Assembly: GCA_015069395.1 (NCBI GenBank)
Contig: SVIR01000001.1
Coordinates: 132,392-196,391 of the forward strand
DNA: 64,000 nucleotides
Source of the DNA: Clostridiales bacterium
Lineage (GTDB): Bacteria > Bacillota > Clostridia > Christensenellales > UBA1242
Direction of reading: 5' to 3'
Shown: positions 1-64,000 of the stretch, piece by piece
Layout: each line of letters starts with the position of its first letter
How positions within the stretch are numbered: the stretch's first letter is position 1
Translations under genes and position numbers: made by a program
Notes under the pieces: model-generated
Told to the model about the DNA's origin: nothing
The model's input: only the letters and a program-made list of their open reading frames with translations
Databases searched by the model: none

Positions 1-2
1 TT

Positions 3-3000
3 GTCTTAGATCCTGACACAACTACTATTGATCTTTATTTCTGGACGTATAGAGAAACAGAAAGCATTGATAGCAGTTATACAAATTCCAGACACTATGA
101 ATTCTCGTTTGATTATGTTCCAGAAACAACGTTTGAGGGCGTAAAGAAGATGGGGCTTAATGATGGAACAAACACAAACTATGATGGTTTGGGTTATGTT
201 CAAAACTATGAGGATTTTGCAAATGTTTATGCTGTCTTTGAAGATAATGATTCGATTGAAAGTTTGACGCTTGGGGTGTTTATTAGAATTACTCAATTGC
301 CAGATGCAGAAAATGAAGGTGGAGACCTTTTTAACACAACAAAATTCTTATCAAAATTGCAAATGACAGATGATAAATATTTTGACAGCTCAAAAATTGT
401 TGTAAATCTTACAAAAGTGTTTGAAGAAGAAGACTTGATAAATTTGATTGGAAGTTATAAAGTTGAGTTTGCCCGTATTCAAGTTTCTATTCTGAATGCT
501 AAATTTACGATTTCTCATTGGACATCGAAAAATATAGATGGAAAAGATTTGATATTTAAGAGATTGCCAGAAGTAAAAGAGCTAAAAATTAAAAATGGCA
601 ATTTGTCTTGGATTAGAAATGGAGAAACAACTTCAAAATTTTATGTATATTTCTCTGATGATGTAGAACTTTCAGAAAATTACGCGTACTTTGCTACACA
701 ACATCAATTTTACGATGCTGCATCTTATCTTGGTGAAAATGATAGTTATTATGTGGCTGTTCAAAGCATTTCAGAAGATGTGTATTTATTGCCATCAAAA
801 AGAACGTTTATAATTGATTTGGACGGGGTTGAAGTAAAAGTCACAAAAAACCAAATCAACAGCAAACTTGAGCTCAAAGATGGCAGAATGGTCTTTGATT
901 GGTCTGTAGATAGTGAAATTTATAAATTGATTATGGCAGATGCCGATTTTGCAGAAACGGCAGATAGCTTGGCTAGTATGAGATTTTTATCGCCTTTCTC
1001 ATTCACGATTAGAGAGTTGCTTGACAACAAACTTATGGTAAGATTTAAATTTACACCATTGTCACTTGGAAGTGAAGGAAATGCAAAACTTATTGATGTA
1101 AATGCAAAATATTTGCTCGAAGATTTGTTTTTGCTAGACGGCAATATTCAATCTAGACTGGAAGCTATTTATAATGCGGCTCCAGCCACAAACGGAGTAA
1201 ACCAACTTATCGCAAGATTTATAGAATTTATAAAAACAGGGACGCATGGAGTTGCGAATTCTTCAATATTGTTTGATCAATATTTTGAAGACTTGCAACT
1301 TGGTGCTTACAAACTTGAATATAGCCTGCTTGGAACAGAAAACAGTTTAAATTCAAAATGGTATACATATAGCAATTCAAATTCAGAAAATGCTTTCTAT
1401 GTAAATGCAGAACCATATGTAAAAGCTATAAAAGAGCCAAGTCCAACAGATAAAGCAATAAATTCTTACAAAGTCTTGATTCAAAAGAGTGAAATTTACA
1501 CATACGAAAGTGGAGAATATGCTACAACAATTGCAGAAAACTATGTGTTCAAACTTTCTGGAGAAGATGTCTTTGTGTTCCATATCTCAAAAGGGATTGA
1601 CAACTATTCTCTTAAACTTGTAGGCGACAATGATAATACAATAAGTGTTTATGAAACCAATGATAGAGGTGTTGTAACGGAAGGTGGAGATTATTTGATG
1701 TTCTTTATAAATTACAACAATGGAGATTCGATTTTGGGCGTTTATGGGGACGAACTCATAAAAACTACTTACAAGATGCAAGTCTATGCGGTAGGAAATA
1801 ATATCTCTGCTTCAAGCAAATCAGAATTCTTTAACCTTGTGCTTTTGAGTTTCGGACAAAATATTAGAATAAATGACGGTGTATTCTCTTGGACAGCTCA
1901 AATCAATAGAACAACTAGTGTTATTTATAAGAGAGAACTCAACCAAGAGGAAGAGGAAACCACGGTTTCTGGAGACGGTGTCACATCAATCTTTGATATG
2001 AACGATTTTGGTGCTGACAATTATCAATATTTGAAGTTTATTATGAAGGGAGAAGTTACTGGAAATAGAATTTATGTAGATAGCGAAATTTATCAAATTG
2101 ATTCAGTTTATAAACTCAATGCCCCAACTCTTAATACATCAATTGGCGAAATTGAAATAGACGATTCTAGCAATGAAGCTTGGCTTGCTAATTGTTTTGA
2201 AAGCTCGGGATCATTGTATAACTATATGATTTACAACAACGTTTCTTCAAAAGACCTTAACATCAAGTTTAGTGATACAGATTTGGATAGAAAGGTAAAA
2301 TATCAAGCAGGTATTACAAATATAGATGATGATAGTTCTGAATTTGCTTATAAAGACACAGAAGTCAGGGCAAACACTTTCTACGTATCTTCATTGGGAA
2401 CGACTGCAACATTCAAAGCTGAAAAAGATGCGAGTTTGTATTATCTTTATAAGTTGTATTGTATAGAAGATCCAGAGTTAGAAACTATTTCAACCAAAAA
2501 AGTTGCAGTAAGAAGCAACTTTGCAGAGCTTGATGCGCAAATGCTTGATACTCCTTCTGGATTGAAAATAGAAAATGGAATGTTGAAATGGCAAAAAGTT
2601 GAAAGCAGGTATGAAGAGGCAGGATTAAAAACTGTTCCTGAAACAGCAAAAACTGTTTATAAAGTTGCAATTGTACAATACAAGATTTCAGCAACAGAAA
2701 GAGGAGAATCTGATACAAATGTAGGAGATGTGTATTACTATTACACAACAAACCCTTATTTCGATTTTGAATTGATTACAGAGAGCCAAATTATTGAAAC
2801 TGATTACCCTACTTATTTGAAAGCGACTGTTCAAGCAATGGCGTTGAATGTATCGACAAGTCCTTATGGTGGAAGTGTTTCTCTTATCGAAGGGGGGTAT
2901 GCGTATGGTTTTGTAGATTATACAGACACTAATACAAAGATTTTGTTAAGCAATGGAGAAACATTTGATAAGATTGATAGATTGGCACCAGTTGAGAATG

Positions 3001-5300
3001 TGAAAGTTGAAAACGGATCAATCTGGTGGGAATATACAACAGATACAAGTGTTACTGAAGAGAATTTCTTTGAGTCTTACAACTTTATGGTAACAGACGA
3101 AGATGGAAAAGAGATCGCTGGTCAATCTACAGTTACCATTATTGAACAAGGAGAAGAGATCAATAGATTTAGTGTAAGATTTATTGAAGTTGAAGGTTAT
3201 ATGCCAACAGGAAAGAATACTTTGATAGTTTATGCTAGTCAGGGTAGCAGAAATGTAGATTCGACAATTAAATCTTTTGGACGCGAAGTTGAAATAGACA
3301 AACTTGAAACAATTGAACCTAGTGACTTTATTTTGACAGCAAGTGAAACTTATGAAGTATTTGATTTGTCGAAATATTATTTAGATGGAAACACAAATGT
3401 AGTCATTATGACGGCTACTTGGAAAGATGGATCGTCTAAGTCTATTACGTTCGGAAGTGAAGTTAACAAACTTTATATCGTAACAGAAGCGTCGTCTTTA
3501 GAATATCCAACAGACTTTGTTTATAACGACTATTTGATTATTGGCGAAGAAGATGTTGTAAGCGTTACATTCAAAGTTAAACCTTTGGTATACGACAATA
3601 TTACATTGGATAGTGACGAAAGTGAAAACTTGGTTTTCCAAAGAACTTCATTGAAAGATAGCAATATTGAATGGAATGAAGAGCTCCAACGTTTTGAATG
3701 GGATTATTTGGGTGTGAACGCATTTGAAACCTCTGTAAATGCAATTGCTGTAAGAGCAGCTGATGTTTTGATTGAAGATTCAGTTTTATACACTGATCAA
3801 GACCTTGAAATCGCTTCAGAGATTACTTTAACAGCAGGCAGTGAGGTTTATGTTGAAGAAACATTATCTGGCGCTGCTAAGATTCTTTATTTGTCTCAAT
3901 CATACTACATTGACAAATCAATCTTAGAAAGTCGTCTTCTTGAGGGTGAAGAGAGTCAACTTTCAGCAGGAACTCTTTATACAATAGTAGAAGAAAAAGG
4001 CGAGAAAACTATTATTGAAGCAAACGGACAAAAATTTATTGTTGATACGACAGAAATTGTTTTGCCAATTTATACAGTTGAAATCACTTACGGCGAAAGC
4101 GAAGACACTGCTATTACAAGAACTTATACAACAACATCAAACTATTTTGAACCTACTATTATTGGTGTTGTTAAACTTGCTTTGAGAGTAAAACTTGGCG
4201 AATCAAACTTACAATCTCAAAAAATTGTTTTGGAAGAAAACTTTACATTTGACCTCTTTGAACAAGGGGAAGGAACGGAAACAAATCCTTATGTAATTAC
4301 GAGTGCAACGCAATTTAAAAATATTGTACACAGAATGACTAAAGATGAGTCAAACAAAAAATATGTTTATGCTGGAGAAGAGATATCAGACAGCAATCCG
4401 TATTATTTCTCAATTATGAATGATATTGATTTGGGTGAGTTTACAGGAATTTTGTTGCCAGGAACATTTGATGGAATCATTCTTGGAAACAACAGAACTA
4501 TCAGATATTCTTCAAAAGGTGTTGCGAAGCTGACAGACTCAATTACTGTTAGAGACGGAAACGTTCTGAGTGCCAGCAACCTTGAAAGACAAACGACTTT
4601 TTCATATGGCACGAGTTTGTTTGAAGTGATATCAGAGAAATCAACAATTCAAGATTTGCAACTCGACATTTCATATGTGGATTCTGCATCTGCTGAAGCT
4701 GTCAAGATTGCTCAAAATTCCCTTTTGGCAGGTTTGACAATTACAAATCGTGGAAAGATTGATAAAGTTGACTTGGTTGGATTTAACAATATGTTTGTAG
4801 GGTATAAACTTGAAGGCGAAAGAATTATGATGGTTTATAGTGGAGTTGCATCAATAAACACAGGTTCGGTTGCAGTAATTTCAAATTGTGAAGCCCGCAC
4901 AGATATTTACATTACAGATTTCTTAAAAATGCAAGTTATCTTTGTCAGTGCAATCACGTATACGAACTATGCAATTATTGAAAATTGTACAGTTGGAGAA
5001 GGTTATACAATTACTATTGACTGTCAAGCAAATGAAGATATCATTCAAGCGGCAGGAATAGCGATTACAAATACATCTTCTGCAAGTATTACCGGTTGTA
5101 TAAACAATTATGACATTGAAGTCACGGCAGCTAATTCTGCTAGCGAAAACATTATTGTTGCTTTTGTGGGTGGAATTGTATCTTTGGGCACCGGAGAATT
5201 GTCAAGCAACGGAAACACTGGAGATTTGACGACCGAAAACATTGACGAAAGCAGAGTTTATATAGGTACGATTTATGCTACAAATCGTAGACCAAGCTAA
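3..5300 (+). CDS. Giant surface protein, C-terminal part (5' end truncated by window edge); tandem Fn3-like repeats and a C-terminal GLUG-like beta-helix module
   Basis: Frame of the 150..5300 ORF is open to position 3 (VLDPDTTTIDLYFWTYRETES...), so the start is outside the window. Recurrent K-x-x-N-G-x-L-x-W motifs; GEGTETNPYVITSATQF module near the C-terminus; no TM segment before the stop. Confidence 0.85.
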   Translation, partial: VLDPDTTTIDLYFWTYRETESIDSSYTNSRHYEFSFDYVPETTFEGVKKMGLNDGTNTNYDGLGYVQNYEDFANVYAVFEDNDSIESLTLGVFIRITQLPDAENEGGDLFNTTKFLSKLQMTDDKYFDSSKIVVNLTKVFEEEDLINLIGSYKVEFARIQVSILNAKFTISHWTSKNIDGKDLIFKRLPEVKELKIKNGNLSWIRNGETTSKFYVYFSDDVELSENYAYFATQHQFYDAASYLGENDSYYVAVQSISEDVYLLPSKRTFIIDLDGVEVKVTKNQINSKLELKDGRMVFDWSVDSEIYKLIMADADFAETADSLASMRFLSPFSFTIRELLDNKLMVRFKFTPLSLGSEGNAKLIDVNAKYLLEDLFLLDGNIQSRLEAIYNAAPATNGVNQLIARFIEFIKTGTHGVANSSILFDQYFEDLQLGAYKLEYSLLGTENSLNSKWYTYSNSNSENAFYVNAEPYVKAIKEPSPTDKAINSYKVLIQKSEIYTYESGEYATTIAENYVFKLSGEDVFVFHISKGIDNYSLKLVGDNDNTISVYETNDRGVVTEGGDYLMFFINYNNGDSILGVYGDELIKTTYKMQVYAVGNNISASSKSEFFNLVLLSFGQNIRINDGVFSWTAQINRTTSVIYKRELNQEEEETTVSGDGVTSIFDMNDFGADNYQYLKFIMKGEVTGNRIYVDSEIYQIDSVYKLNAPTLNTSIGEIEIDDSSNEAWLANCFESSGSLYNYMIYNNVSSKDLNIKFSDTDLDRKVKYQAGITNIDDDSSEFAYKDTEVRANTFYVSSLGTTATFKAEKDASLYYLYKLYCIEDPELETISTKKVAVRSNFAELDAQMLDTPSGLKIENGMLKWQKVESRYEEAGLKTVPETAKTVYKVAIVQYKISATERGESDTNVGDVYYYYTTNPYFDFELITESQIIETDYPTYLKATVQAMALNVSTSPYGGSVSLIEGGYAYGFVDYTDTNTKILLSNGETFDKIDRLAPVENVKVENGSIWWEYTTDTSVTEENFFESYNFMVTDEDGKEIAGQSTVTIIEQGEEINRFSVRFIEVEGYMPTGKNTLIVYASQGSRNVDSTIKSFGREVEIDKLETIEPSDFILTASETYEVFDLSKYYLDGNTNVVIMTATWKDGSSKSITFGSEVNKLYIVTEASSLEYPTDFVYNDYLIIGEEDVVSVTFKVKPLVYDNITLDSDESENLVFQRTSLKDSNIEWNEELQRFEWDYLGVNAFETSVNAIAVRAADVLIEDSVLYTDQDLEIASEITLTAGSEVYVEETLSGAAKILYLSQSYYIDKSILESRLLEGEESQLSAGTLYTIVEEKGEKTIIEANGQKFIVDTTEIVLPIYTVEITYGESEDTAITRTYTTTSNYFEPTIIGVVKLALRVKLGESNLQSQKIVLEENFTFDLFEQGEGTETNPYVITSATQFKNIVHRMTKDESNKKYVYAGEEISDSNPYYFSIMNDIDLGEFTGILLPGTFDGIILGNNRTIRYSSKGVAKLTDSITVRDGNVLSASNLERQTTFSYGTSLFEVISEKSTIQDLQLDISYVDSASAEAVKIAQNSLLAGLTITNRGKIDKVDLVGFNNMFVGYKLEGERIMMVYSGVASINTGSVAVISNCEARTDIYITDFLKMQVIFVSAITYTNYAIIENCTVGEGYTITIDCQANEDIIQAAGIAITNTSSASITGCINNYDIEVTAANSASENIIVAFVGGIVSLGTGELSSNGNTGDLTTENIDESRVYIGTIYATNRRPS

Positions 5301-5364
5301 ACTGTATGAAAAAAAAGTTTTTCTAAGGGTTATTTTTAGACAAGAAAAAGAGTATAAATAGAAT

Positions 5365-6195
5365 GTGAAAAAATCTATTTATATTCTTTTTTTATTTCTA
5401 TGTGTAGGCTTGAGTTTTGCCTTTGCTCCTAGCGCAGAAAACATATTTGAAAAAAATGCTTTTCGTATAGTTAAGCAGGTTAATTCGCAAGGCAATATTG
5501 CGTTGACGTATGTATTTCCGTTGAACACACAAGAGTTTAAAAAACTTGGTTTGAAAGAAGAGAATTTCTTAGTTTATAAATTTTATTTAACGTCGTATGT
5601 AAACGCACTTGCAAACAACAACAAACAAAAAGAAACAGAAGGTGCAAGCGTAGGAGACTGTGTATATTTTTCTGATTTAGATGGACTTGGATTTACAACA
5701 ATATTTGAAGATTTACAGGCTCAAAAAAGATTTTTTGGTGTAACAGACAATGAAGGAGAGTCTTCTTCGGATTATAATTTTAGTGGTTTTTTTATTAAGA
5801 CAACAAAAATAGAAACCACCTTTCCGATAGGCTCGCAAGACAATGCAGACAACTTTAAAAGTGTTTGTCAGCTAGCCCTTGATGGATTGATAAAAAATGT
5901 TGACATAGACAAATCGACTCAAGACAAATTGAAAGAAGTCCTAAATTCTTCCGTATTTATTTATGACTTTGCAACTCAGTCTTCTGCTTTAAAATCAGAA
6001 CTGTCTTATGAAGACGAATATTTTTATCACAATGTTTTTATAAAAACTTATGAAGATTTGGCGAAAGACAACAAAATTGTGTTTTGGCAAACTTATCCAA
6101 ACAAACCAGTTTGGTATTTGACGGCATTGGGAGTCGTGCTTATTTGTATGACTATTGCCTTGTTGGTTATTAAAAAGAAAAATAAAAAAATCTAA
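5365..6195 (+). CDS. Type I membrane protein: signal peptide, extracellular domain, C-terminal TM with Lys-rich tail; unknown function
   Basis: GTG start; MKKSIYILFLFLCVGLSFAFA signal; C-term WYLTALGVVLICMTIALLVIKKKNKKI. Confidence 0.75.
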   Translation: MKKSIYILFLFLCVGLSFAFAPSAENIFEKNAFRIVKQVNSQGNIALTYVFPLNTQEFKKLGLKEENFLVYKFYLTSYVNALANNNKQKETEGASVGDCVYFSDLDGLGFTTIFEDLQAQKRFFGVTDNEGESSSDYNFSGFFIKTTKIETTFPIGSQDNADNFKSVCQLALDGLIKNVDIDKSTQDKLKEVLNSSVFIYDFATQSSALKSELSYEDEYFYHNVFIKTYEDLAKDNKIVFWQTYPNKPVWYLTALGVVLICMTIALLVIKKKNKKI

Positions 6196-6213
6196 AAAAT
6201 GTCTCTAGTTGTA

Positions 6214-6242
6214 TTGTTTTTTCGCAAGAAAAATGTTATACT
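6214..6242 (+). promoter_or_regulatory. Sigma-A-type promoter of typA (TTGTTT-17-TATACT, extended TG-N)
   Basis: -35 at 6214-6219, -10 at 6237-6242 preceded by TGT. Confidence 0.65.
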
Positions 6243-6269
6243 ACTTAAGTTAAAAAAGGAATTTAAGTT

Positions 6270-8102
6270 ATGGAAAACAATATGATTAGAAACGTAGCGA
6301 TTATTGCACACGTTGACCACGGCAAGACTTCGTTGGTTAACGAACTTTTAAAACAGGGAAATGTATTCAGAGATAATCAAGTAGTAGAAGACAGGGTTAT
6401 GGATAGCAATGCTCTTGAAAAAGAAAGAGGGATTACAATCTTGTCAAAAAATACTGCTTGCTTTTATGATGGAGTAAAGATCAATGTCATTGACACACCA
6501 GGACACGCAGACTTTGGTGGTGAAGTAGAAAGAGTTTTAAAAATGGTTGATGGTGTTTTGCTTGTGGTCGATGCTTATGAAGGCCCTATGCCTCAAACAA
6601 GATTCGTTCTTGAAAAAGCATTGTCTTTGAAGCTTAAAGTTGTGGTAGTTATCAACAAAATTGATAGACCTGATGCAAGAATCAAAGAAGTTATTGACGA
6701 AGTTTTAGAATTGTTCTTGGAGCTTGATGCTGACGACGATCAACTCAATTCTCCGTTTGTTTTTGCTTCTGCAAGACAAGGGATCGCATCAAAAGATGCT
6801 GACGTGTTAGGCGTAGACATGAAACCTCTTTTTGAAACAATAATTAGCCATATTCCAGCGCCACAAGGAGAGCCAAGTGAGCCTTTAAAAATGTTGGTTT
6901 CTTCTGCTGAGCATAATGATTATGTTGGAAAGCTTGCAGTTGGAAAAATTGAGAGAGGACAAATAAAAGTTGGTCAGAGTGTTGTTGTTTGCAACTATCA
7001 CGATCAAGCAAAAAAGAAAAAGTCTAAAATCGTAAGTTTGTATGTTTATGAGGGATTGAAAAGGGTTCCTGTTGAATCGGCACAAAGTGGTGAAATCGTT
7101 TGTGTGGCAGGTCTTGAAGATGTGACAATCGGAGATACTATTTGTGACGACTCTTGTGTAGAAGCTGTTGAATTTGTAAAAATTGCAGAACCGTCAGTTG
7201 AAATGACATTTATGGTAAACGATAGTCCTTTTGCAGGAAAAGAAGGAAAGTTTGTAACATCTCGCCATCTTAGAGATAGGTTGTATAAAGAAGCTGTTAA
7301 AGATTTGTCTTTGAAAGTTGAAGATGGAGATACTGCTGAAAAATTTAAAGTAAGTGGAAGGGGGGAAATGCACCTTTCAATCCTTATTGAAAATATGCGT
7401 AGAGATGGTTATGAATTTCAAGTTTCTCAACCAAAAGTTTTGATTAAAGAAATTGGTGGTGTAAAGTGTGAACCTGTTGATAGGCTTTATCTTGACGTCC
7501 CAGAAGACTGTGTAGGAACAGTTATGAACAAGATGGGGGTTAGAAAAGGCGATTTGCAAAATATGACACCACATGGTTCTAGAATGAGAATGGAATTTTT
7601 GATTCCTTCAAGAGGGTTGTTTGGGTTTAAATCAGAGTTTTTGACAGACACGAGAGGAGAAGGGATTGTTAATTCAATCTTCTTTGAATATCAGCCATAT
7701 AAAGGTGAAATCAATAGAAGAGACTTCGGCTCTTTGATTGCTCACGAAGAAGGCCCAGCGATTGTTTATGGACTTTTTAACGCTCAAGAAAGAGGCGAAT
7801 TGTTCATTGGACCAGGAGTTCCTGTTTATGCTGGAATGGTGGTCGGTATCAATCCAAAGGGTGACGATATTGTTGTAAATGTTTGCAAGAAAAAACATCT
7901 TTCAAACTGTCGTGCTTCAGGTTCTGACGATGCTTTGAGATTGACTCCTCCAAGAATTATGTCTTTGGAAGACTGTATAGAATTTTTGGGCGACGACGAA
8001 TATTTGGAAGTTACTCCAAAATCTATTAGGATTAGAAAAATTATTCTTGATGCGACAATGCGTATGAGAGAACGTGGAAAGATTATGAGGGGCGAAATTT
8101 AA
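6270..8102 (+). CDS. typA: Translational GTPase TypA/BipA
   Basis: [39 protein letters not shown]; BipA C-terminal region. Confidence 0.97.
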
Positions 8103-8106
8103 TCAT

Positions 8107-8137
8107 AAAATGCAAAACTTTGTTTTTGCATTTTTTT
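8107..8137 (+). terminator. Intrinsic terminator after typA
   Basis: AAAATGCAAAA...TTTTTGCATTTTTTT. Confidence 0.75.
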
Positions 8138-8158
8138 GACGTTAAAATTCTATTAAAA

Positions 8159-8187
8159 TTGACATATTAAAAAAATATTGTTATACT
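8159..8187 (+). promoter_or_regulatory. Promoter TTGACA-17-TATACT for the small membrane protein/dnaB unit
   Basis: Consensus -35, 17-nt spacer, extended -10 (TG-T-TATACT). Confidence 0.75.
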
Positions 8188-8206
8188 AAAAAGACTTAGA
8201 GGTGTT

Positions 8207-8458
8207 ATGAAAACTAGCGAAAAACAAGAGCTTAAAAGAAAAATAAAAATATTGGGGCTATTTTTAGGAATAGTATTTGTTCCGGCGCTTGTTATTTGCA
8301 CCCTTTTGGCAGTGGCAAAAGTTCCACAATGGCTAAATATTTTGGTTATGGTAGTAATTCTTTTTATTTTGTTCTTCCTTTTTGCTTGGGTATGTGATAA
8401 AATAGAAAAGAAAAAGACAGAAAGAAAAAGCAAGAAAAAAGACCCTTTTTCAGATTAG
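8207..8458 (+). CDS. Small two-TM membrane protein upstream of dnaB
   Basis: 83 aa, two hydrophobic segments, Lys-rich tail, GAGGTG RBS. Confidence 0.7.
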   Translation: MKTSEKQELKRKIKILGLFLGIVFVPALVICTLLAVAKVPQWLNILVMVVILFILFFLFAWVCDKIEKKKTERKSKKKDPFSD

Positions 8459-8470
8459 AGGAGAATATAT

Positions 8471-9823
8471 ATGGCAGATTACAAAGTTTTACCAAATAGT
8501 CTAGAAGCAGAACAGGCGTTGCTCGGTTGTGTTTTGCTTGACAATGATGCTCAAATGGATATCTTTGCAAAAATCAATCCAAACGATTTTTATTCTGAAT
8601 CTCATAAAAACATTTATGAAAGTATGTTGAAAATTTACAACAAGAGCATACCTGTTGATTTTGTTACGCTTACAAACCAACTTGAAGTTGATAAAAAACT
8701 CGAAACTGTCGGAGGAATTGATTATATCACCTTCTTGACAAACATTGTTCCATCAGCAGCAAACTTTCAACACTATATGGATATAGTAAAAAACAATTCA
8801 GTTCGTAGACATTTGATTTCTGAAGCACAAGAAATTGTGAAGTCTGCTTTTGATTGCGAAGACGGAAGCCAAGCGATGCAGGTCGCAGAAAAGAAAATTT
8901 TTGACTTGTCTCAAAAAGAAACCTCTTCTGATTTGGAACATGTAGGAAAGCCAGGAGGAACTCTTACAAATGTTTTGAAACAAATTTCTGAGCTCGCTGA
9001 AAACAAAGGTAAGATGCGTGGTATTGAAACGTATTACAAAGACTTTGATGCTATCACAAATGGTTTGCAAAAAAGCGATTTGATTTTGCTTGCAGCAAGA
9101 CCTGGTGTTGGTAAAACTTCTTTTGCATTAAATATTGCTGTAAACGCAGCTGTTTATGCCGGCAAAAAGGTTGCCATTTTTGACCTTGAAATGTCAAAAG
9201 AACAACTTATGCAAAGAGCGCTTTCTTCTTTGGCAAAAGTAAATCTTGGACACATCTTGAAAGGTGATATGGATTCTGAAGAATGGAAGAGGGTTTGGAC
9301 GGCCGAAAAGAAATTGGCGCAAAGTGGAATTTATGTTGACGACTCCTCTATGATTACTCCTTTTGAAATTATTTCAAAATGTAGAAAATTGAAAATGACA
9401 GAAGGGCTTGATTTGATAGTAATTGACTATTTGCAATTAATGACAATGGGGAAAGCAAACAGAGAGTCAAGAACTCAAGAAGTAAGTGATTTGACTAGAA
9501 CTCTTAAAATTGCGGCAAGAGAATTGAATGTTCCAATCATAGTGCTTTCTCAGTTATCTCGTGCTGTTGAAACTCGTGAAGATCACAGACCTGTGCTTTC
9601 AGACTTGAGAGAATCAGGTTCTATTGAGCAAGACGCTGATATTGTTTTGTTTATTTACAATCCAGAAAAATACAACGACCCAAATATAGAAGATGCTCCA
9701 GGTACTGTTTACCTTATGATAGCAAAGCATAGAAGTGGAAGCACCGGAGAGGTTAAGCTTAAGTGGGTTGGAGAATATACAACATTCTTGAATTATGACG
9801 AAAAAATTCAAATCGAAGAATAG
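8471..9823 (+). CDS. dnaB: Replicative DNA helicase DnaB
   Basis: LPNSLEAEQALLGCVLLD, AARPGVGKTSFALNIA, DYLQLM, SQLSRAVE; no intein insertion. Confidence 0.97.
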   Translation: MADYKVLPNSLEAEQALLGCVLLDNDAQMDIFAKINPNDFYSESHKNIYESMLKIYNKSIPVDFVTLTNQLEVDKKLETVGGIDYITFLTNIVPSAANFQHYMDIVKNNSVRRHLISEAQEIVKSAFDCEDGSQAMQVAEKKIFDLSQKETSSDLEHVGKPGGTLTNVLKQISELAENKGKMRGIETYYKDFDAITNGLQKSDLILLAARPGVGKTSFALNIAVNAAVYAGKKVAIFDLEMSKEQLMQRALSSLAKVNLGHILKGDMDSEEWKRVWTAEKKLAQSGIYVDDSSMITPFEIISKCRKLKMTEGLDLIVIDYLQLMTMGKANRESRTQEVSDLTRTLKIAARELNVPIIVLSQLSRAVETREDHRPVLSDLRESGSIEQDADIVLFIYNPEKYNDPNIEDAPGTVYLMIAKHRSGSTGEVKLKWVGEYTTFLNYDEKIQIEE

Positions 9824-9833
9824 GGGATAAAAT

Positions 9834-10646
9834 ATGAAAAGAAAATTTTGGTTGGTTATAGCTATTTTGTTGATAGTCGGAATTGTTTTAGCGATTGTAT
9901 TCGTGAGTCTCTTTAGAGAAAGGGACACCGAAGATTTGTCAAAAAGTTTAAACAATTATGTTGAAGACGGTTATTTAAATGTCGAAGACGAAAGGTTTCA
10001 AGATATAACTGATTATTTAGATTATATCGCACCTGTTTTAAAGTCTAATGTGGACACTGCAGAACAAGGTCTGCAAGCAGAAAATTTTTTAAATTCTTAC
10101 AAAGCGACAATAATAGTTGCTAAGTTTGTAAATGAAGAGTTGATTTTTCTTGATTATTCAGATGCGTATAGACAAAACAAGAAGAAAATAGAAAAGGCTT
10201 TCAGTCAAGCCCAAACTTCAGCAAGAGAATTGCAAACGTTTATCAATGAAAATGTAAATGAGGGTGGAAGCCAATATTGGTTGGCAAATACTTGGCAAGG
10301 CTGTGAAGAAAATGCGACAAAAATGGTTGAAAAATCACTGGACGCTATTAAAAGATTGCTTTCTGTTTATGAAGAAGGAGCGACTTCTGTTTATACGGGG
10401 AATGCATTTCTTGAAATTATTTTTGATAGAACTGAATTTTTGTTGGATACAATGATTGAAAATCAACAAACGGAAAATTCAGGAAAAAACTTGTATGAAT
10501 TTGTTGTAGATTATTTTACAAACAAGGAAGCGATTTCAAATTATTGTTACAATTCAGATTTGCAAACAAAAGTTGAAGACATAAAAGAAAAGGGTGATCA
10601 AAGCGTTTATTATGATTCATTCTGCGAAGGAACTTTGGGGGTGTAA
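9834..10646 (+). CDS. N-terminally membrane-anchored helical protein, unknown
   Basis: KRKFWLVIAILLIVGIVLAIVFVSLF anchor followed by a polar helical domain; good spacing in operon. Confidence 0.7.
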   Translation: MKRKFWLVIAILLIVGIVLAIVFVSLFRERDTEDLSKSLNNYVEDGYLNVEDERFQDITDYLDYIAPVLKSNVDTAEQGLQAENFLNSYKATIIVAKFVNEELIFLDYSDAYRQNKKKIEKAFSQAQTSARELQTFINENVNEGGSQYWLANTWQGCEENATKMVEKSLDAIKRLLSVYEEGATSVYTGNAFLEIIFDRTEFLLDTMIENQQTENSGKNLYEFVVDYFTNKEAISNYCYNSDLQTKVEDIKEKGDQSVYYDSFCEGTLGV

Positions 10647-10647
10647 T

Positions 10648-11736
10648 ATGAAAAAGAAAATTTGGTCAGTTGTGTTGTGTTTTTGTCTTTTGATTCCTGT
10701 GTTTTGTTTTATAGGCTGTGGTGGAGTTTCGTTGGATACTGTAAAACAAACTTTTACATCATGGAAAGAAGCTTATGTAAATCAAAGTTCAGTTTTCAGT
10801 ACAGACACCTGTGAAGGGTATGATACTGATTATTACGTAGCTTATAATTCGTTTATAGAACAAAAAATCTCAGACAGTGTTGAAAGTTTTTCTGAGCTAA
10901 GATCCAAATATAATCTTACCTTAGCCTTTGCAAATGATTATATTGAGGCAGGAGAACATTATTTAACAATAGTAAATGAAGAAGATTTGTCTAAAAATGC
11001 AAAAAAAATGCTTAAAACCTTAAACAAATCAGCAAAAAACTGTACTGAAGCAGTGTCAGAATTTGCTGTTGCTAAAAGAGATGTAGAGGATTATTTTCAA
11101 AATTATGGTGCGATCTGGGAAGGAAATCAAGATGCAGAAGGCTCGCATTTAAACAAATTTAAAAATGTATATGCCAGTTTGATCGAAAAAAGCGTTGACC
11201 TTTCTAGCTTGATGGCAGATTTTATCAAAGAAGTAGGCATTTTAGAAATTTTTGAAAAGGTTACAATTTCTACACCTGATGTTTTGGTTGTTAGAGATTA
11301 TGTAAGTGCAAAGCTACTGCCTTTGTTTAGCAAACTTTCAATTTCTGCAACAGAAAAGAATTTGAACTGGGAAGTAACCCAAGAGACTAGCTTTAAAGAA
11401 AGAATTAATGAAATTTTAAACAGTTTGAATAGTGCCTTCAACGACTATAAAAATCATTTTGTTGACGAGGCTGGCAAAAACATCGTTATCATTGATGTGA
11501 AAGAATTTATGTCTCAAGCAGACCAATTTTTTATTTCTGCAGAAAGCTATATTGAGGCTCTTGAAGGGCTTAACATTCCAAAACTTGCTACCACATACAA
11601 AAACGATTTAGAGCAATATAAAAAGAAAAACAAATTAGCAGAAATCTACTTAGATAAAATCGAAAATTTTGTTGATGTAAATTTGGCAGAATTTTTAAGT
11701 TTTTCTGTTGAAACTATTTATGGAGAAACTATATGA
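10648..11736 (+). CDS. Putative lipoprotein, helical, unknown (start corrected from 10594)
   Basis: MKKKIWSVVLCFCLLIPVFCFIGCGG signal with lipobox-like FIGC; the upstream ORF extension overlaps the previous gene. Confidence 0.7.
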   Translation: MKKKIWSVVLCFCLLIPVFCFIGCGGVSLDTVKQTFTSWKEAYVNQSSVFSTDTCEGYDTDYYVAYNSFIEQKISDSVESFSELRSKYNLTLAFANDYIEAGEHYLTIVNEEDLSKNAKKMLKTLNKSAKNCTEAVSEFAVAKRDVEDYFQNYGAIWEGNQDAEGSHLNKFKNVYASLIEKSVDLSSLMADFIKEVGILEIFEKVTISTPDVLVVRDYVSAKLLPLFSKLSISATEKNLNWEVTQETSFKERINEILNSLNSAFNDYKNHFVDEAGKNIVIIDVKEFMSQADQFFISAESYIEALEGLNIPKLATTYKNDLEQYKKKNKLAEIYLDKIENFVDVNLAEFLSFSVETIYGETI

Positions 11737-13358
11737 ATTTAGAAAAATTGGCAGAATTGTTGTTTCCAAACAATAAATATACTGTTGAAGAATTAGAAAA
11801 GAAATATCCAAAAAGAAATCTAAAAGAGGGTGCTGAAGTAACAAGATTTGCTCCAAGCCCAACAGGTTTTATGCATTTGGGCAACTTTTTTCAAGCAACT
11901 ATAAGTTATAACATTGGAAAAAGAAGCGGGGGAGTTTTCTTTATTAGAATAGAAGATACCGATCAAAAGAGAGAGGTAAGTGGCGCAAGCGCGATCATTA
12001 TGGAGATTTTAACGAGTTATGGATATATTCCTGACGAATATCAACTTAAGGGTGGGGTGACTGTCGGTGAGTATGGGCCATATTATCAAAGTGAACGTGT
12101 AGATATTTATAAGGCTTATGCGAAAAAACTTGTCGCAGAAGGCAAAGCGTTCCCTTGTTTTTGTAAAAAAACTGAAGGGTTAAGCGACGTAAAAGAAAAG
12201 AGAGAAAAGAAATTTTCTGTAGGAATAAACGAGGATAAGGATCCTTGTAGAAATTTAACGCTAGAACAAATTGAAGAATATATAAATGAAGGCAAAAAGT
12301 TTGCTATTAGACTTAAATCAAACGGTTCTGTGGACAAAAAAGTTAAATTTTATGATGTTATTAAAGGTGAGATAGAAATGGCTGAAAATTGTTCAGACGC
12401 TATTTTGCTTAAAAATGATATGATTCCAACATATCACTTTGCTCACGCTGTAGACGACACTCTTATGGGTACAACGGTGGTTGTTCGTGGAGAAGAATGG
12501 TTGCCATCAGTTCCTTTGCACAAAGAAATTTTTGATACTTTAGGTTATAAACAACCAAAATACATTCACAACCCATTGCTTTATAAGTTAAATGAGGAAG
12601 GAAACAGAAACAAACTTTCAAAGAGAAAACATCCTGAAGCTGATATGCGTTTCTTCGACAGAGAGGGGTATGACAAACAAGCCGTTATAGAATATTTGAT
12701 AAATTTAATAAATTCGAATTTTGAAATCTGGAGAAAAAACAATCCTTCAGTGGACATTTCTGAATTTCCGTTTGATGGGTTTAATATTACTGCCAATACT
12801 CCAATTTTTGATCTTGTAAAATTAAATGACATCTCAAAAGAAATCATTTCTAGATATAGTGCAAAAAAATGTTATGAAGAACTTTTGCTTTGGGCGAGGG
12901 CTTACTCGCCTGAAAATGTAGATTATCTTGTAAAAGATAAGGATTATGTTATAAAAGTTTTAAATATTGACAGAGAAAAGCCAAAACCAAGAAAAGATAT
13001 TTACAAATGGAATATGTTTTTTGATTTGTTTGACTATATGTTTGGTGTTCCATCAAGCTACGAAGTTGAAAATCAAAAGCAGTTTGAGGAAGTTGTAAAA
13101 AATTATCAAAAATATCTCTGCTTGGATTCGAAAGATATTTGGTTTGAAAAAGTCAAAGAAATGGCTGGCGAATTGGGATATGCAACAGACAATAAGGCTT
13201 ATAAACAAAACCCAGAAAACTTTAAGGGAAATGTTGCAACTGTTTGTGAATATATAAGAGTTGCTATTACCGGAAGAAAAAATTCTCCAGATTTATATGA
13301 GATTATGAGTTTATTGGGAAAAGAAGAGGTGTTAAAAAGATTATCTCAATTTGCTTAA
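11733..13358 (+). CDS. gltX: Glutamyl-tRNA synthetase with N-terminal extension
   Basis: RFAPSPTGFMHLGNFFQA, RIEDTDQKR, KLSKRKHPEADMRFF. Confidence 0.93.
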   Translation: MNLEKLAELLFPNNKYTVEELEKKYPKRNLKEGAEVTRFAPSPTGFMHLGNFFQATISYNIGKRSGGVFFIRIEDTDQKREVSGASAIIMEILTSYGYIPDEYQLKGGVTVGEYGPYYQSERVDIYKAYAKKLVAEGKAFPCFCKKTEGLSDVKEKREKKFSVGINEDKDPCRNLTLEQIEEYINEGKKFAIRLKSNGSVDKKVKFYDVIKGEIEMAENCSDAILLKNDMIPTYHFAHAVDDTLMGTTVVVRGEEWLPSVPLHKEIFDTLGYKQPKYIHNPLLYKLNEEGNRNKLSKRKHPEADMRFFDREGYDKQAVIEYLINLINSNFEIWRKNNPSVDISEFPFDGFNITANTPIFDLVKLNDISKEIISRYSAKKCYEELLLWARAYSPENVDYLVKDKDYVIKVLNIDREKPKPRKDIYKWNMFFDLFDYMFGVPSSYEVENQKQFEEVVKNYQKYLCLDSKDIWFEKVKEMAGELGYATDNKAYKQNPENFKGNVATVCEYIRVAITGRKNSPDLYEIMSLLGKEEVLKRLSQFA

Positions 13359-13414
13359 AAACAATAAAAAATGCGTAAAAATGCGTAGTTTTTTGAATTT
13401 TTAAGGAGATTTTT

Positions 13415-14479
13415 ATGAAAAAAATAATTTTGACTGCAGATAGACCAACGGGAAACTTGCACATAGGGCACTATGTTGGTTCTATTGCGAACAGGTTAAA
13501 ACTGCAAGAGCAAAACGATTATGAAAAATACTATATAATGATTGCAGACACACAAGCATTAACGGATAATGCCGATAATGTAGATAAAGTAAAAAATAAT
13601 ATAATTCAAGTTGCAATAGATTATTTATCTGCAGGTATAGATCCAAACAAAGTGGAAATTTTTATTCAATCACAAGTTCCGGAACTTGCTGAAATGACTA
13701 TGTATTTTATGAATCTGGTCACGGTGGCAAGATTGACAAGAAATCCTACTGTAAAAGACGAAATTAAACAAAGAGGATTTGCAAACTCTCTTCCTGTTGG
13801 TTTTTTGTGTTATCCAATTAGTCAGGCTGCAGACATTTGTGCGTTTAACGCAAACTGCATTCCTGTTGGTGAAGATCAATTGCCAATGTTGGAGCAAGCA
13901 CGTGAAATTGTAAGAAGTTTTAATCACGCTTATGGAAAAGAAGTTTTGACATTGCCAGAGCCACTTTTACCTGAAAACGAGGCGTGTAGAAGATTGCCGG
14001 GTATTGATGGTGGATTAAAAATGAGTAAGTCGGCAGGAAACTGTATTTATTTAAAAGACGAGCCTGAAGAGATTAAGCGCAAGGTTATGAGTGCTTATAC
14101 AGATCCAAATCATATAAAGATTTCTGATCCGGGGAAAGTGGAAGGTAATGTTGTATTTAAGTATTTGGATGCTTTTGCAACAGACGAATCTTTCAAGAAG
14201 TTTTTGCCAGAATACAAAAATTTAGAAGAGCTTAAAGCTCATTATAGAAATGGTGGACTTGGAGATGTGAAGATTAAGTTGTTTTTAAACAATGTTCTAC
14301 AAGAACTTTTGGCTCCAATTAGAGAGCGTCGAAAAGCATTGGAAAAGGATATTGATTCGATTTATAAAATGCTTTTTGAAAATGGAAAAAAGGTTAGAAA
14401 GATTGCTGGTGAAACCATTTTGAGAATGAAAGAGGCGATGGGGCTGGATTATGAAAAACTTTTAAAAAAGGAAAATTGA
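13415..14479 (+). CDS. trpS: Tryptophanyl-tRNA synthetase
   Basis: TADRPTGNLHIGHYVGSI, GGLKMSKSAGNCIYL. Confidence 0.96.
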   Translation: MKKIILTADRPTGNLHIGHYVGSIANRLKLQEQNDYEKYYIMIADTQALTDNADNVDKVKNNIIQVAIDYLSAGIDPNKVEIFIQSQVPELAEMTMYFMNLVTVARLTRNPTVKDEIKQRGFANSLPVGFLCYPISQAADICAFNANCIPVGEDQLPMLEQAREIVRSFNHAYGKEVLTLPEPLLPENEACRRLPGIDGGLKMSKSAGNCIYLKDEPEEIKRKVMSAYTDPNHIKISDPGKVEGNVVFKYLDAFATDESFKKFLPEYKNLEELKAHYRNGGLGDVKIKLFLNNVLQELLAPIRERRKALEKDIDSIYKMLFENGKKVRKIAGETILRMKEAMGLDYEKLLKKEN

Positions 14480-14493
14480 TAAAAAATATCATT

Positions 14494-14530
14494 AAAAAAC
14501 ACGTTTTTTTTCAAAAAAATGTGTTTTTTT
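14494..14530 (+). terminator. Intrinsic terminator after trpS
   Basis: AAAAAACACGTTTTTTTTCAAAAAAATGTGTTTTTTT hairpin. Confidence 0.75.
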
Positions 14531-14678
14531 ATTGTTTTTATAATATTTTTTAAAAAATAAAAAAGTTTTTGACAAACAACAAAAAAAAGAATAAGGCGAA
14601 TTTAGATTTGTTCGATAAATACGATTAAAAACGAATTTATTATATATTATATTTATATATATTTTTTCTCAAATATCC

Positions 14679-14707
14679 TTGCTTAAAAGAGTAAAAATTT
14701 GTATAAT
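14679..14707 (+). promoter_or_regulatory. Promoter TTGCTT-17-TATAAT for the giant surface protein gene
   Basis: -35 at 14679-14684, -10 at 14702-14707; GAGGGGG RBS upstream of the ATG at 14746. Confidence 0.7.
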
Positions 14708-14745
14708 ATTTCTGTAAAATTATTTCGTCTAACCGAGGGGGAAAT

Positions 14746-17700
14746 ATGAAAAAGAAATTGTTTATTTTTATGATGCTTATTATGGGAGTTTTCTGTGGGA
14801 CTCTTGGATTTTTTAATGTTCAAGAAAGCGCTCACGCAGAGAGCCCCTTGGCGAGTACTTGGGATGGGTCTTATGAAGATTCTCTGAGTGATGTAAGTGA
14901 AGGAGACTTTATTAATGAAGGTCAGACGTATTATATTTACTCGGCCAAGGGCTTCTCATATTTTGCGTATATGGTTAGAAGTACAGGTGGCGGATACAAC
15001 AATTTTATGGGAAAGAATATCTATCTTCAAACAGACATTGACTTAGCAGGACATTCTTGGACTCCTATTGGGCAAGACTCGGTTGCTTTTGATGGAAGAT
15101 TTTATGGAAATGGTCACACCGTTTACAATTTATATGTAAATGCCAATTCGGGAACAAATGTTGGTTTATTTGGCACTTTAGGTGCAAATGCAGTAATTGA
15201 TAATTTACATATTAAGAATTTAGATATAAGTACTAGTGGGGTTACAAATGTTGGTGGGTTAGCAGGATCGTCGCAAGCACTAATTACAAGATGTTCTACA
15301 GAAGGTTCTATTGATGCAAGTGGAGCTAAAAATGTTGGTGGATTGATAGGAAATGTTTCTAGAACATCTGGAGAAGGCATTGACAATAGCTTTTCTGATG
15401 TTGATATAAACGTTTCAAGTTCAACAGATCTCTCTGTAGGTGGGCTTGCTGGTTTGTACGCTTCTACAACGCTTAACACTAGTTATGCGAGTGGAAATAT
15501 AGAAGTTTCAAGCAGTGAGGCCTATGTTGGGGGACTTTTTGGACATACTACTGGTTCGATTTCTATCACCAATGCTTATAGTATTGGTGATATTTCCATT
15601 TCTAATATGAGCAATTCTAGAATAGGTGGAATAGCTGGTTATGTAGAAAGTGGCTTTAGGTTTAATGTTGGATATTATGGTGGTGCGATTGTTGAAGAAA
15701 CTGCAAGCACTACTTCTAGAATTGCTGGTTTTGTTGGAAACTTTGGAACAACAAGCACAGCTTCAACAAGTTTAAGAAATATGCTTTTCTTAGGTTCGTT
15801 TAATGTTAAAACTACCTATGCTCCTTTCTATAACAAGACCTATACGGCTTCTTCTTTGACCGAGTCTAGAGTTTATTGTTCTAGTGATTATAGCGCAAGT
15901 GGAATTTATTACTTGAATGAATTGGCTACAACCGAGAGTTTTTATAGCGCCATTAGGTATTGGGGAAGTGAAAGTGAATGGGATTTTTCACTTGAAGGCG
16001 ATTGGGGAATGAATTTCGGAAAAAACGAAGGGTTTCCTTATTTGCTTGGTTGCGACAATTTAGGAAATGCAAACAATGACTTAGAGCATTCATTTGTAAA
16101 TATTTTGGAGGGCTCTGGTACTGCTGCAGATCCTTATCAAATCAAAACTGCAGGAGATTTGGGGTGGCTGGCATTTAATTATGAAAGTTTTAGTTCACAA
16201 ACGGAGTATTTTGCTCTGCAAAATGATATCGACTTAAGTGGAAGATCTTGGTATTCAATTGGAAATGAAGAGGATCCTTTTAGCGACGTTTTTGACGGAA
16301 ATGGCTTTGGAATATCAGGTATGACTTGTTCTATTCAAGAGAAGAATTCTTATCACGGCCTTTTTGGAGTGGCTAAAAATGCTGTAATTAAAAATTTAAA
16401 CGTAAACAATACTAAATTTTTGAATGAGGGAACTGGAGTTAATAGCCTTTATGGAAACTTCGTAGGACTTGTGCAAGGAAATGTTTATTTTATCAACTGT
16501 ATTAGTTACGTTGACGGAGAAGGAATTGACGAAAACGTAGTTGTTTATGACAATATTGGTGGACTAGCAACAGGAGCCAAAATATTTTTGTATTACGGAA
16601 GATTGAACACAAACATAAGTATGGACATTTTGACTGGCTCATTTAAAATCCCTACAGGCATTTCTTTTACTACTGGTTATGATATGATTGTAGATGGCAC
16701 AGGTGGACAATTTTATGCGACAGATGGTTCGATTTATTTAGGCAGATATCATTTGCTTGTTGCCGAAAACGGAAGTGTTGCTCAGACACTAAGTTCTACA
16801 GGAAAGGTGATTGACGCTACTTTTGGACGCACTGCTTTGCCAGGGCTTTCAACAAACTATGGAATAAAAGATGTTTTGATTATGAAAGGCTTTAAGCTGC
16901 TTGGATATCGTTATGTTCATGACGACTCGGCAGTTTCTGTAAGTTCAGATTTTACTTTAACAGGCATTGATGTTTCAAAAAATCCAGTCAAAGGTATCTA
17001 TGCGGTATGGGAAAATAGAGGTTGGAGTGAAGACGGCATTGATCCTGACACTGCTATGAAAGTTAAGGTGATTTATAATGCTTACGAACAATATTATTAC
17101 ACTACACAAGACCTAGATTATTCTTCTGATTCGTTGTGGCAACGTGATAGTGACGGAAACGTTTATGTGACATATTATTATGAATACGACTCGTATTTGG
17201 GAGAAAATGCGGCATTGACGCAAGTGCCTGTTTATACAAAAAGTGAAACGAGAGTTTATTTGAGGGGGAATGATTTTAATATCGCAGGTCTTTACAAAAC
17301 TTTTGATAGGGGCGCGTTTAAAAACAGCATTATGGATTCTCTTGGCAGAGTTTTTGTAAATGACGATATGACTTTCTATGCAGAGTGGGAAGGCAGAGCA
17401 GACGCTACGCATCAAGTTTCAGTAGAATTTTTAACAGCTGATGGAGATGCTGGAGAATTTAATGTAGCAGATGTTGTCGAATCGCTTTCAATGTACAAAT
17501 ATTATGGTTCAGCTTTTACAAACCCAACAGCTGAAAGAATTTTGAGTTCGGGACAAACAAAAATCGAATATGATTATGATGCTGTTTTGAGTTATTCAAA
17601 AGATACATATTCGCAGTTTACGTTGGAGATTAAAGAAGGATATTCTTTTTCAAATTTGGCGCAATATGTTTATTCAAGTAAAAATGTGTTGGATACAAAC

Positions 17701-20700
17701 TTTGGTTTGTTGGCAAACTCAACGCCAAAAACTTTTGTAAGGGCAGATGGTGTAGCTACTTTCAACCAAGCGAAATTTTATAATATGGTTGGGGATTATG
17801 TAATCAAAATAACTCTCCAACGAAACATTCAAACTTTTGATGTGGCTACAGGTGGTGGAGTGTATTTTGGACTTTCTCCAAAAATTGCCGACTATTCTGA
17901 TGTTGCAATTAGAAAAGGAAACGAATTTTTAAGGGTTGAGACACTTGGTTTTAATTGCGAAAACCTTGTTGGCTATGACTGGATAAATCATAAATTGCTC
18001 TGTTCTACAGAGGCTAGGGGGCTTGGAGATGTAACGTCTGAATACATAGAAAATGACACTGTTTATTTGAGATATTCATTTAGTGCTTCTGCATCAAGAT
18101 ATTTTTCATATAAATTGAGTTATAATAACGATGGAACAACAACCGTTGCAATGCACGAAGTTGACCAAAATTTGGTTGAACAAGATTGGATTATTTCTTT
18201 AACCTATTCTTCCCCTAATGCGTTTAAGGCTGAATATTACACAGATTCAACTTTTGCTTTTATATTCTCAACGGAAGAAGATAAAAACATTTTCGAAAAA
18301 CTTTCACCAAAAACAGGAGAAGCAGAAAATTTTGAGATGTATGAATTGCTTTCAAATGCTGATGGTGTAACAAAAGCTTATATGACATTTACAAACCTTA
18401 TAGAACTGAAAAATTCTTATGGTGTTAGATTGAATGTTGAAGCTGTCACAGCTTATATTGAAGCTTTGTTTGTATTCCAAATGGTTGATGCTAATGGAAA
18501 TCAAATCATTGGATCCAATCTTCCACAAGGAAATGCAACGTCAATCAATACTTCACAAAGAACAACGGGATATTTTGATATAAGAGCAACTGATTATTGG
18601 AGACCAACAAGCGTATATAGCATTAAGGTTTCAGACGTGAACTTGGCTACAGAAGAATTGAGCCAAGCCTTTGAAACAGAATTTAATGCAAATTATTCAT
18701 ATCGCCTAAGTGTTGAGGAGACTTATTATCAAAAAGGCGAAGATATCCCCACTTATTTTGAACAAGATACACTCAGATTGGATTATGGTTTTGAGGCTGA
18801 CGCTATAGCTCCAGGCTTTTATGTAGTTAAAATTGTTTGCGAAAAAGTTTATTATTCGATTGATTATCAAGCAAAATTTGTAGATGTTGCGTTTGCTAGT
18901 GATCAAGAAATGTTTGAAAATTTGGTAGACGACGAAACATTTAATGGCTCGGTATCTGCAAAGGTAGGTGGAAGCAATTATGCTAGTGGTGCAGAAACTA
19001 TTTCTTACGACTCAAACATTTTGATGGAAACAGTTTTGGGAGACAATAATGCTTTTTCGCTTTATGGTTGGATAATCATTGATTGTACTGGTTCATTCGA
19101 ATTCTTAAATTTAAGAACCGACACTTTAGAATTTGTTTATTATCATAAAAATGCACAAACGTCAAACAAAACGCATAAAACTGGAAACAGATTCAATCTT
19201 TCTGTTTATGCTGTTTATCAAAAGAAAGAAGTAAGAGTTTCTTTGAGTAATGTGGCTATTGTTTCTGATTACAATGGTGAAGGCTATGATAGAACATATG
19301 AAAACGGCTCGATTGGTTTTGAAATTGAAATGTCGAGTGTGGACGAAAACATTCTAGACAACACCTTTTTATATCAATATAATCAAGCAGAAAAAGGAGC
19401 TTTGGGATCATTATATCTCGAAAAAGAAGACCTTGGCTCAGCATATTACTTTGTTGGTTTCCAAATTCTTTATGAAGGCTCAGCAATTCTAGTTGAGAAT
19501 GATATTTGGCAATATGACAACCTAGAAAGTCATGCGATTGATTTATATGACGAAGTAAGAAATTATGTCGAAAACTATGACTCTACGATAATGTCCTTGA
19601 ATTTTGAATTGGTTCCTATTTTAAAGCAAAAAACGGCGACTCTTTATTTCTATTCGGGGACTGGTGAAGACAATCAATACGGAGATTTGGAAAACGGAGC
19701 TGTTTTTGATGCTTTGGAAAACTCTACAACTGACAATGTTTATATAATAGAAAATGTAATAGCAGATCAATCTTATTATTTGAATTATGAGCTTGCTGTT
19801 ACTTTGAATGGACAAGAAAAAACCGTTATTTTGGACGACGAATTTTTCTTGCGTACTGGTTATGACAAACCAAATACAAAGTATTGGGCTTATGAGACAA
19901 GTGAAGAAAAGACGGGAACTTTGACATTCTCTCAATTTGTATTAAATGACGATTATTTTGCAAATAATGACGAGTTGAGCCCTGACATTCATTTTTATAG
20001 AGTTTGGTCTACAATTACATACACTCTTACATTTAATGAAAATGGTGGAACTTTTGTAGGCAATGTTCAAAATATGATTGATTTTGAATATAAAAGGGCT
20101 TATTCTCAACAGGCAAAAGTTAGTGCTTTGTCAAGCATAGAAAATCCTGGTTACGCACTTGCTGGTTGGACATATAATGGTACACTTATTTTTGATAGTG
20201 AAGGAGAATTGCTTGACTCGACTATTTTGTTTAATGAAGAAACCGAATACACTATGCCATCGTCTCTTGAATTGTTTGCTAGTTGGGAACAAAGACCTTA
20301 TAAGATAAAACTTAATTTCAACAAAGCAAATTCTATTTCAGTTGCCGGAGAAGTGGTTGAAGGTGTTGATTATATAGAATTTGAATTGGATTATGGAAGC
20401 TCTTTTGAAAATCTAATTTACAATGGAGAAACGGTTGAACTTTCAGATATTGTTGCCACAAGAGAAGGCTTTGATTTTAAAGGAATTTATGCGTATAACC
20501 TAATAGAGCAACAAATAGAAAATGAAACACTATTTTTAATGACAATTCCAGGTGTTGTACTAAGCAGAGAATATGCTCTTGAGCTTTATACAAAGTGGAC
20601 TTTTAAAGAAAATTATTTGTCAATGAGATTTGTTTCAAACACATTTAATAAGACTGTTTATGATGGAAAAACAAGAACTGTAGATTTGGTAACTATGTTT

Positions 20701-23700
20701 GATGCTGGCAATGCGACCACAACTGGATATATTATTTCAACAACAGATGGATTGAGGATTCAAGTTCCTGAAACTATGGGTGTTAATATAAGAACAACAG
20801 TTGCTTGTGCTGGAGGCGAAGTTTCGGGTTATCAAATCAACGTAATAAATGCTAAATATTATTTAATAAGTTTGACTATTAATATTGCAGATACTGCAGA
20901 AGTTTTAAATGCGGGAAGCATAAATTATAGTTATGAATTTGTAGTAGAAATTGAAAAAGCTTCTTTTGCAAGTGAAATCTCGGTTTATCTTTCTGATGCG
21001 GCAAAACTTTCAAATATCAAAGAGATTATGAAGCCTTTTGTTGCAGCAAGTGACGAAATCTTAAGCAAAACGACTTTAGAGACTGTGTCAACTTTTGTAC
21101 AAACAAAAGAAGGGTTGACAGAGAAGACAAAAGACGAAATTTATGAGTATTTAATGACAAAGTATTACCTCATGACAAATACAAATGATGGAAGACTTTA
21201 CAAAACTTATAAATCTTGGACGTTTGCTGATTTTGAAGCATATAAAGTTGGCGATGTTGGTGGTTTTAATGAAGCAATTTCAAACACAAATATGTTTACT
21301 TATTACGATTATGAAAACGAGAAGACGTCTGAAGAAGTTGAACGATATACTTCTTTGAAATTAGTTTCAAATTCAGTTTCAGAAGTTTTGAATGTAAGTA
21401 TTTTCAATGTTGAAATTATAGCGACTGCAGAAAGTTTGATTGCAAACACACCTGCAAAGGCAAGACTCTATCTTTCTGGTAGTGGATTAGAGAACTATTA
21501 TTATAATGAAGGTGAGAGAGGAAACTATATTGAAATTGATGGAGCTTTTGTTTTAAAAAATATACTTAGCGTATCAAACAGTTCTTCTATTACATCTTCA
21601 TATTACAACGAAAATGAATCCGAGGTTGCTGTTTCTTGGTATGAAAATATTGGATCTGTACAAATTGCAAACAGTGGAGAAACTGGGTATCAAGTTGCAG
21701 ACAATTTGTATCTGATAGGTGATATGGTTACTTCAAACGCAGGCACTAAAGTAGGGAATACAATATACACCTATTATGGCGAAGAAAATTATTTGTTGTG
21801 GAATAATGTTTTATTGTATGTGCAAGAAGGAGAGGAATTTAGAGATGTTACTGACTTGTTTAAATTGATAGTTCCTCATGACGATAGTTATACTATACTT
21901 GGAACTGAAGGCCTTATGCAAATCAATGTCACAGCAATGCTTGCTACAATAACTGCTGGAACTTATACAGAATCTCAAATTCAATCTGCTCTGGCGAGAG
22001 GATTGTTGAGAATTACAAAAGTAACATACAGCACAGGTGCTGGGATTTCATTTAAAAATGGTGGAGCTCTTGATGTTGAAGTATTTTATGATCAAGGGGT
22101 TGCTGTTTATCAAATCTTCTCAAATGATGCAAACAGCGTATCGATTGTCGCAAACAAAATGGTTGAATCTATTGAGGTTGCTGTTTCGTCTCAATTTATT
22201 GGGGATTATATAGGGCTTAAAACATGGTCTTCGGATTTCAACGCTGACATTTTAGAAGGATTAGCTGAAAACACTTCAATAACATTTAATTTAGATTTTT
22301 CGAATGAATCTGAAATTGTTGTAGATGCAAATGGTGAAACATATAGAATGGATAATTCTAGCTTTGCAGAGCTAAATTATTATGCAATTTATTCTGACTT
22401 GGTTTTGGCTAGGTTTGATTATAATCTCCCTGAAGAAACCACTCAGACTACAGTTTTGCAATTGGGGGTTAGCACAGATATTGAACATCCACTTGTACAT
22501 GGACTTCTTTTCAAAGAAATGAAAATTCAAAGGGTAGATGGAACGTGGGTAGACTATACTTCGATGTTTCCTGGAGGAGTATTTAAAGGTGTTAACTATG
22601 ACTTCGATCCTACTGGTGTAACAGAGACAGAACTTTTGCTTGCTAAACAATTGAGGCATCGTAGCATTGTTTTGAGTGTAACTTGGTTGCCTCAAGATAT
22701 TCGATTAGATGCTAAAGAGCCTTTAGAATTTGAATATGCCGTAGGTACTTTTACAGGAATGAATTATTCTGATATCGCAGACATAGTCAACTTGAATGAA
22801 AGCATCTATACTTATACTTATACTTGGACTAATGTCGACACAGGTGTAGTGGTTTCTCAAAAAGCACAACTTGTTTTAAAAGATTATGGTGCTTATGCAG
22901 ATAGTGGAGAATACAGTTTAAAAATTTCTGCTACTGTAAATAGAAGATATATTGTTTCTGGAGCAATATCTGAAGCAGATAGTACAAAGTCTGCTAGTGT
23001 AAATTTTGTTCTGACATTTAATAGATATAAGTTGGTTGGGGTTACGCTTCCAAGCGACACGACCATTGTTTATGATGGAACGGATCACGCCTTAGACTGG
23101 ATAATTGTTGTACAATATAGCGAATATGACAATGATGCAGAGGACTATTCTGACGAAGTGTTTACACAAAATTATAACTTGTCTGTTAAAGATGGTATTA
23201 GTTTTAAAGTAAATGGTTCAACAAAAATTGAAATGAAGAATGTTGGAAGTTATACTGCCGAGATTCTCTTTAATGAAGATGCTTATGATCTTTCGTATAT
23301 AGGCACTTTTGATAGAAATTTTGTCTGTACAATTACTCCAGCAACCATAGATTTACAAGAATTTGATATTGAATTTTCTAAAAAGTTTAATGGTGAAGAT
23401 GGCATTCTCGAAGAAGAAATCTATGGTGAAAACGAAACTATAAAAGTAGAATTTACGAGAGAAGCCGGAGAAGATGTAGATACTTATGATCTTTATTTCA
23501 AAAGCAATTTGCAAACACCAAACAACAACTACAATTTTGTTTATGGTGATACCAAAGTGTTTGAAAATGGAGTTTTGACAGCTCAAGCAGCTACCACATC
23601 GGTTGGGACATTTAGTATTACTGCAACAGGAAATCTTGTCTTGTCTTATTTAGTAACACAAGAAAATCCAAATGTAATTACTGCTCCTTATGATGCCAAC

Positions 23701-26700
23701 GGTTATACGCTAAGCTTTACAGATGGTTTTATATTCAATATTTTTAAAAATGGAACTACATACAAACAAATTTCTTTAAGACTTTTTGACGAAGACAACA
23801 ACAAAGAAATTAGTGATTTAGACATCTTGTCATTATTTAGTTCAACTTTTGTACAATTAGAGCCAAAGTTTGACAATGGTGACGTTTTGGATGCTGCTAT
23901 AAATGGAGGAATTTACGAATATTATATTGAGAATACTCCTATTAGCAAATATTTCTCTGCAGTTGTTTTTGAAGACGATTATCAATTCAAGATTGATGGA
24001 ATTGAAATTGATGTATCTGCTTTCGTATTTGAAAAGGTTTATGATGGAAGTCAATATCAATACTTTACAATTGCCGGACAAGAAATTTCAGATATTTCAA
24101 CATATAGTGGAGCATATGTTCAAGCACAATATGCTTCTATGCATAGTGGAGAAAACTATAGAGTAAAACTTGACCTTACAAGTGTAAACTATGAGGGTTT
24201 CCTTGGGAATTATACGTTGTCAAATTATACAGCCTTAGGGAAAATTACAAAACTTTCTGCTACTATGGATGTTACTTTGAAAGAAGCGAGCTATACATAT
24301 GGTGATGTAACTATCAATGATATGAATGAAATTGTAAACTATACTATTACCGATTCGGAAGGAAATGATGTAACAGATTTGCTTGTTAATGGATATTACA
24401 CATTAAACTTTTCTGTAGATGGAACTGTAAATCCTATTGGTTGTCTTTATAAAGGAGATTATGAAATGAGAGCCAATGGAGAATTCCAAGATTTTGTAAT
24501 GACTATAAACACCCCAAGATTAACAATTGAGGCTTTGACATATCAATTGCATATTTCAAAAGGATACAAAGTTGCAGAAGTTGGAGACATAGTAGAAGCT
24601 GTCTATACCGATCAAGTTAAGATTTATGAAACAGGAGATACTCTTGATATAGAATTTACGGTTGACGGACTGACACCTGGTACAATATTGACGGATATTG
24701 GAACATATTTCTTATCTCTAGTAAATAATAGGTATGCAAATGATAGTATTATTGTAGAGCTGGTACAGGACATTGGAGGGTTTGAAGTTGTCGCTTCTAC
24801 TGCCACCATTTATATAAGAATTGTTGACGAAAGTATTTTAACAAAACGTTACAACCAACAAGCTTATGCAATCTCTTATGATGCAACAGTAAAGACAATT
24901 TCAATTTCAAACCAAAGTACTAGCACGTCTGCTTTTGAAACCTATACTAAAAATCAAGAAGGTGAAGAAGTTTCAGTAGAAATCGAGTTTACAGATTTTG
25001 CATTGTTGCTTGGCAGAGATGTTGAAGTTACGGAAGTTGGCGATTATAAATTGAACCTGACTGCTTCTTGTGTAAATTATTCTTCAATTGTTTTTGAGAA
25101 AGAATATTATTTTACAATTTCTAAAATTTCAGTAAATACAGTTCTTATTAGCACAACAAAGACTTATACAGGAAACACAAATTTTGTAGAAGAGAACTTT
25201 GCAGAAAAGCTGGTAGGGGATAATGTTACAATTGTTATTAAATTTGATACAGCCAATGTAGGGGTTAACAAAACAGGAACATTCTATTTGCAAGGGGCAG
25301 ACCGATCGAATTATGAATTGTCTACATCTACATTCAATAATGGCATAATAAACAAAGCAGAGGCTTCGATTGTAATTTCGAATCTTGAACACGTTTATGG
25401 AAGTTTCTTTAATACGGACAAGTTGCAATACAGAGTAGTTTCTGGTGGCGACTATGTTATTTCTGATCAATATACAGTCGAACTAGCAATAGACGATGCC
25501 GTTTATACAGATAGGGGGTATTTAGAAGTTGGAGAATACTCAATTTCAGCGACGACACTTACCTCAAGCAACTATAATATCGAATTTACAACAGAAATCC
25601 TGAAAATAACACCTTATCAATGGGATTTGAAACTTGTAGCAAACGGAGAAAAGACTTTTGTATTTGATTCGGAAGAAAGCAAAATTTTTACATTTGATTA
25701 TACTTTCCAATCTCCTCTTTTTGAAGATGTTTTGGTAACACTTACCCGTGAAGAAGGCATTTCAGTAGGATTCTATAAAGTATTGAGTGGAGTTACAACA
25801 AACAAAAACTATATCTTGACCGTTGAAGACTTGTCTGCAAGGGGGTTTGTTAAGATTATAAAACCAGAAGAAATTTTGTATGCCCTGCTTTCAAATGAAG
25901 AAACTATTGATGCCACTGATGTGAGTTTGGGTGTAACAGCAGAAATAGAATATGATGCAAACGTCTATGATCAAGCAGAGGTTGTTGAAAACAAAACTGA
26001 AGCAAAATATTATTTGACGTTTACAAGCAGTTTAAATGAAAATGTTAAAAAAGAATTTGAACTAAACTTCTATCTTTTTGATAGTGAAAATGATGTTTAT
26101 AACAGAGCCAATGCTGTTGTTGAAGGTTTAGAAACGACTATTTCTATTTTGAACGCTTCAACGGTTTCGAACGTTGGAACATATAGCTTGCAAAGCTCTG
26201 AAACAAAGTCTTTGAGTTATGAAGTGAGAATGGGAAAAGCAAATTCGCTTTATAGCTTCTTTGTAAGCATTACTCCAAGACAACTCTATTTCAAAGAAGA
26301 ATTGCTTAGCAAGGAGTTTGACAATAAAGATGCAATCTTTGAATATGAAGATGCAAATGAAATGCTCGACAGAATTATAGAAGGAGAGCAAGTTTCTTTG
26401 GATTTGAGATTTGTTAGGGCTGGCGAAGTAGTTAAATATGCCGGAACAAACTATGATATTGCTGGGGAAATTTTTGGTCTTGATGCTGGAAATTATGAAC
26501 TAAATCTGACAACATTAGAAGGTGTTCTAGTTAAAGCAAATATCGACAGAGCAAATATTACATTTATTATCAATACACAAGCATTTATATATGGCGAAGA
26601 AATTGCTCTCGATTATTCTTATCGTACAGACGTTGATTTGACAGGTTATGACGAATCAAAACTTTATATCGAACTTCGTATTGATGCGTCTGCAGAAAAT

Positions 26701-29700
26701 TATTCTTCAAGTGGCAATTTGAAAGTTGGAGAATATAGCATTATTCACTTCTTTGGAGGACAAGATTTCAAGATTGAAATGTTTATTACAGACAATGTTG
26801 AATATACGGACAATCAGGTTGTTCCTGCAAAAGTAATAGTACAAAAGAAGATGTTGGATTATAGTGCAGTAGAAGGACACGAACTTCAATCTATCTTTAC
26901 AAAAGTTTACGATGGAACAAGAGAAGTTAATATAGCTGATCAAGAAGGCAATATGTTTGTTGTCTTGGAAAACATAGTTGAAGGCGACGAAGTAAATCTT
27001 GTTACTGCAACATACGCAAGTGAAAATCTTGGACAAACAATTCAAATTGATTTCACGCTAGACGGAGCAGACATAGAAAACTACGAAATTACCCCTTGGC
27101 TTTTTGGAACAATCAAGGCGATCATTGTTTCTATTGATTTTGATTATCCTGAAGGGATTGAATCAAACGTTATAAAAAATGGATTGAAAGAAATTTCAAA
27201 ACTTGCATTCCCATTTATGTCAAATACCTATCTTACTTCAAACTCTGCAGAAGCCAATACAAACAGTATTGACAACTTCCCAACTTCGTTGACGGGAAGA
27301 ACTGGATTCTCATTCTTATATTGGACACTGGACTTCTCAGGGATATCAAATGGTACGCAAAAATTGACATATCTTGATGGTTTGGCAAACTCTTTGAGTA
27401 TTGAAAGCACATATGATGGTTATAATTATAGTTTCAGAGTAGACAATGGTGAAAGAACCATTAGGCTTTTGAATGCTTTGATTAGAGAAGATGTCGACAA
27501 CATAATGGGTTATTATTACAAAGAAAATGACAATATTTCATTTAGATTCCAACCAAAATGGGATACAAATAAGTATAGAGTTGTAGTAGTGGTTTCTGAT
27601 TACAAGGGCACATCTTTGGGCCAAGTCGAAGTAGACGACGAAGATGGCGAGACAGAAAATCCTATAGTTACAACAACTTATACTGGAGATTTTGACTACG
27701 GTCAAACAGTAACATTGACAGCTTCTGCAAACGAACACTGTTTCTTCTCGGGGTTCTATATAAATGGAACCTATTATACTGGAGGAAATCCTAATATTAC
27801 TTCAGCTCAAATTGGTTCAAATTATATTTTGCTTATTAATTCTGTAACTGAAAATATGAGTATTAATGTTGAATTTGTTGTTCAAAAAGTAAATCTAACG
27901 CTTGATTTGTCAACTTTTGAAAATGCAAGTGTAAACTCAAGCAATTTTGTTGAACAACCAGACGGAACTTACAAATGGGCAACAAACTATTTTGATGGGC
28001 AATCAATTTATCTTTATGATATAGCTGAAACGATTAACAGAACTGGATATAGACTTTCAAAACTTAACGAAGTTGAAGAAACTGAATTTGGCACAGTATC
28101 AGTATCAAGCTTTGTAAGGTCAACGACAAACGAAGAGGTTTCTGTTGCTATTGTTCCAACTTTTGATCCTCTCGGCATTATGGTTACTTTGGACTACAAT
28201 TATGACGAAATTACAAAGACGCTTGAAGTGACTTATAAAGAAAAATATTCTCTTGCTACTGATTGGGAAGAAAACCCAACAAGAGAAGGTTATAATTTTG
28301 CAGGTTGGTTCGACGAGGGAGGACAGCAAGTTATTGGAGATAATATTGTTGAAGTTGTAGATGCCCATACCTTGACGGCAAAATGGGATATTAAGAAACA
28401 TTCGATTGTTTTGACTGCAGAAAACGTTACAATTTCAGACAGCAGTGTTGAATTTGTAAACGAAGGAAACGTTTATTCTGCATCTAATATTGATTATGGA
28501 ACCACAATTACATTTAAGGTGACTCCAGTTTCTGGATATCAAATTGCTTCAAATTGGTCAAGCGACTTCACTGTTGTGGTGAATGAAGATAGATCTGCCG
28601 ATGTAGAAGTTTTGTTGATGTCTGACATAACTTACACAATTCCTGTTGAAACAAGGAAAAATATAGTTACTCTCATAGGAGAAAACATTGAAACCTTTGA
28701 AGTATTTGAAATTGTTGGAGAATCCCAAACCACGATTACCCTTGCTGAAAACGCTTTTGAGATAGACACAAGCAAGGTGTTTAAGGTTGTTGTAACACCA
28801 AAACTTGGATATTTAATAATAGATTCAATTGAAATTTCAGACGAAACGGGAATATCTGTTGAAAACAAATTGTTGGAAGGAAATGTGTTGACCTTTGAGG
28901 TTGTAGGCGTTTTCCAAGATATTGAAATCTCATTTGAAACAGAAATCCAAATGAATGACGTGACGGTTGTATTTGACAAAAACGAAGCAATCGAATGGAT
29001 TATGTATGACGATTTGATTTACAACAATATCGAAGAGTTGACATCATTTAATGTCGCAAGTTCGTTCGAATTTTATTTGTCATTTAATCACGGATATGCT
29101 TTTAATAATGCTCATGCAGAATTGTTTAGCATTGTTAGTCAAGAAAAAATGGAATCGGGTAGCTTGATTGGTAAATATAAAATTGTGGTTGAAGATATTT
29201 ATTCAGATGGAACAATCAATATCACTACAAAAAAAGCTCAATATACATTAACAGTTGAAGTTGTGTCTTATGACGAAAACAAAAATGTTGTTGAAGAGCC
29301 AAACAATAAAGCTTTTGTAAATGGATATGCGACTATAACAAAAGACTATCAAACTGTTGTTGAACTTACATATGAATTGGCACCCCTTTATAGTTTTGTA
29401 GGTTGGAGTAGGGATGGAATATTTGCTTTTGATGCTAGTGAAAAACTCAACTACGCGATTGTGGGAGACGAAACAATATATGCAATTTTCTCTACATTAA
29501 AGTTTACTATAACTTTTGAAAGTCTTTCTTATTACAAAGTTAACACAGAACTTGGAGAAGATTATGAGAAAGATGTTTATGTTTCAATCAAAGGAAGTTA
29601 TTTGGATAAAGAAACAAGTGAAAACTTGGAAATGATTGAAATTTATTATGGCTCTGACAAAGAAATAGTGTTTGAAGTTCCGGAAGGATACACTTATTTG

Positions 29701-32691
29701 GGATATGGTTATTATTTTGAAAACGAATTTGTTTATTTAAACAATGATCCTAGCACAAACGAAAAGATAGACGTTTTGCTTTCTACTTTCTTGCTTGATG
29801 GAGATAGAAAAAATCAAACAATTTCATTTGTTGTAGAGCCAAAAGAATTAAAACTTTCATTTGATACCAAGATTGATTATGACGATGTGTATGAGGAAAA
29901 TAATGGCGTTGGTAGCATAGCGCTTCAATCAGAATCAGGAGAAGATGTAAATAGATATGGTTATGTAAGTGGAACAAGGACACGTTATTCGGAAGAAAGC
30001 TTCAAAGACGGATCTTTGCTTGACGATACAAAATTTGAAGTGATTTCTATTACAGGACAAACAGTTTATATAAAAATCAATGTTTTGAAAGAAGGATATC
30101 AATTCTATGGCATAAACATTTCAAATGACAGTGTTGTTGCCGAACGAGTGGATGGCGACGATTGTGTAATTTATGTTTTTGATGGTTTGATTGGTGGAAG
30201 TGAGATTGCTATAGAATTTTTATATAAGCCAGATATCAACATTATTGATATTTCTTATAGAAAAAATGACGATATTGTTGAGGCCGGTATCTTTAGTTAC
30301 GAATTGGAAGATCAAAACAAAAACAAAGTTTGGTCTTCTGGTGTCGAATATCCAAACATCACAATTTCAGCTTACACGGATACTTGGTTTGAAGTGAAGG
30401 CATATATTCAACTTGGATTCTTTGTAGATCCACAAAATTTGATTATTACAGATTTAAATGGAATAATTGTTATGGGAAGCGTTTCTTATGAGGCTATGTC
30501 ATATCTTGAGACAGGCTTTGTTGGTTGTATAACCTTCACTGTATCAGATTATTTAGGAATAAATCGAATCATAATTGATGTTTCTACATCAAATTACAAA
30601 GTTTTGCTCAAAGAAAACGAAACGGTTTTAGTTGAATTGGACGACGTTGAGTTTAATGAATTGCTTGATATCACAGAAAACAACAGAAACATCACAATTT
30701 ATGATACCGAAAGAATCTATTATTCTAGTGGAAAGCTTAAACTTGATTTGCCAAAAGAAAACTATAATTTTGAAGGTTTCTTTACACTTCAAAATGGCGC
30801 TGGCGTCAGATATATTGATTCTTCTGGAAACGCTATAAACAGCTGGTTGGAAACGGGTTATGAGCTCAATTCGAAAACATCAAGATATGAATTGACCCAA
30901 AATGCAGAACTTGTTTATGACCAAGAGAATGGTGAAACTTCAGTAGTAATTTCTCTTTATATATATTGGTCATATCTCAAGACAAGAATTACATTTGAGA
31001 TGGTGCCTGCTATCAGAACGAGCGCAACGGCACAAGATATGATTTCAGGAATAGATTGGACAAATTCTTGGTTCTATGGAACTTCTCCAAACTATATTGA
31101 AATTGCGTTTAACACTGATATTTATATCACGGCTCCAGATATTGAAGGGTATAGATTCTTCAAGTTTGTAATCAGTCAAAAGAATGCAGATGGTGTATGG
31201 CTTTCAGACGTAACAGCCTATGAAAATCACATTCCTTGGTCAACAAACGAACACGACAGAATTGTTGAATGTAAGATCATTATTGTTTATTTTGTAAAAC
31301 TAGACGTTACAATCTTCGGTGGAGAAGGGGTTGTAAATATTATTCAAGAGCATCAAGAGGTTCAGGCTCAATTGATGGTTCAGGACGGATATGTTGACAC
31401 GACTAAACCTTGTGATCTTGAAGCTGTTCCGGCAGATGGTTATGAACTTGTAAGATGGCTCAACTACACAACAGGCAGATATATTTACGAATCTAAAATT
31501 AAAAACGTTTATATAACTGACGATTCAAGATTTCTGTTGACATTGAGAGGTAAGACGGTTGTATTTGATTTTAAAGATTATGATACGACATTTGGTCAAA
31601 TAACTCAAATAGTTTCAGAATCGAAAGATAACAGTTACAATTCATACACGCTTGGAAGGTATGTAAATGGTAGATTTGAAAAAGTTTTAAAACAAATAAA
31701 TCTAAAAGTTGGAGACAAAATTACGTTTGTGCTTCAAGTAGATTATGGATTCTCAGTTAAGTGGGACAGAAACGATATTACTTTGGTGGGATATCAAGGA
31801 AACAACATTTATCATTTTGAAATGATTGTTCCTCCTGAAGAAGCTGGAAATACAATAATTGTAAACCCAACTTTCTCAGATCAGCTGCTGTCAATTTATA
31901 TTGAAAGAAGTTTTGTTGATTCTGATATAATAGAAGGCGCATTAGACTTCAACAATGTTGATCTTGCGGGAAATATCGCTTACGAAGGCAAATCGGCCGA
32001 TTTCTTTGCAGTTGAAAAGGGAAGAAGTGTATCGATGCAAGCCAACACAAATGCTAGATATACAATTTCAAATATATACTTGAAAAATTATGAAAGAATA
32101 TTTAGAGATCACGAATTTTTCTGGGAAGGTGATCAAATTGTGTTGAGCACTTCATATTTGTTGGAAAACAACATTATCGGAAATTTAGAAGTTTTTGTTG
32201 AATACGCTAGATTGTTGTGGGAAGACGAAGGTGAGCTTGAAATGTTTGAAGGAGAAGGGTCTTCTAAAAATCCATACATAATTAAGACTGCCGAAGATTT
32301 GACTCTTATGATGCAACTCATAAATTCTGGAAAAGCAAACGCAGAAGGTGAGTTGTACAGCGAATGCTATTATGTTTTAGCAAACAATATTGAAATAGGA
32401 GAAAAATTCTGGACTCCTATTGGAACAGGAAGTAATCCATTCAATGGAACTTTTGATTTCAAAGGATATGAAATTAGAGGAATTTATTTATCAATAGGAT
32501 TTGACACGATTCACTATAATGGATTATTTGGAATATTGGGTCCTAATGCTAGAATAAAATCAACAGACTCGTCGTTGTGGTATGTTTATTTAATTGTTGC
32601 TGTCGTTGTTTTGCTTTTGATATTGCTTATCGTTTTGATTGTGGTAAACAAGAAACGCAAAAAACGTTTAGAACAATTGTCAAAGAGATAA
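14746..32691 (+). CDS. Giant (5981 aa) secreted surface protein: GLUG-like beta-helix modules, InlB/Flg_new-type repeats, YDG/MBG-like repeats, C-terminal TM anchor
   Basis: Signal peptide ending AHA; VGGLAG/GLFG GLUG motifs; KVYDGT-type motifs; GYNFAGWF...LTAKW repeats; C-term WYVYLIVAVVVLLLILLIVLIVVNKKRKKRLEQLSKR. Confidence 0.92.
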   Translation: MKKKLFIFMMLIMGVFCGTLGFFNVQESAHAESPLASTWDGSYEDSLSDVSEGDFINEGQTYYIYSAKGFSYFAYMVRSTGGGYNNFMGKNIYLQTDIDLAGHSWTPIGQDSVAFDGRFYGNGHTVYNLYVNANSGTNVGLFGTLGANAVIDNLHIKNLDISTSGVTNVGGLAGSSQALITRCSTEGSIDASGAKNVGGLIGNVSRTSGEGIDNSFSDVDINVSSSTDLSVGGLAGLYASTTLNTSYASGNIEVSSSEAYVGGLFGHTTGSISITNAYSIGDISISNMSNSRIGGIAGYVESGFRFNVGYYGGAIVEETASTTSRIAGFVGNFGTTSTASTSLRNMLFLGSFNVKTTYAPFYNKTYTASSLTESRVYCSSDYSASGIYYLNELATTESFYSAIRYWGSESEWDFSLEGDWGMNFGKNEGFPYLLGCDNLGNANNDLEHSFVNILEGSGTAADPYQIKTAGDLGWLAFNYESFSSQTEYFALQNDIDLSGRSWYSIGNEEDPFSDVFDGNGFGISGMTCSIQEKNSYHGLFGVAKNAVIKNLNVNNTKFLNEGTGVNSLYGNFVGLVQGNVYFINCISYVDGEGIDENVVVYDNIGGLATGAKIFLYYGRLNTNISMDILTGSFKIPTGISFTTGYDMIVDGTGGQFYATDGSIYLGRYHLLVAENGSVAQTLSSTGKVIDATFGRTALPGLSTNYGIKDVLIMKGFKLLGYRYVHDDSAVSVSSDFTLTGIDVSKNPVKGIYAVWENRGWSEDGIDPDTAMKVKVIYNAYEQYYYTTQDLDYSSDSLWQRDSDGNVYVTYYYEYDSYLGENAALTQVPVYTKSETRVYLRGNDFNIAGLYKTFDRGAFKNSIMDSLGRVFVNDDMTFYAEWEGRADATHQVSVEFLTADGDAGEFNVADVVESLSMYKYYGSAFTNPTAERILSSGQTKIEYDYDAVLSYSKDTYSQFTLEIKEGYSFSNLAQYVYSSKNVLDTNFGLLANSTPKTFVRADGVATFNQAKFYNMVGDYVIKITLQRNIQTFDVATGGGVYFGLSPKIADYSDVAIRKGNEFLRVETLGFNCENLVGYDWINHKLLCSTEARGLGDVTSEYIENDTVYLRYSFSASASRYFSYKLSYNNDGTTTVAMHEVDQNLVEQDWIISLTYSSPNAFKAEYYTDSTFAFIFSTEEDKNIFEKLSPKTGEAENFEMYELLSNADGVTKAYMTFTNLIELKNSYGVRLNVEAVTAYIEALFVFQMVDANGNQIIGSNLPQGNATSINTSQRTTGYFDIRATDYWRPTSVYSIKVSDVNLATEELSQAFETEFNANYSYRLSVEETYYQKGEDIPTYFEQDTLRLDYGFEADAIAPGFYVVKIVCEKVYYSIDYQAKFVDVAFASDQEMFENLVDDETFNGSVSAKVGGSNYASGAETISYDSNILMETVLGDNNAFSLYGWIIIDCTGSFEFLNLRTDTLEFVYYHKNAQTSNKTHKTGNRFNLSVYAVYQKKEVRVSLSNVAIVSDYNGEGYDRTYENGSIGFEIEMSSVDENILDNTFLYQYNQAEKGALGSLYLEKEDLGSAYYFVGFQILYEGSAILVENDIWQYDNLESHAIDLYDEVRNYVENYDSTIMSLNFELVPILKQKTATLYFYSGTGEDNQYGDLENGAVFDALENSTTDNVYIIENVIADQSYYLNYELAVTLNGQEKTVILDDEFFLRTGYDKPNTKYWAYETSEEKTGTLTFSQFVLNDDYFANNDELSPDIHFYRVWSTITYTLTFNENGGTFVGNVQNMIDFEYKRAYSQQAKVSALSSIENPGYALAGWTYNGTLIFDSEGELLDSTILFNEETEYTMPSSLELFASWEQRPYKIKLNFNKANSISVAGEVVEGVDYIEFELDYGSSFENLIYNGETVELSDIVATREGFDFKGIYAYNLIEQQIENETLFLMTIPGVVLSREYALELYTKWTFKENYLSMRFVSNTFNKTVYDGKTRTVDLVTMFDAGNATTTGYIISTTDGLRIQVPETMGVNIRTTVACAGGEVSGYQINVINAKYYLISLTINIADTAEVLNAGSINYSYEFVVEIEKASFASEISVYLSDAAKLSNIKEIMKPFVAASDEILSKTTLETVSTFVQTKEGLTEKTKDEIYEYLMTKYYLMTNTNDGRLYKTYKSWTFADFEAYKVGDVGGFNEAISNTNMFTYYDYENEKTSEEVERYTSLKLVSNSVSEVLNVSIFNVEIIATAESLIANTPAKARLYLSGSGLENYYYNEGERGNYIEIDGAFVLKNILSVSNSSSITSSYYNENESEVAVSWYENIGSVQIANSGETGYQVADNLYLIGDMVTSNAGTKVGNTIYTYYGEENYLLWNNVLLYVQEGEEFRDVTDLFKLIVPHDDSYTILGTEGLMQINVTAMLATITAGTYTESQIQSALARGLLRITKVTYSTGAGISFKNGGALDVEVFYDQGVAVYQIFSNDANSVSIVANKMVESIEVAVSSQFIGDYIGLKTWSSDFNADILEGLAENTSITFNLDFSNESEIVVDANGETYRMDNSSFAELNYYAIYSDLVLARFDYNLPEETTQTTVLQLGVSTDIEHPLVHGLLFKEMKIQRVDGTWVDYTSMFPGGVFKGVNYDFDPTGVTETELLLAKQLRHRSIVLSVTWLPQDIRLDAKEPLEFEYAVGTFTGMNYSDIADIVNLNESIYTYTYTWTNVDTGVVVSQKAQLVLKDYGAYADSGEYSLKISATVNRRYIVSGAISEADSTKSASVNFVLTFNRYKLVGVTLPSDTTIVYDGTDHALDWIIVVQYSEYDNDAEDYSDEVFTQNYNLSVKDGISFKVNGSTKIEMKNVGSYTAEILFNEDAYDLSYIGTFDRNFVCTITPATIDLQEFDIEFSKKFNGEDGILEEEIYGENETIKVEFTREAGEDVDTYDLYFKSNLQTPNNNYNFVYGDTKVFENGVLTAQAATTSVGTFSITATGNLVLSYLVTQENPNVITAPYDANGYTLSFTDGFIFNIFKNGTTYKQISLRLFDEDNNKEISDLDILSLFSSTFVQLEPKFDNGDVLDAAINGGIYEYYIENTPISKYFSAVVFEDDYQFKIDGIEIDVSAFVFEKVYDGSQYQYFTIAGQEISDISTYSGAYVQAQYASMHSGENYRVKLDLTSVNYEGFLGNYTLSNYTALGKITKLSATMDVTLKEASYTYGDVTINDMNEIVNYTITDSEGNDVTDLLVNGYYTLNFSVDGTVNPIGCLYKGDYEMRANGEFQDFVMTINTPRLTIEALTYQLHISKGYKVAEVGDIVEAVYTDQVKIYETGDTLDIEFTVDGLTPGTILTDIGTYFLSLVNNRYANDSIIVELVQDIGGFEVVASTATIYIRIVDESILTKRYNQQAYAISYDATVKTISISNQSTSTSAFETYTKNQEGEEVSVEIEFTDFALLLGRDVEVTEVGDYKLNLTASCVNYSSIVFEKEYYFTISKISVNTVLISTTKTYTGNTNFVEENFAEKLVGDNVTIVIKFDTANVGVNKTGTFYLQGADRSNYELSTSTFNNGIINKAEASIVISNLEHVYGSFFNTDKLQYRVVSGGDYVISDQYTVELAIDDAVYTDRGYLEVGEYSISATTLTSSNYNIEFTTEILKITPYQWDLKLVANGEKTFVFDSEESKIFTFDYTFQSPLFEDVLVTLTREEGISVGFYKVLSGVTTNKNYILTVEDLSARGFVKIIKPEEILYALLSNEETIDATDVSLGVTAEIEYDANVYDQAEVVENKTEAKYYLTFTSSLNENVKKEFELNFYLFDSENDVYNRANAVVEGLETTISILNASTVSNVGTYSLQSSETKSLSYEVRMGKANSLYSFFVSITPRQLYFKEELLSKEFDNKDAIFEYEDANEMLDRIIEGEQVSLDLRFVRAGEVVKYAGTNYDIAGEIFGLDAGNYELNLTTLEGVLVKANIDRANITFIINTQAFIYGEEIALDYSYRTDVDLTGYDESKLYIELRIDASAENYSSSGNLKVGEYSIIHFFGGQDFKIEMFITDNVEYTDNQVVPAKVIVQKKMLDYSAVEGHELQSIFTKVYDGTREVNIADQEGNMFVVLENIVEGDEVNLVTATYASENLGQTIQIDFTLDGADIENYEITPWLFGTIKAIIVSIDFDYPEGIESNVIKNGLKEISKLAFPFMSNTYLTSNSAEANTNSIDNFPTSLTGRTGFSFLYWTLDFSGISNGTQKLTYLDGLANSLSIESTYDGYNYSFRVDNGERTIRLLNALIREDVDNIMGYYYKENDNISFRFQPKWDTNKYRVVVVVSDYKGTSLGQVEVDDEDGETENPIVTTTYTGDFDYGQTVTLTASANEHCFFSGFYINGTYYTGGNPNITSAQIGSNYILLINSVTENMSINVEFVVQKVNLTLDLSTFENASVNSSNFVEQPDGTYKWATNYFDGQSIYLYDIAETINRTGYRLSKLNEVEETEFGTVSVSSFVRSTTNEEVSVAIVPTFDPLGIMVTLDYNYDEITKTLEVTYKEKYSLATDWEENPTREGYNFAGWFDEGGQQVIGDNIVEVVDAHTLTAKWDIKKHSIVLTAENVTISDSSVEFVNEGNVYSASNIDYGTTITFKVTPVSGYQIASNWSSDFTVVVNEDRSADVEVLLMSDITYTIPVETRKNIVTLIGENIETFEVFEIVGESQTTITLAENAFEIDTSKVFKVVVTPKLGYLIIDSIEISDETGISVENKLLEGNVLTFEVVGVFQDIEISFETEIQMNDVTVVFDKNEAIEWIMYDDLIYNNIEELTSFNVASSFEFYLSFNHGYAFNNAHAELFSIVSQEKMESGSLIGKYKIVVEDIYSDGTINITTKKAQYTLTVEVVSYDENKNVVEEPNNKAFVNGYATITKDYQTVVELTYELAPLYSFVGWSRDGIFAFDASEKLNYAIVGDETIYAIFSTLKFTITFESLSYYKVNTELGEDYEKDVYVSIKGSYLDKETSENLEMIEIYYGSDKEIVFEVPEGYTYLGYGYYFENEFVYLNNDPSTNEKIDVLLSTFLLDGDRKNQTISFVVEPKELKLSFDTKIDYDDVYEENNGVGSIALQSESGEDVNRYGYVSGTRTRYSEESFKDGSLLDDTKFEVISITGQTVYIKINVLKEGYQFYGINISNDSVVAERVDGDDCVIYVFDGLIGGSEIAIEFLYKPDINIIDISYRKNDDIVEAGIFSYELEDQNKNKVWSSGVEYPNITISAYTDTWFEVKAYIQLGFFVDPQNLIITDLNGIIVMGSVSYEAMSYLETGFVGCITFTVSDYLGINRIIIDVSTSNYKVLLKENETVLVELDDVEFNELLDITENNRNITIYDTERIYYSSGKLKLDLPKENYNFEGFFTLQNGAGVRYIDSSGNAINSWLETGYELNSKTSRYELTQNAELVYDQENGETSVVISLYIYWSYLKTRITFEMVPAIRTSATAQDMISGIDWTNSWFYGTSPNYIEIAFNTDIYITAPDIEGYRFFKFVISQKNADGVWLSDVTAYENHIPWSTNEHDRIVECKIIIVYFVKLDVTIFGGEGVVNIIQEHQEVQAQLMVQDGYVDTTKPCDLEAVPADGYELVRWLNYTTGRYIYESKIKNVYITDDSRFLLTLRGKTVVFDFKDYDTTFGQITQIVSESKDNSYNSYTLGRYVNGRFEKVLKQINLKVGDKITFVLQVDYGFSVKWDRNDITLVGYQGNNIYHFEMIVPPEEAGNTIIVNPTFSDQLLSIYIERSFVDSDIIEGALDFNNVDLAGNIAYEGKSADFFAVEKGRSVSMQANTNARYTISNIYLKNYERIFRDHEFFWEGDQIVLSTSYLLENNIIGNLEVFVEYARLLWEDEGELEMFEGEGSSKNPYIIKTAEDLTLMMQLINSGKANAEGELYSECYYVLANNIEIGEKFWTPIGTGSNPFNGTFDFKGYEIRGIYLSIGFDTIHYNGLFGILGPNARIKSTDSSLWYVYLIVAVVVLLLILLIVLIVVNKKRKKRLEQLSKR

Positions 32692-32734
32692 ATAATTTTT
32701 GGCTAGTCCAAATATAATAAAGCAAGGAGTATAA

Positions 32735-33481
32735 ATGTTTCTTGCTTTATTTTTTTTAGGTTTTGTGCAAGGGTTGACGGAGTTCTTGCCGGTTTCTTCT
32801 TCTGGACACTTGGTTTTATTTTCAAAAGTTTTCGGAATAGAAGAAAGTCTTTTTGTTAGCATAATTTTGCACGTTGCGACGTTGTTATCTGTGGTGGTTG
32901 TTTTGAGAAAAGAGGTGTGGCATATTATTAGGCACCCATTTTCTAAAGAATCAATGCAACTGATAATGGCCACGATTCCAACTTGCATTATTGCATTGAT
33001 TTTTATGCCGATATTAAAAGATTCGTTTAATGGAGTTTTGTTGCCATTATGTTTTTTGATTTCTGCAATTTTATTGATGTTTTCCCAAAGAGTAAAAAAT
33101 GGAAATAAATTTGATTATAAAACGGCGTTGTTTATGGGAATAGCGCAAGGTTTTGCGATTTTTCCTGGGCTTTCTCGTTCTGGAACCACTATCAGTGCAG
33201 GGTTGTTAAGCAAAGGGGAAAGAGAAAAAGTTACCAAATTTTCGTTCATAATGAGTTTGCCAATAATCGTGCTTTCTCTGATTTTGGAGTTATATGAAAT
33301 TTTTGTGGTGGGGGAATCGATAACTATTCAGTTTTGGCCAATGATTATTTCGTTTTTGACTGCATTTGTAACAGGGGTTTTTGCAATCAAGTTTATGATA
33401 AAGGCAACTGCTAAAGCAAATCTAACTTGGTTTGCTTTGTATCTGGTATTGATAGCAATTATTTCGCTTTTTATCCTTTAA
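32735..33481 (+). CDS. uppP: Undecaprenyl-diphosphatase
   Basis: FVQGLTEFLPVSSSGHLVLF, GLSRSGTTISAGLL. Confidence 0.95.
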   Translation: MFLALFFLGFVQGLTEFLPVSSSGHLVLFSKVFGIEESLFVSIILHVATLLSVVVVLRKEVWHIIRHPFSKESMQLIMATIPTCIIALIFMPILKDSFNGVLLPLCFLISAILLMFSQRVKNGNKFDYKTALFMGIAQGFAIFPGLSRSGTTISAGLLSKGEREKVTKFSFIMSLPIIVLSLILELYEIFVVGESITIQFWPMIISFLTAFVTGVFAIKFMIKATAKANLTWFALYLVLIAIISLFIL

Positions 33482-33541
33482 TTTTTGTCGAAAATTCATA
33501 TCAAATGTTTTTGAAGTAATATAATATGGCAGGAGTGTCCT

Positions 33542-36154
33542 GTGGAAAGTTATCATAGATTATCTGTTTCGGAAAGTTTAGCAAAAATAGATTCCCAAAA
33601 GGAAGGATTGTCACAAAAAGAGGTAGATATTCGGCTGCCTCAAAGTCAAAAAATGCAAATCAAAGACTCAAAGAGGCAATCTTTTTTATCCAAGTTTTGG
33701 GCTCAGATAAAAGAGCTTATGGTTCTGGTGTTGCTTATCTCTGGTATAGTGTCAATTGTTATTGGAATTGCAGAAAAAACTAGTGAGGAAATCGTTGACG
33801 GCGCAATTATTTTAGGAATAGTCGTTATGAATGCTCTTTTTGGCGTATATCAAGAGAGAAAAAGTGAAAAGGCGATTGATAGTTTGAAAAAACTAACGCA
33901 ACCAGAGGCAAGTGTTTTGAGAGAAGGAAAAATTTTCAAAATAAAAACAAACGAATTAGTTTATGGGGATATCGTTTGTTTGAATTCAGGTAGTATTGTT
34001 CCTGCAGATTTGAGGCTTATTGAAACATCAAATATAAAAATAAACGAAGCTTCATTGACAGGCGAAAGTGAAGCAGTTGAAAAGGTTGCTGAATATATTT
34101 ATGCAAAAGAAGTTGGTTTAGGAGACAGAAGAAATATGGCTTATGCAGGCAGTGTTGTAGAAAACGGGCACGCAAAGGGTGTTGTTGTGGCATTGGGCAC
34201 TGAGACCGAAATTGGTAAAATTGCAGAGAGTCTAAAAGAAACAAAAAAAGATCTTACTCCTCTGCAGAAAAATATTCAAGGGGTGGGCAAAATTTTGACT
34301 TATCTAATTTTGCTTGCGGCGACCGTAACTTTTGTTTTGGAAGTTATAAGCAATCCCAATGAAATCTTGCAGGCATTTTTGACGGCAGTTGCGATTTCGG
34401 TTGCAGCCATTCCTGAAAGTATGCCTGCAGTCATAACGATAATTATGAGCTTGGGAATGGCAAAACTTTCTAAGCAAAAAGCTATAGTAAAACAAATGCA
34501 TGCCATTGAAACTTTGGGGGCTTGTGATGTAATTTGTTCGGATAAAACGGGGACGATTACTCAAAATAAAATGAAAGTCACAGATTTTTTTGCTTTTTTT
34601 GATAAAAATAGCGCAAATTTTGATGTGTTTTTAAAAATTATGGTTTTGTGTAACGATGCTCAGCTTGGAGAGAATGGTGTTGTCGGGGGTTCAACAGAAG
34701 TTGCACTGGTTGAATTTGCCAATCAATATGAGTACAACAAATTTGACTTAGAAAAAAAATATTTGCGCATAGACGAAATGCCGTTTAATTCTCAAAAGAA
34801 AATGATGTCTACGCTCAATATTGTTGATGGGGAAAAGATAGTTTTTGTAAAGGGTGCTTTAGATAGAGTTTTGGTTAGATGCAAATATTATCTAAAAAAT
34901 GACAAAGTTGAAGAGTTGGACGAGAAAACAAAACAAAAGATTTTAAAAGAGAATCAAAAACTTTGTAACAGGGCATTAAGAGTTATTAGTTTTGCATATA
35001 AAGAAAGTGAAGTTTTGGACGAAGAAGACTTGATTTTTGCTGGTCTTTGTGGATTGCAAGATCCTCCTCGTCCGGAGATTTTTGAAGCTGTAAAGTCTTG
35101 CCGTAGTGCAGGTATGAGACCGATAATGATTACGGGGGACTACAAAGATACGGCTTTTGCAATTGCGAAAGAGGTCGGCATAGCGAAAAATTTGAATGAG
35201 GTTATTTCTGGGGAAGAAATAGACTTGCTTTCGGACGAAGAATTTTTGAAAGTTGTGGAGAAGAAAAATATTTTTGCTAGAGTAAGTCCGGCACACAAAG
35301 TTAGGATAGTTTCAGCCTTAAAAGAAAGAGGACATATTGTCGCTATGACTGGTGATGGAGTTAATGATGCCCCAAGCTTGAAAAAGGCTGACATTGGAAT
35401 TGGAATGGGAAAAACCGGAACCGATGTGACAAAAGATGTTGCAGATATTATTGTTACAGACGACAATTTTGCGACGATAGTAGTCGCAGTTAAAGAAGGT
35501 CGAAAAATTTATGGAAATATTCAAAAAACGATAAAATATCTTTTTTCTGCAAATATGGCAGAGATTTTGGCTTTGTTTTTTGTGACTATTTTATTTCCGG
35601 GAAAAACATTTTTGTTGCCAGTTCAAATTTTGTTTGTAAATTTGATAACTGATTCTCTTCCAGCAATCGCACTTGGTGTAGAGCCTATTGAAAAATCTAC
35701 AATGCTTGAAAAACCGAGAAGCAAAAAAGATACGTTGTTTTCAAACGGGGTGGGTATAAGTATTACTGTATTGGGCACAATTCAAACATTGCTTACGATG
35801 GGAGCATATCTTTTTGGTATGTTTCTTTATAATGATGCTATTGCAATAACCATGGCGTTTTATACACTCAATCTCATTCAACTTTTCTATATGTTTACAG
35901 CAAGAACAAAAGAAAGTTGTTTTAAAAGCAATCCGTTCAAAAACAAGTTTTTTACACTGTCTTTAATAGTTGGGTTTGGGTTATTGTTTTTAATGATGTT
36001 TACGGAACTCGGCAATCTTTTGCAGTTGCAACCTCTTAATTTTACTTGTTGGGCTGTTGTTTTTGCTTTATCAATTTCAATTATATTTATTGGAGAGATT
36101 TACAAACTTTGCGAAAAGAAGTTTTTAAAAATAAAAGAAAAATACAAAAAATAG
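33542..36154 (+). CDS. Cation-translocating P-type ATPase (Ca2+-type)
   Basis: GTG start; EASLTGES, SDKTGTITQNK, TGDGVNDAPSLKKADIGI. Confidence 0.95.
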   Translation: MESYHRLSVSESLAKIDSQKEGLSQKEVDIRLPQSQKMQIKDSKRQSFLSKFWAQIKELMVLVLLISGIVSIVIGIAEKTSEEIVDGAIILGIVVMNALFGVYQERKSEKAIDSLKKLTQPEASVLREGKIFKIKTNELVYGDIVCLNSGSIVPADLRLIETSNIKINEASLTGESEAVEKVAEYIYAKEVGLGDRRNMAYAGSVVENGHAKGVVVALGTETEIGKIAESLKETKKDLTPLQKNIQGVGKILTYLILLAATVTFVLEVISNPNEILQAFLTAVAISVAAIPESMPAVITIIMSLGMAKLSKQKAIVKQMHAIETLGACDVICSDKTGTITQNKMKVTDFFAFFDKNSANFDVFLKIMVLCNDAQLGENGVVGGSTEVALVEFANQYEYNKFDLEKKYLRIDEMPFNSQKKMMSTLNIVDGEKIVFVKGALDRVLVRCKYYLKNDKVEELDEKTKQKILKENQKLCNRALRVISFAYKESEVLDEEDLIFAGLCGLQDPPRPEIFEAVKSCRSAGMRPIMITGDYKDTAFAIAKEVGIAKNLNEVISGEEIDLLSDEEFLKVVEKKNIFARVSPAHKVRIVSALKERGHIVAMTGDGVNDAPSLKKADIGIGMGKTGTDVTKDVADIIVTDDNFATIVVAVKEGRKIYGNIQKTIKYLFSANMAEILALFFVTILFPGKTFLLPVQILFVNLITDSLPAIALGVEPIEKSTMLEKPRSKKDTLFSNGVGISITVLGTIQTLLTMGAYLFGMFLYNDAIAITMAFYTLNLIQLFYMFTARTKESCFKSNPFKNKFFTLSLIVGFGLLFLMMFTELGNLLQLQPLNFTCWAVVFALSISIIFIGEIYKLCEKKFLKIKEKYKK

Positions 36155-36156
36155 CG

Positions 36157-36176
36157 ATTTTCAACGCTGTTTTTTA
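36157..36176 (+). terminator. Weak intrinsic terminator after the P-type ATPase
   Basis: AGCGATTTTCAACGCT followed by GTTTTTT. Confidence 0.4.
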
Positions 36177-36268
36177 ATAATTTTTAATAATTTTTTAAAC
36201 TTTTTAATAATTTTTTATTAATTTTTCAAAAATAAAAGCAATAAAAAACCAATAAAAATGTTAAAAAA
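36170..36268. other. Phased A/T-tract region (predicted curved DNA) upstream of holB
   Basis: T-runs at 36170-75, 36181-85, 36191-96, 36201-05, 36211-16, 36222-26; mean spacing about 10.3 bp. Confidence 0.65.
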
Positions 36269-36271
36269 GTA

Positions 36272-36299
36272 TTTACGTTTTATAGATTTTTGTGATAAT
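36272..36299 (+). promoter_or_regulatory. Promoter of holB (TTTACG-16-GATAAT, extended -10), ending 8 nt before the ATG
   Basis: TG-T-GATAAT at 36294-36299; no SD before the ATG at 36308. Confidence 0.55.
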
Positions 36300-36307
36300 A
36301 TAATATT

Positions 36308-37264
36308 ATGAATTTAGCAGAAATTATAAAGAGTCAAGAGTTTTTTAAAAATCTTATTCAAAAAAAACAAGAGGGCACAATATCAAACGCCCTAATGTTT
36401 TTGTGTGAGGACGAATATACAAGCAAGCCGGCGTTGATTTTGTCGGCTTTAATGCTTCAGTACAAAACCTTTGAACTTTTTAATGAAAACAGTGCAGAAT
36501 TTAAAAAACTCGAGCAGGGGACTGACTTAGACATAAAGGTTTATCCAAAAAATCAACTCAAACTTTTGGTGGGGGATTCAAACGAAATTGTTTCAGAGGC
36601 TTATATCAAGCCAGTAAATTTGCCATATAAGATTTTTATAATTCATAATATTGACAAGTCTACTGACGAAGCCCAAAACAAGTTGTTGAAGGTTTTGGAA
36701 GAGCCTCCTCAAAATGTCTATTTTTTGCTGAGTGCAAAAAGTTTTGAACGAGTATTGCCAACGATCAGAAGTCGTTGTGAAAGAATAAGGGTTTTTCCAA
36801 TGTCTCAAGAAGAGATTGGAAGATATGTTCAAGACGACTTAGCAAAGATATTGGGCAGGGGTTATATCGGAAAAACTTTGGAACTTGCAAAAAATGAGGA
36901 ATTGAAACAAATATCAAATTTTGCTGTTTCAATTTTTGCAGAGCTCAAAGGCAGCAAGCAAGTTTTGAAGTTTTCAAAGAGGTTCTTAGAACTTAAAGAC
37001 AATCTTGATTTAATTTTGGAAGTGTTGACTCTTTGTATCGAAGATATTTTGAAAATCAAATGTGAAAGTGAAAATTTGTGTAGGCTGGTTCCGTTTAAAG
37101 AAGCATTGAAGGATATCGAACAGGAATATTCAGTTGAGGCATTGTGTGAAATTTCAAAGTTAATTTCAAATTTAAGAGAAAAGATAGAATTTAATGCAAA
37201 TTTAACTATCGCAATTGACAATTTTTTGCTTAAAATCTTGGAGGTTAAATATTTATGCAAGTAG
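36308..37264 (+). CDS. holB: DNA polymerase III delta-prime subunit
   Basis: AQNKLLKVLEEPPQNVYFLLSAKSFERVLPTIRSRCERI; located upstream of ricT. Confidence 0.88.
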   Translation: MNLAEIIKSQEFFKNLIQKKQEGTISNALMFLCEDEYTSKPALILSALMLQYKTFELFNENSAEFKKLEQGTDLDIKVYPKNQLKLLVGDSNEIVSEAYIKPVNLPYKIFIIHNIDKSTDEAQNKLLKVLEEPPQNVYFLLSAKSFERVLPTIRSRCERIRVFPMSQEEIGRYVQDDLAKILGRGYIGKTLELAKNEELKQISNFAVSIFAELKGSKQVLKFSKRFLELKDNLDLILEVLTLCIEDILKIKCESENLCRLVPFKEALKDIEQEYSVEALCEISKLISNLREKIEFNANLTIAIDNFLLKILEVKYLCK

Positions 37265-38073
37265 AAGTAGTAGGGATAAAATTTAAAAATAGCAATCATA
37301 TATATTCTTTTGATCCAAACGATTTGGAACTAAAAAAGGGGGAATATGTTTTAGTTGACACAGAAAAGGGGGCAGACCTTGGAGTTGTAATAAAAGAAAG
37401 AGAAAAAATCGATGCAACGACTTTGCAAGCACCTCTGAAAAAAGTGTTAAAAATTGCGACGAAAGAAATGGTTAAAAAGGCTGAAGAATATGACAAAGAG
37501 GCTGAAAATCTTTATCCACAAGTAAAAAGCATTGTCAAAGAATTTGGTCTTGAAATGAAGATTGTTAAGATTGAAGCCAATTATGACAACACTCGCTATG
37601 TAATAAATTTTACGTCTGAAAATAGAGTTGATTTTAGAGAATTGGTTAAAAAACTTGCAGAAACTTTTAAAAAGAGAATTGAGTTGCGTCAAATTGGGAG
37701 CCGTGACGAAGTGAGAATGCTAGGAGGCTTTGGCCCTTGTGGAAAGATTTGTTGTTGTGTTCAAAATATGGGAGAGTTTGATCATGTGTCAATGAAGATG
37801 GCAAAAAATCAAAACCTTTCACTTAATCCGGCGAGTATAAGTGGGCTCTGTGGAAAACTTATGTGTTGTATTGCTTACGAAAACTCAACTTATCAAGAAT
37901 CAATTAAATTGATGCCAAAAGTAGGCGCTCAGGTTTCGACAAAAGAAGGTAAAGGAACGGTAGTGTTCAATGATTTGTTGAAGCGTGAAGTTGATGTAAA
38001 GTTTGTCAAAGGAGAAGATTCTGAAATCAAAACTTTTACTCTTGATCAAATCAATTTTAAGAAGGAAAATTAA
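37255..38073 (+). CDS. ricT: PSP1-domain protein RicT/YaaT
   Basis: MLGGFGPCGKICCC...MKMAKNQNLSLNPASISGLCGKLMCCIAYE. Confidence 0.93.
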   Translation: MQVEVVGIKFKNSNHIYSFDPNDLELKKGEYVLVDTEKGADLGVVIKEREKIDATTLQAPLKKVLKIATKEMVKKAEEYDKEAENLYPQVKSIVKEFGLEMKIVKIEANYDNTRYVINFTSENRVDFRELVKKLAETFKKRIELRQIGSRDEVRMLGGFGPCGKICCCVQNMGEFDHVSMKMAKNQNLSLNPASISGLCGKLMCCIAYENSTYQESIKLMPKVGAQVSTKEGKGTVVFNDLLKREVDVKFVKGEDSEIKTFTLDQINFKKEN

Positions 38074-38074
38074 T

Positions 38075-38794
38075 ATGTTGCAAGAGGGCGAAAGATTAGA
38101 AGATTTGCAATACAAAGGACTTAAAATCATTCAAAACAAAAATCTTTATAATTTTACAGGCGATAGTGTGGTTTTGGCAAACTTCGTAAAAGGAAAAAAC
38201 TTGGCCATAGAGATAGGCGCAGGAAGTGGGGTCATATCAATATTGGTGGCAGCGAAAACCAATATCGAAAAGATTTTAGCTTTTGAAATTCAACCAGAAA
38301 TGCAAAACCTTTGCAAAAAAAATATAGAGTTAAACTCTTTGCAAGAAAAAATTACGCTTGTGAGTGACGATGTTAAAAATTTTGAGAAATATATTTCTGC
38401 AGGAAGTGTAGACGTCGTTTTTTCAAATCCTCCATATTTTAAAGAAACAAACTTTGTGCAGTCTAAAGTCAAAAAAATTGCCAAAGAAGAGGTTTGTTTG
38501 CCACTGGAAATTCTTACAAAGGTGGCGTCAAAAATGCTTAAAGTAGGAGGAAGTTTTTATTGCTGTTATACGGCAGAAAGAATATGCGAAATGATTTCTT
38601 CGTGCAAGAAAAACAAACTTACAATAAAAGAGTTGTTTTTTACAGAAAATGGTAAAGGAGAAGTAAAACTTGCTTTATTTAAAGCCGTTAAGGGTGGAAA
38701 AGAGGGTGTTAAGATTTATCCAAATTTGGTTACTAATGAAGAAAACGGAAACTATTTAGAGACTCTCCATACGAAATATATAGGAGCTAAATAA
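38075..38794 (+). CDS. tRNA1(Val) (adenine-N6)-methyltransferase-like protein (start corrected from 38003)
   Basis: AIEIGAGSGVISILVA SAM motif; VFSNPPYF catalytic NPPY; synteny downstream of ricT. Confidence 0.88.
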   Translation: MLQEGERLEDLQYKGLKIIQNKNLYNFTGDSVVLANFVKGKNLAIEIGAGSGVISILVAAKTNIEKILAFEIQPEMQNLCKKNIELNSLQEKITLVSDDVKNFEKYISAGSVDVVFSNPPYFKETNFVQSKVKKIAKEEVCLPLEILTKVASKMLKVGGSFYCCYTAERICEMISSCKKNKLTIKELFFTENGKGEVKLALFKAVKGGKEGVKIYPNLVTNEENGNYLETLHTKYIGAK

Positions 38795-39293
38795 ATCTGC
38801 ACAATACACAGCCAACTATTGTCCCGATAAGCGAACAAATCAATGCGACGGGTATAGCATACAAAAGTTTCTTTACTTTGGTCTGAGAAATATATACAGT
38901 AGCTACATAAAAAATTGTCTCGCTACAACCCATAATTACACAGGCACATCTTGAGATATAGCTGTCCGGTCCATAGGTTGTGAAGATGCTTTCCAAAATT
39001 CCGAAACTACCGCTTCCGGTAAATGGCCTTAATAAAACAAGTTCGCAAAGTTCGGTAGGAATGCCAAGAGCATTAAAAATTGGAGAAAGAAAAGTTGCCA
39101 ACAAGTCGGTTATGCCACTTATTCTTAAAAGTGCAACTGCGATTAGAATAGATGCAATAAAAGGAAAAATCTCGACAACCAAACTTATTGCACCTTTTGC
39201 ACCTTTGACAAATGTGTCATAGGTGTTTATTTTTTTTAGGTAACAATAAATAAACAAAGAAATGAAAATAATGGGCAATATATAAGCACTCAT
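38787..39293 (-). CDS. spmB: Spore maturation protein B
   Basis: LRPFTGSGSFGILESIFTTYGPDSYISRCACVIMGCSETIFYV; paired with spmA. Confidence 0.93.
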   Translation of the reverse strand: MSAYILPIIFISLFIYCYLKKINTYDTFVKGAKGAISLVVEIFPFIASILIAVALLRISGITDLLATFLSPIFNALGIPTELCELVLLRPFTGSGSFGILESIFTTYGPDSYISRCACVIMGCSETIFYVATVYISQTKVKKLLYAIPVALICSLIGTIVGCVLCRFI

Positions 39294-39859
39294 TTTTTTC
39301 TCCAGTTTCTTAATCTTTCAATCCCGTGGACCAACAAAATCCCCGTTATTGTTGTTATTGCAGTAGCTATCAGAGTTGGAACAATTATATCTGCCGGGTT
39401 TAGAGAGCCTGCGCTTGTCCTAAGCCCAATTACGGTTGTTGGCAACAGTTGAATTGATGTAGCATTGATTACGATAAGCATTATCATTGCGAAATTCGCT
39501 CTGCCTGATTTGTCGTCTAGTGTTTGCATTGCTTTGATGCCGATAGGAGTAGATGCATTTCCAAGGCCTAGCATATTTGCAGAGAGGTTGAGGGCAATCA
39601 TTCTTTCTGCTTCTGGATTGTTGATTTTGAATATCTTTTTAATTAGAGGTCTTAAAAGTTTTGCTAGTTTTTCTCCAAGACCGGAGACATTTACGAGCTC
39701 TAAAACTCCGAGCCAAACTGCATAAACAGCACAAAGTTCGATACAAAGCTCAAGGGCTTCTGTTGACGCTCCAATCATTTCGGACAAAACAGCCCCTGGA
39801 TTTGTAATCAACAAAACCAAAATGCTTGCCAACATCATAATTGTCCAAAATATGTTCAT
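39290..39859 (-). CDS. spmA: Spore maturation protein A (start corrected from 39979)
   Basis: MNIFWTIMMLASILVLLITNPGAVLSEM; ALNLSANMLGLGNASTPIGIKAMQTL. Confidence 0.93.
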   Translation of the reverse strand: MNIFWTIMMLASILVLLITNPGAVLSEMIGASTEALELCIELCAVYAVWLGVLELVNVSGLGEKLAKLLRPLIKKIFKINNPEAERMIALNLSANMLGLGNASTPIGIKAMQTLDDKSGRANFAMIMLIVINATSIQLLPTTVIGLRTSAGSLNPADIIVPTLIATAITTITGILLVHGIERLRNWRKK

Positions 39860-39917
39860 AACAAAGTTTATGATTTTTAAATTTCTAAAAGACCTCTTTT
39901 TAAATTTTATAAACAAA

Positions 39918-39946
39918 TTGACAATGAAGAATTGATTTGATAAGAT
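39918..39946 (+). promoter_or_regulatory. Promoter of tatD (TTGACA-17-TAAGAT), 6 nt before the ATG
   Basis: Perfect -35, 17-nt spacer, extended TG-A-TAAGAT. Confidence 0.7.
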
Positions 39947-39952
39947 AATACT

Positions 39953-40714
39953 ATGAGATTGATTGATATTCACGCACATTTGACAGATGCAAAATATGAC
40001 GATTTAAAAGAGGTTGTTGAAAGAGCAAACGAAAAGTATGTAGACACAATAGTATGCTCTTCTTATGATATTACATCTTCATTGCAATCTCTTAAAATCG
40101 CAAAAGACTTTAAAGGTGTTTATGTCAATGTTGGCATTCACCCAGAAAATGTAGACGGCTTTGAAGACTCGCAAATTGAGAAGTTGAAAGAGTTGGCAAA
40201 ACTAGAAAAAGTTGTTGCCATAGGGGAGATAGGATTAGATTATCACTACACGTCAGAAAACAAAGATTTGCAAAAAGAAGTATTCAGGAAACAAATTGCA
40301 TTAGCCAATGAAGTTGGTTTGCCTATTGTGGTCCATAGCAGAGATGCAATTGGAGACACTATAGAGCTTTTGAAAAAATGTCCTCCACAAAAAGAAAGTT
40401 TGTTGCATTGTTATAGTGGAAGCATAGAGTCGGCAGAGGTTTTTATGAAAATGGGGTTTTCCTTTTCGTTTGGTGGGGTTTGTACTTTTGCAAACGCAAA
40501 AAGTGTAGTAGAAGTCATTAAGAAACTTCCTATTGAAAAGATACTCCTTGAAACAGATTGTCCTTATCTTGCACCGGTTCCGTTTAGGGGGCAAAGGAAT
40601 GAACCAAAAAACATTGTTTGCATTGCAGATATGATTGCAAAAATAAAAGGAATAAGCATTGAAGAAGTCGCACAGAAAACTTGTGAAAATGCGAAAAGGT
40701 TGTTTAACATATGA
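39953..40714 (+). CDS. tatD: TatD family DNase
   Basis: MRLIDIHAHLTDAKYDD, GEIGLDYH, LLETDCPYLAP. Confidence 0.95.
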   Translation: MRLIDIHAHLTDAKYDDLKEVVERANEKYVDTIVCSSYDITSSLQSLKIAKDFKGVYVNVGIHPENVDGFEDSQIEKLKELAKLEKVVAIGEIGLDYHYTSENKDLQKEVFRKQIALANEVGLPIVVHSRDAIGDTIELLKKCPPQKESLLHCYSGSIESAEVFMKMGFSFSFGGVCTFANAKSVVEVIKKLPIEKILLETDCPYLAPVPFRGQRNEPKNIVCIADMIAKIKGISIEEVAQKTCENAKRLFNI

Positions 40715-41496
40715 AAGATTTTGTTTTTAAGAAAAAGTTTGGACAGAATTTTATTTCTGACAAAAATTTATTGAATGCCATCGCAGAAGATGCAGAGATT
40801 TCTTCAGAAGACGAGGTTCTTGAAATTGGAGCTGGAGCAGGAAGTTTAACTGAAGTGCTTGGTGAAAAAGCTTCAAAAGTCGTGTCTTTTGAGATCGATA
40901 AAGATTTGCAACAACATCTTTTGGGGTTGAATTTAGAAAATGTAGAATTTATTTTTCAAGATTTTATGAAGACCCAGATGCAAGATGTTGAAAGCCGATT
41001 TTCAAAAAACTATAAGGTTGTTGCAAACTTGCCATATTATATTACAACGCCGATAATATTTAGATTGCTAGAAGAAAGCTCAAAGCTCGATAGTTTGACA
41101 ATTATGGTTCAAAAAGAGGTTGCTGAAAGAATCTGTGCTAGTGTAGGAGGCAAAGATTATGGCATTTTGACAGTAATGACAAATTTTTACGGAATGCCAA
41201 AAATCACAAGGATTATCAAAAGACAGATGTTTTTTCCCGTGCCAAATGTGGACTCTGCACTATTGAATATTAAACTAGAATCAAAATATCCAAATATTGA
41301 TGCACAAAAGTTCTCAAAGTTTGTTAAGGCTTGTTTCTCAATGCGTAGAAAAACATTGTTGAACAATTTATCAACATTGATAGCAAAAGAAAAACTTAAG
41401 TCTGTTTTGGACGAACAAACTTTAGGTAGACGTGCTGAGACGATTTCTTTGCAAGAATTTGTAATCTTGTTTGAAAAACTAAGTAACAATTTTTAA
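40711..41496 (+). CDS. rsmA: 16S rRNA dimethyladenosine transferase
   Basis: KKKFGQNFISDKNLL, VLEIGAGAGSLTEVL, ANLPYYITTPI. Confidence 0.96.
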   Translation: MKDFVFKKKFGQNFISDKNLLNAIAEDAEISSEDEVLEIGAGAGSLTEVLGEKASKVVSFEIDKDLQQHLLGLNLENVEFIFQDFMKTQMQDVESRFSKNYKVVANLPYYITTPIIFRLLEESSKLDSLTIMVQKEVAERICASVGGKDYGILTVMTNFYGMPKITRIIKRQMFFPVPNVDSALLNIKLESKYPNIDAQKFSKFVKACFSMRRKTLLNNLSTLIAKEKLKSVLDEQTLGRRAETISLQEFVILFEKLSNNF

Positions 41497-41517
41497 AAAT
41501 CTATAATATAAATTATT

Positions 41518-41700
41518 ATGAAAAACAACGAAAGCGAAATAGTGCTGTTGGCTTCGTCTTTTGCTATGCAACTGACAAAAGGCTTGAGTTTGGAAGAACT
41601 TGAAGATTTGAAAATTTTTCTAAACCAAGTCTGTTGCTCGGTAAATTCGCTTATCTCAATAAAACTTTGCAATTTGAAAAAAAATAAAAACCAACACTAA
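41518..41700 (+). CDS. Small conserved helical protein (60 aa), unknown
   Basis: SEIVLLASSFAMQLTKGLSLEELEDLKIFLNQVCCSV; TATAAT 10 nt upstream; stop codon lies in the terminator loop. Confidence 0.6.
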   Translation: MKNNESEIVLLASSFAMQLTKGLSLEELEDLKIFLNQVCCSVNSLISIKLCNLKKNKNQH

Positions 41701-41713
41701 AGTTGGTTTTTTT
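41686..41713. terminator. Bidirectional terminator between the 60-aa gene and rplI
   Basis: AAAAACCAAC-ACTAAA-GTTGGTTTTTTT. Confidence 0.8.
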
Positions 41714-41719
41714 GATTTG

Positions 41720-42166
41720 TTATTTTGTTGCTTTAACTTCAACTTGAAACTTTGCAGAAATTTCGGGATATACTTTTGCTACAACATTATACAACCCAGT
41801 ATTTTTGATTGGTTCTTTCAAATCAATCTTTTTCTTATCAAGCTTGATGTTGAGTTTTTCAAGAGCTTCTGAAATTTCTTTGCTTGTTACAGAACCAAAG
41901 GTTTTTCCATTTTCTCCACATTTGATTGTCAAACTTACGACTTTGCCTTCAATTTTTTTTGCAAGTTCTTGTGCTGCTAAAACTTCTTGTTGTTTGTGAT
42001 ATTTTGTAGCTTCGCCTTGGATTTTGTTTTCGCTTATTGCAGTTTTGTCAGCAAGTTTAGCAAAGTTGTTTTTGAAAAGAAAGTTTTTTGCAAATCCGTC
42101 AGCAACTTCTTTGATTTCTCCTTTTTTGCCAGTGCCTTTTACATCTTTAAGTAATACAACTTTCAT
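41720..42166 (-). CDS. rplI: 50S ribosomal protein L9
   Basis: [31 protein letters not shown]. Confidence 0.97.
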
Positions 42167-42244
42167 ATTTTCACCTCTTAAAATTATTTTAACTTATTTT
42201 GATTAAGCTTGTCAACATTTGGACATATTTTGATAGGAGGAGTT

Positions 42245-42556
42245 ATGGATATAAGGTGCAGAAAGACCCGTTGTATTTACAACGATAGATATACTTGCAA
42301 GGCAAAGGATATTGTAGTGAGAAAAAACTGTGAATGTGGAGATTATCAAAAAGGAAACGAAAAGGCTGTAGATAAGACAAAATGGCTTTTTACAGACAAT
42401 CCCCCCGTCTACGCACTTCAAAGAGATACATCAAAAATGAAAATAGGTTGCAAGGCAGATTGTTTGTTTAATTGTGAGGGAAAGTGCGTCGCAAATGGTA
42501 TAACTTTAAATGACATCAAAGAAAAGCCTATGTGTGTGACTTTCTTAAAAAGATAG
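42245..42556 (+). CDS. DUF1540-like Cys-rich protein, two CxxxxCxxNxxxxCxA units (start corrected from 42209)
   Basis: CRKTRCIYNDRYTCKAKDIVV and CKADCLFNCEGKCVANGITL; AGGAGG RBS. Confidence 0.75.
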   Translation: MDIRCRKTRCIYNDRYTCKAKDIVVRKNCECGDYQKGNEKAVDKTKWLFTDNPPVYALQRDTSKMKIGCKADCLFNCEGKCVANGITLNDIKEKPMCVTFLKR

Positions 42557-42588
42557 GTTGATGTGCAAAATGTTTAGAAAAAAAAGTG

Positions 42589-42617
42589 TTGCAAAGTGGA
42601 CAAATCTGTTGTATAAT
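42589..42617 (+). promoter_or_regulatory. Promoter TTGCAA-17-TATAAT, 6 nt before the ATG at 42624
   Basis: Canonical hexamers and spacing; no SD. Confidence 0.7.
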
Positions 42618-42623
42618 ATAATT

Positions 42624-43859
42624 ATGGAAGAAAGGTTTTATTCAATAGACATACAAAAGATAGTTTCTGAGCAAGACAAAGCAACAGCACCAAAAGATGC
42701 AGATGGTTTGCTCAAAGATTTTTTTGCAGTTGACTTTTTGCAAAGAAAACAAGAAAACAAATTGCTTGGAGATTTTGACGCTGAGGGAAATTATAAAATA
42801 GACGACAAAAAAATAATAGAACAATTGCACATAGTCCCTAAGAAGTTTGACAACAAAGAAGGCGATGTGGTTTATATGCACACAAAACTTGAAACATTTT
42901 TATTGAACTATAAAATTGTATTTGAGATTTCTACTTCATTTTGCAATGCCTATCTTTATTTAATAGAAATTGAACAAGGCGTCGAAGAAGACATCAAACA
43001 CGTTACATTGCTTGATTCGGTTTTGGATACATATTCTCCAAAGTTTAAAGAAGAAGTTTATAAACTTTGGAAGGTTTATTTAGAAGAAGATATTTATGAC
43101 AAAAACGATTATCTGCTCAATTTGTTGAAATCACAGGAAGAGAAATATCAATTTAATAAAGAGCTTTTTGAAATTTTGTCACAACTTTATATGGTGAGAA
43201 TGTTGAAGGTTTTGGATTCTTGTGGAGAACTTGGAGAAAAGATCAAAGCAGAATATAAACAAACAATCGAAAGGCTTGGATTGAAAGACCCCTCTGTTTT
43301 GCAAGACAATTCAAGGTTGAAACAAGTTTTAGACTCAATAATCAAAAAGCATGATGCTTTTAAAGAAATTGCTAAAACAAGCGAAGGAGCGCAAGTTGTT
43401 GCTGGATTTGCTCAACCAATCAAAAAGATAACAGCTGTTGTTAAAGAAGTTGCAAACACCGAAATGCCAGCGAAAGAAGAGAAAAAAGATGCGAAAAAGG
43501 GAGCCTCTAAGCCAGCAAAGAAAAAAGGAAAAGTTAAGGCAAAAGGAAAGTCTGCACCATCTAAAGGCGCGTCTTTCAGTATGAAAAAATATTTTGGCTA
43601 TTCTTATCCCGTTGTTAATGTTGCTTCAAGTGGGGGAAAGAAAAAAGAAGAGAAAACAATAGAGAAACCTAAAGAGCCTCCAAAGGTGGTTGCAAAACCC
43701 CCAATCGAGCCGGTAAAGCCAGTGAAGCCACCTAAAGAATCGGAGGTTTCCGATAGTATGTCTCAAATGTTGGGAGATTTTTTTGCAACTCCTACGGCGA
43801 CTAAAAACAGCAATCCTAAACTCGATAAAAATCCATCAGGCAAAGAAAGAGTATTATAA
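42624..43859 (+). CDS. Hypothetical protein with Lys/Pro/Ala-rich low-complexity C-terminal region (start corrected from 42558)
   Basis: 411-aa ORF; C-term KKDAKKGASKPAKKKGKVKAKGKSAPSKG... Confidence 0.7.
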   Translation: MEERFYSIDIQKIVSEQDKATAPKDADGLLKDFFAVDFLQRKQENKLLGDFDAEGNYKIDDKKIIEQLHIVPKKFDNKEGDVVYMHTKLETFLLNYKIVFEISTSFCNAYLYLIEIEQGVEEDIKHVTLLDSVLDTYSPKFKEEVYKLWKVYLEEDIYDKNDYLLNLLKSQEEKYQFNKELFEILSQLYMVRMLKVLDSCGELGEKIKAEYKQTIERLGLKDPSVLQDNSRLKQVLDSIIKKHDAFKEIAKTSEGAQVVAGFAQPIKKITAVVKEVANTEMPAKEEKKDAKKGASKPAKKKGKVKAKGKSAPSKGASFSMKKYFGYSYPVVNVASSGGKKKEEKTIEKPKEPPKVVAKPPIEPVKPVKPPKESEVSDSMSQMLGDFFATPTATKNSNPKLDKNPSGKERVL

Positions 43860-43890
43860 AAAAAAGACAAGTTTTGCTTGTCTTTTTTTT
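43858..43890. terminator. Bidirectional intrinsic terminator
   Basis: AAAAGACAAG-TTTTG-CTTGTCTTTT. Confidence 0.8.
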
Positions 43891-43894
43891 GTTT

Positions 43895-44467
43895 TTAACC
43901 AACTGTTCTGTCCTTGATTCCTTTTTGTTTTCTAGTTTGAACTACGTGCGCTTTAATTTGTTTTACTGAGTCGTCACTCTTGATTTGGTCTGCACAAGGT
44001 ATGCCATAACGTTTGGCGAGTTCTAGGTTTCTAGCTACGATAAACTCTAAACTATTTGCGTATAATGTCGCTGATCTTAAAAGCTCTGAAGCATATCTTT
44101 TTGGATCTGAGTTTTTAAGTTTTGCGATCTCGTCAAAATTCTTTTTGCAGGCTTCAATATCAGGCACTTGAATTGATACTCCTTTTTCCTGCAATTTTTT
44201 CAATGGGCTTTTTCCGTTTGTAGCAAATCTTTCAGGATCAATTTGATTTCTGAAGTTGTCAGCACTTGCACAAAGTTTTCCCATAATTTCAATATATCTA
44301 AAACAAGTTTCAAGATCTTCGGTTTCTGACTTTGAGATCGAACTCAAAGCTTTGAAATATTCGAGCCCGATGCCTACGCTCGTTTCTAATGTTTGTCTGT
44401 AGCTTTTATAGTATTCTTCAAGGTCTTGAGAGTAATCTAAGGTCATAGTTCTAAGTTCTTCGCTCAT
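43895..44467 (-). CDS. Hypothetical helical cytoplasmic protein
   Basis: 190-aa ORF with SD (GGAGGA upstream on the minus strand); family not recognised. Confidence 0.65.
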   Translation of the reverse strand: MSEELRTMTLDYSQDLEEYYKSYRQTLETSVGIGLEYFKALSSISKSETEDLETCFRYIEIMGKLCASADNFRNQIDPERFATNGKSPLKKLQEKGVSIQVPDIEACKKNFDEIAKLKNSDPKRYASELLRSATLYANSLEFIVARNLELAKRYGIPCADQIKSDDSVKQIKAHVVQTRKQKGIKDRTVG

Positions 44468-44616
44468 ATTTTCCTCCGTCTATATAACTATATTGTAACA
44501 CAATTTTTTTTGTTTGTAAATAGTCTTTTGTCAATTTAGGTGTTTACATAAAAACTTTTTAAGAAACTGTATATTTTGAGAGTTTGTTTTTCAAGATAAT
44601 TTAAAGTGGTGGGGTT

Positions 44617-46137
44617 ATGAAAAACAAAATTGGTAAAGGAGCATTGATACTTTTGGCAAGTGGACTGATTTGCAAAGTTTTGGGGGCTTTGTTTAGGCTT
44701 CCACTTACAAATCTTATTGGAATTGAAGGGATTGGTGTTTTTCAACTTGTTATGGCTCTTTATAGTTTTGCGCTTGTAATAACATGTGGTGGTATTACTA
44801 CCTCGCTATCAAAATTGATTAGTTCAGCAAGAGCAAGAAAAGATTATCGAAAAATCAAAACTTATCTATCGAGAGCTCTTATTGTTGGGGTTGGAATAGG
44901 ATTTGCGTTGGGCGTTGTTTTTTTAATATTCGGTAAAAAAATCTCGTTGTTTCAAGGAATTGAATCAAATAATTCATATTACTTGTTTGTTTTTCTATTG
45001 CCATTGGGAGCAGGACTTAGCGCACTGAGAGGTTTTTTTCAAGGGTATGAAAATATGCTCCCTACAGCAGTAAGTCAAGTTGTTGAGCAAGTGTTTAAGT
45101 TTGCCTTTGGTCTTTTGTTTGCTTTTTTCTTTGCAAAAAAAAGTGTAGCAAATGGAGTTTTTGGTGCTTTTTTAGGGATAACATTGAGTGAGGTTGTGGC
45201 TTTATTGTTTTTGTCTACAGTGTATCTTTTGAGAAGAAAAAAACATTTTCCGAAATTTGATTTAGCAAAACTGAAATTTGCAAGAAAAGAATTTGATATG
45301 GCAAATTTTCCATTGACGCTTTCTGCATCAATACTCCCTCTGGTAAATGCTTTTGATGGCCTAGTGATAGTTCCAAGACTTGTGCAAGCAGGTTTTTCAA
45401 ATAGTGTTGCAACACAACTTTTTGGTTTGCAATCTGGGGTGGTGGGGGCTATTTTAAACTTCCCTCTAATTATTTCTATGGCAGTAACTACAGCTTTGTT
45501 GCCAAATATTTCTTATACGATTTCAAGGGGTATAGCAGGAAGAACTATGGTGGAAAAAGGTTTTAGGGCATTGTTTTATTTAATTTTACCCACGACATTT
45601 GGGGTGGTAGCAATTTCAAAACAAGTTTTTGACTTAGTTTACGTAGATATGTCAGCAGAGCTTTTGGAGATTGCTTTCAACCTTATGTTGTTTGGAGCTT
45701 TTTCAATAATTTTTACAGCTGTTATGCAATATTTGGTAATGTTGCTACAGGCAAACGGTCAATTTTCTTATATATTGATTATTACTTCGATAGGGGGTCT
45801 TGTCAAAGCCGTTTTATCATATAGTTTGGCTGCTGTTTCTGCAATAAACATCTTTGCTTTGGTTGTAGGGAATATTGCACTTATGTCTATCGTTTCAATT
45901 TTGGCTTTGATTAAACTTAAAAGACTTATGATTTTTAAGATAAACTTTCTAGAACTTTTTAATTTGATTTTTGCAACGGCGTTGATGTTTTTGACTGTGT
46001 ATACATTTATAAACTGCAACTATTTTTCTAGTTTGGCAAATATCGTGCTGGCTGTTTTGTTGGGAGTGTTGGTTTATTTTGTTTTCACCTTATCGTTTTT
46101 GATCAAAATGAAGAAAGTTTCAAAAAAGGAGTATTGA
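44617..46137 (+). CDS. Polysaccharide/lipid flippase of the SpoVB/MATE-like superfamily
   Basis: KGALILLASGLICKVLGALFRLPLTNLIGIEGIGVFQ; about 12-14 TM. Confidence 0.88.
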   Translation: MKNKIGKGALILLASGLICKVLGALFRLPLTNLIGIEGIGVFQLVMALYSFALVITCGGITTSLSKLISSARARKDYRKIKTYLSRALIVGVGIGFALGVVFLIFGKKISLFQGIESNNSYYLFVFLLPLGAGLSALRGFFQGYENMLPTAVSQVVEQVFKFAFGLLFAFFFAKKSVANGVFGAFLGITLSEVVALLFLSTVYLLRRKKHFPKFDLAKLKFARKEFDMANFPLTLSASILPLVNAFDGLVIVPRLVQAGFSNSVATQLFGLQSGVVGAILNFPLIISMAVTTALLPNISYTISRGIAGRTMVEKGFRALFYLILPTTFGVVAISKQVFDLVYVDMSAELLEIAFNLMLFGAFSIIFTAVMQYLVMLLQANGQFSYILIITSIGGLVKAVLSYSLAAVSAINIFALVVGNIALMSIVSILALIKLKRLMIFKINFLELFNLIFATALMFLTVYTFINCNYFSSLANIVLAVLLGVLVYFVFTLSFLIKMKKVSKKEY

Positions 46138-46175
46138 TTGGCATTGTTTTGTTAAAAATGACGGTGGAGGTTTTT

Positions 46176-46451
46176 ATGAACAAAACAGAATTTATTGCAC
46201 AAATATCAAAGAAAACGCAAATTCCAAAATCTAAGTGTGATTTGTTTTTAAACGAGTTTAGGGCTTTGATTTTGGAAGCCTGTTCAAAGGGTGATAGTAT
46301 CAATATTCGAAACTTTGGAAAATTTTCGCTTGAAGAAAAGGCGTCTCGAAAATTTTTAAATCCTCAAACTATGAGATATTATGTGTGCAAACCTAAAAAG
46401 ATAATTTCTTTTAAAGGTTTTAAAAATTTTAAGTATGCAGTAAACAAATAA
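46176..46451 (+). CDS. HU/IHF-family DNA-binding protein (start corrected from 46134)
   Basis: MNKTEFIAQISKKTQIPKSKCDLFLNEF...GDSINIRNFGKFSL; GGAGG RBS. Confidence 0.85.
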   Translation: MNKTEFIAQISKKTQIPKSKCDLFLNEFRALILEACSKGDSINIRNFGKFSLEEKASRKFLNPQTMRYYVCKPKKIISFKGFKNFKYAVNK

Positions 46452-46458
46452 AAATCGC

Positions 46459-46487
46459 TTTTCAATTATATTTTTTTATGTTATGAT
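46459..46487 (+). promoter_or_regulatory. Promoter TTTTCA-17-TATGAT, 6 nt before the GTG of dus
   Basis: Extended TG-T-TATGAT; no SD. Confidence 0.6.
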
Positions 46488-46493
46488 TTAAGC

Positions 46494-47417
46494 GTGAAAA
46501 TTAAAGATGTAGACTTTTCAAACAATCCTCTTCTGCTCGCACCAATGGCAGGAGTTACAGATGTCGGCTTTAGAGCTCTGGCATCTTCTTTTGGTGCAGA
46601 TGCGACGGTTACAGAAATGCTTTCTGCACGTGCAATGGCACACAATCCAAAAAAGACAGAGTTTTTGACTTTGACAACACAAGAAGAAAAGATAAAGATT
46701 GCTCAGATCTTTGGGCATGAAGAAGACTATATGCAACGTGCTATTCAAAGCCCTATGCTTTCAAAATTTGATTCGTTTGATATAAACATGGGGTGTCCTG
46801 CTCCAAAAATTGTCAAAAATGGTGAAGGTGGTGCACTTATGGACAATCCAGTTCTTGCAAGCAAAATTATTTCATGTTGCAAAAAGTCCACGGATAAACC
46901 TTTGTCTGTTAAATTTAGAAAAGGGAACAAATCAGAAAACTTTTTAGAATTTGCGAGAATGTGTGAAGAAAGTGGTGCAGATTTTGTAACATTTCACTCA
47001 AGAACTGTAGAGCAAGGGTATAGTGGAAAAGCAGACTTAGAGGCAATTGCTAAGGTAAAATCAAACTTGAAAATTCCGGTAATTGGAAATGGGGATGTAG
47101 TTGATCAAAAATCATATGAAGCTATGAAGCAAACTGGAGTTGATGGGATTATGGTAGGCAGAGGTTCTATGGGAAAACCTTGGCTTTTTGCAGAGCTAAA
47201 AAACTTGAATGTCAATTATAAAAAGATTGATGTCGTAAGAAAACACGTTGAGATTTTGAGAACTTATTTTGAAGAGTCTTGGCTCAAACTTTACATAAGA
47301 AAACATCTCTTGTGGTATGCCAGTGATTTGCCAATGTCTTCCAGTCTTAGATTAAAGCTCGCTACTTGTGACAATATAGACGATTGTTTGCAAATTTTGC
47401 AAGAAGCTTTTGCTTGA
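46494..47417 (+). CDS. dus: tRNA-dihydrouridine synthase
   Basis: LLLAPMAGVTDVGFRALASSFGAD, DINMGCPAPKIVKNGEGGALM. Confidence 0.95.
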   Translation: MKIKDVDFSNNPLLLAPMAGVTDVGFRALASSFGADATVTEMLSARAMAHNPKKTEFLTLTTQEEKIKIAQIFGHEEDYMQRAIQSPMLSKFDSFDINMGCPAPKIVKNGEGGALMDNPVLASKIISCCKKSTDKPLSVKFRKGNKSENFLEFARMCEESGADFVTFHSRTVEQGYSGKADLEAIAKVKSNLKIPVIGNGDVVDQKSYEAMKQTGVDGIMVGRGSMGKPWLFAELKNLNVNYKKIDVVRKHVEILRTYFEESWLKLYIRKHLLWYASDLPMSSSLRLKLATCDNIDDCLQILQEAFA

Positions 47418-47483
47418 TTTTTGCTTAAAATGTTTTGAAATCTTTTTGAAATGTTGTAAACTAGATTTGAAAGGATTGAAATT

Positions 47484-48653
47484 ATGAAAAGGACGATAAG
47501 AGATTTAAAAAATATTAAAGGAAAACGTATTTTGTTGCGCTGTGATTTTAATGTGCCATTGGACAATTATGGAGATATTTTGGACGATACAAGAATTGTC
47601 GCAGAATTGCCTACAATTGCATATCTAAATCAAAAAGGGGCAAAGCTTATTGTATGTTCTCACTTGGGCAGACCAAAAGGATTTGACAAATATTTGTCAT
47701 TGTTTCCAGTTGCTGTTTATTTAATGAAGCATTTCCCAAACAAGGTTAAATTCTGTAGCAAAGTTGTTGGTCCAGAAGTTGACAATGCTGTAGAAAAGCT
47801 TAACGACGGAGAAATTTTGGTACTTGAGAATTTGAGATTTAATGAGGGAGAAGAATTAAACTCACCAGCATTTGTTTCAAAACTTGCAAAACTTGCAGAT
47901 ATTTATGTAGACGATGCTTTTGGCGTAACCCATAGAAAACACGCTTCAAACTATGGAGTCGCTCTTAAACTTCCTAGCGCAATTGGGTTTCTGATTGAAA
48001 AAGAATTGCTAACATTCCAACAAGCGTTCGAACAACCTAAGCATCCTTTCGTAGCAATTTTTGGAGGGGCAAAAGTTGCTGATAAACTCAGCTTGATAAA
48101 CAATGTGATGGACAAAGCCGACACAATCATTATCGGTGGAGGAATGGCATATACATTTTTGCAGGCTATGGGGCAAAACATAGGAGATTCGATTGTTGCT
48201 CTTGACAAGATAGAAGAAGCTAAAAACGTTTTGAAAAACGCAAAAGAAAAGGGTATAAAGATTTTGTTGCCGATTGACCATGTTGCCTTGATTAAAGATA
48301 AAGACAAGGTTATAAAAACGACAGGTCTTGAAAAAGGAATGGTTGGTCTGGATATTGGCAGAAAGAGTGCAAAATTATTTGTAGACGAAATTTTAAAAGC
48401 TCAACAAATTATTTGGAACGGCCCAGTTGGAAAATACGAAGACAAGAGATTTAAAAACGGAACAATCAAAATTGCTAAAGCAGTTGCAAAGAGTGGAGCT
48501 TATTCGATTGTTGGGGGAGGAGATAGCGTGAGTGCTGTCAATGCAAGTGGCGTTGCTGACCAAATCAACCACCTTTCAACTGGAGGCGGGGCAAGCTTGA
48601 AATTGATGGAAGGGAAAATCTTGCCAGCTATTGAGGTTATTGACACTCTTTAA
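47484..48653 (+). CDS. pgk: Phosphoglycerate kinase
   Basis: GKRILLRCDFNVPLD, SHLGRPKG, GGGDSVSAVN. Confidence 0.98.
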   Translation: MKRTIRDLKNIKGKRILLRCDFNVPLDNYGDILDDTRIVAELPTIAYLNQKGAKLIVCSHLGRPKGFDKYLSLFPVAVYLMKHFPNKVKFCSKVVGPEVDNAVEKLNDGEILVLENLRFNEGEELNSPAFVSKLAKLADIYVDDAFGVTHRKHASNYGVALKLPSAIGFLIEKELLTFQQAFEQPKHPFVAIFGGAKVADKLSLINNVMDKADTIIIGGGMAYTFLQAMGQNIGDSIVALDKIEEAKNVLKNAKEKGIKILLPIDHVALIKDKDKVIKTTGLEKGMVGLDIGRKSAKLFVDEILKAQQIIWNGPVGKYEDKRFKNGTIKIAKAVAKSGAYSIVGGGDSVSAVNASGVADQINHLSTGGGASLKLMEGKILPAIEVIDTL

Positions 48654-48665
48654 TTAGGAGAAAAA

Positions 48666-49409
48666 ATGAAAAAACTTATTATTGGAAATTTTAAAATGAA
48701 TACAAAGCCAAGCGAATTTAAACATTATGCTATGACTTTGGCTACAAAAACAAAAGACACAAAAAATGATGTTGTAGTTTGTCCACCTTTCACTCATTTA
48801 TATGTAGCAAAAGAATTTTTGACAGGAAGCAAAGTTGAGTTTGGAGCTCAAAACATAAACGAAAACGAAAGTGGGGCTTATACTGGAGAAGTTTCTGCTT
48901 CAATGGTAAAAGATTTGGGTGCAAGTTATGTGATCTTGGGACACTCTGAAAGAAGATCTAAGTTTAAAGAATCGGACAGAACTATAAACAAAAAAGTGAA
49001 AACTGCTCTTGCAAATGGATTGAAAGTTGTTTTGTGTGTGGGAGAAAATTTGGTTACAAGAACAAACAAAGAAGCCTCAGCATTTGTAAAAAAACAACTT
49101 GACGATGTTCTAAAGGGTATCTATGAAAACGAACTTGATAGCGTCGTTATTGCCTATGAGCCTATTTGGGCTGTAGGAACTGGAAAAGTTGCTACGATAA
49201 AAGATATTCAATCTATGATTTCAATGATTAGAAAAGAAATCGAAAACCTTTATTCTGCAAAAGCCAGTGAAAAAATCACAATTGTTTATGGGGGAAGCGT
49301 AACTATTCAAAACTATAAAAAAATAGTGGCTTCTGCAGACGGAGTGTTGATTGGTGGGGCTTGTCTCAATGTTGACGACTTCGCAATTATTTGCAGAGAC
49401 AATTACTAA
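48666..49409 (+). CDS. tpiA: Triosephosphate isomerase
   Basis: IGNFKMNTK, VILGHSERRSKFKE, AYEPIWAVGTGKVA. Confidence 0.98.
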   Translation: MKKLIIGNFKMNTKPSEFKHYAMTLATKTKDTKNDVVVCPPFTHLYVAKEFLTGSKVEFGAQNINENESGAYTGEVSASMVKDLGASYVILGHSERRSKFKESDRTINKKVKTALANGLKVVLCVGENLVTRTNKEASAFVKKQLDDVLKGIYENELDSVVIAYEPIWAVGTGKVATIKDIQSMISMIRKEIENLYSAKASEKITIVYGGSVTIQNYKKIVASADGVLIGGACLNVDDFAIICRDNY

Positions 49410-49420
49410 ACGGAGAAAGA

Positions 49421-50524
49421 ATGAAGCATATAGCACTTTATAGAAAATATCGTCCAAAGACTTTTGAAGAAGTTATTGGACAAGAACATATTACAAAAAC
49501 TTTGCAAAATCAAATCAAAAATGACCAAATTGGTCATGCTTATTTGTTTACTGGTTCGAGAGGAACGGGAAAAACAAGCGTTGCCAAGGTTTTTGCCAAG
49601 GCAGTCAATTGCTTGAACACACAAAACGGTTCTGCCTGTGGCGAATGTGAAAATTGTAAGAGGTTGGAGCAAGAAAACGACATTAATATTATTGAAATTG
49701 ATGCCGCTTCAAACAATAAAGTTGACGATATTAGACAAATTAGAGAAAAAGTGAAATTTATGCCTGTTGGGGCTAAGTATAAAGTTTATATTGTGGACGA
49801 AGTTCATATGCTTTCAGATAGTGCTTTTAATGCGCTCTTGAAAACGCTGGAAGAGCCACCTTCTTATGTAATATTTATTTTGGCGACTACAGAAGTTCAT
49901 AAATTACCACAGACGATTTTGTCAAGATGTGTAAGATTTGATTTTCGATATGTTTCTGTAGACGAGCTTTCAAAACATTTAGCAAAAATCTTTGACAAAG
50001 AAAATATAAAATATGACGAAGAAAGCTTGAAGGTTATTGCTAGTGCAGGGGAAGGAAGTGTGAGAGATACTCTTTCAATTGCAGATTCGATTGCTTCATA
50101 TTGCCAAGGAGACATTACAAAAGAAAAGGCGTTGTCTGTTTTGGGGACAACAGATCACAAACTAATTATTGAATTTTTTGATAAGATTCAAGAAAAAGAA
50201 GTGGGCGAGGTTTTGTCGTTGATTGACAAAATAGAAAAAGACGGAAAAAACCTTGCCGTATTTTCAAAAGATTTGTCTAGACACGCGAGAAATTTGCTTA
50301 TTTGCAAAACTTGTAAAGAAGCAAACCAAATGTTAAATTTGACAGAAGACGTTTTTGAAATGTATAAAGTTCAGTCCGAGAAGTTTGTTGAAAAAGATTT
50401 GATAAGATATATGCAAGTTTTTTCAAGTGCCGAGAGTGAGTTGAGGTATGCACTTTCCGTAAGGCTGTTGCTGGAAACGACTTGCTTGACAGCAATGCTT
50501 GGATTTGATGTAAAAAAAAACTGA
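49421..50524 (+). CDS. dnaX: DNA polymerase III gamma/tau subunit, frame-0 (gamma-like) product; start corrected from 49391
   Basis: MKHIALYRKYRPKTFEEVIGQEHI, GSRGTGKTSVAKVFAKAVNC, Zn module CGECENC; frame ends GTA AAA AAA AAC TGA. Confidence 0.96.
   Translation: MKHIALYRKYRPKTFEEVIGQEHITKTLQNQIKNDQIGHAYLFTGSRGTGKTSVAKVFAKAVNCLNTQNGSACGECENCKRLEQENDINIIEIDAASNNKVDDIRQIREKVKFMPVGAKYKVYIVDEVHMLSDSAFNALLKTLEEPPSYVIFILATTEVHKLPQTILSRCVRFDFRYVSVDELSKHLAKIFDKENIKYDEESLKVIASAGEGSVRDTLSIADSIASYCQGDITKEKALSVLGTTDHKLIIEFFDKIQEKEVGEVLSLIDKIEKDGKNLAVFSKDLSRHARNLLICKTCKEANQMLNLTEDVFEMYKVQSEKFVEKDLIRYMQVFSSAESELRYALSVRLLLETTCLTAMLGFDVKKN
50512..50520 (+). promoter_or_regulatory. A9 slippery run in dnaX (predicted frameshift or transcriptional-slippage site)
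   Basis: GTAAAAAAAAACTGA; -1 frame stays open to 50856 and encodes the tau C-terminus. Confidence 0.7.
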
Positions 50525-50856
50525 AAATTGAAAAAGATGCTTCAAAAATTTCTCCATCAAACATTTGGGGCAAAGTGGTGCTTTATTTAAAAGAACACAA
50601 AAAAGTAGCCTTGCATATAGCTTGTGGAGATATAACAAATGCAAAAGTTGTAGAAAACAAATTGATTATACGTTCGAGCGACGATTTTTTGATTGATATT
50701 TTAGAAAATGGAAGAAAAGAAATTGAAAGTGCTATTCGTTGGCAAGGACTTGATTTGCAATTTGAAGTAGTCAAGTTTGAAAGCGACGAACAAAAAATAA
50801 ACAAAGACATAAAAAAGATAGAATCATTTTTCTCAAGAAAAGTGGATATAGAATAA
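50521..50856 (+). CDS. dnaX: tau-specific C-terminal domain of DnaX in the -1 frame
   Basis: -1 frame reads ...VKKKLKIEKDASKISPSNIWGKVVLYLKEHKKVALHIACGDITNAKVVENKLII...; no own RBS. Confidence 0.8.
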   Translation: MKIEKDASKISPSNIWGKVVLYLKEHKKVALHIACGDITNAKVVENKLIIRSSDDFLIDILENGRKEIESAIRWQGLDLQFEVVKFESDEQKINKDIKKIESFFSRKVDIE

Positions 50857-50869
50857 AGGAGAAGTTGAT

Positions 50870-51184
50870 ATGGCATACGGATTTGGTGGTTTTGGTGGCG
50901 GAAATATGCAACAGCTTATGCGCCAAGCACAAAAAATGCAAGAAGATATGAAAAGGATAAGAGAAGAAATTGACAACACTGAATATACATCTTCTGTTGG
51001 AGGTGGAATGGTTGAGGTTGTTATGCTTGGAAACAAGACAATGAAAAAGATTTCTATAAAGCCTCAAGTTGTTGACCCAGACGACGTTGAAATGTTGGAA
51101 GATTTAGTGGTTTCTGCAGTTAATGAATGTCTAAACAAGATAGCAGAAGACGAAAGAAACAAGCTTCCAAATATAGGTATGTAA
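50870..51184 (+). CDS. YbaB/EbfC family nucleoid-associated protein
   Basis: NMQQLMRQAQKMQEDMKRIREE; GGGMVEVVMLGNKTMKKISI; between dnaX and recR. Confidence 0.95.
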   Translation: MAYGFGGFGGGNMQQLMRQAQKMQEDMKRIREEIDNTEYTSSVGGGMVEVVMLGNKTMKKISIKPQVVDPDDVEMLEDLVVSAVNECLNKIAEDERNKLPNIGM

Positions 51185-51185
51185 T

Positions 51186-51773
51186 ATGATTGACCAACCT
51201 ATTGAACAACTTATAGAATATTTTAGGCAATTGCCGGGAGTTGGAAAAAAGACTGCTCAGCGATATGCTTATTATATTATTGAAAACAACAAAGAAAAAG
51301 CTGAAAATTTTGCAAAGGCTATCTTGGAAGTTAAAAACAAAATAAGGCTTTGTAAAGAATGTGGAAACTATTCTTCTACAGAAGTATGTCCACTTTGTCA
51401 AAGAAGAGACAAAAAGACTATTTGTGTTGTGCAAGAGCCAAAAGATATTGTGTCTTTGGAAAAGGTCAAAACTTTTGATGGCGTTTATCATATTTTGTTT
51501 GGTGCAATAAATCCTCTTGAAAACAAGGGGCCGAATGATATTAGAATAAAAGAGTTGTTAGCTAGGGTAAATGCTTACGGGACAGAAGAAGTGATTATGG
51601 CAACAAACCCAAATGTTGAAGGCGATGCAACTGCAATGTATATAGCAAAGATTCTCAAACCTTTGGGGGTAAAAGTTACAAGGCTTGCACAAGGAATCTC
51701 AATGGGCAGTGATATTGAGTTTGCTGACGAAGTTACTTTGAGCCGAGCTATTTCAGACAGAAAAGAAATTTAA
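51186..51773 (+). CDS. recR: Recombination protein RecR
   Basis: IEYFRQLPGVGKKTAQRYAYYI, CKECGNYSSTEVCPLC. Confidence 0.97.
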   Translation: MIDQPIEQLIEYFRQLPGVGKKTAQRYAYYIIENNKEKAENFAKAILEVKNKIRLCKECGNYSSTEVCPLCQRRDKKTICVVQEPKDIVSLEKVKTFDGVYHILFGAINPLENKGPNDIRIKELLARVNAYGTEEVIMATNPNVEGDATAMYIAKILKPLGVKVTRLAQGISMGSDIEFADEVTLSRAISDRKEI

Positions 51774-51794
51774 GTGGCATCGCCACTTTTTTTA
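51772..51794 (+). terminator. Terminator overlapping the recR stop codon
   Basis: AAGTGGC-ATC-GCCACTTTTTTT. Confidence 0.8.
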
Positions 51795-51928
51795 TTGCAA
51801 AAAATTATTCGGTTTTTATTAAAAAGTTTATTTTTTTTATATTTTTTTGATTTTTTCTGTTAATTTTTATATAATTTTTTGAATATTTTTTAGAAAAAAT
51901 ATAATTTTTATTAAAAAAAGAAAATGGG

Positions 51929-51957
51929 TTGTTATTTTTTTTTGAGTTTGTTATACT
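51929..51957 (+). promoter_or_regulatory. argS promoter TTGTTA-17-TATACT downstream of T-tract array
   Basis: Extended TG-T-TATACT, 17-nt spacer. Confidence 0.65.
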
Positions 51958-51985
51958 TATAAAAAGAAATTTTAAAAGGAAACAT

Positions 51986-53758
51986 ATGAACATAAAAAAT
52001 CAAATTAAAAATATCTTGACAGATAGTGCAAATGCACTAGGAATAGAAAATTTAGACAAATTGGTGGTTTCTTTTTCTAATAGACCACAACTTTGTGATT
52101 ATCAAACAAACTTTGCTATGATAGTGGGCAAGCCTCCTATGGAGCTTGCTGAAAAGTTGGTTGAAAAGATTGGAAATGTAGAAGGTTTTGAATTTTCTGT
52201 TGCAAAACCTGGGTTTATCAACATTAAATTGAAAGACGAGGTTCTTAATGATTATGCAAACTATGTTGACCAAGACGAAGATTTGGGCGTAGAACAACTC
52301 AAAGAGAAAAAATTGGTTTTCTTTGACTATGGTGGTGCAAACGTTGCAAAAGAGCTTCATGTTGGACACTTGCGCTCACCAATTGTTGGAGAGGCTTTAA
52401 AAAGACTTCACGAGACGATGGGAAACAAAACGCTGAGCGACGTGCATTTGGGAGATTTTGGCTTGCAAATGGGGTTGACTATTTTGCAACTTAAAATCGA
52501 TGGATTTGTTGACGAATTTTTTAAAATAGATGTTGATTTAAACAAAATTCAAATAAAAGGCGTTACGTTGGATGTTTTGAACGAGGAATATCCAAAAGCT
52601 AGCAAAAGAAAAGATGTTGACGAAAAATTTAAAGCTGAAGCAGATCAAATTACTTTGTATATTCAACAACAAAAACAACCTTATTTTGAAATTTATAAAC
52701 AGATTAAAGCTTTGTCGATTAAAGAAATTGAAAAAAACTATGATATGCTCAACACAACTTTTGATTTTTATTATGGTGAGAGTGATGCTTATCCATTTAT
52801 TGAAGAAACTATCAATAAGTTTGTAGATCAAGGGTTGGCTAGAGAAAGTGAAGGAGCATTGGTAGTAGATGTTGCTAGAGAGGGGGAACATATACCAATT
52901 CCTAAAAAGAGTGAAGACGAACCCCAAAGATATAAAAATCCTATGCCACCTGCTATTATCAAAAAATACAATGGTGGAGACCTATATGCTACTACTGATA
53001 TTGCGACAATCTTAATGAGAAACAGAGATTTTGCGCCAAATGAAATTGTTTATATTACAGACAATCGTCAAGTCGGACACTTTGAACAGGTGTTTAGATG
53101 TTGTAAGTTGGCAGGCGTTTCGCCAAAAGAACAAAAACTTAGTCACGTTGCTTTTGGAACCATGAATGGCAAAGATGGAAAACCTTTTAAGACGCGTTCT
53201 GGAGAAACGGTGAAATATAAAGATGTTTTGAATATGCTTATTGAAAAGGCAGAGGCAAAACTTGTTGAAAACGGCATTATTGGAGACAAAGAGCTTGCAA
53301 GAAAGATTGGTGTCGGGGCAATGAAGTTTGGAGATTTGTCAAACACCGTTTCAAGAGACTATGTCTTTGATATCGACAAGTTTTTGGCTTTTGACGGAAA
53401 AACTGGACCGTACATTCAATATACTATAGCAAGAATTAACTCCATTTTAAACAAAGCAAATTTTGAAGGGGGAAACAAGATAAGGGTTGAAACTCAAGAA
53501 GAGAGAGAGATAGTTTTGGCGATATTGAAGCTTAATTCGTCTTATCGAGTTTGTTATGATGCTTATTCAATGAATGCACTTTGTTTGTCGGTTTTTGAAT
53601 TGGCCAGTGCGTTCTCTACTTTCTATAACAATCACAAAATTCTTTCTCAGACAGACGAAGAGAGAAAAGGGGCAATGTTGCAATTGTGTTTGCTTGTAAA
53701 AAATTGTTTAAGCAAAGCGCTTTATGTTTTGGGAATTGATACTGTAGAAAAAATGTAA
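51986..53758 (+). CDS. argS: Arginyl-tRNA synthetase (start corrected from 51929)
   Basis: ELHVGHLRSPIVGEALKRL, HLGDFGLQMG, DALR-like C-term; AAGGAAA RBS. Confidence 0.95.
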   Translation: MNIKNQIKNILTDSANALGIENLDKLVVSFSNRPQLCDYQTNFAMIVGKPPMELAEKLVEKIGNVEGFEFSVAKPGFINIKLKDEVLNDYANYVDQDEDLGVEQLKEKKLVFFDYGGANVAKELHVGHLRSPIVGEALKRLHETMGNKTLSDVHLGDFGLQMGLTILQLKIDGFVDEFFKIDVDLNKIQIKGVTLDVLNEEYPKASKRKDVDEKFKAEADQITLYIQQQKQPYFEIYKQIKALSIKEIEKNYDMLNTTFDFYYGESDAYPFIEETINKFVDQGLARESEGALVVDVAREGEHIPIPKKSEDEPQRYKNPMPPAIIKKYNGGDLYATTDIATILMRNRDFAPNEIVYITDNRQVGHFEQVFRCCKLAGVSPKEQKLSHVAFGTMNGKDGKPFKTRSGETVKYKDVLNMLIEKAEAKLVENGIIGDKELARKIGVGAMKFGDLSNTVSRDYVFDIDKFLAFDGKTGPYIQYTIARINSILNKANFEGGNKIRVETQEEREIVLAILKLNSSYRVCYDAYSMNALCLSVFELASAFSTFYNNHKILSQTDEERKGAMLQLCLLVKNCLSKALYVLGIDTVEKM

Positions 53759-53824
53759 GTAGTTATATGTTAGATATTTAGAGGGATGTAGAAAAATATT
53801 TTTTAAAAATTTTTCAAAAATGTA

Positions 53825-53853
53825 TTTACAAAACAAATCTTTTGTGATATGAT
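53825..53853 (+). promoter_or_regulatory. Promoter TTTACA-17-TATGAT for the 59-aa gene
   Basis: Extended TG-A-TATGAT. Confidence 0.65.
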
Positions 53854-53891
53854 ATGGCCAAGTAGGCAAAGAAAACACACGGAGGTGTATT

Positions 53892-54071
53892 ATGAAAACA
53901 GAAATAAGACAACTCGCAGAAAAAGTTAGAAGAGAAAACAGAGAAGTTATCACTATCGCTCCTGAAAACGTAAAGAGAGATAGGATTATAGATATACAAC
54001 CAATTCTTGAAGCAGGGCTTGGTGACAACGTTAGAATTCTCGACAATGGAGAGATTGTTAGATCTAGATAA
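53892..54071 (+). CDS. Small 59-aa basic protein, unknown (not in the supplied ORF track)
   Basis: MKTEIRQLAEKVRRENREVITIAPENVKRDRIIDIQPILEAGLGDNVRILDNGEIVRSR; GGAGGT SD, own promoter and terminator. Confidence 0.8.
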   Translation: MKTEIRQLAEKVRRENREVITIAPENVKRDRIIDIQPILEAGLGDNVRILDNGEIVRSR

Positions 54072-54075
54072 GAAA

Positions 54076-54103
54076 AAATATCGCTTTTTTGCGATATTTT
54101 TTT
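54076..54103 (+). terminator. Terminator after the 59-aa gene
   Basis: AAATATCGC-TTTTTT-GCGATATTTTTTT. Confidence 0.8.
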
Positions 54104-54173
54104 AATTTTATTTTGAAAAAATGCGTTTATATGATAAAATAAGCATATAATATAGTGTTTTTGGAGTATTTTT

Positions 54174-54443
54174 ATGAAAAAGTATCAATTTCTCTATCCT
54201 GCAATATTTATTAAAGATACTGATGGAAGTTGTCAGGTGATTTTTCCTGATCTCAACATTTATACTGACGGAAAAAATATGTCGGAAGCTTATCTTTATG
54301 CCAAAGATTTGTTAAAAGTTTATTTTTCTTATGCTATAAAATACGAAACTGAATACAATAAGCCAAGCAAACTTGAAGACTTAATAAAAAAGTGCAAAGA
54401 AAATGAAACGGTGATGTATATAGATGCTCTCGTAGAGGAATAA
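54174..54443 (+). CDS. HicB-like domain protein (orphan; no HicA seen)
   Basis: YPAIFIKDTDGSCQVIFPDLNIYTDGKNMSEAYLYAKDLLKVYF. Confidence 0.75.
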   Translation: MKKYQFLYPAIFIKDTDGSCQVIFPDLNIYTDGKNMSEAYLYAKDLLKVYFSYAIKYETEYNKPSKLEDLIKKCKENETVMYIDALVEE

Positions 54444-54492
54444 GCTTTGGAAAAACAACTGCAAAAAAAACAAACAAAATTTAGCAAAACAC

Positions 54493-54521
54493 TTGACTTA
54501 GAGGAGCCGGTGTGATATATT
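54493..54521 (+). promoter_or_regulatory. rpmG promoter TTGACT-17-TATATT
   Basis: Extended TG-A-TATATT. Confidence 0.65.
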
Positions 54522-54523
54522 TA

Positions 54524-54555
54524 AACTGACACTTTTAACGGGTGTTAGTTTTTTT
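54524..54555 (+). terminator. Terminator-like hairpin overlapping the predicted rpmG transcription start
   Basis: AACTGACAC...GTGTTAGTT then TTTTT. Confidence 0.6.
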
Positions 54556-54569
54556 GTTAGGAGAAAGAA

Positions 54570-54731
54570 ATGGCAGCACCAAAACGTAAACTTATTACAC
54601 TTGAATGTACAGAATGCAAAGAAAGAAATTATGCTACACAAAAAAATACTGTTGCAAATGCAGAAAGAATTGAAATCAACAAATTCTGTCCAAGATGTAA
54701 TAAAAGAACAAAACACAAAGAAACAAAATAA
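54570..54731 (+). CDS. rpmG: 50S ribosomal protein L33 (not in the supplied ORF track)
   Basis: [60 protein letters not shown]. Confidence 0.95.
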
Positions 54732-54752
54732 TTTATGGTTTATTTTGTTTTG

Positions 54753-54830
54753 TTTGCTTTTTCAAAATTCTTGAAGGAAGCAAATTCTAAAACACTTGTG
54801 AGAAAGCAAATGATGTGTGGTTCATAAGTG
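54753..54830 (+). other. Structured leader between rpmG and secE (two imperfect hairpins)
   Basis: TTTGCTTTTTCAA/TTGAAGGAAGCAAA and CACTTGTG/CATAAGTG. Confidence 0.4.
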
Positions 54831-54869
54831 TGTTCTAGAGGATATAAAAAACTTGATTTGGAGGAAGTT

Positions 54870-55181
54870 ATGTCTAAAAAGCAAAAAGTAGTAGAAGCTC
54901 AACAAGAAACAGCAGTTGATCAAAAGAAAGATCAAGTTTCTAAGGGAGTAGTTGCTAAAGACGAAAAGAAGAAAGATAAATCTAAAAAGAAAGACAAGAA
55001 AAAAGGTGGATTGGTTAAGAAAACAAAAGAAACTGTTTCAGAGCTCAAAAAAGTTACTTGGCCAACATTTGGAGAAGTTTTAAAGAAGACTGGTATAGTT
55101 ATCGCTTTTGTTTTGATTTTTGGACTTTTTATCTATGGCGTAAATGCACTTCTTGGTTACCTCACAGGTTTGTTAGTTTAA
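54870..55181 (+). CDS. secE: Preprotein translocase subunit SecE with Lys-rich N-terminal extension (start corrected from 54828)
   Basis: TKETVSELKKVTWPTFGEVLKKTGIVIAFVLIFGLFIYGVNALL; upstream of nusG. Confidence 0.93.
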   Translation: MSKKQKVVEAQQETAVDQKKDQVSKGVVAKDEKKKDKSKKKDKKKGGLVKKTKETVSELKKVTWPTFGEVLKKTGIVIAFVLIFGLFIYGVNALLGYLTGLLV

Positions 55182-55202
55182 TAAGTATATAAGGAGAAAA
55201 CT

Positions 55203-55730
55203 ATGGAACATTCAAAAGACCCAAAATGGTATGTTCTACACACATTTTCTGGATATGAAAATGTAGCAAAGGAAAATCTCGAAACAGTTGTTGACAAATT
55301 TAATTTGCAAGATAGAATTTTCGAAATCGTAATTCCAGAAGAAGACGTAATTGAAGAAAAGAACGGAAAGAAAAAGCTTGTTACAAGAAAAGTTATGCCT
55401 TGCTACTTGCTCGTTAAAATGATTTATGGTGACGATCTTTGGCATAATATTACAAGAACAAGAGGAATAACTGGTTTTGTTGGTCCAAAAGGAAGACCTT
55501 TGGCATTGACAGAAGAAGAAGTTGTTAAATTGAGACTTGAGAAGATCAAGGTTGAAACAGATCTTGAGGTTGGTGACAAGGTTGAGATTATCGAAGGGCC
55601 TCTTGACAAAATGGTTGGCTCAATTGTTGCAGTAAATCCAGATGCTGGAATTGTTACAGTTGTTGTTGAAATGTTTGGAAGAGAAAATAATGTCGAATTA
55701 GAATTTGGACAAGTTAGAAAAATTGACTAA
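55203..55730 (+). CDS. nusG: Transcription termination/antitermination protein NusG
   Basis: KWYVLHTFSGYENVAKENLE, TGFVGPKGRPLAL, KOW region. Confidence 0.97.
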   Translation: MEHSKDPKWYVLHTFSGYENVAKENLETVVDKFNLQDRIFEIVIPEEDVIEEKNGKKKLVTRKVMPCYLLVKMIYGDDLWHNITRTRGITGFVGPKGRPLALTEEEVVKLRLEKIKVETDLEVGDKVEIIEGPLDKMVGSIVAVNPDAGIVTVVVEMFGRENNVELEFGQVRKID

Positions 55731-55732
55731 TG

Positions 55733-55786
55733 ATATTTGAGCTATAAGCTTTTAAATATTGTCCTGCAAGACATAAAACTGCACAA
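55733..55786 (+). promoter_or_regulatory. Structured rplK leader (tandem hairpins plus AAAACTGCACAA)
   Basis: ATATTTGAGCT...AGCTTTTAAATAT; TGTC-CTGCAA-GACA; then AAAACTGCACAA. Confidence 0.45.
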
Positions 55787-55841
55787 AAATATTGTGGGAG
55801 AACTAAGCCAAAGTTCAATACAACCACATTAGGAGGGAAAA

Positions 55842-56270
55842 ATGGCAGCAAAAAAAGTTAAAGCAGTTGTTAAATTACAACTCGAAGCGGGCAAAGCCAC
55901 TCCAGGACCACCAGTAGGTTCTTCACTTGGACCTCATGGTATCAATATCGCTGGCTTTACAAAAGAATTCAACGAGAAGACCGCATCTCAAGCAGGGTTT
56001 ATCATTCCTGTAGTGATCACTATCTATGAAGATAGAAGTTTCACTTTCGAATTGAAAACACCACCTGCAGCAGTTCTTATTAAAAAGGCAATTGGCCTTG
56101 ATAAAGGTTCTGCAAAACCAAACAAACAAAAAGTCGGAAAAATTACAAAAGAGCAGATTAGAAAGATTGCAGAAACAAAAATGCCAGATCTTAACGCTGA
56201 CTCTATTGAAAGTGCAATGTCTATGATTGCTGGTGCAGCAAGAAGTATGGGCGTTGAAGTTGTTGACTAA
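55842..56270 (+). CDS. rplK: 50S ribosomal protein L11
   Basis: [35 protein letters not shown]. Confidence 0.98.
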
Positions 56271-56280
56271 GAGGTGAACT

Positions 56281-56964
56281 ATGAAAAAGGGAAAAAGATA
56301 TGTAAAAAGCCTTGAAAGTTTTGACAAATTAGCTTCATACGAAGTTGACAAGGCAATAGAAACAGTTTTGAGCACTTCAACAGCAAAGTTTGACGAAACA
56401 ATTGAATTGCACGTTAGACTCGGTGTTGACGGAAGAAATGCTGACCAACAAGTTCGTGGCGTAGTCGTTCTTCCAAATGGAACAGGAAAGGCAGTTAAGG
56501 TTCTTGTTATCGCACGTGGTGACAAGGCAGACGAAGCTTTGAAAGCTGGTGCTGACTATGTTGGCGCTGAAGAAATTGTTGCAAAAATCAATGGTGGATG
56601 GTTGGATTTTGATGTTTGTATCACAACTCCAGATATGATGGGTGTTGTTGGTAGAATCGCAAAAATTCTCGGACCTAAAGGTTTGATGCCAAACCCAAAG
56701 AGTGGAACTGTTACACCTGATGTTACAAAGGCTATCAAAGATGTTAAGGCTGGTAAAGTTGAGTATAGACTTGACAAAACAAACAATGTTCACGTAATTA
56801 TCGGAAAGAAGAGTTTTGGAAAAGAAAAACTTGCAGAAAACTTTACTTGCGTTATGGATGCTATTGTTAAGGCTAAACCAGCTGCTGCAAAAGGACAATA
56901 CATCAAGAGTGTTACATTGGCTTCAACAATGGGCCCAGGAGTAAAAGTAACATACAACATCTAA
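56281..56964 (+). CDS. rplA: 50S ribosomal protein L1
   Basis: [48 protein letters not shown]. Confidence 0.98.
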
Positions 56965-57028
56965 TTGACATTTTCATTCGAAGCAAAAAAGCGTCTGTCT
57001 ATTAAATTAGACAAAACTGCACAATTTG

Positions 57029-57060
57029 ATAGAGCAGGCGCAGACCTGCTCTATGTTGTT
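57029..57060 (+). terminator. Strong terminator-like hairpin after rplA
   Basis: ATAGAGCAGG-CGCAGA-CCTGCTCTAT, perfect 10-bp stem, then T-rich. Confidence 0.75.
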
Positions 57061-57206
57061 TTATAATACATAATTTCGACAAGAATAGTGCTTTTATTTT
57101 TGCATAGGAATGAAAGATGCTCGCACAATATTTCTAAATTTGGTATACCTTGCTTGACCAAATAAAAATATTGAACAATTACACTAAAATTAGGAGATTT
57201 TAATTT

Positions 57207-60200
57207 ATGAAAGTTAAAAGACGCTCATTATTGTTTAGAGGAATGATTCTTGTAGTTGCTTTTGCTTTGGCAATTCTTTGTGCACCTATAGATAGTTTTA
57301 CAGCCTTGGCTGCTCTTAGCACTTATACAGATTTCACTTATATGACAATCGGAAGAGAAGGAGAAACTCTTGAAACGGTTGTTACACAAGGCGATAAATA
57401 CTATATTACAAACGCTTATATCGGCGGACAAACTGATGTTGTAGTAGGAAAAAATGCTACAGCCACAGCCGATGATGGTTCTACACTTGAAAAATCTTCT
57501 GTTACTGTTAAGTATTATGACGAAGCATTTGAAGAACTTTCTGCAGAAGGAACCGATATTACAAACAAAGTAATCAAAACAGAAGCAGACGCAAAGAGCT
57601 ATGGATATTTTGAAGCTAGCAATTTGGGGACTTATACAATCACATATTCTTATACTTATAAAGTAGGAGGAAAAGAATATACAAACAACTATGAATTGAA
57701 AGTAATAAGTCAACTCCCAAGTGCTTCATTTAGCTTTGAAGATAATGACAAACATTTTTTGCCAGCTCAATATGATTTAAAATGGGCAAAAGATGGTGAA
57801 ACTTACAAAGATTTGTATCTTCCAACTCCAACAGTTCTCAACAAAGATGGAGAGGACCTTGAAGTTGCAGACGCAAATTTTGTTACAGAGCTTCCTGCAA
57901 CACCAACAGGAAAATATGTTGTTGTTACAGCAAAAGGTGGAGCTACAAACACAGCAATCACACCTCAAAAAGATGCAGATGGACAATTGTATATCGATGG
58001 AGATACCTTTAAAACTGCTACAGAAGGTGCTCAAGATTATACAATCAAATATGCTTATTATTTGAATGGTCAATTTGTAACTTCTACAACAAAAACTACT
58101 AGAGTTTATTCTGAAGCAAACCCATATCGTGAAACTTATGGTGTTGACATTAAACTCGAATCAGATTGGACAGACAATGGACAAACTGGTGTTGAAGTGA
58201 AATTGCCAAAAGCAATTGCTGTTACAAGCAGTAGCACAACTCCAACAGCAGGAGAAGAAATCGAAGCTCACTACACAGTAAAAGTTTATTACTCAGCAAA
58301 TGCTGATTTGGATTGGGAACCAATCACAGAAGCAGACTATAATACTGCAGAAGAAAAAATTGTTAATGCAGACGGAACTTTGGTTGATGCTTCTAAGTTT
58401 AAACCTATGAAAGATGGCTGGTATACATTTGAATATCAAGTAACAGATGTGTATGGAAAAACAGCAAAAACTAAAATGGGTGTTTACAATTTTGCAAACA
58501 TCAAAGACGAAAAGAAGCCAACTCCTTATGTTTACGATGCTTCAGCATCAGACAAGAAGGAAGATGCAACTTATAAAATGGCAAACAGAGTTAATCCAAA
58601 CGGTGGCATCATAGTTTATGCTATTGGAATGGAAGACAATATGCCAGGAACTGGTGAACTTTCTAGAAAAATTTACACAGACGACAATGTTGAAAAACTT
58701 GTTATTGATAACTATGACGAATATAACTTGGTGTTCAACTATAGAGCCTCTGCAGAAAATGCAGGCGATGCATATGCTGTTTTGACAAACAACAATTATT
58801 ATATTAAAAAGGCTATCAAAGACTCTGGCGAAACAGTTTCAAGTGATGCTGAAATGCTTGAATGGTTGGCTGGAAATGGTTATAAAATCGTTGTTGACGA
58901 TGCTAACTATAAAACAATTTACAACATCTTCAAAGCTGACGTTCTTGCTAGCTATACTGAAGATACAGTAATGGAATATTTCAAGAGTGAAGCTGGTGCT
59001 ACAGCAGGTTTTGCTTACATCAAATCTTCACAAACTTTTGGAGCTACTACAGCTGATGGTGGAATGGGAAATGGACAATACTATGTTCGTTACGTTGCTA
59101 AAGATGCCGCAGGAAATGAAAACGAAGTTTCAAAATCTATGTATGTTTCTTCTTATGTAGATTATGATGCTCCAACGCTTAAATTTACTACAACATTAAA
59201 CAATCAATATTTGCCAACAGCAAAAATTACATTCGATGCTCCACAAGCAACAGATCCAAATTCTTATGACGACGAAATGTTGATTAAAACAATGTATCGT
59301 TATACAGATGGTTCTGACGTAGTTGCAGTTGACGGAAAAACAGAAACTGAAAACTTGACAGAAGTTTGGGCTGATCTTGGAACTGATCAATATGGTGATA
59401 TGGTTGACGGTGTATTGGTTACTGAAAAATATGACGCTTACAAAGGCGAAGGATATATCGATATCACAGATAAAGATGCTTCAACTTATACAATTGATTT
59501 GTCAGAAGCCCCATCAACAGCAAAGAAATTGCAAATCGTTGTTTATGCTTATGACAACAATGGAAATGTAGGATTCTATGCTCAAACAGTAAATATTTTG
59601 AATGTAACAGACAATAAGGCTCCAGAAATTATTTCTATTCCTACTGGTTATGAATCAGAATATATGCAAGACGAAGAAATCGAAATCCCTGAAGTTGTAG
59701 TATCTGACGATGCTGTAGGATATATGTCTTATGACATCAAAGTTTACTATGGTGACGACAATGAAGAAGTTTCTTACTATGGTGATTACCAAGAAAGAAA
59801 AGCTTCTTACAATGGAAGTGGAAAATACACTGTTAAAGGTGCAAAATTTACAGCTGGTGCAGCAGGCGATTATAGAGTAGTTGTTTCTGTATCAGACTAC
59901 AACAACAATACTGTAGTAGCATTCTTCAACTATACAGTTAAGGGTAGAATGATTGTTTCAGATCCAAAACTTAACGATTTGACTATTGAAAGAGAACCAG
60001 TAGAACTTGACGATTATTTGGAAAGAGACGAAAATGGAAATGTAATCAATTATATTGAATTGCCTACACCAAAAATCAGTTATGATATTCCAGATAGCGT
60101 AACAGAAGATGTATTCGTAGAAAGTGGTTCAACAAAAACTTATGTTATCAGAGGTGTTGACCAAAACGGAACAGCCACAATGTATTCAACAACTCAAGGT

Positions 60201-61283
60201 CAAGAAGGAATGTTTGTTCCTACCAAAGTTGGTACTGTTAAAATTGGCTATTCTGCAACAGTAGAACTTTACAATCAAACAATGTTTACTTGGGACGAAG
60301 CTGCAGGATACTATACAACAACAGATGGTACTATTATTAGAGTTCTCAATAAAAACGAATATAACGTAGAAACTTTAATGTCTGGCTCATTTAAGATTGT
60401 TAAAGCTGCAGATGGATCTGTTTCTGTTACAGAAGGAAGCACAACCATTGACAATGCGACTCTCCAATCTTGGTTTGAAGAGCTTAGAGTATATGAATTG
60501 CCAGGAGAAGAATATACAATCAAAGTTCAAGATACAAAGATCAATGAAGAAGCAATCAGATACGATTACGAACCAGTTCTTGAAGAAAATGAAGGAATCT
60601 ATACACTCAACGTTCAAGCTATCAAAGCTTTGGATGCAAGTGGAATTGACTTCTCTAAATCTTATGTAACTCTCAGATGGACTCTTGCAGATGGAACTAG
60701 TGATAGCAAAACTTGGAAGAGTATGTCTAAGGACGAAGTATACACAATTGATGGTACGGAAGGAAAGAAAGTTGACGGAACTTATACTCTCACTTATTAT
60801 ATTTGGGATAAAGCCGGAAATGAAGAAAGCAAAGCTTATACATTTGCAGTAGGTGACAATGTTGCTCCAACAGTTTCATTTAAAGATGGCTTTGTTGCAA
60901 CTTCTTATGAAGTAGGAACATCTATTACAATTGATCCAACAAAGATCAACAAGAGTGATGCTTCTGGTTGTGAAGACCCTATTATCACATTGTATAACAA
61001 GTCTGCAGAAGCAAATGTAGAATTGACTAAAGAAGGAGAACTTTATAAAGTTGCTTTGGACGAAGTTGGTTCTTATACTTTGACAGTTGAAGTTAAGGAC
61101 AAAAACGGAAATACAACAAAAGAAACTTTTGACTTTGAAGTTACTGCAAAATCAAAAGATGCTACAATGACTTACAAAGTTGTTGGGACAGTTTTGATTG
61201 TATTGTCAGTTGTTATCCTTGCTGGTGTTGTAATTTACTTTATCGTTTCTAAAGTAAAACTTGACAAAGAGCTTAAGAAATAA
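57207..61283 (+). CDS. Large secreted Ig-like repeat surface protein with C-terminal TM anchor (1358 aa)
   Basis: Signal peptide; repeated DKAGNE/DAAGNE/DKNGNT and APTVSF/APEIIS motifs; C-term VVGTVLIVLSVVILAGVVIYFIVSKVKLDKELKK. Confidence 0.88.
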   Translation: MKVKRRSLLFRGMILVVAFALAILCAPIDSFTALAALSTYTDFTYMTIGREGETLETVVTQGDKYYITNAYIGGQTDVVVGKNATATADDGSTLEKSSVTVKYYDEAFEELSAEGTDITNKVIKTEADAKSYGYFEASNLGTYTITYSYTYKVGGKEYTNNYELKVISQLPSASFSFEDNDKHFLPAQYDLKWAKDGETYKDLYLPTPTVLNKDGEDLEVADANFVTELPATPTGKYVVVTAKGGATNTAITPQKDADGQLYIDGDTFKTATEGAQDYTIKYAYYLNGQFVTSTTKTTRVYSEANPYRETYGVDIKLESDWTDNGQTGVEVKLPKAIAVTSSSTTPTAGEEIEAHYTVKVYYSANADLDWEPITEADYNTAEEKIVNADGTLVDASKFKPMKDGWYTFEYQVTDVYGKTAKTKMGVYNFANIKDEKKPTPYVYDASASDKKEDATYKMANRVNPNGGIIVYAIGMEDNMPGTGELSRKIYTDDNVEKLVIDNYDEYNLVFNYRASAENAGDAYAVLTNNNYYIKKAIKDSGETVSSDAEMLEWLAGNGYKIVVDDANYKTIYNIFKADVLASYTEDTVMEYFKSEAGATAGFAYIKSSQTFGATTADGGMGNGQYYVRYVAKDAAGNENEVSKSMYVSSYVDYDAPTLKFTTTLNNQYLPTAKITFDAPQATDPNSYDDEMLIKTMYRYTDGSDVVAVDGKTETENLTEVWADLGTDQYGDMVDGVLVTEKYDAYKGEGYIDITDKDASTYTIDLSEAPSTAKKLQIVVYAYDNNGNVGFYAQTVNILNVTDNKAPEIISIPTGYESEYMQDEEIEIPEVVVSDDAVGYMSYDIKVYYGDDNEEVSYYGDYQERKASYNGSGKYTVKGAKFTAGAAGDYRVVVSVSDYNNNTVVAFFNYTVKGRMIVSDPKLNDLTIEREPVELDDYLERDENGNVINYIELPTPKISYDIPDSVTEDVFVESGSTKTYVIRGVDQNGTATMYSTTQGQEGMFVPTKVGTVKIGYSATVELYNQTMFTWDEAAGYYTTTDGTIIRVLNKNEYNVETLMSGSFKIVKAADGSVSVTEGSTTIDNATLQSWFEELRVYELPGEEYTIKVQDTKINEEAIRYDYEPVLEENEGIYTLNVQAIKALDASGIDFSKSYVTLRWTLADGTSDSKTWKSMSKDEVYTIDGTEGKKVDGTYTLTYYIWDKAGNEESKAYTFAVGDNVAPTVSFKDGFVATSYEVGTSITIDPTKINKSDASGCEDPIITLYNKSAEANVELTKEGELYKVALDEVGSYTLTVEVKDKNGNTTKETFDFEVTAKSKDATMTYKVVGTVLIVLSVVILAGVVIYFIVSKVKLDKELKK

Positions 61284-61332
61284 TAAAAAAGAAAGGTTTT
61301 AGGCCAGCGCTTTTTAAACTAGAGTATATATT

Positions 61333-61372
61333 AAGAGAATTAGAAATAAAAATCTAGTTCTCTTTTTTTTTG
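61333..61372 (+). terminator. Intrinsic terminator after the 1358-aa gene
   Basis: AAGAGAATTAGA...TCTAGTTCTCTTTTTTTTT. Confidence 0.85.
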
Positions 61373-61390
61373 TCTACTTTATTCAGTGAT

Positions 61391-61451
61391 AGGAGTGTGC
61401 TTGTCTGTTCGAGCGAAGCGAGAACACTTGTATCAAAGCAAGTACACTCCT
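61391..61451. repeat. 61-bp imperfect inverted repeat with 13-bp terminal arms and an internal GTTC...GAAC hairpin
   Basis: AGGAGTGTGCTTG ... CAAGTACACTCCT, one G-T wobble. Confidence 0.6.
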
Positions 61452-61563
61452 AAATGCCCAATTTATATTAAATAGGAAAATTTGTAGAGTTTTTTATAAA
61501 GTTATATGTGTTAACCTTAAAAATTATATGTTATAATACTTTCGTAAAAAGGAGAGAAAAACT

Positions 61564-61611
61564 ATGAATTTAATTAAAGAAAGGGTTTTGAGAGCTTTAA
61601 TAAGGGGTTAA
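61564..61611 (+). CDS. Putative 15-aa leader peptide coupled to the downstream XRE gene
   Basis: AAAAAGGAGAGAAAAACT-ATG; MNLIKERVLRALIRG-stop; next ATG begins 2 nt after the stop codon. Confidence 0.55.
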   Translation: MNLIKERVLRALIRG

Positions 61612-61612
61612 T

Positions 61613-62218
61613 ATGGATTATAATAAAATTGGTAAATTTATAGCAACTGAAAGAAAGGCAAAAAAGCTAACACAGGCGAAACTTGCCGAAAAAGTTTTTG
61701 TTAGCGAAAAAACAGTTTCTAAATGGGAAAATGGGAAAGGTCTTCCAGACACAAATTTACTTCCCAAATTATGTGAAGTTTTAGGTGTTGGTTTAAACGA
61801 ACTTTTAAATGGAGAAAAAAACATAACAGAAAACAAAAATCAAAATACCGAACAACTTTTGCTCAATATGGCGAAAGAATTAGAAATGAAAAACAAAACT
61901 ATTTGGAAATCTATGTGGGTAATTATGACTGTAAGTTTGATAGCCTTGCTTACAGCTCTTTTGCTTACAGCGTTTTTAATGCCCAAAGGAATATGGCAAC
62001 TTGTATCAGTTCTAAGTTTATGTATTGTATTTTTAATCCCCTGCTTTTATGCTTTTAAACTTGAAATAAACATAGGTGTCTATAAGTGTAAAAATTGTAG
62101 CTGTGAAATCATCCCATCCTATACGGAAGCACTTTGGGCAATGCATATAGGAACTACTCGTTATTTAAAGTGTCCTAATTGTCATAAACGTACTTGGTGT
62201 AAAAAGGTTATAAAATAA
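61613..62218 (+). CDS. Membrane-associated XRE-family regulator with C-terminal zinc-ribbon-like CxxC pairs
   Basis: HTH KLTQAKLAEKVFVSEKTVSKWENGKGLPD; two TM; CKNCSC...CPNCHKRTWCKK. Confidence 0.9.
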   Translation: MDYNKIGKFIATERKAKKLTQAKLAEKVFVSEKTVSKWENGKGLPDTNLLPKLCEVLGVGLNELLNGEKNITENKNQNTEQLLLNMAKELEMKNKTIWKSMWVIMTVSLIALLTALLLTAFLMPKGIWQLVSVLSLCIVFLIPCFYAFKLEINIGVYKCKNCSCEIIPSYTEALWAMHIGTTRYLKCPNCHKRTWCKKVIK

Positions 62219-62353
62219 CAAAAAACACTTTATCAAATCACGATAAAGTTATAATTATTTTGCTAGTTTCAAAAGGGACAACCTTGGACCTTTCTTTTTT
62301 TAACTAATTGTAATAAAAAAAGACCAAAGGTTTTGAGGCGTTTATAATAAAAG

Positions 62354-62380
62354 AAGGATGCTTTTAAAGCATCCTTTTTT
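62354..62380. terminator. Bidirectional terminator
   Basis: AAGGATGCTTT-T-AAAGCATCCTTTTTT. Confidence 0.8.
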
Positions 62381-62438
62381 ATTGTTGGAACAAATGAGCC
62401 TAGAAGAATTCAGACAACTCAAAATCCTTTAAATTTTG

Positions 62439-64000
62439 TTATTTAACAGAGATTCTTTTTCTTAATTTAATAATTATTATAATTACTGCAACAAGCACTA
62501 CAGCGGCAATTATGATAGAAATAATTGATGCTGTATTAAGTGGAGATTTTTGTATTACTTTGTAGCTGTGCAATAATATTCCACTTGGAGAAACGATTTG
62601 GATATAGTAGGTTCCTTCTTTATCAATTTCGATAGGAGAAGCCATTCCTGTAGTTTCTGCAGTTATTGTTGTAGAAAAGAAGGTTGAAATGTATTTATCG
62701 TCTTCGTATCTTACAACTTGCAGTGTACATTCACCCATTTCGTTGTAGAGATTTGTTTGATTGTAGTTCACAGTAATAGCTTTAGTTGTTGATTTACCCT
62801 CTGCCAAAGATACTACAATAGGCACTTTGCCTTGTTGAATAATTATTTTAAATGTAAATCTTGGAGGATTGTTTAAAGTTTGATCATTTGTATTTATTGT
62901 AATAAGATATGTTCCCACTCCAGTTTTCTGGTCTATATATGAGAATGGTAAGTTTGTGAAGTAAGGTTTGTTGTTTTTGGTTATCGTTGGGAGATCAATT
63001 GTTTTTAACAGATTTTCTGTTATGTCTTCACCATCTTTTACAACTTTCTCGATATAATAATTTGAATATTTGTTTACTATATACGAATATCTATGTTCAT
63101 TTGCATTTAAGACTGTAAATTGATATGTTTCCTTTCTGAGAAGTTCTCCATATTTCTTGCTCGTAGCCGTAAATGATATTTCATAATAACCAGATTCTGA
63201 GAAGATATATGTTAAATTGTCTTGGAACATTCCCGTATAAGCGACACCATTTCGTTTTACTTCTATAACAGGAGGTCCACTTGACGCATAGAATTCTTGC
63301 TTTGTAGCATTGTCAAGTTTGATGGTTACGTTTCCATTGTAGATAGCTTCTTTTATAGGCAAAGAAGTAACCTCTTCTCCTGTTTCTATATCTGTGTAAG
63401 TAACTGAGAAAGGTACATCTTTTAAGAAAACCAATGTAAATTGTTGTGTTTCTGCAGAGCCTTTGCTGAAAGTTTGAACGTTTCCTGCAACATCATACAA
63501 TGAGATTGAATATTTTCCTGAATGAGTTAAATATATAGAGTTGTATTTTTTGTTGTTTGAAGTTCTTGTGTAAACAGCAGGATTTAATTCAAAGCCATCT
63601 TTCACGATTCTGATATTTATTTCGTTCTCTGGCAAGCCATAATACTTTGTCCATTGAAGTTCGATTTTATCTAAAGAAGAATATTCAGTAGAAACAACCA
63701 ATGATTCAGAGTTTTCATTAATTAGATTTTTATCATTGAAAGTTCCGTTTAAACCATAGGTATAGAATTCTTCAACAATTTGGTCAGCAGTTGGAACGTA
63801 ACTGATTACCAAATAGATTTCGAAAGGTGCACTGTTTGTAGCCTTGTCAGCGTTTGATAGGAGATACAATTCAGATCTAATTCCACTTGTAGGATCTTCA
63901 AAATCTTCTCTAAGAGTTACATCAATTGATTGTTGTTTGTTTGTTTTAATTGCTACTGCACTTCTGTTGTTGTAATCAACGTTCACAATATAATGATTTG
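62439..64000 (-). CDS. Ig-like repeat surface protein with C-terminal TM anchor (5' end beyond the right window edge)
   Basis: Frame open to the window edge; SLYDVAGNVQTFSKGS, C-term TASIISIIIAAVVLVAVIIIIIKLRKRISVK. Confidence 0.8.
   Translation of the reverse strand, partial: NHYIVNVDYNNRSAVAIKTNKQQSIDVTLREDFEDPTSGIRSELYLLSNADKATNSAPFEIYLVISYVPTADQIVEEFYTYGLNGTFNDKNLINENSESLVVSTEYSSLDKIELQWTKYYGLPENEINIRIVKDGFELNPAVYTRTSNNKKYNSIYLTHSGKYSISLYDVAGNVQTFSKGSAETQQFTLVFLKDVPFSVTYTDIETGEEVTSLPIKEAIYNGNVTIKLDNATKQEFYASSGPPVIEVKRNGVAYTGMFQDNLTYIFSESGYYEISFTATSKKYGELLRKETYQFTVLNANEHRYSYIVNKYSNYYIEKVVKDGEDITENLLKTIDLPTITKNNKPYFTNLPFSYIDQKTGVGTYLITINTNDQTLNNPPRFTFKIIIQQGKVPIVVSLAEGKSTTKAITVNYNQTNLYNEMGECTLQVVRYEDDKYISTFFSTTITAETTGMASPIEIDKEGTYYIQIVSPSGILLHSYKVIQKSPLNTASIISIIIAAVVLVAVIIIIIKLRKRISVK

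Follow-up and report, generated by a model that had tools for sequence, protein, structure and literature searches.

Phased A/T tracts between a terminator and the holB promoter in an uncultured Clostridia genome: predicted curved DNA with a putative UP-like end

Does the series of helically phased T- and A-tracts that precedes holB serve the promoter of that gene, or does it belong to the intergenic DNA of this genome at large? The array lies in the 153-bp gap between a gene for a P-type ATPase and holB (Table 1), within the window, that is, the whole stretch of 64,000 nucleotides that was analysed.

Phasing and predicted curvature of the array

Counting as a tract any run of at least four A or T, we find T-runs centred at 36172.5 (T6), 36183.0 (T5), 36193.5 (T6), 36203.0 (T5), 36213.5 (T6) and 36224.0 (T5), followed by A-runs centred at 36230.0 (A5), 36235.5 (A4), 36245.5 (A6), 36256.0 (A5) and 36265.5 (A6). 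A preliminary description of this DNA had given the six T-run centres, their spacings and the positions of three A-runs, all exact to the base; it had missed two tracts, the in-phase A4 at 36235.5 and the A5 at 36230, the sole tract in antiphase. Ten of the 11 tracts are in phase over a span of about 98 bp (36170-36268), so that tracts of at least 4 bp recur one helical turn apart, as in phased A-tract DNA. The resultant at 10.5 bp is 8.54 for these 11 tracts and 9.6 for the 14 tracts of the whole gap, with a best period of 10.4-10.6 bp. The observed phasing was reached by none of 5000 dinucleotide shuffles, whether of 36170-36268 or of the whole gap; random linker lengths reached it in 0 of 5000 and 1 of 5000 trials, respectively, and permutation of the existing tracts and linkers in 43 of 5000 and 23 of 5000. 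For tract phasing the locus falls in the top 0.004% of the 100-bp windows of the 0.93-Mb genome and ranks fifth among 42 peaks. No Rfam match to a structured RNA was found in the region.

The intrinsic curvature attributed to the array is supported, as a prediction, by the tract phasing and by a run of the dinucleotide wedge model. The model, with parameters that we take to be those of the Bolshoy 1991 matrix and with angles that are indicative only, predicts that the 98 bp bend by about 123 degrees net, a value reached by 22 of 5000 shuffles, and puts the best nearby 100-bp window at 163 degrees, among the top 0.07% of the genome. Curvature in this model is high, yet less extreme than the tract phasing would suggest. 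On these predictions, the array very probably bends the DNA.

Table 1. Features of the ATPase-holB junction (window coordinates; "." marks features without strand)
Feature	Position	Strand	Basis
P-type cation-transporting ATPase gene, 870 aa	33542..36154	+	ORF; Pfam E1-E2_ATPase, Cation_ATPase_C
Intrinsic terminator of the ATPase gene, A6-UAGCG/CGCUG-U6 hairpin	36146..36175	+	Terminator scan, fold
Six T5-T6 runs forming the T-half of the array, imperfect tandem repeat of TTTTTAATAA	36170..36226	.	Tract list; Tandem Repeats Finder
A-half of the phased array: A5 (antiphase), A4, A6, A5, A6	36228..36268	.	Tract list, phase statistics
Match to UP proximal subsite, AAAAAAGTA	36263..36271	+	Sequence; tract enrichment at about -42 and -51 in predicted promoters
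-35-like hexamer TTTACG, 18-bp spacer to -10	36272..36277	+	Promoter scan, sequence
Extended -10, TGA + TAATAT	36293..36301	+	-10 model trained on the genome
holB, DNA polymerase III delta' subunit, 318 aa	36308..37264	+	Pfam DNA_pol3_delta2, 8e-28

Terminator, promoter and the nearest A-tracts

The first T-run of the array is the U-tract of a terminator, because the hairpin at the end of the ATPase gene, which overlaps the stop codon, ends in the T6 at 36170-36175. A GC-containing stem is thus followed by a U-tract right after the gene end; the fold has a free energy of -10.7 kcal/mol (z -4.4), and none of 200 shuffles was equally stable. For the T-half, Tandem Repeats Finder reports 5.5 copies of TTTTTAATAA (score 75-93). 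The A-half lies outside this repeat and yields only a weak, separate row of 2.3 copies (36234-36258). A rule placing T-runs on the terminator side and A-runs on the promoter side was rejected because A-runs come before T-runs in other strong arrays.

A promoter does lie directly 3' of the array, as had been described: the last A6 is centred at 36265.5 and the -35 starts at 36272. The strength of this promoter is uncertain, because the -35 matches at only four of six positions and the -10 is imperfect. It precedes holB as the first gene of a holB-PSP1/ricT run, the next ORF matching PSP1. The -10 ends 6 nt before the ATG, so that +1 is predicted at the A of the ATG and holB is predicted, from its sequence, to be leaderless. 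In 28 of 30 holB genes compared within the genus, exactly 6 nt separate the end of an extended -10 (TGnTAnnnT) from an in-frame start codon; in the other two the distance is about 7 nt by eye. Genome-wide, the distance from -10 to start has a sharp peak at 6 nt (30 genes), every other distance being shared by 1-21 genes, mostly fewer than 10. According to a 2011 survey, leaderless genes of Firmicutes are found chiefly in Lactobacillales and Mycoplasma (PMC3160421). A class of leaderless promoters in which -10 and ATG keep a fixed distance is less expected in Clostridia.

Relative to the predicted start, the A-tracts are centred at -42.5, -52, -62.5 and -72.5, the antiphase A5 at -78, and the T-tracts at -84 to -135.5. 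The proximal subsite of an UP element has the consensus AAAAAARNR. The sequence AAAAAAGTA (A6-GTA), identical to that consensus, occupies -45 to -37, so that an A-rich proximal subsite is found directly 5' of the -35. At the distal position (AAAWWTWTTTT-like, about -57 to -47) there is an A5 at -54 to -50 with no T-run after it, and only the A-runs at -42.5 and -52 fall in UP-element positions. When 145 predicted promoters of the genome are aligned, tract centres peak near -42, -51, -61 and -72, and the tracts from -37 to -80 are locked to the -10 (p 0.001, holB promoter left out) in a jitter test that keeps the phasing within each region. For -56 to -140 alone, the jitter test on the genome's predicted promoters gave p 0.06-0.20, and promoter-locked phasing across the full array is unsupported beyond -56. 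The genome encodes an RNA polymerase alpha-CTD in which equivalents of R265, N268, C269, K271, G296, K298 and S299 (E. coli numbering) are present. Plausibly, then, the promoter-near part of the array works as an UP-like element. The UP-like role proposed for the array is retained for the two nearest A-tracts, at the UP subsite positions, and is unsupported for the array as one holB promoter element.

Phased tracts in the genome, the genus and the holB orthologs

Genome-wide, the spacing of intergenic tract pairs peaks at about 10.5, 21, 31, 42 and 52 bp, with almost no peaks for coding tracts. Twelve intergenic regions have R of at least 7, against none in 20 shuffles. The phase statistic is 0.19 for convergent, 0.13 for divergent and 0.13 for tandem regions and 0.06 for coding DNA, the gene calls being a greedy longest-ORF approximation, so that small genes or RNA genes may lie within some "intergenic" stretches. 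Phased tracts are found in every class of intergenic region, including convergent ones that have no promoter, and five congeners show the same preference (0.11-0.17).

We compared 29 congeneric holB orthologs (37-68% identity), the named relatives matched through holB being metagenome-assembled Clostridia. Many of them retain the junction of the ATPase gene with holB, most retain the terminator, and nearly all retain the -10; where a gene ends a short way 5' of holB, a T-tailed hairpin is usually found at the same place, of differing sequence. Their gaps are mostly 40-110 bp, some longer, against 153 bp here. The 29 holB upstream regions share no tract register (p 0.89) and hold no detected counterpart of the array, which, by presence or by register, is thus not a conserved regulatory element of holB. 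Since it is absent from orthologous holB promoters, the array cannot be essential, and the lack of a common register marks it as peculiar to this lineage. At some other junctions of the genome (among them C1:126338, 146870 and 34933), congeners do retain an array. Strong phased A-tracts in this low-GC genus of Clostridia are thus a general property of intergenic DNA, not a holB regulator, and single-locus readings of phased arrays need checking against terminators, tandem repeats and orthologs.

Possible roles of the array and known systems

We consider it rather likely that the array is an intrinsically curved terminator-to-promoter spacer, the promoter-near part of which probably serves the alpha-CTD of RNA polymerase. 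This reading draws on phasing beyond chance and a 10.5-bp preference of intergenic DNA here and in five congeners, on the terminator and the tandem-repeat structure of the T-half, and on the agreement between the promoter tract peaks near -42 and -51 and the positions at holB, in a genome that encodes an alpha-CTD. The spacer DNA would carry a static bend; its first T-tract doubles as the terminator U-tract, and its last two A-tracts lie at the UP positions -42.5 and -52. The C-terminal domains of the alpha subunits may dock on these two tracts and modestly raise holB-ricT transcription. Possibly, the distant tracts add general curvature, either for upstream wrapping or as a fixed plectoneme tip for gyrase or HU, and this curvature would be typical of the intergenic DNA of this genome and not holB-specific. 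The T-half probably grew in this lineage, as a 10-bp TTTTTAATAA unit was duplicated beside the terminator tail. Overlapping with the curved-spacer reading, and able to be true beside it, is a chromosome-packaging or supercoiling signal, to which we give some weight without thinking it likely: a static bend would pin a plectoneme or bind HU or gyrase, whatever the neighbouring genes. The phasing is independent of gene orientation and genus-wide, two HU-type proteins are encoded, and the idea matches that of a "structural code" (PMC4132750, PMC3431218); the position of the array is not conserved at the ATPase-holB junction, however.

That the whole array acts as a holB promoter element, likened to the C. 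perfringens plc promoter, seems unlikely, although all in-phase tracts from -42.5 to -135.5 share one helical face and deviate by about 1-2 bp at most from the register that promoters of the genome favour, and the nearest of them fits the proximal UP subsite. The first T-tract is a terminator tail and the T-half a decameric tandem repeat, no register is shared with the 29 orthologs, whose promoters lack the array, convergent promoterless spacers hold phased arrays at least as strong as those of divergent ones, and beyond -56 alone the register is not promoter-locked in the genome; all four points argue against a single promoter element. Quite unlikely, too, is a mutational by-product, in which slippage and AT-biased drift at the terminator tail would have produced a decameric repeat whose period is near 10.5 and which has no selected function. 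The 5.5 repeat copies would suit it, as would a gap longer than that of most congeners, which have no counterpart array; the A-half, however, is non-repetitive yet in phase, and arrays are kept in congeners at some other junctions. Moreover, phasing as such looks selected, because the linkers of many other arrays in the genome are unrelated and the preference for 10.5 bp is found mainly between genes. We regard as very improbable a coupling of ATPase-transcript termination to firing, in which a single set of phased tracts would act first as U-tract and then as curvature and an alpha-CTD ladder, with recapture of RNA polymerase at the leaderless holB promoter.

Phased A/T tracts and intergenic curvature are already known as a kind, and the holB array is one strong example. 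In E. coli, AA/TT periodicity has been reported for intergenic DNA and put forward as a typical trait of prokaryotes, the curvature lying close to promoters and 3' of genes (Hosid et al., 2004; PMC516772); the physiological role has been called unclear (PMC3431218). The prokaryotic periodicity of these two papers resembles the present case in its 10-11-bp phasing and its intergenic location near promoters and terminators; the period here is 10.25-10.5 bp as against about 11.2, and the array stands out as an extreme local instance from an uncultured genus of Clostridia. Promoter-phased A-tracts occur genome-wide in Synechocystis (PMC9825172). UP elements and upstream A-tracts are bound by the alpha-CTD (Estrem, 1998; Aiyar, 1998; as cited in a passage of PMC4081817), and holB shares with them the A6-GTA at -45 to -37, the A5 at -52 and an alpha-CTD with its DNA-binding residues kept; the array, known here from sequence, reaches to -136, far past an UP element. 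A promoter of C. perfringens with phased A-tracts is bound by the alpha subunit (as cited in a passage of PMC4132750). There, too, phased tracts lie directly 5' of a promoter in low-GC Clostridia, whereas the holB array has T-runs and then A-runs, begins inside a terminator, is not conserved in congeners and precedes a housekeeping gene. At sabA of Helicobacter pylori, a T-tract is combined with phased A-boxes (PMC4081817); slippage-prone tracts beside phased A-boxes 5' of the -35 are common to both loci, but sabA has a single long variable T-tract that touches the -35.

The window holds a second strong phased T-tract array (51814-51913, R 7.9), which four congeners lack at the same junction. 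Several of the strongest arrays of the genome adjoin giant ORFs of 3700-6000 codons, or sit a few hundred bp 5' of them (C1:16939, 72377, 126305 and 146845, the last being window position 14454). One giant ORF of the window (14746-32691, about 5980 aa) has Flg_new / InlB B-repeat and YDG domain matches and probably encodes a surface protein. Of the two genes for HU-type DNA-binding proteins, one lies in the window at 46176-46445 (C1:178567-178836) and the other on C14.
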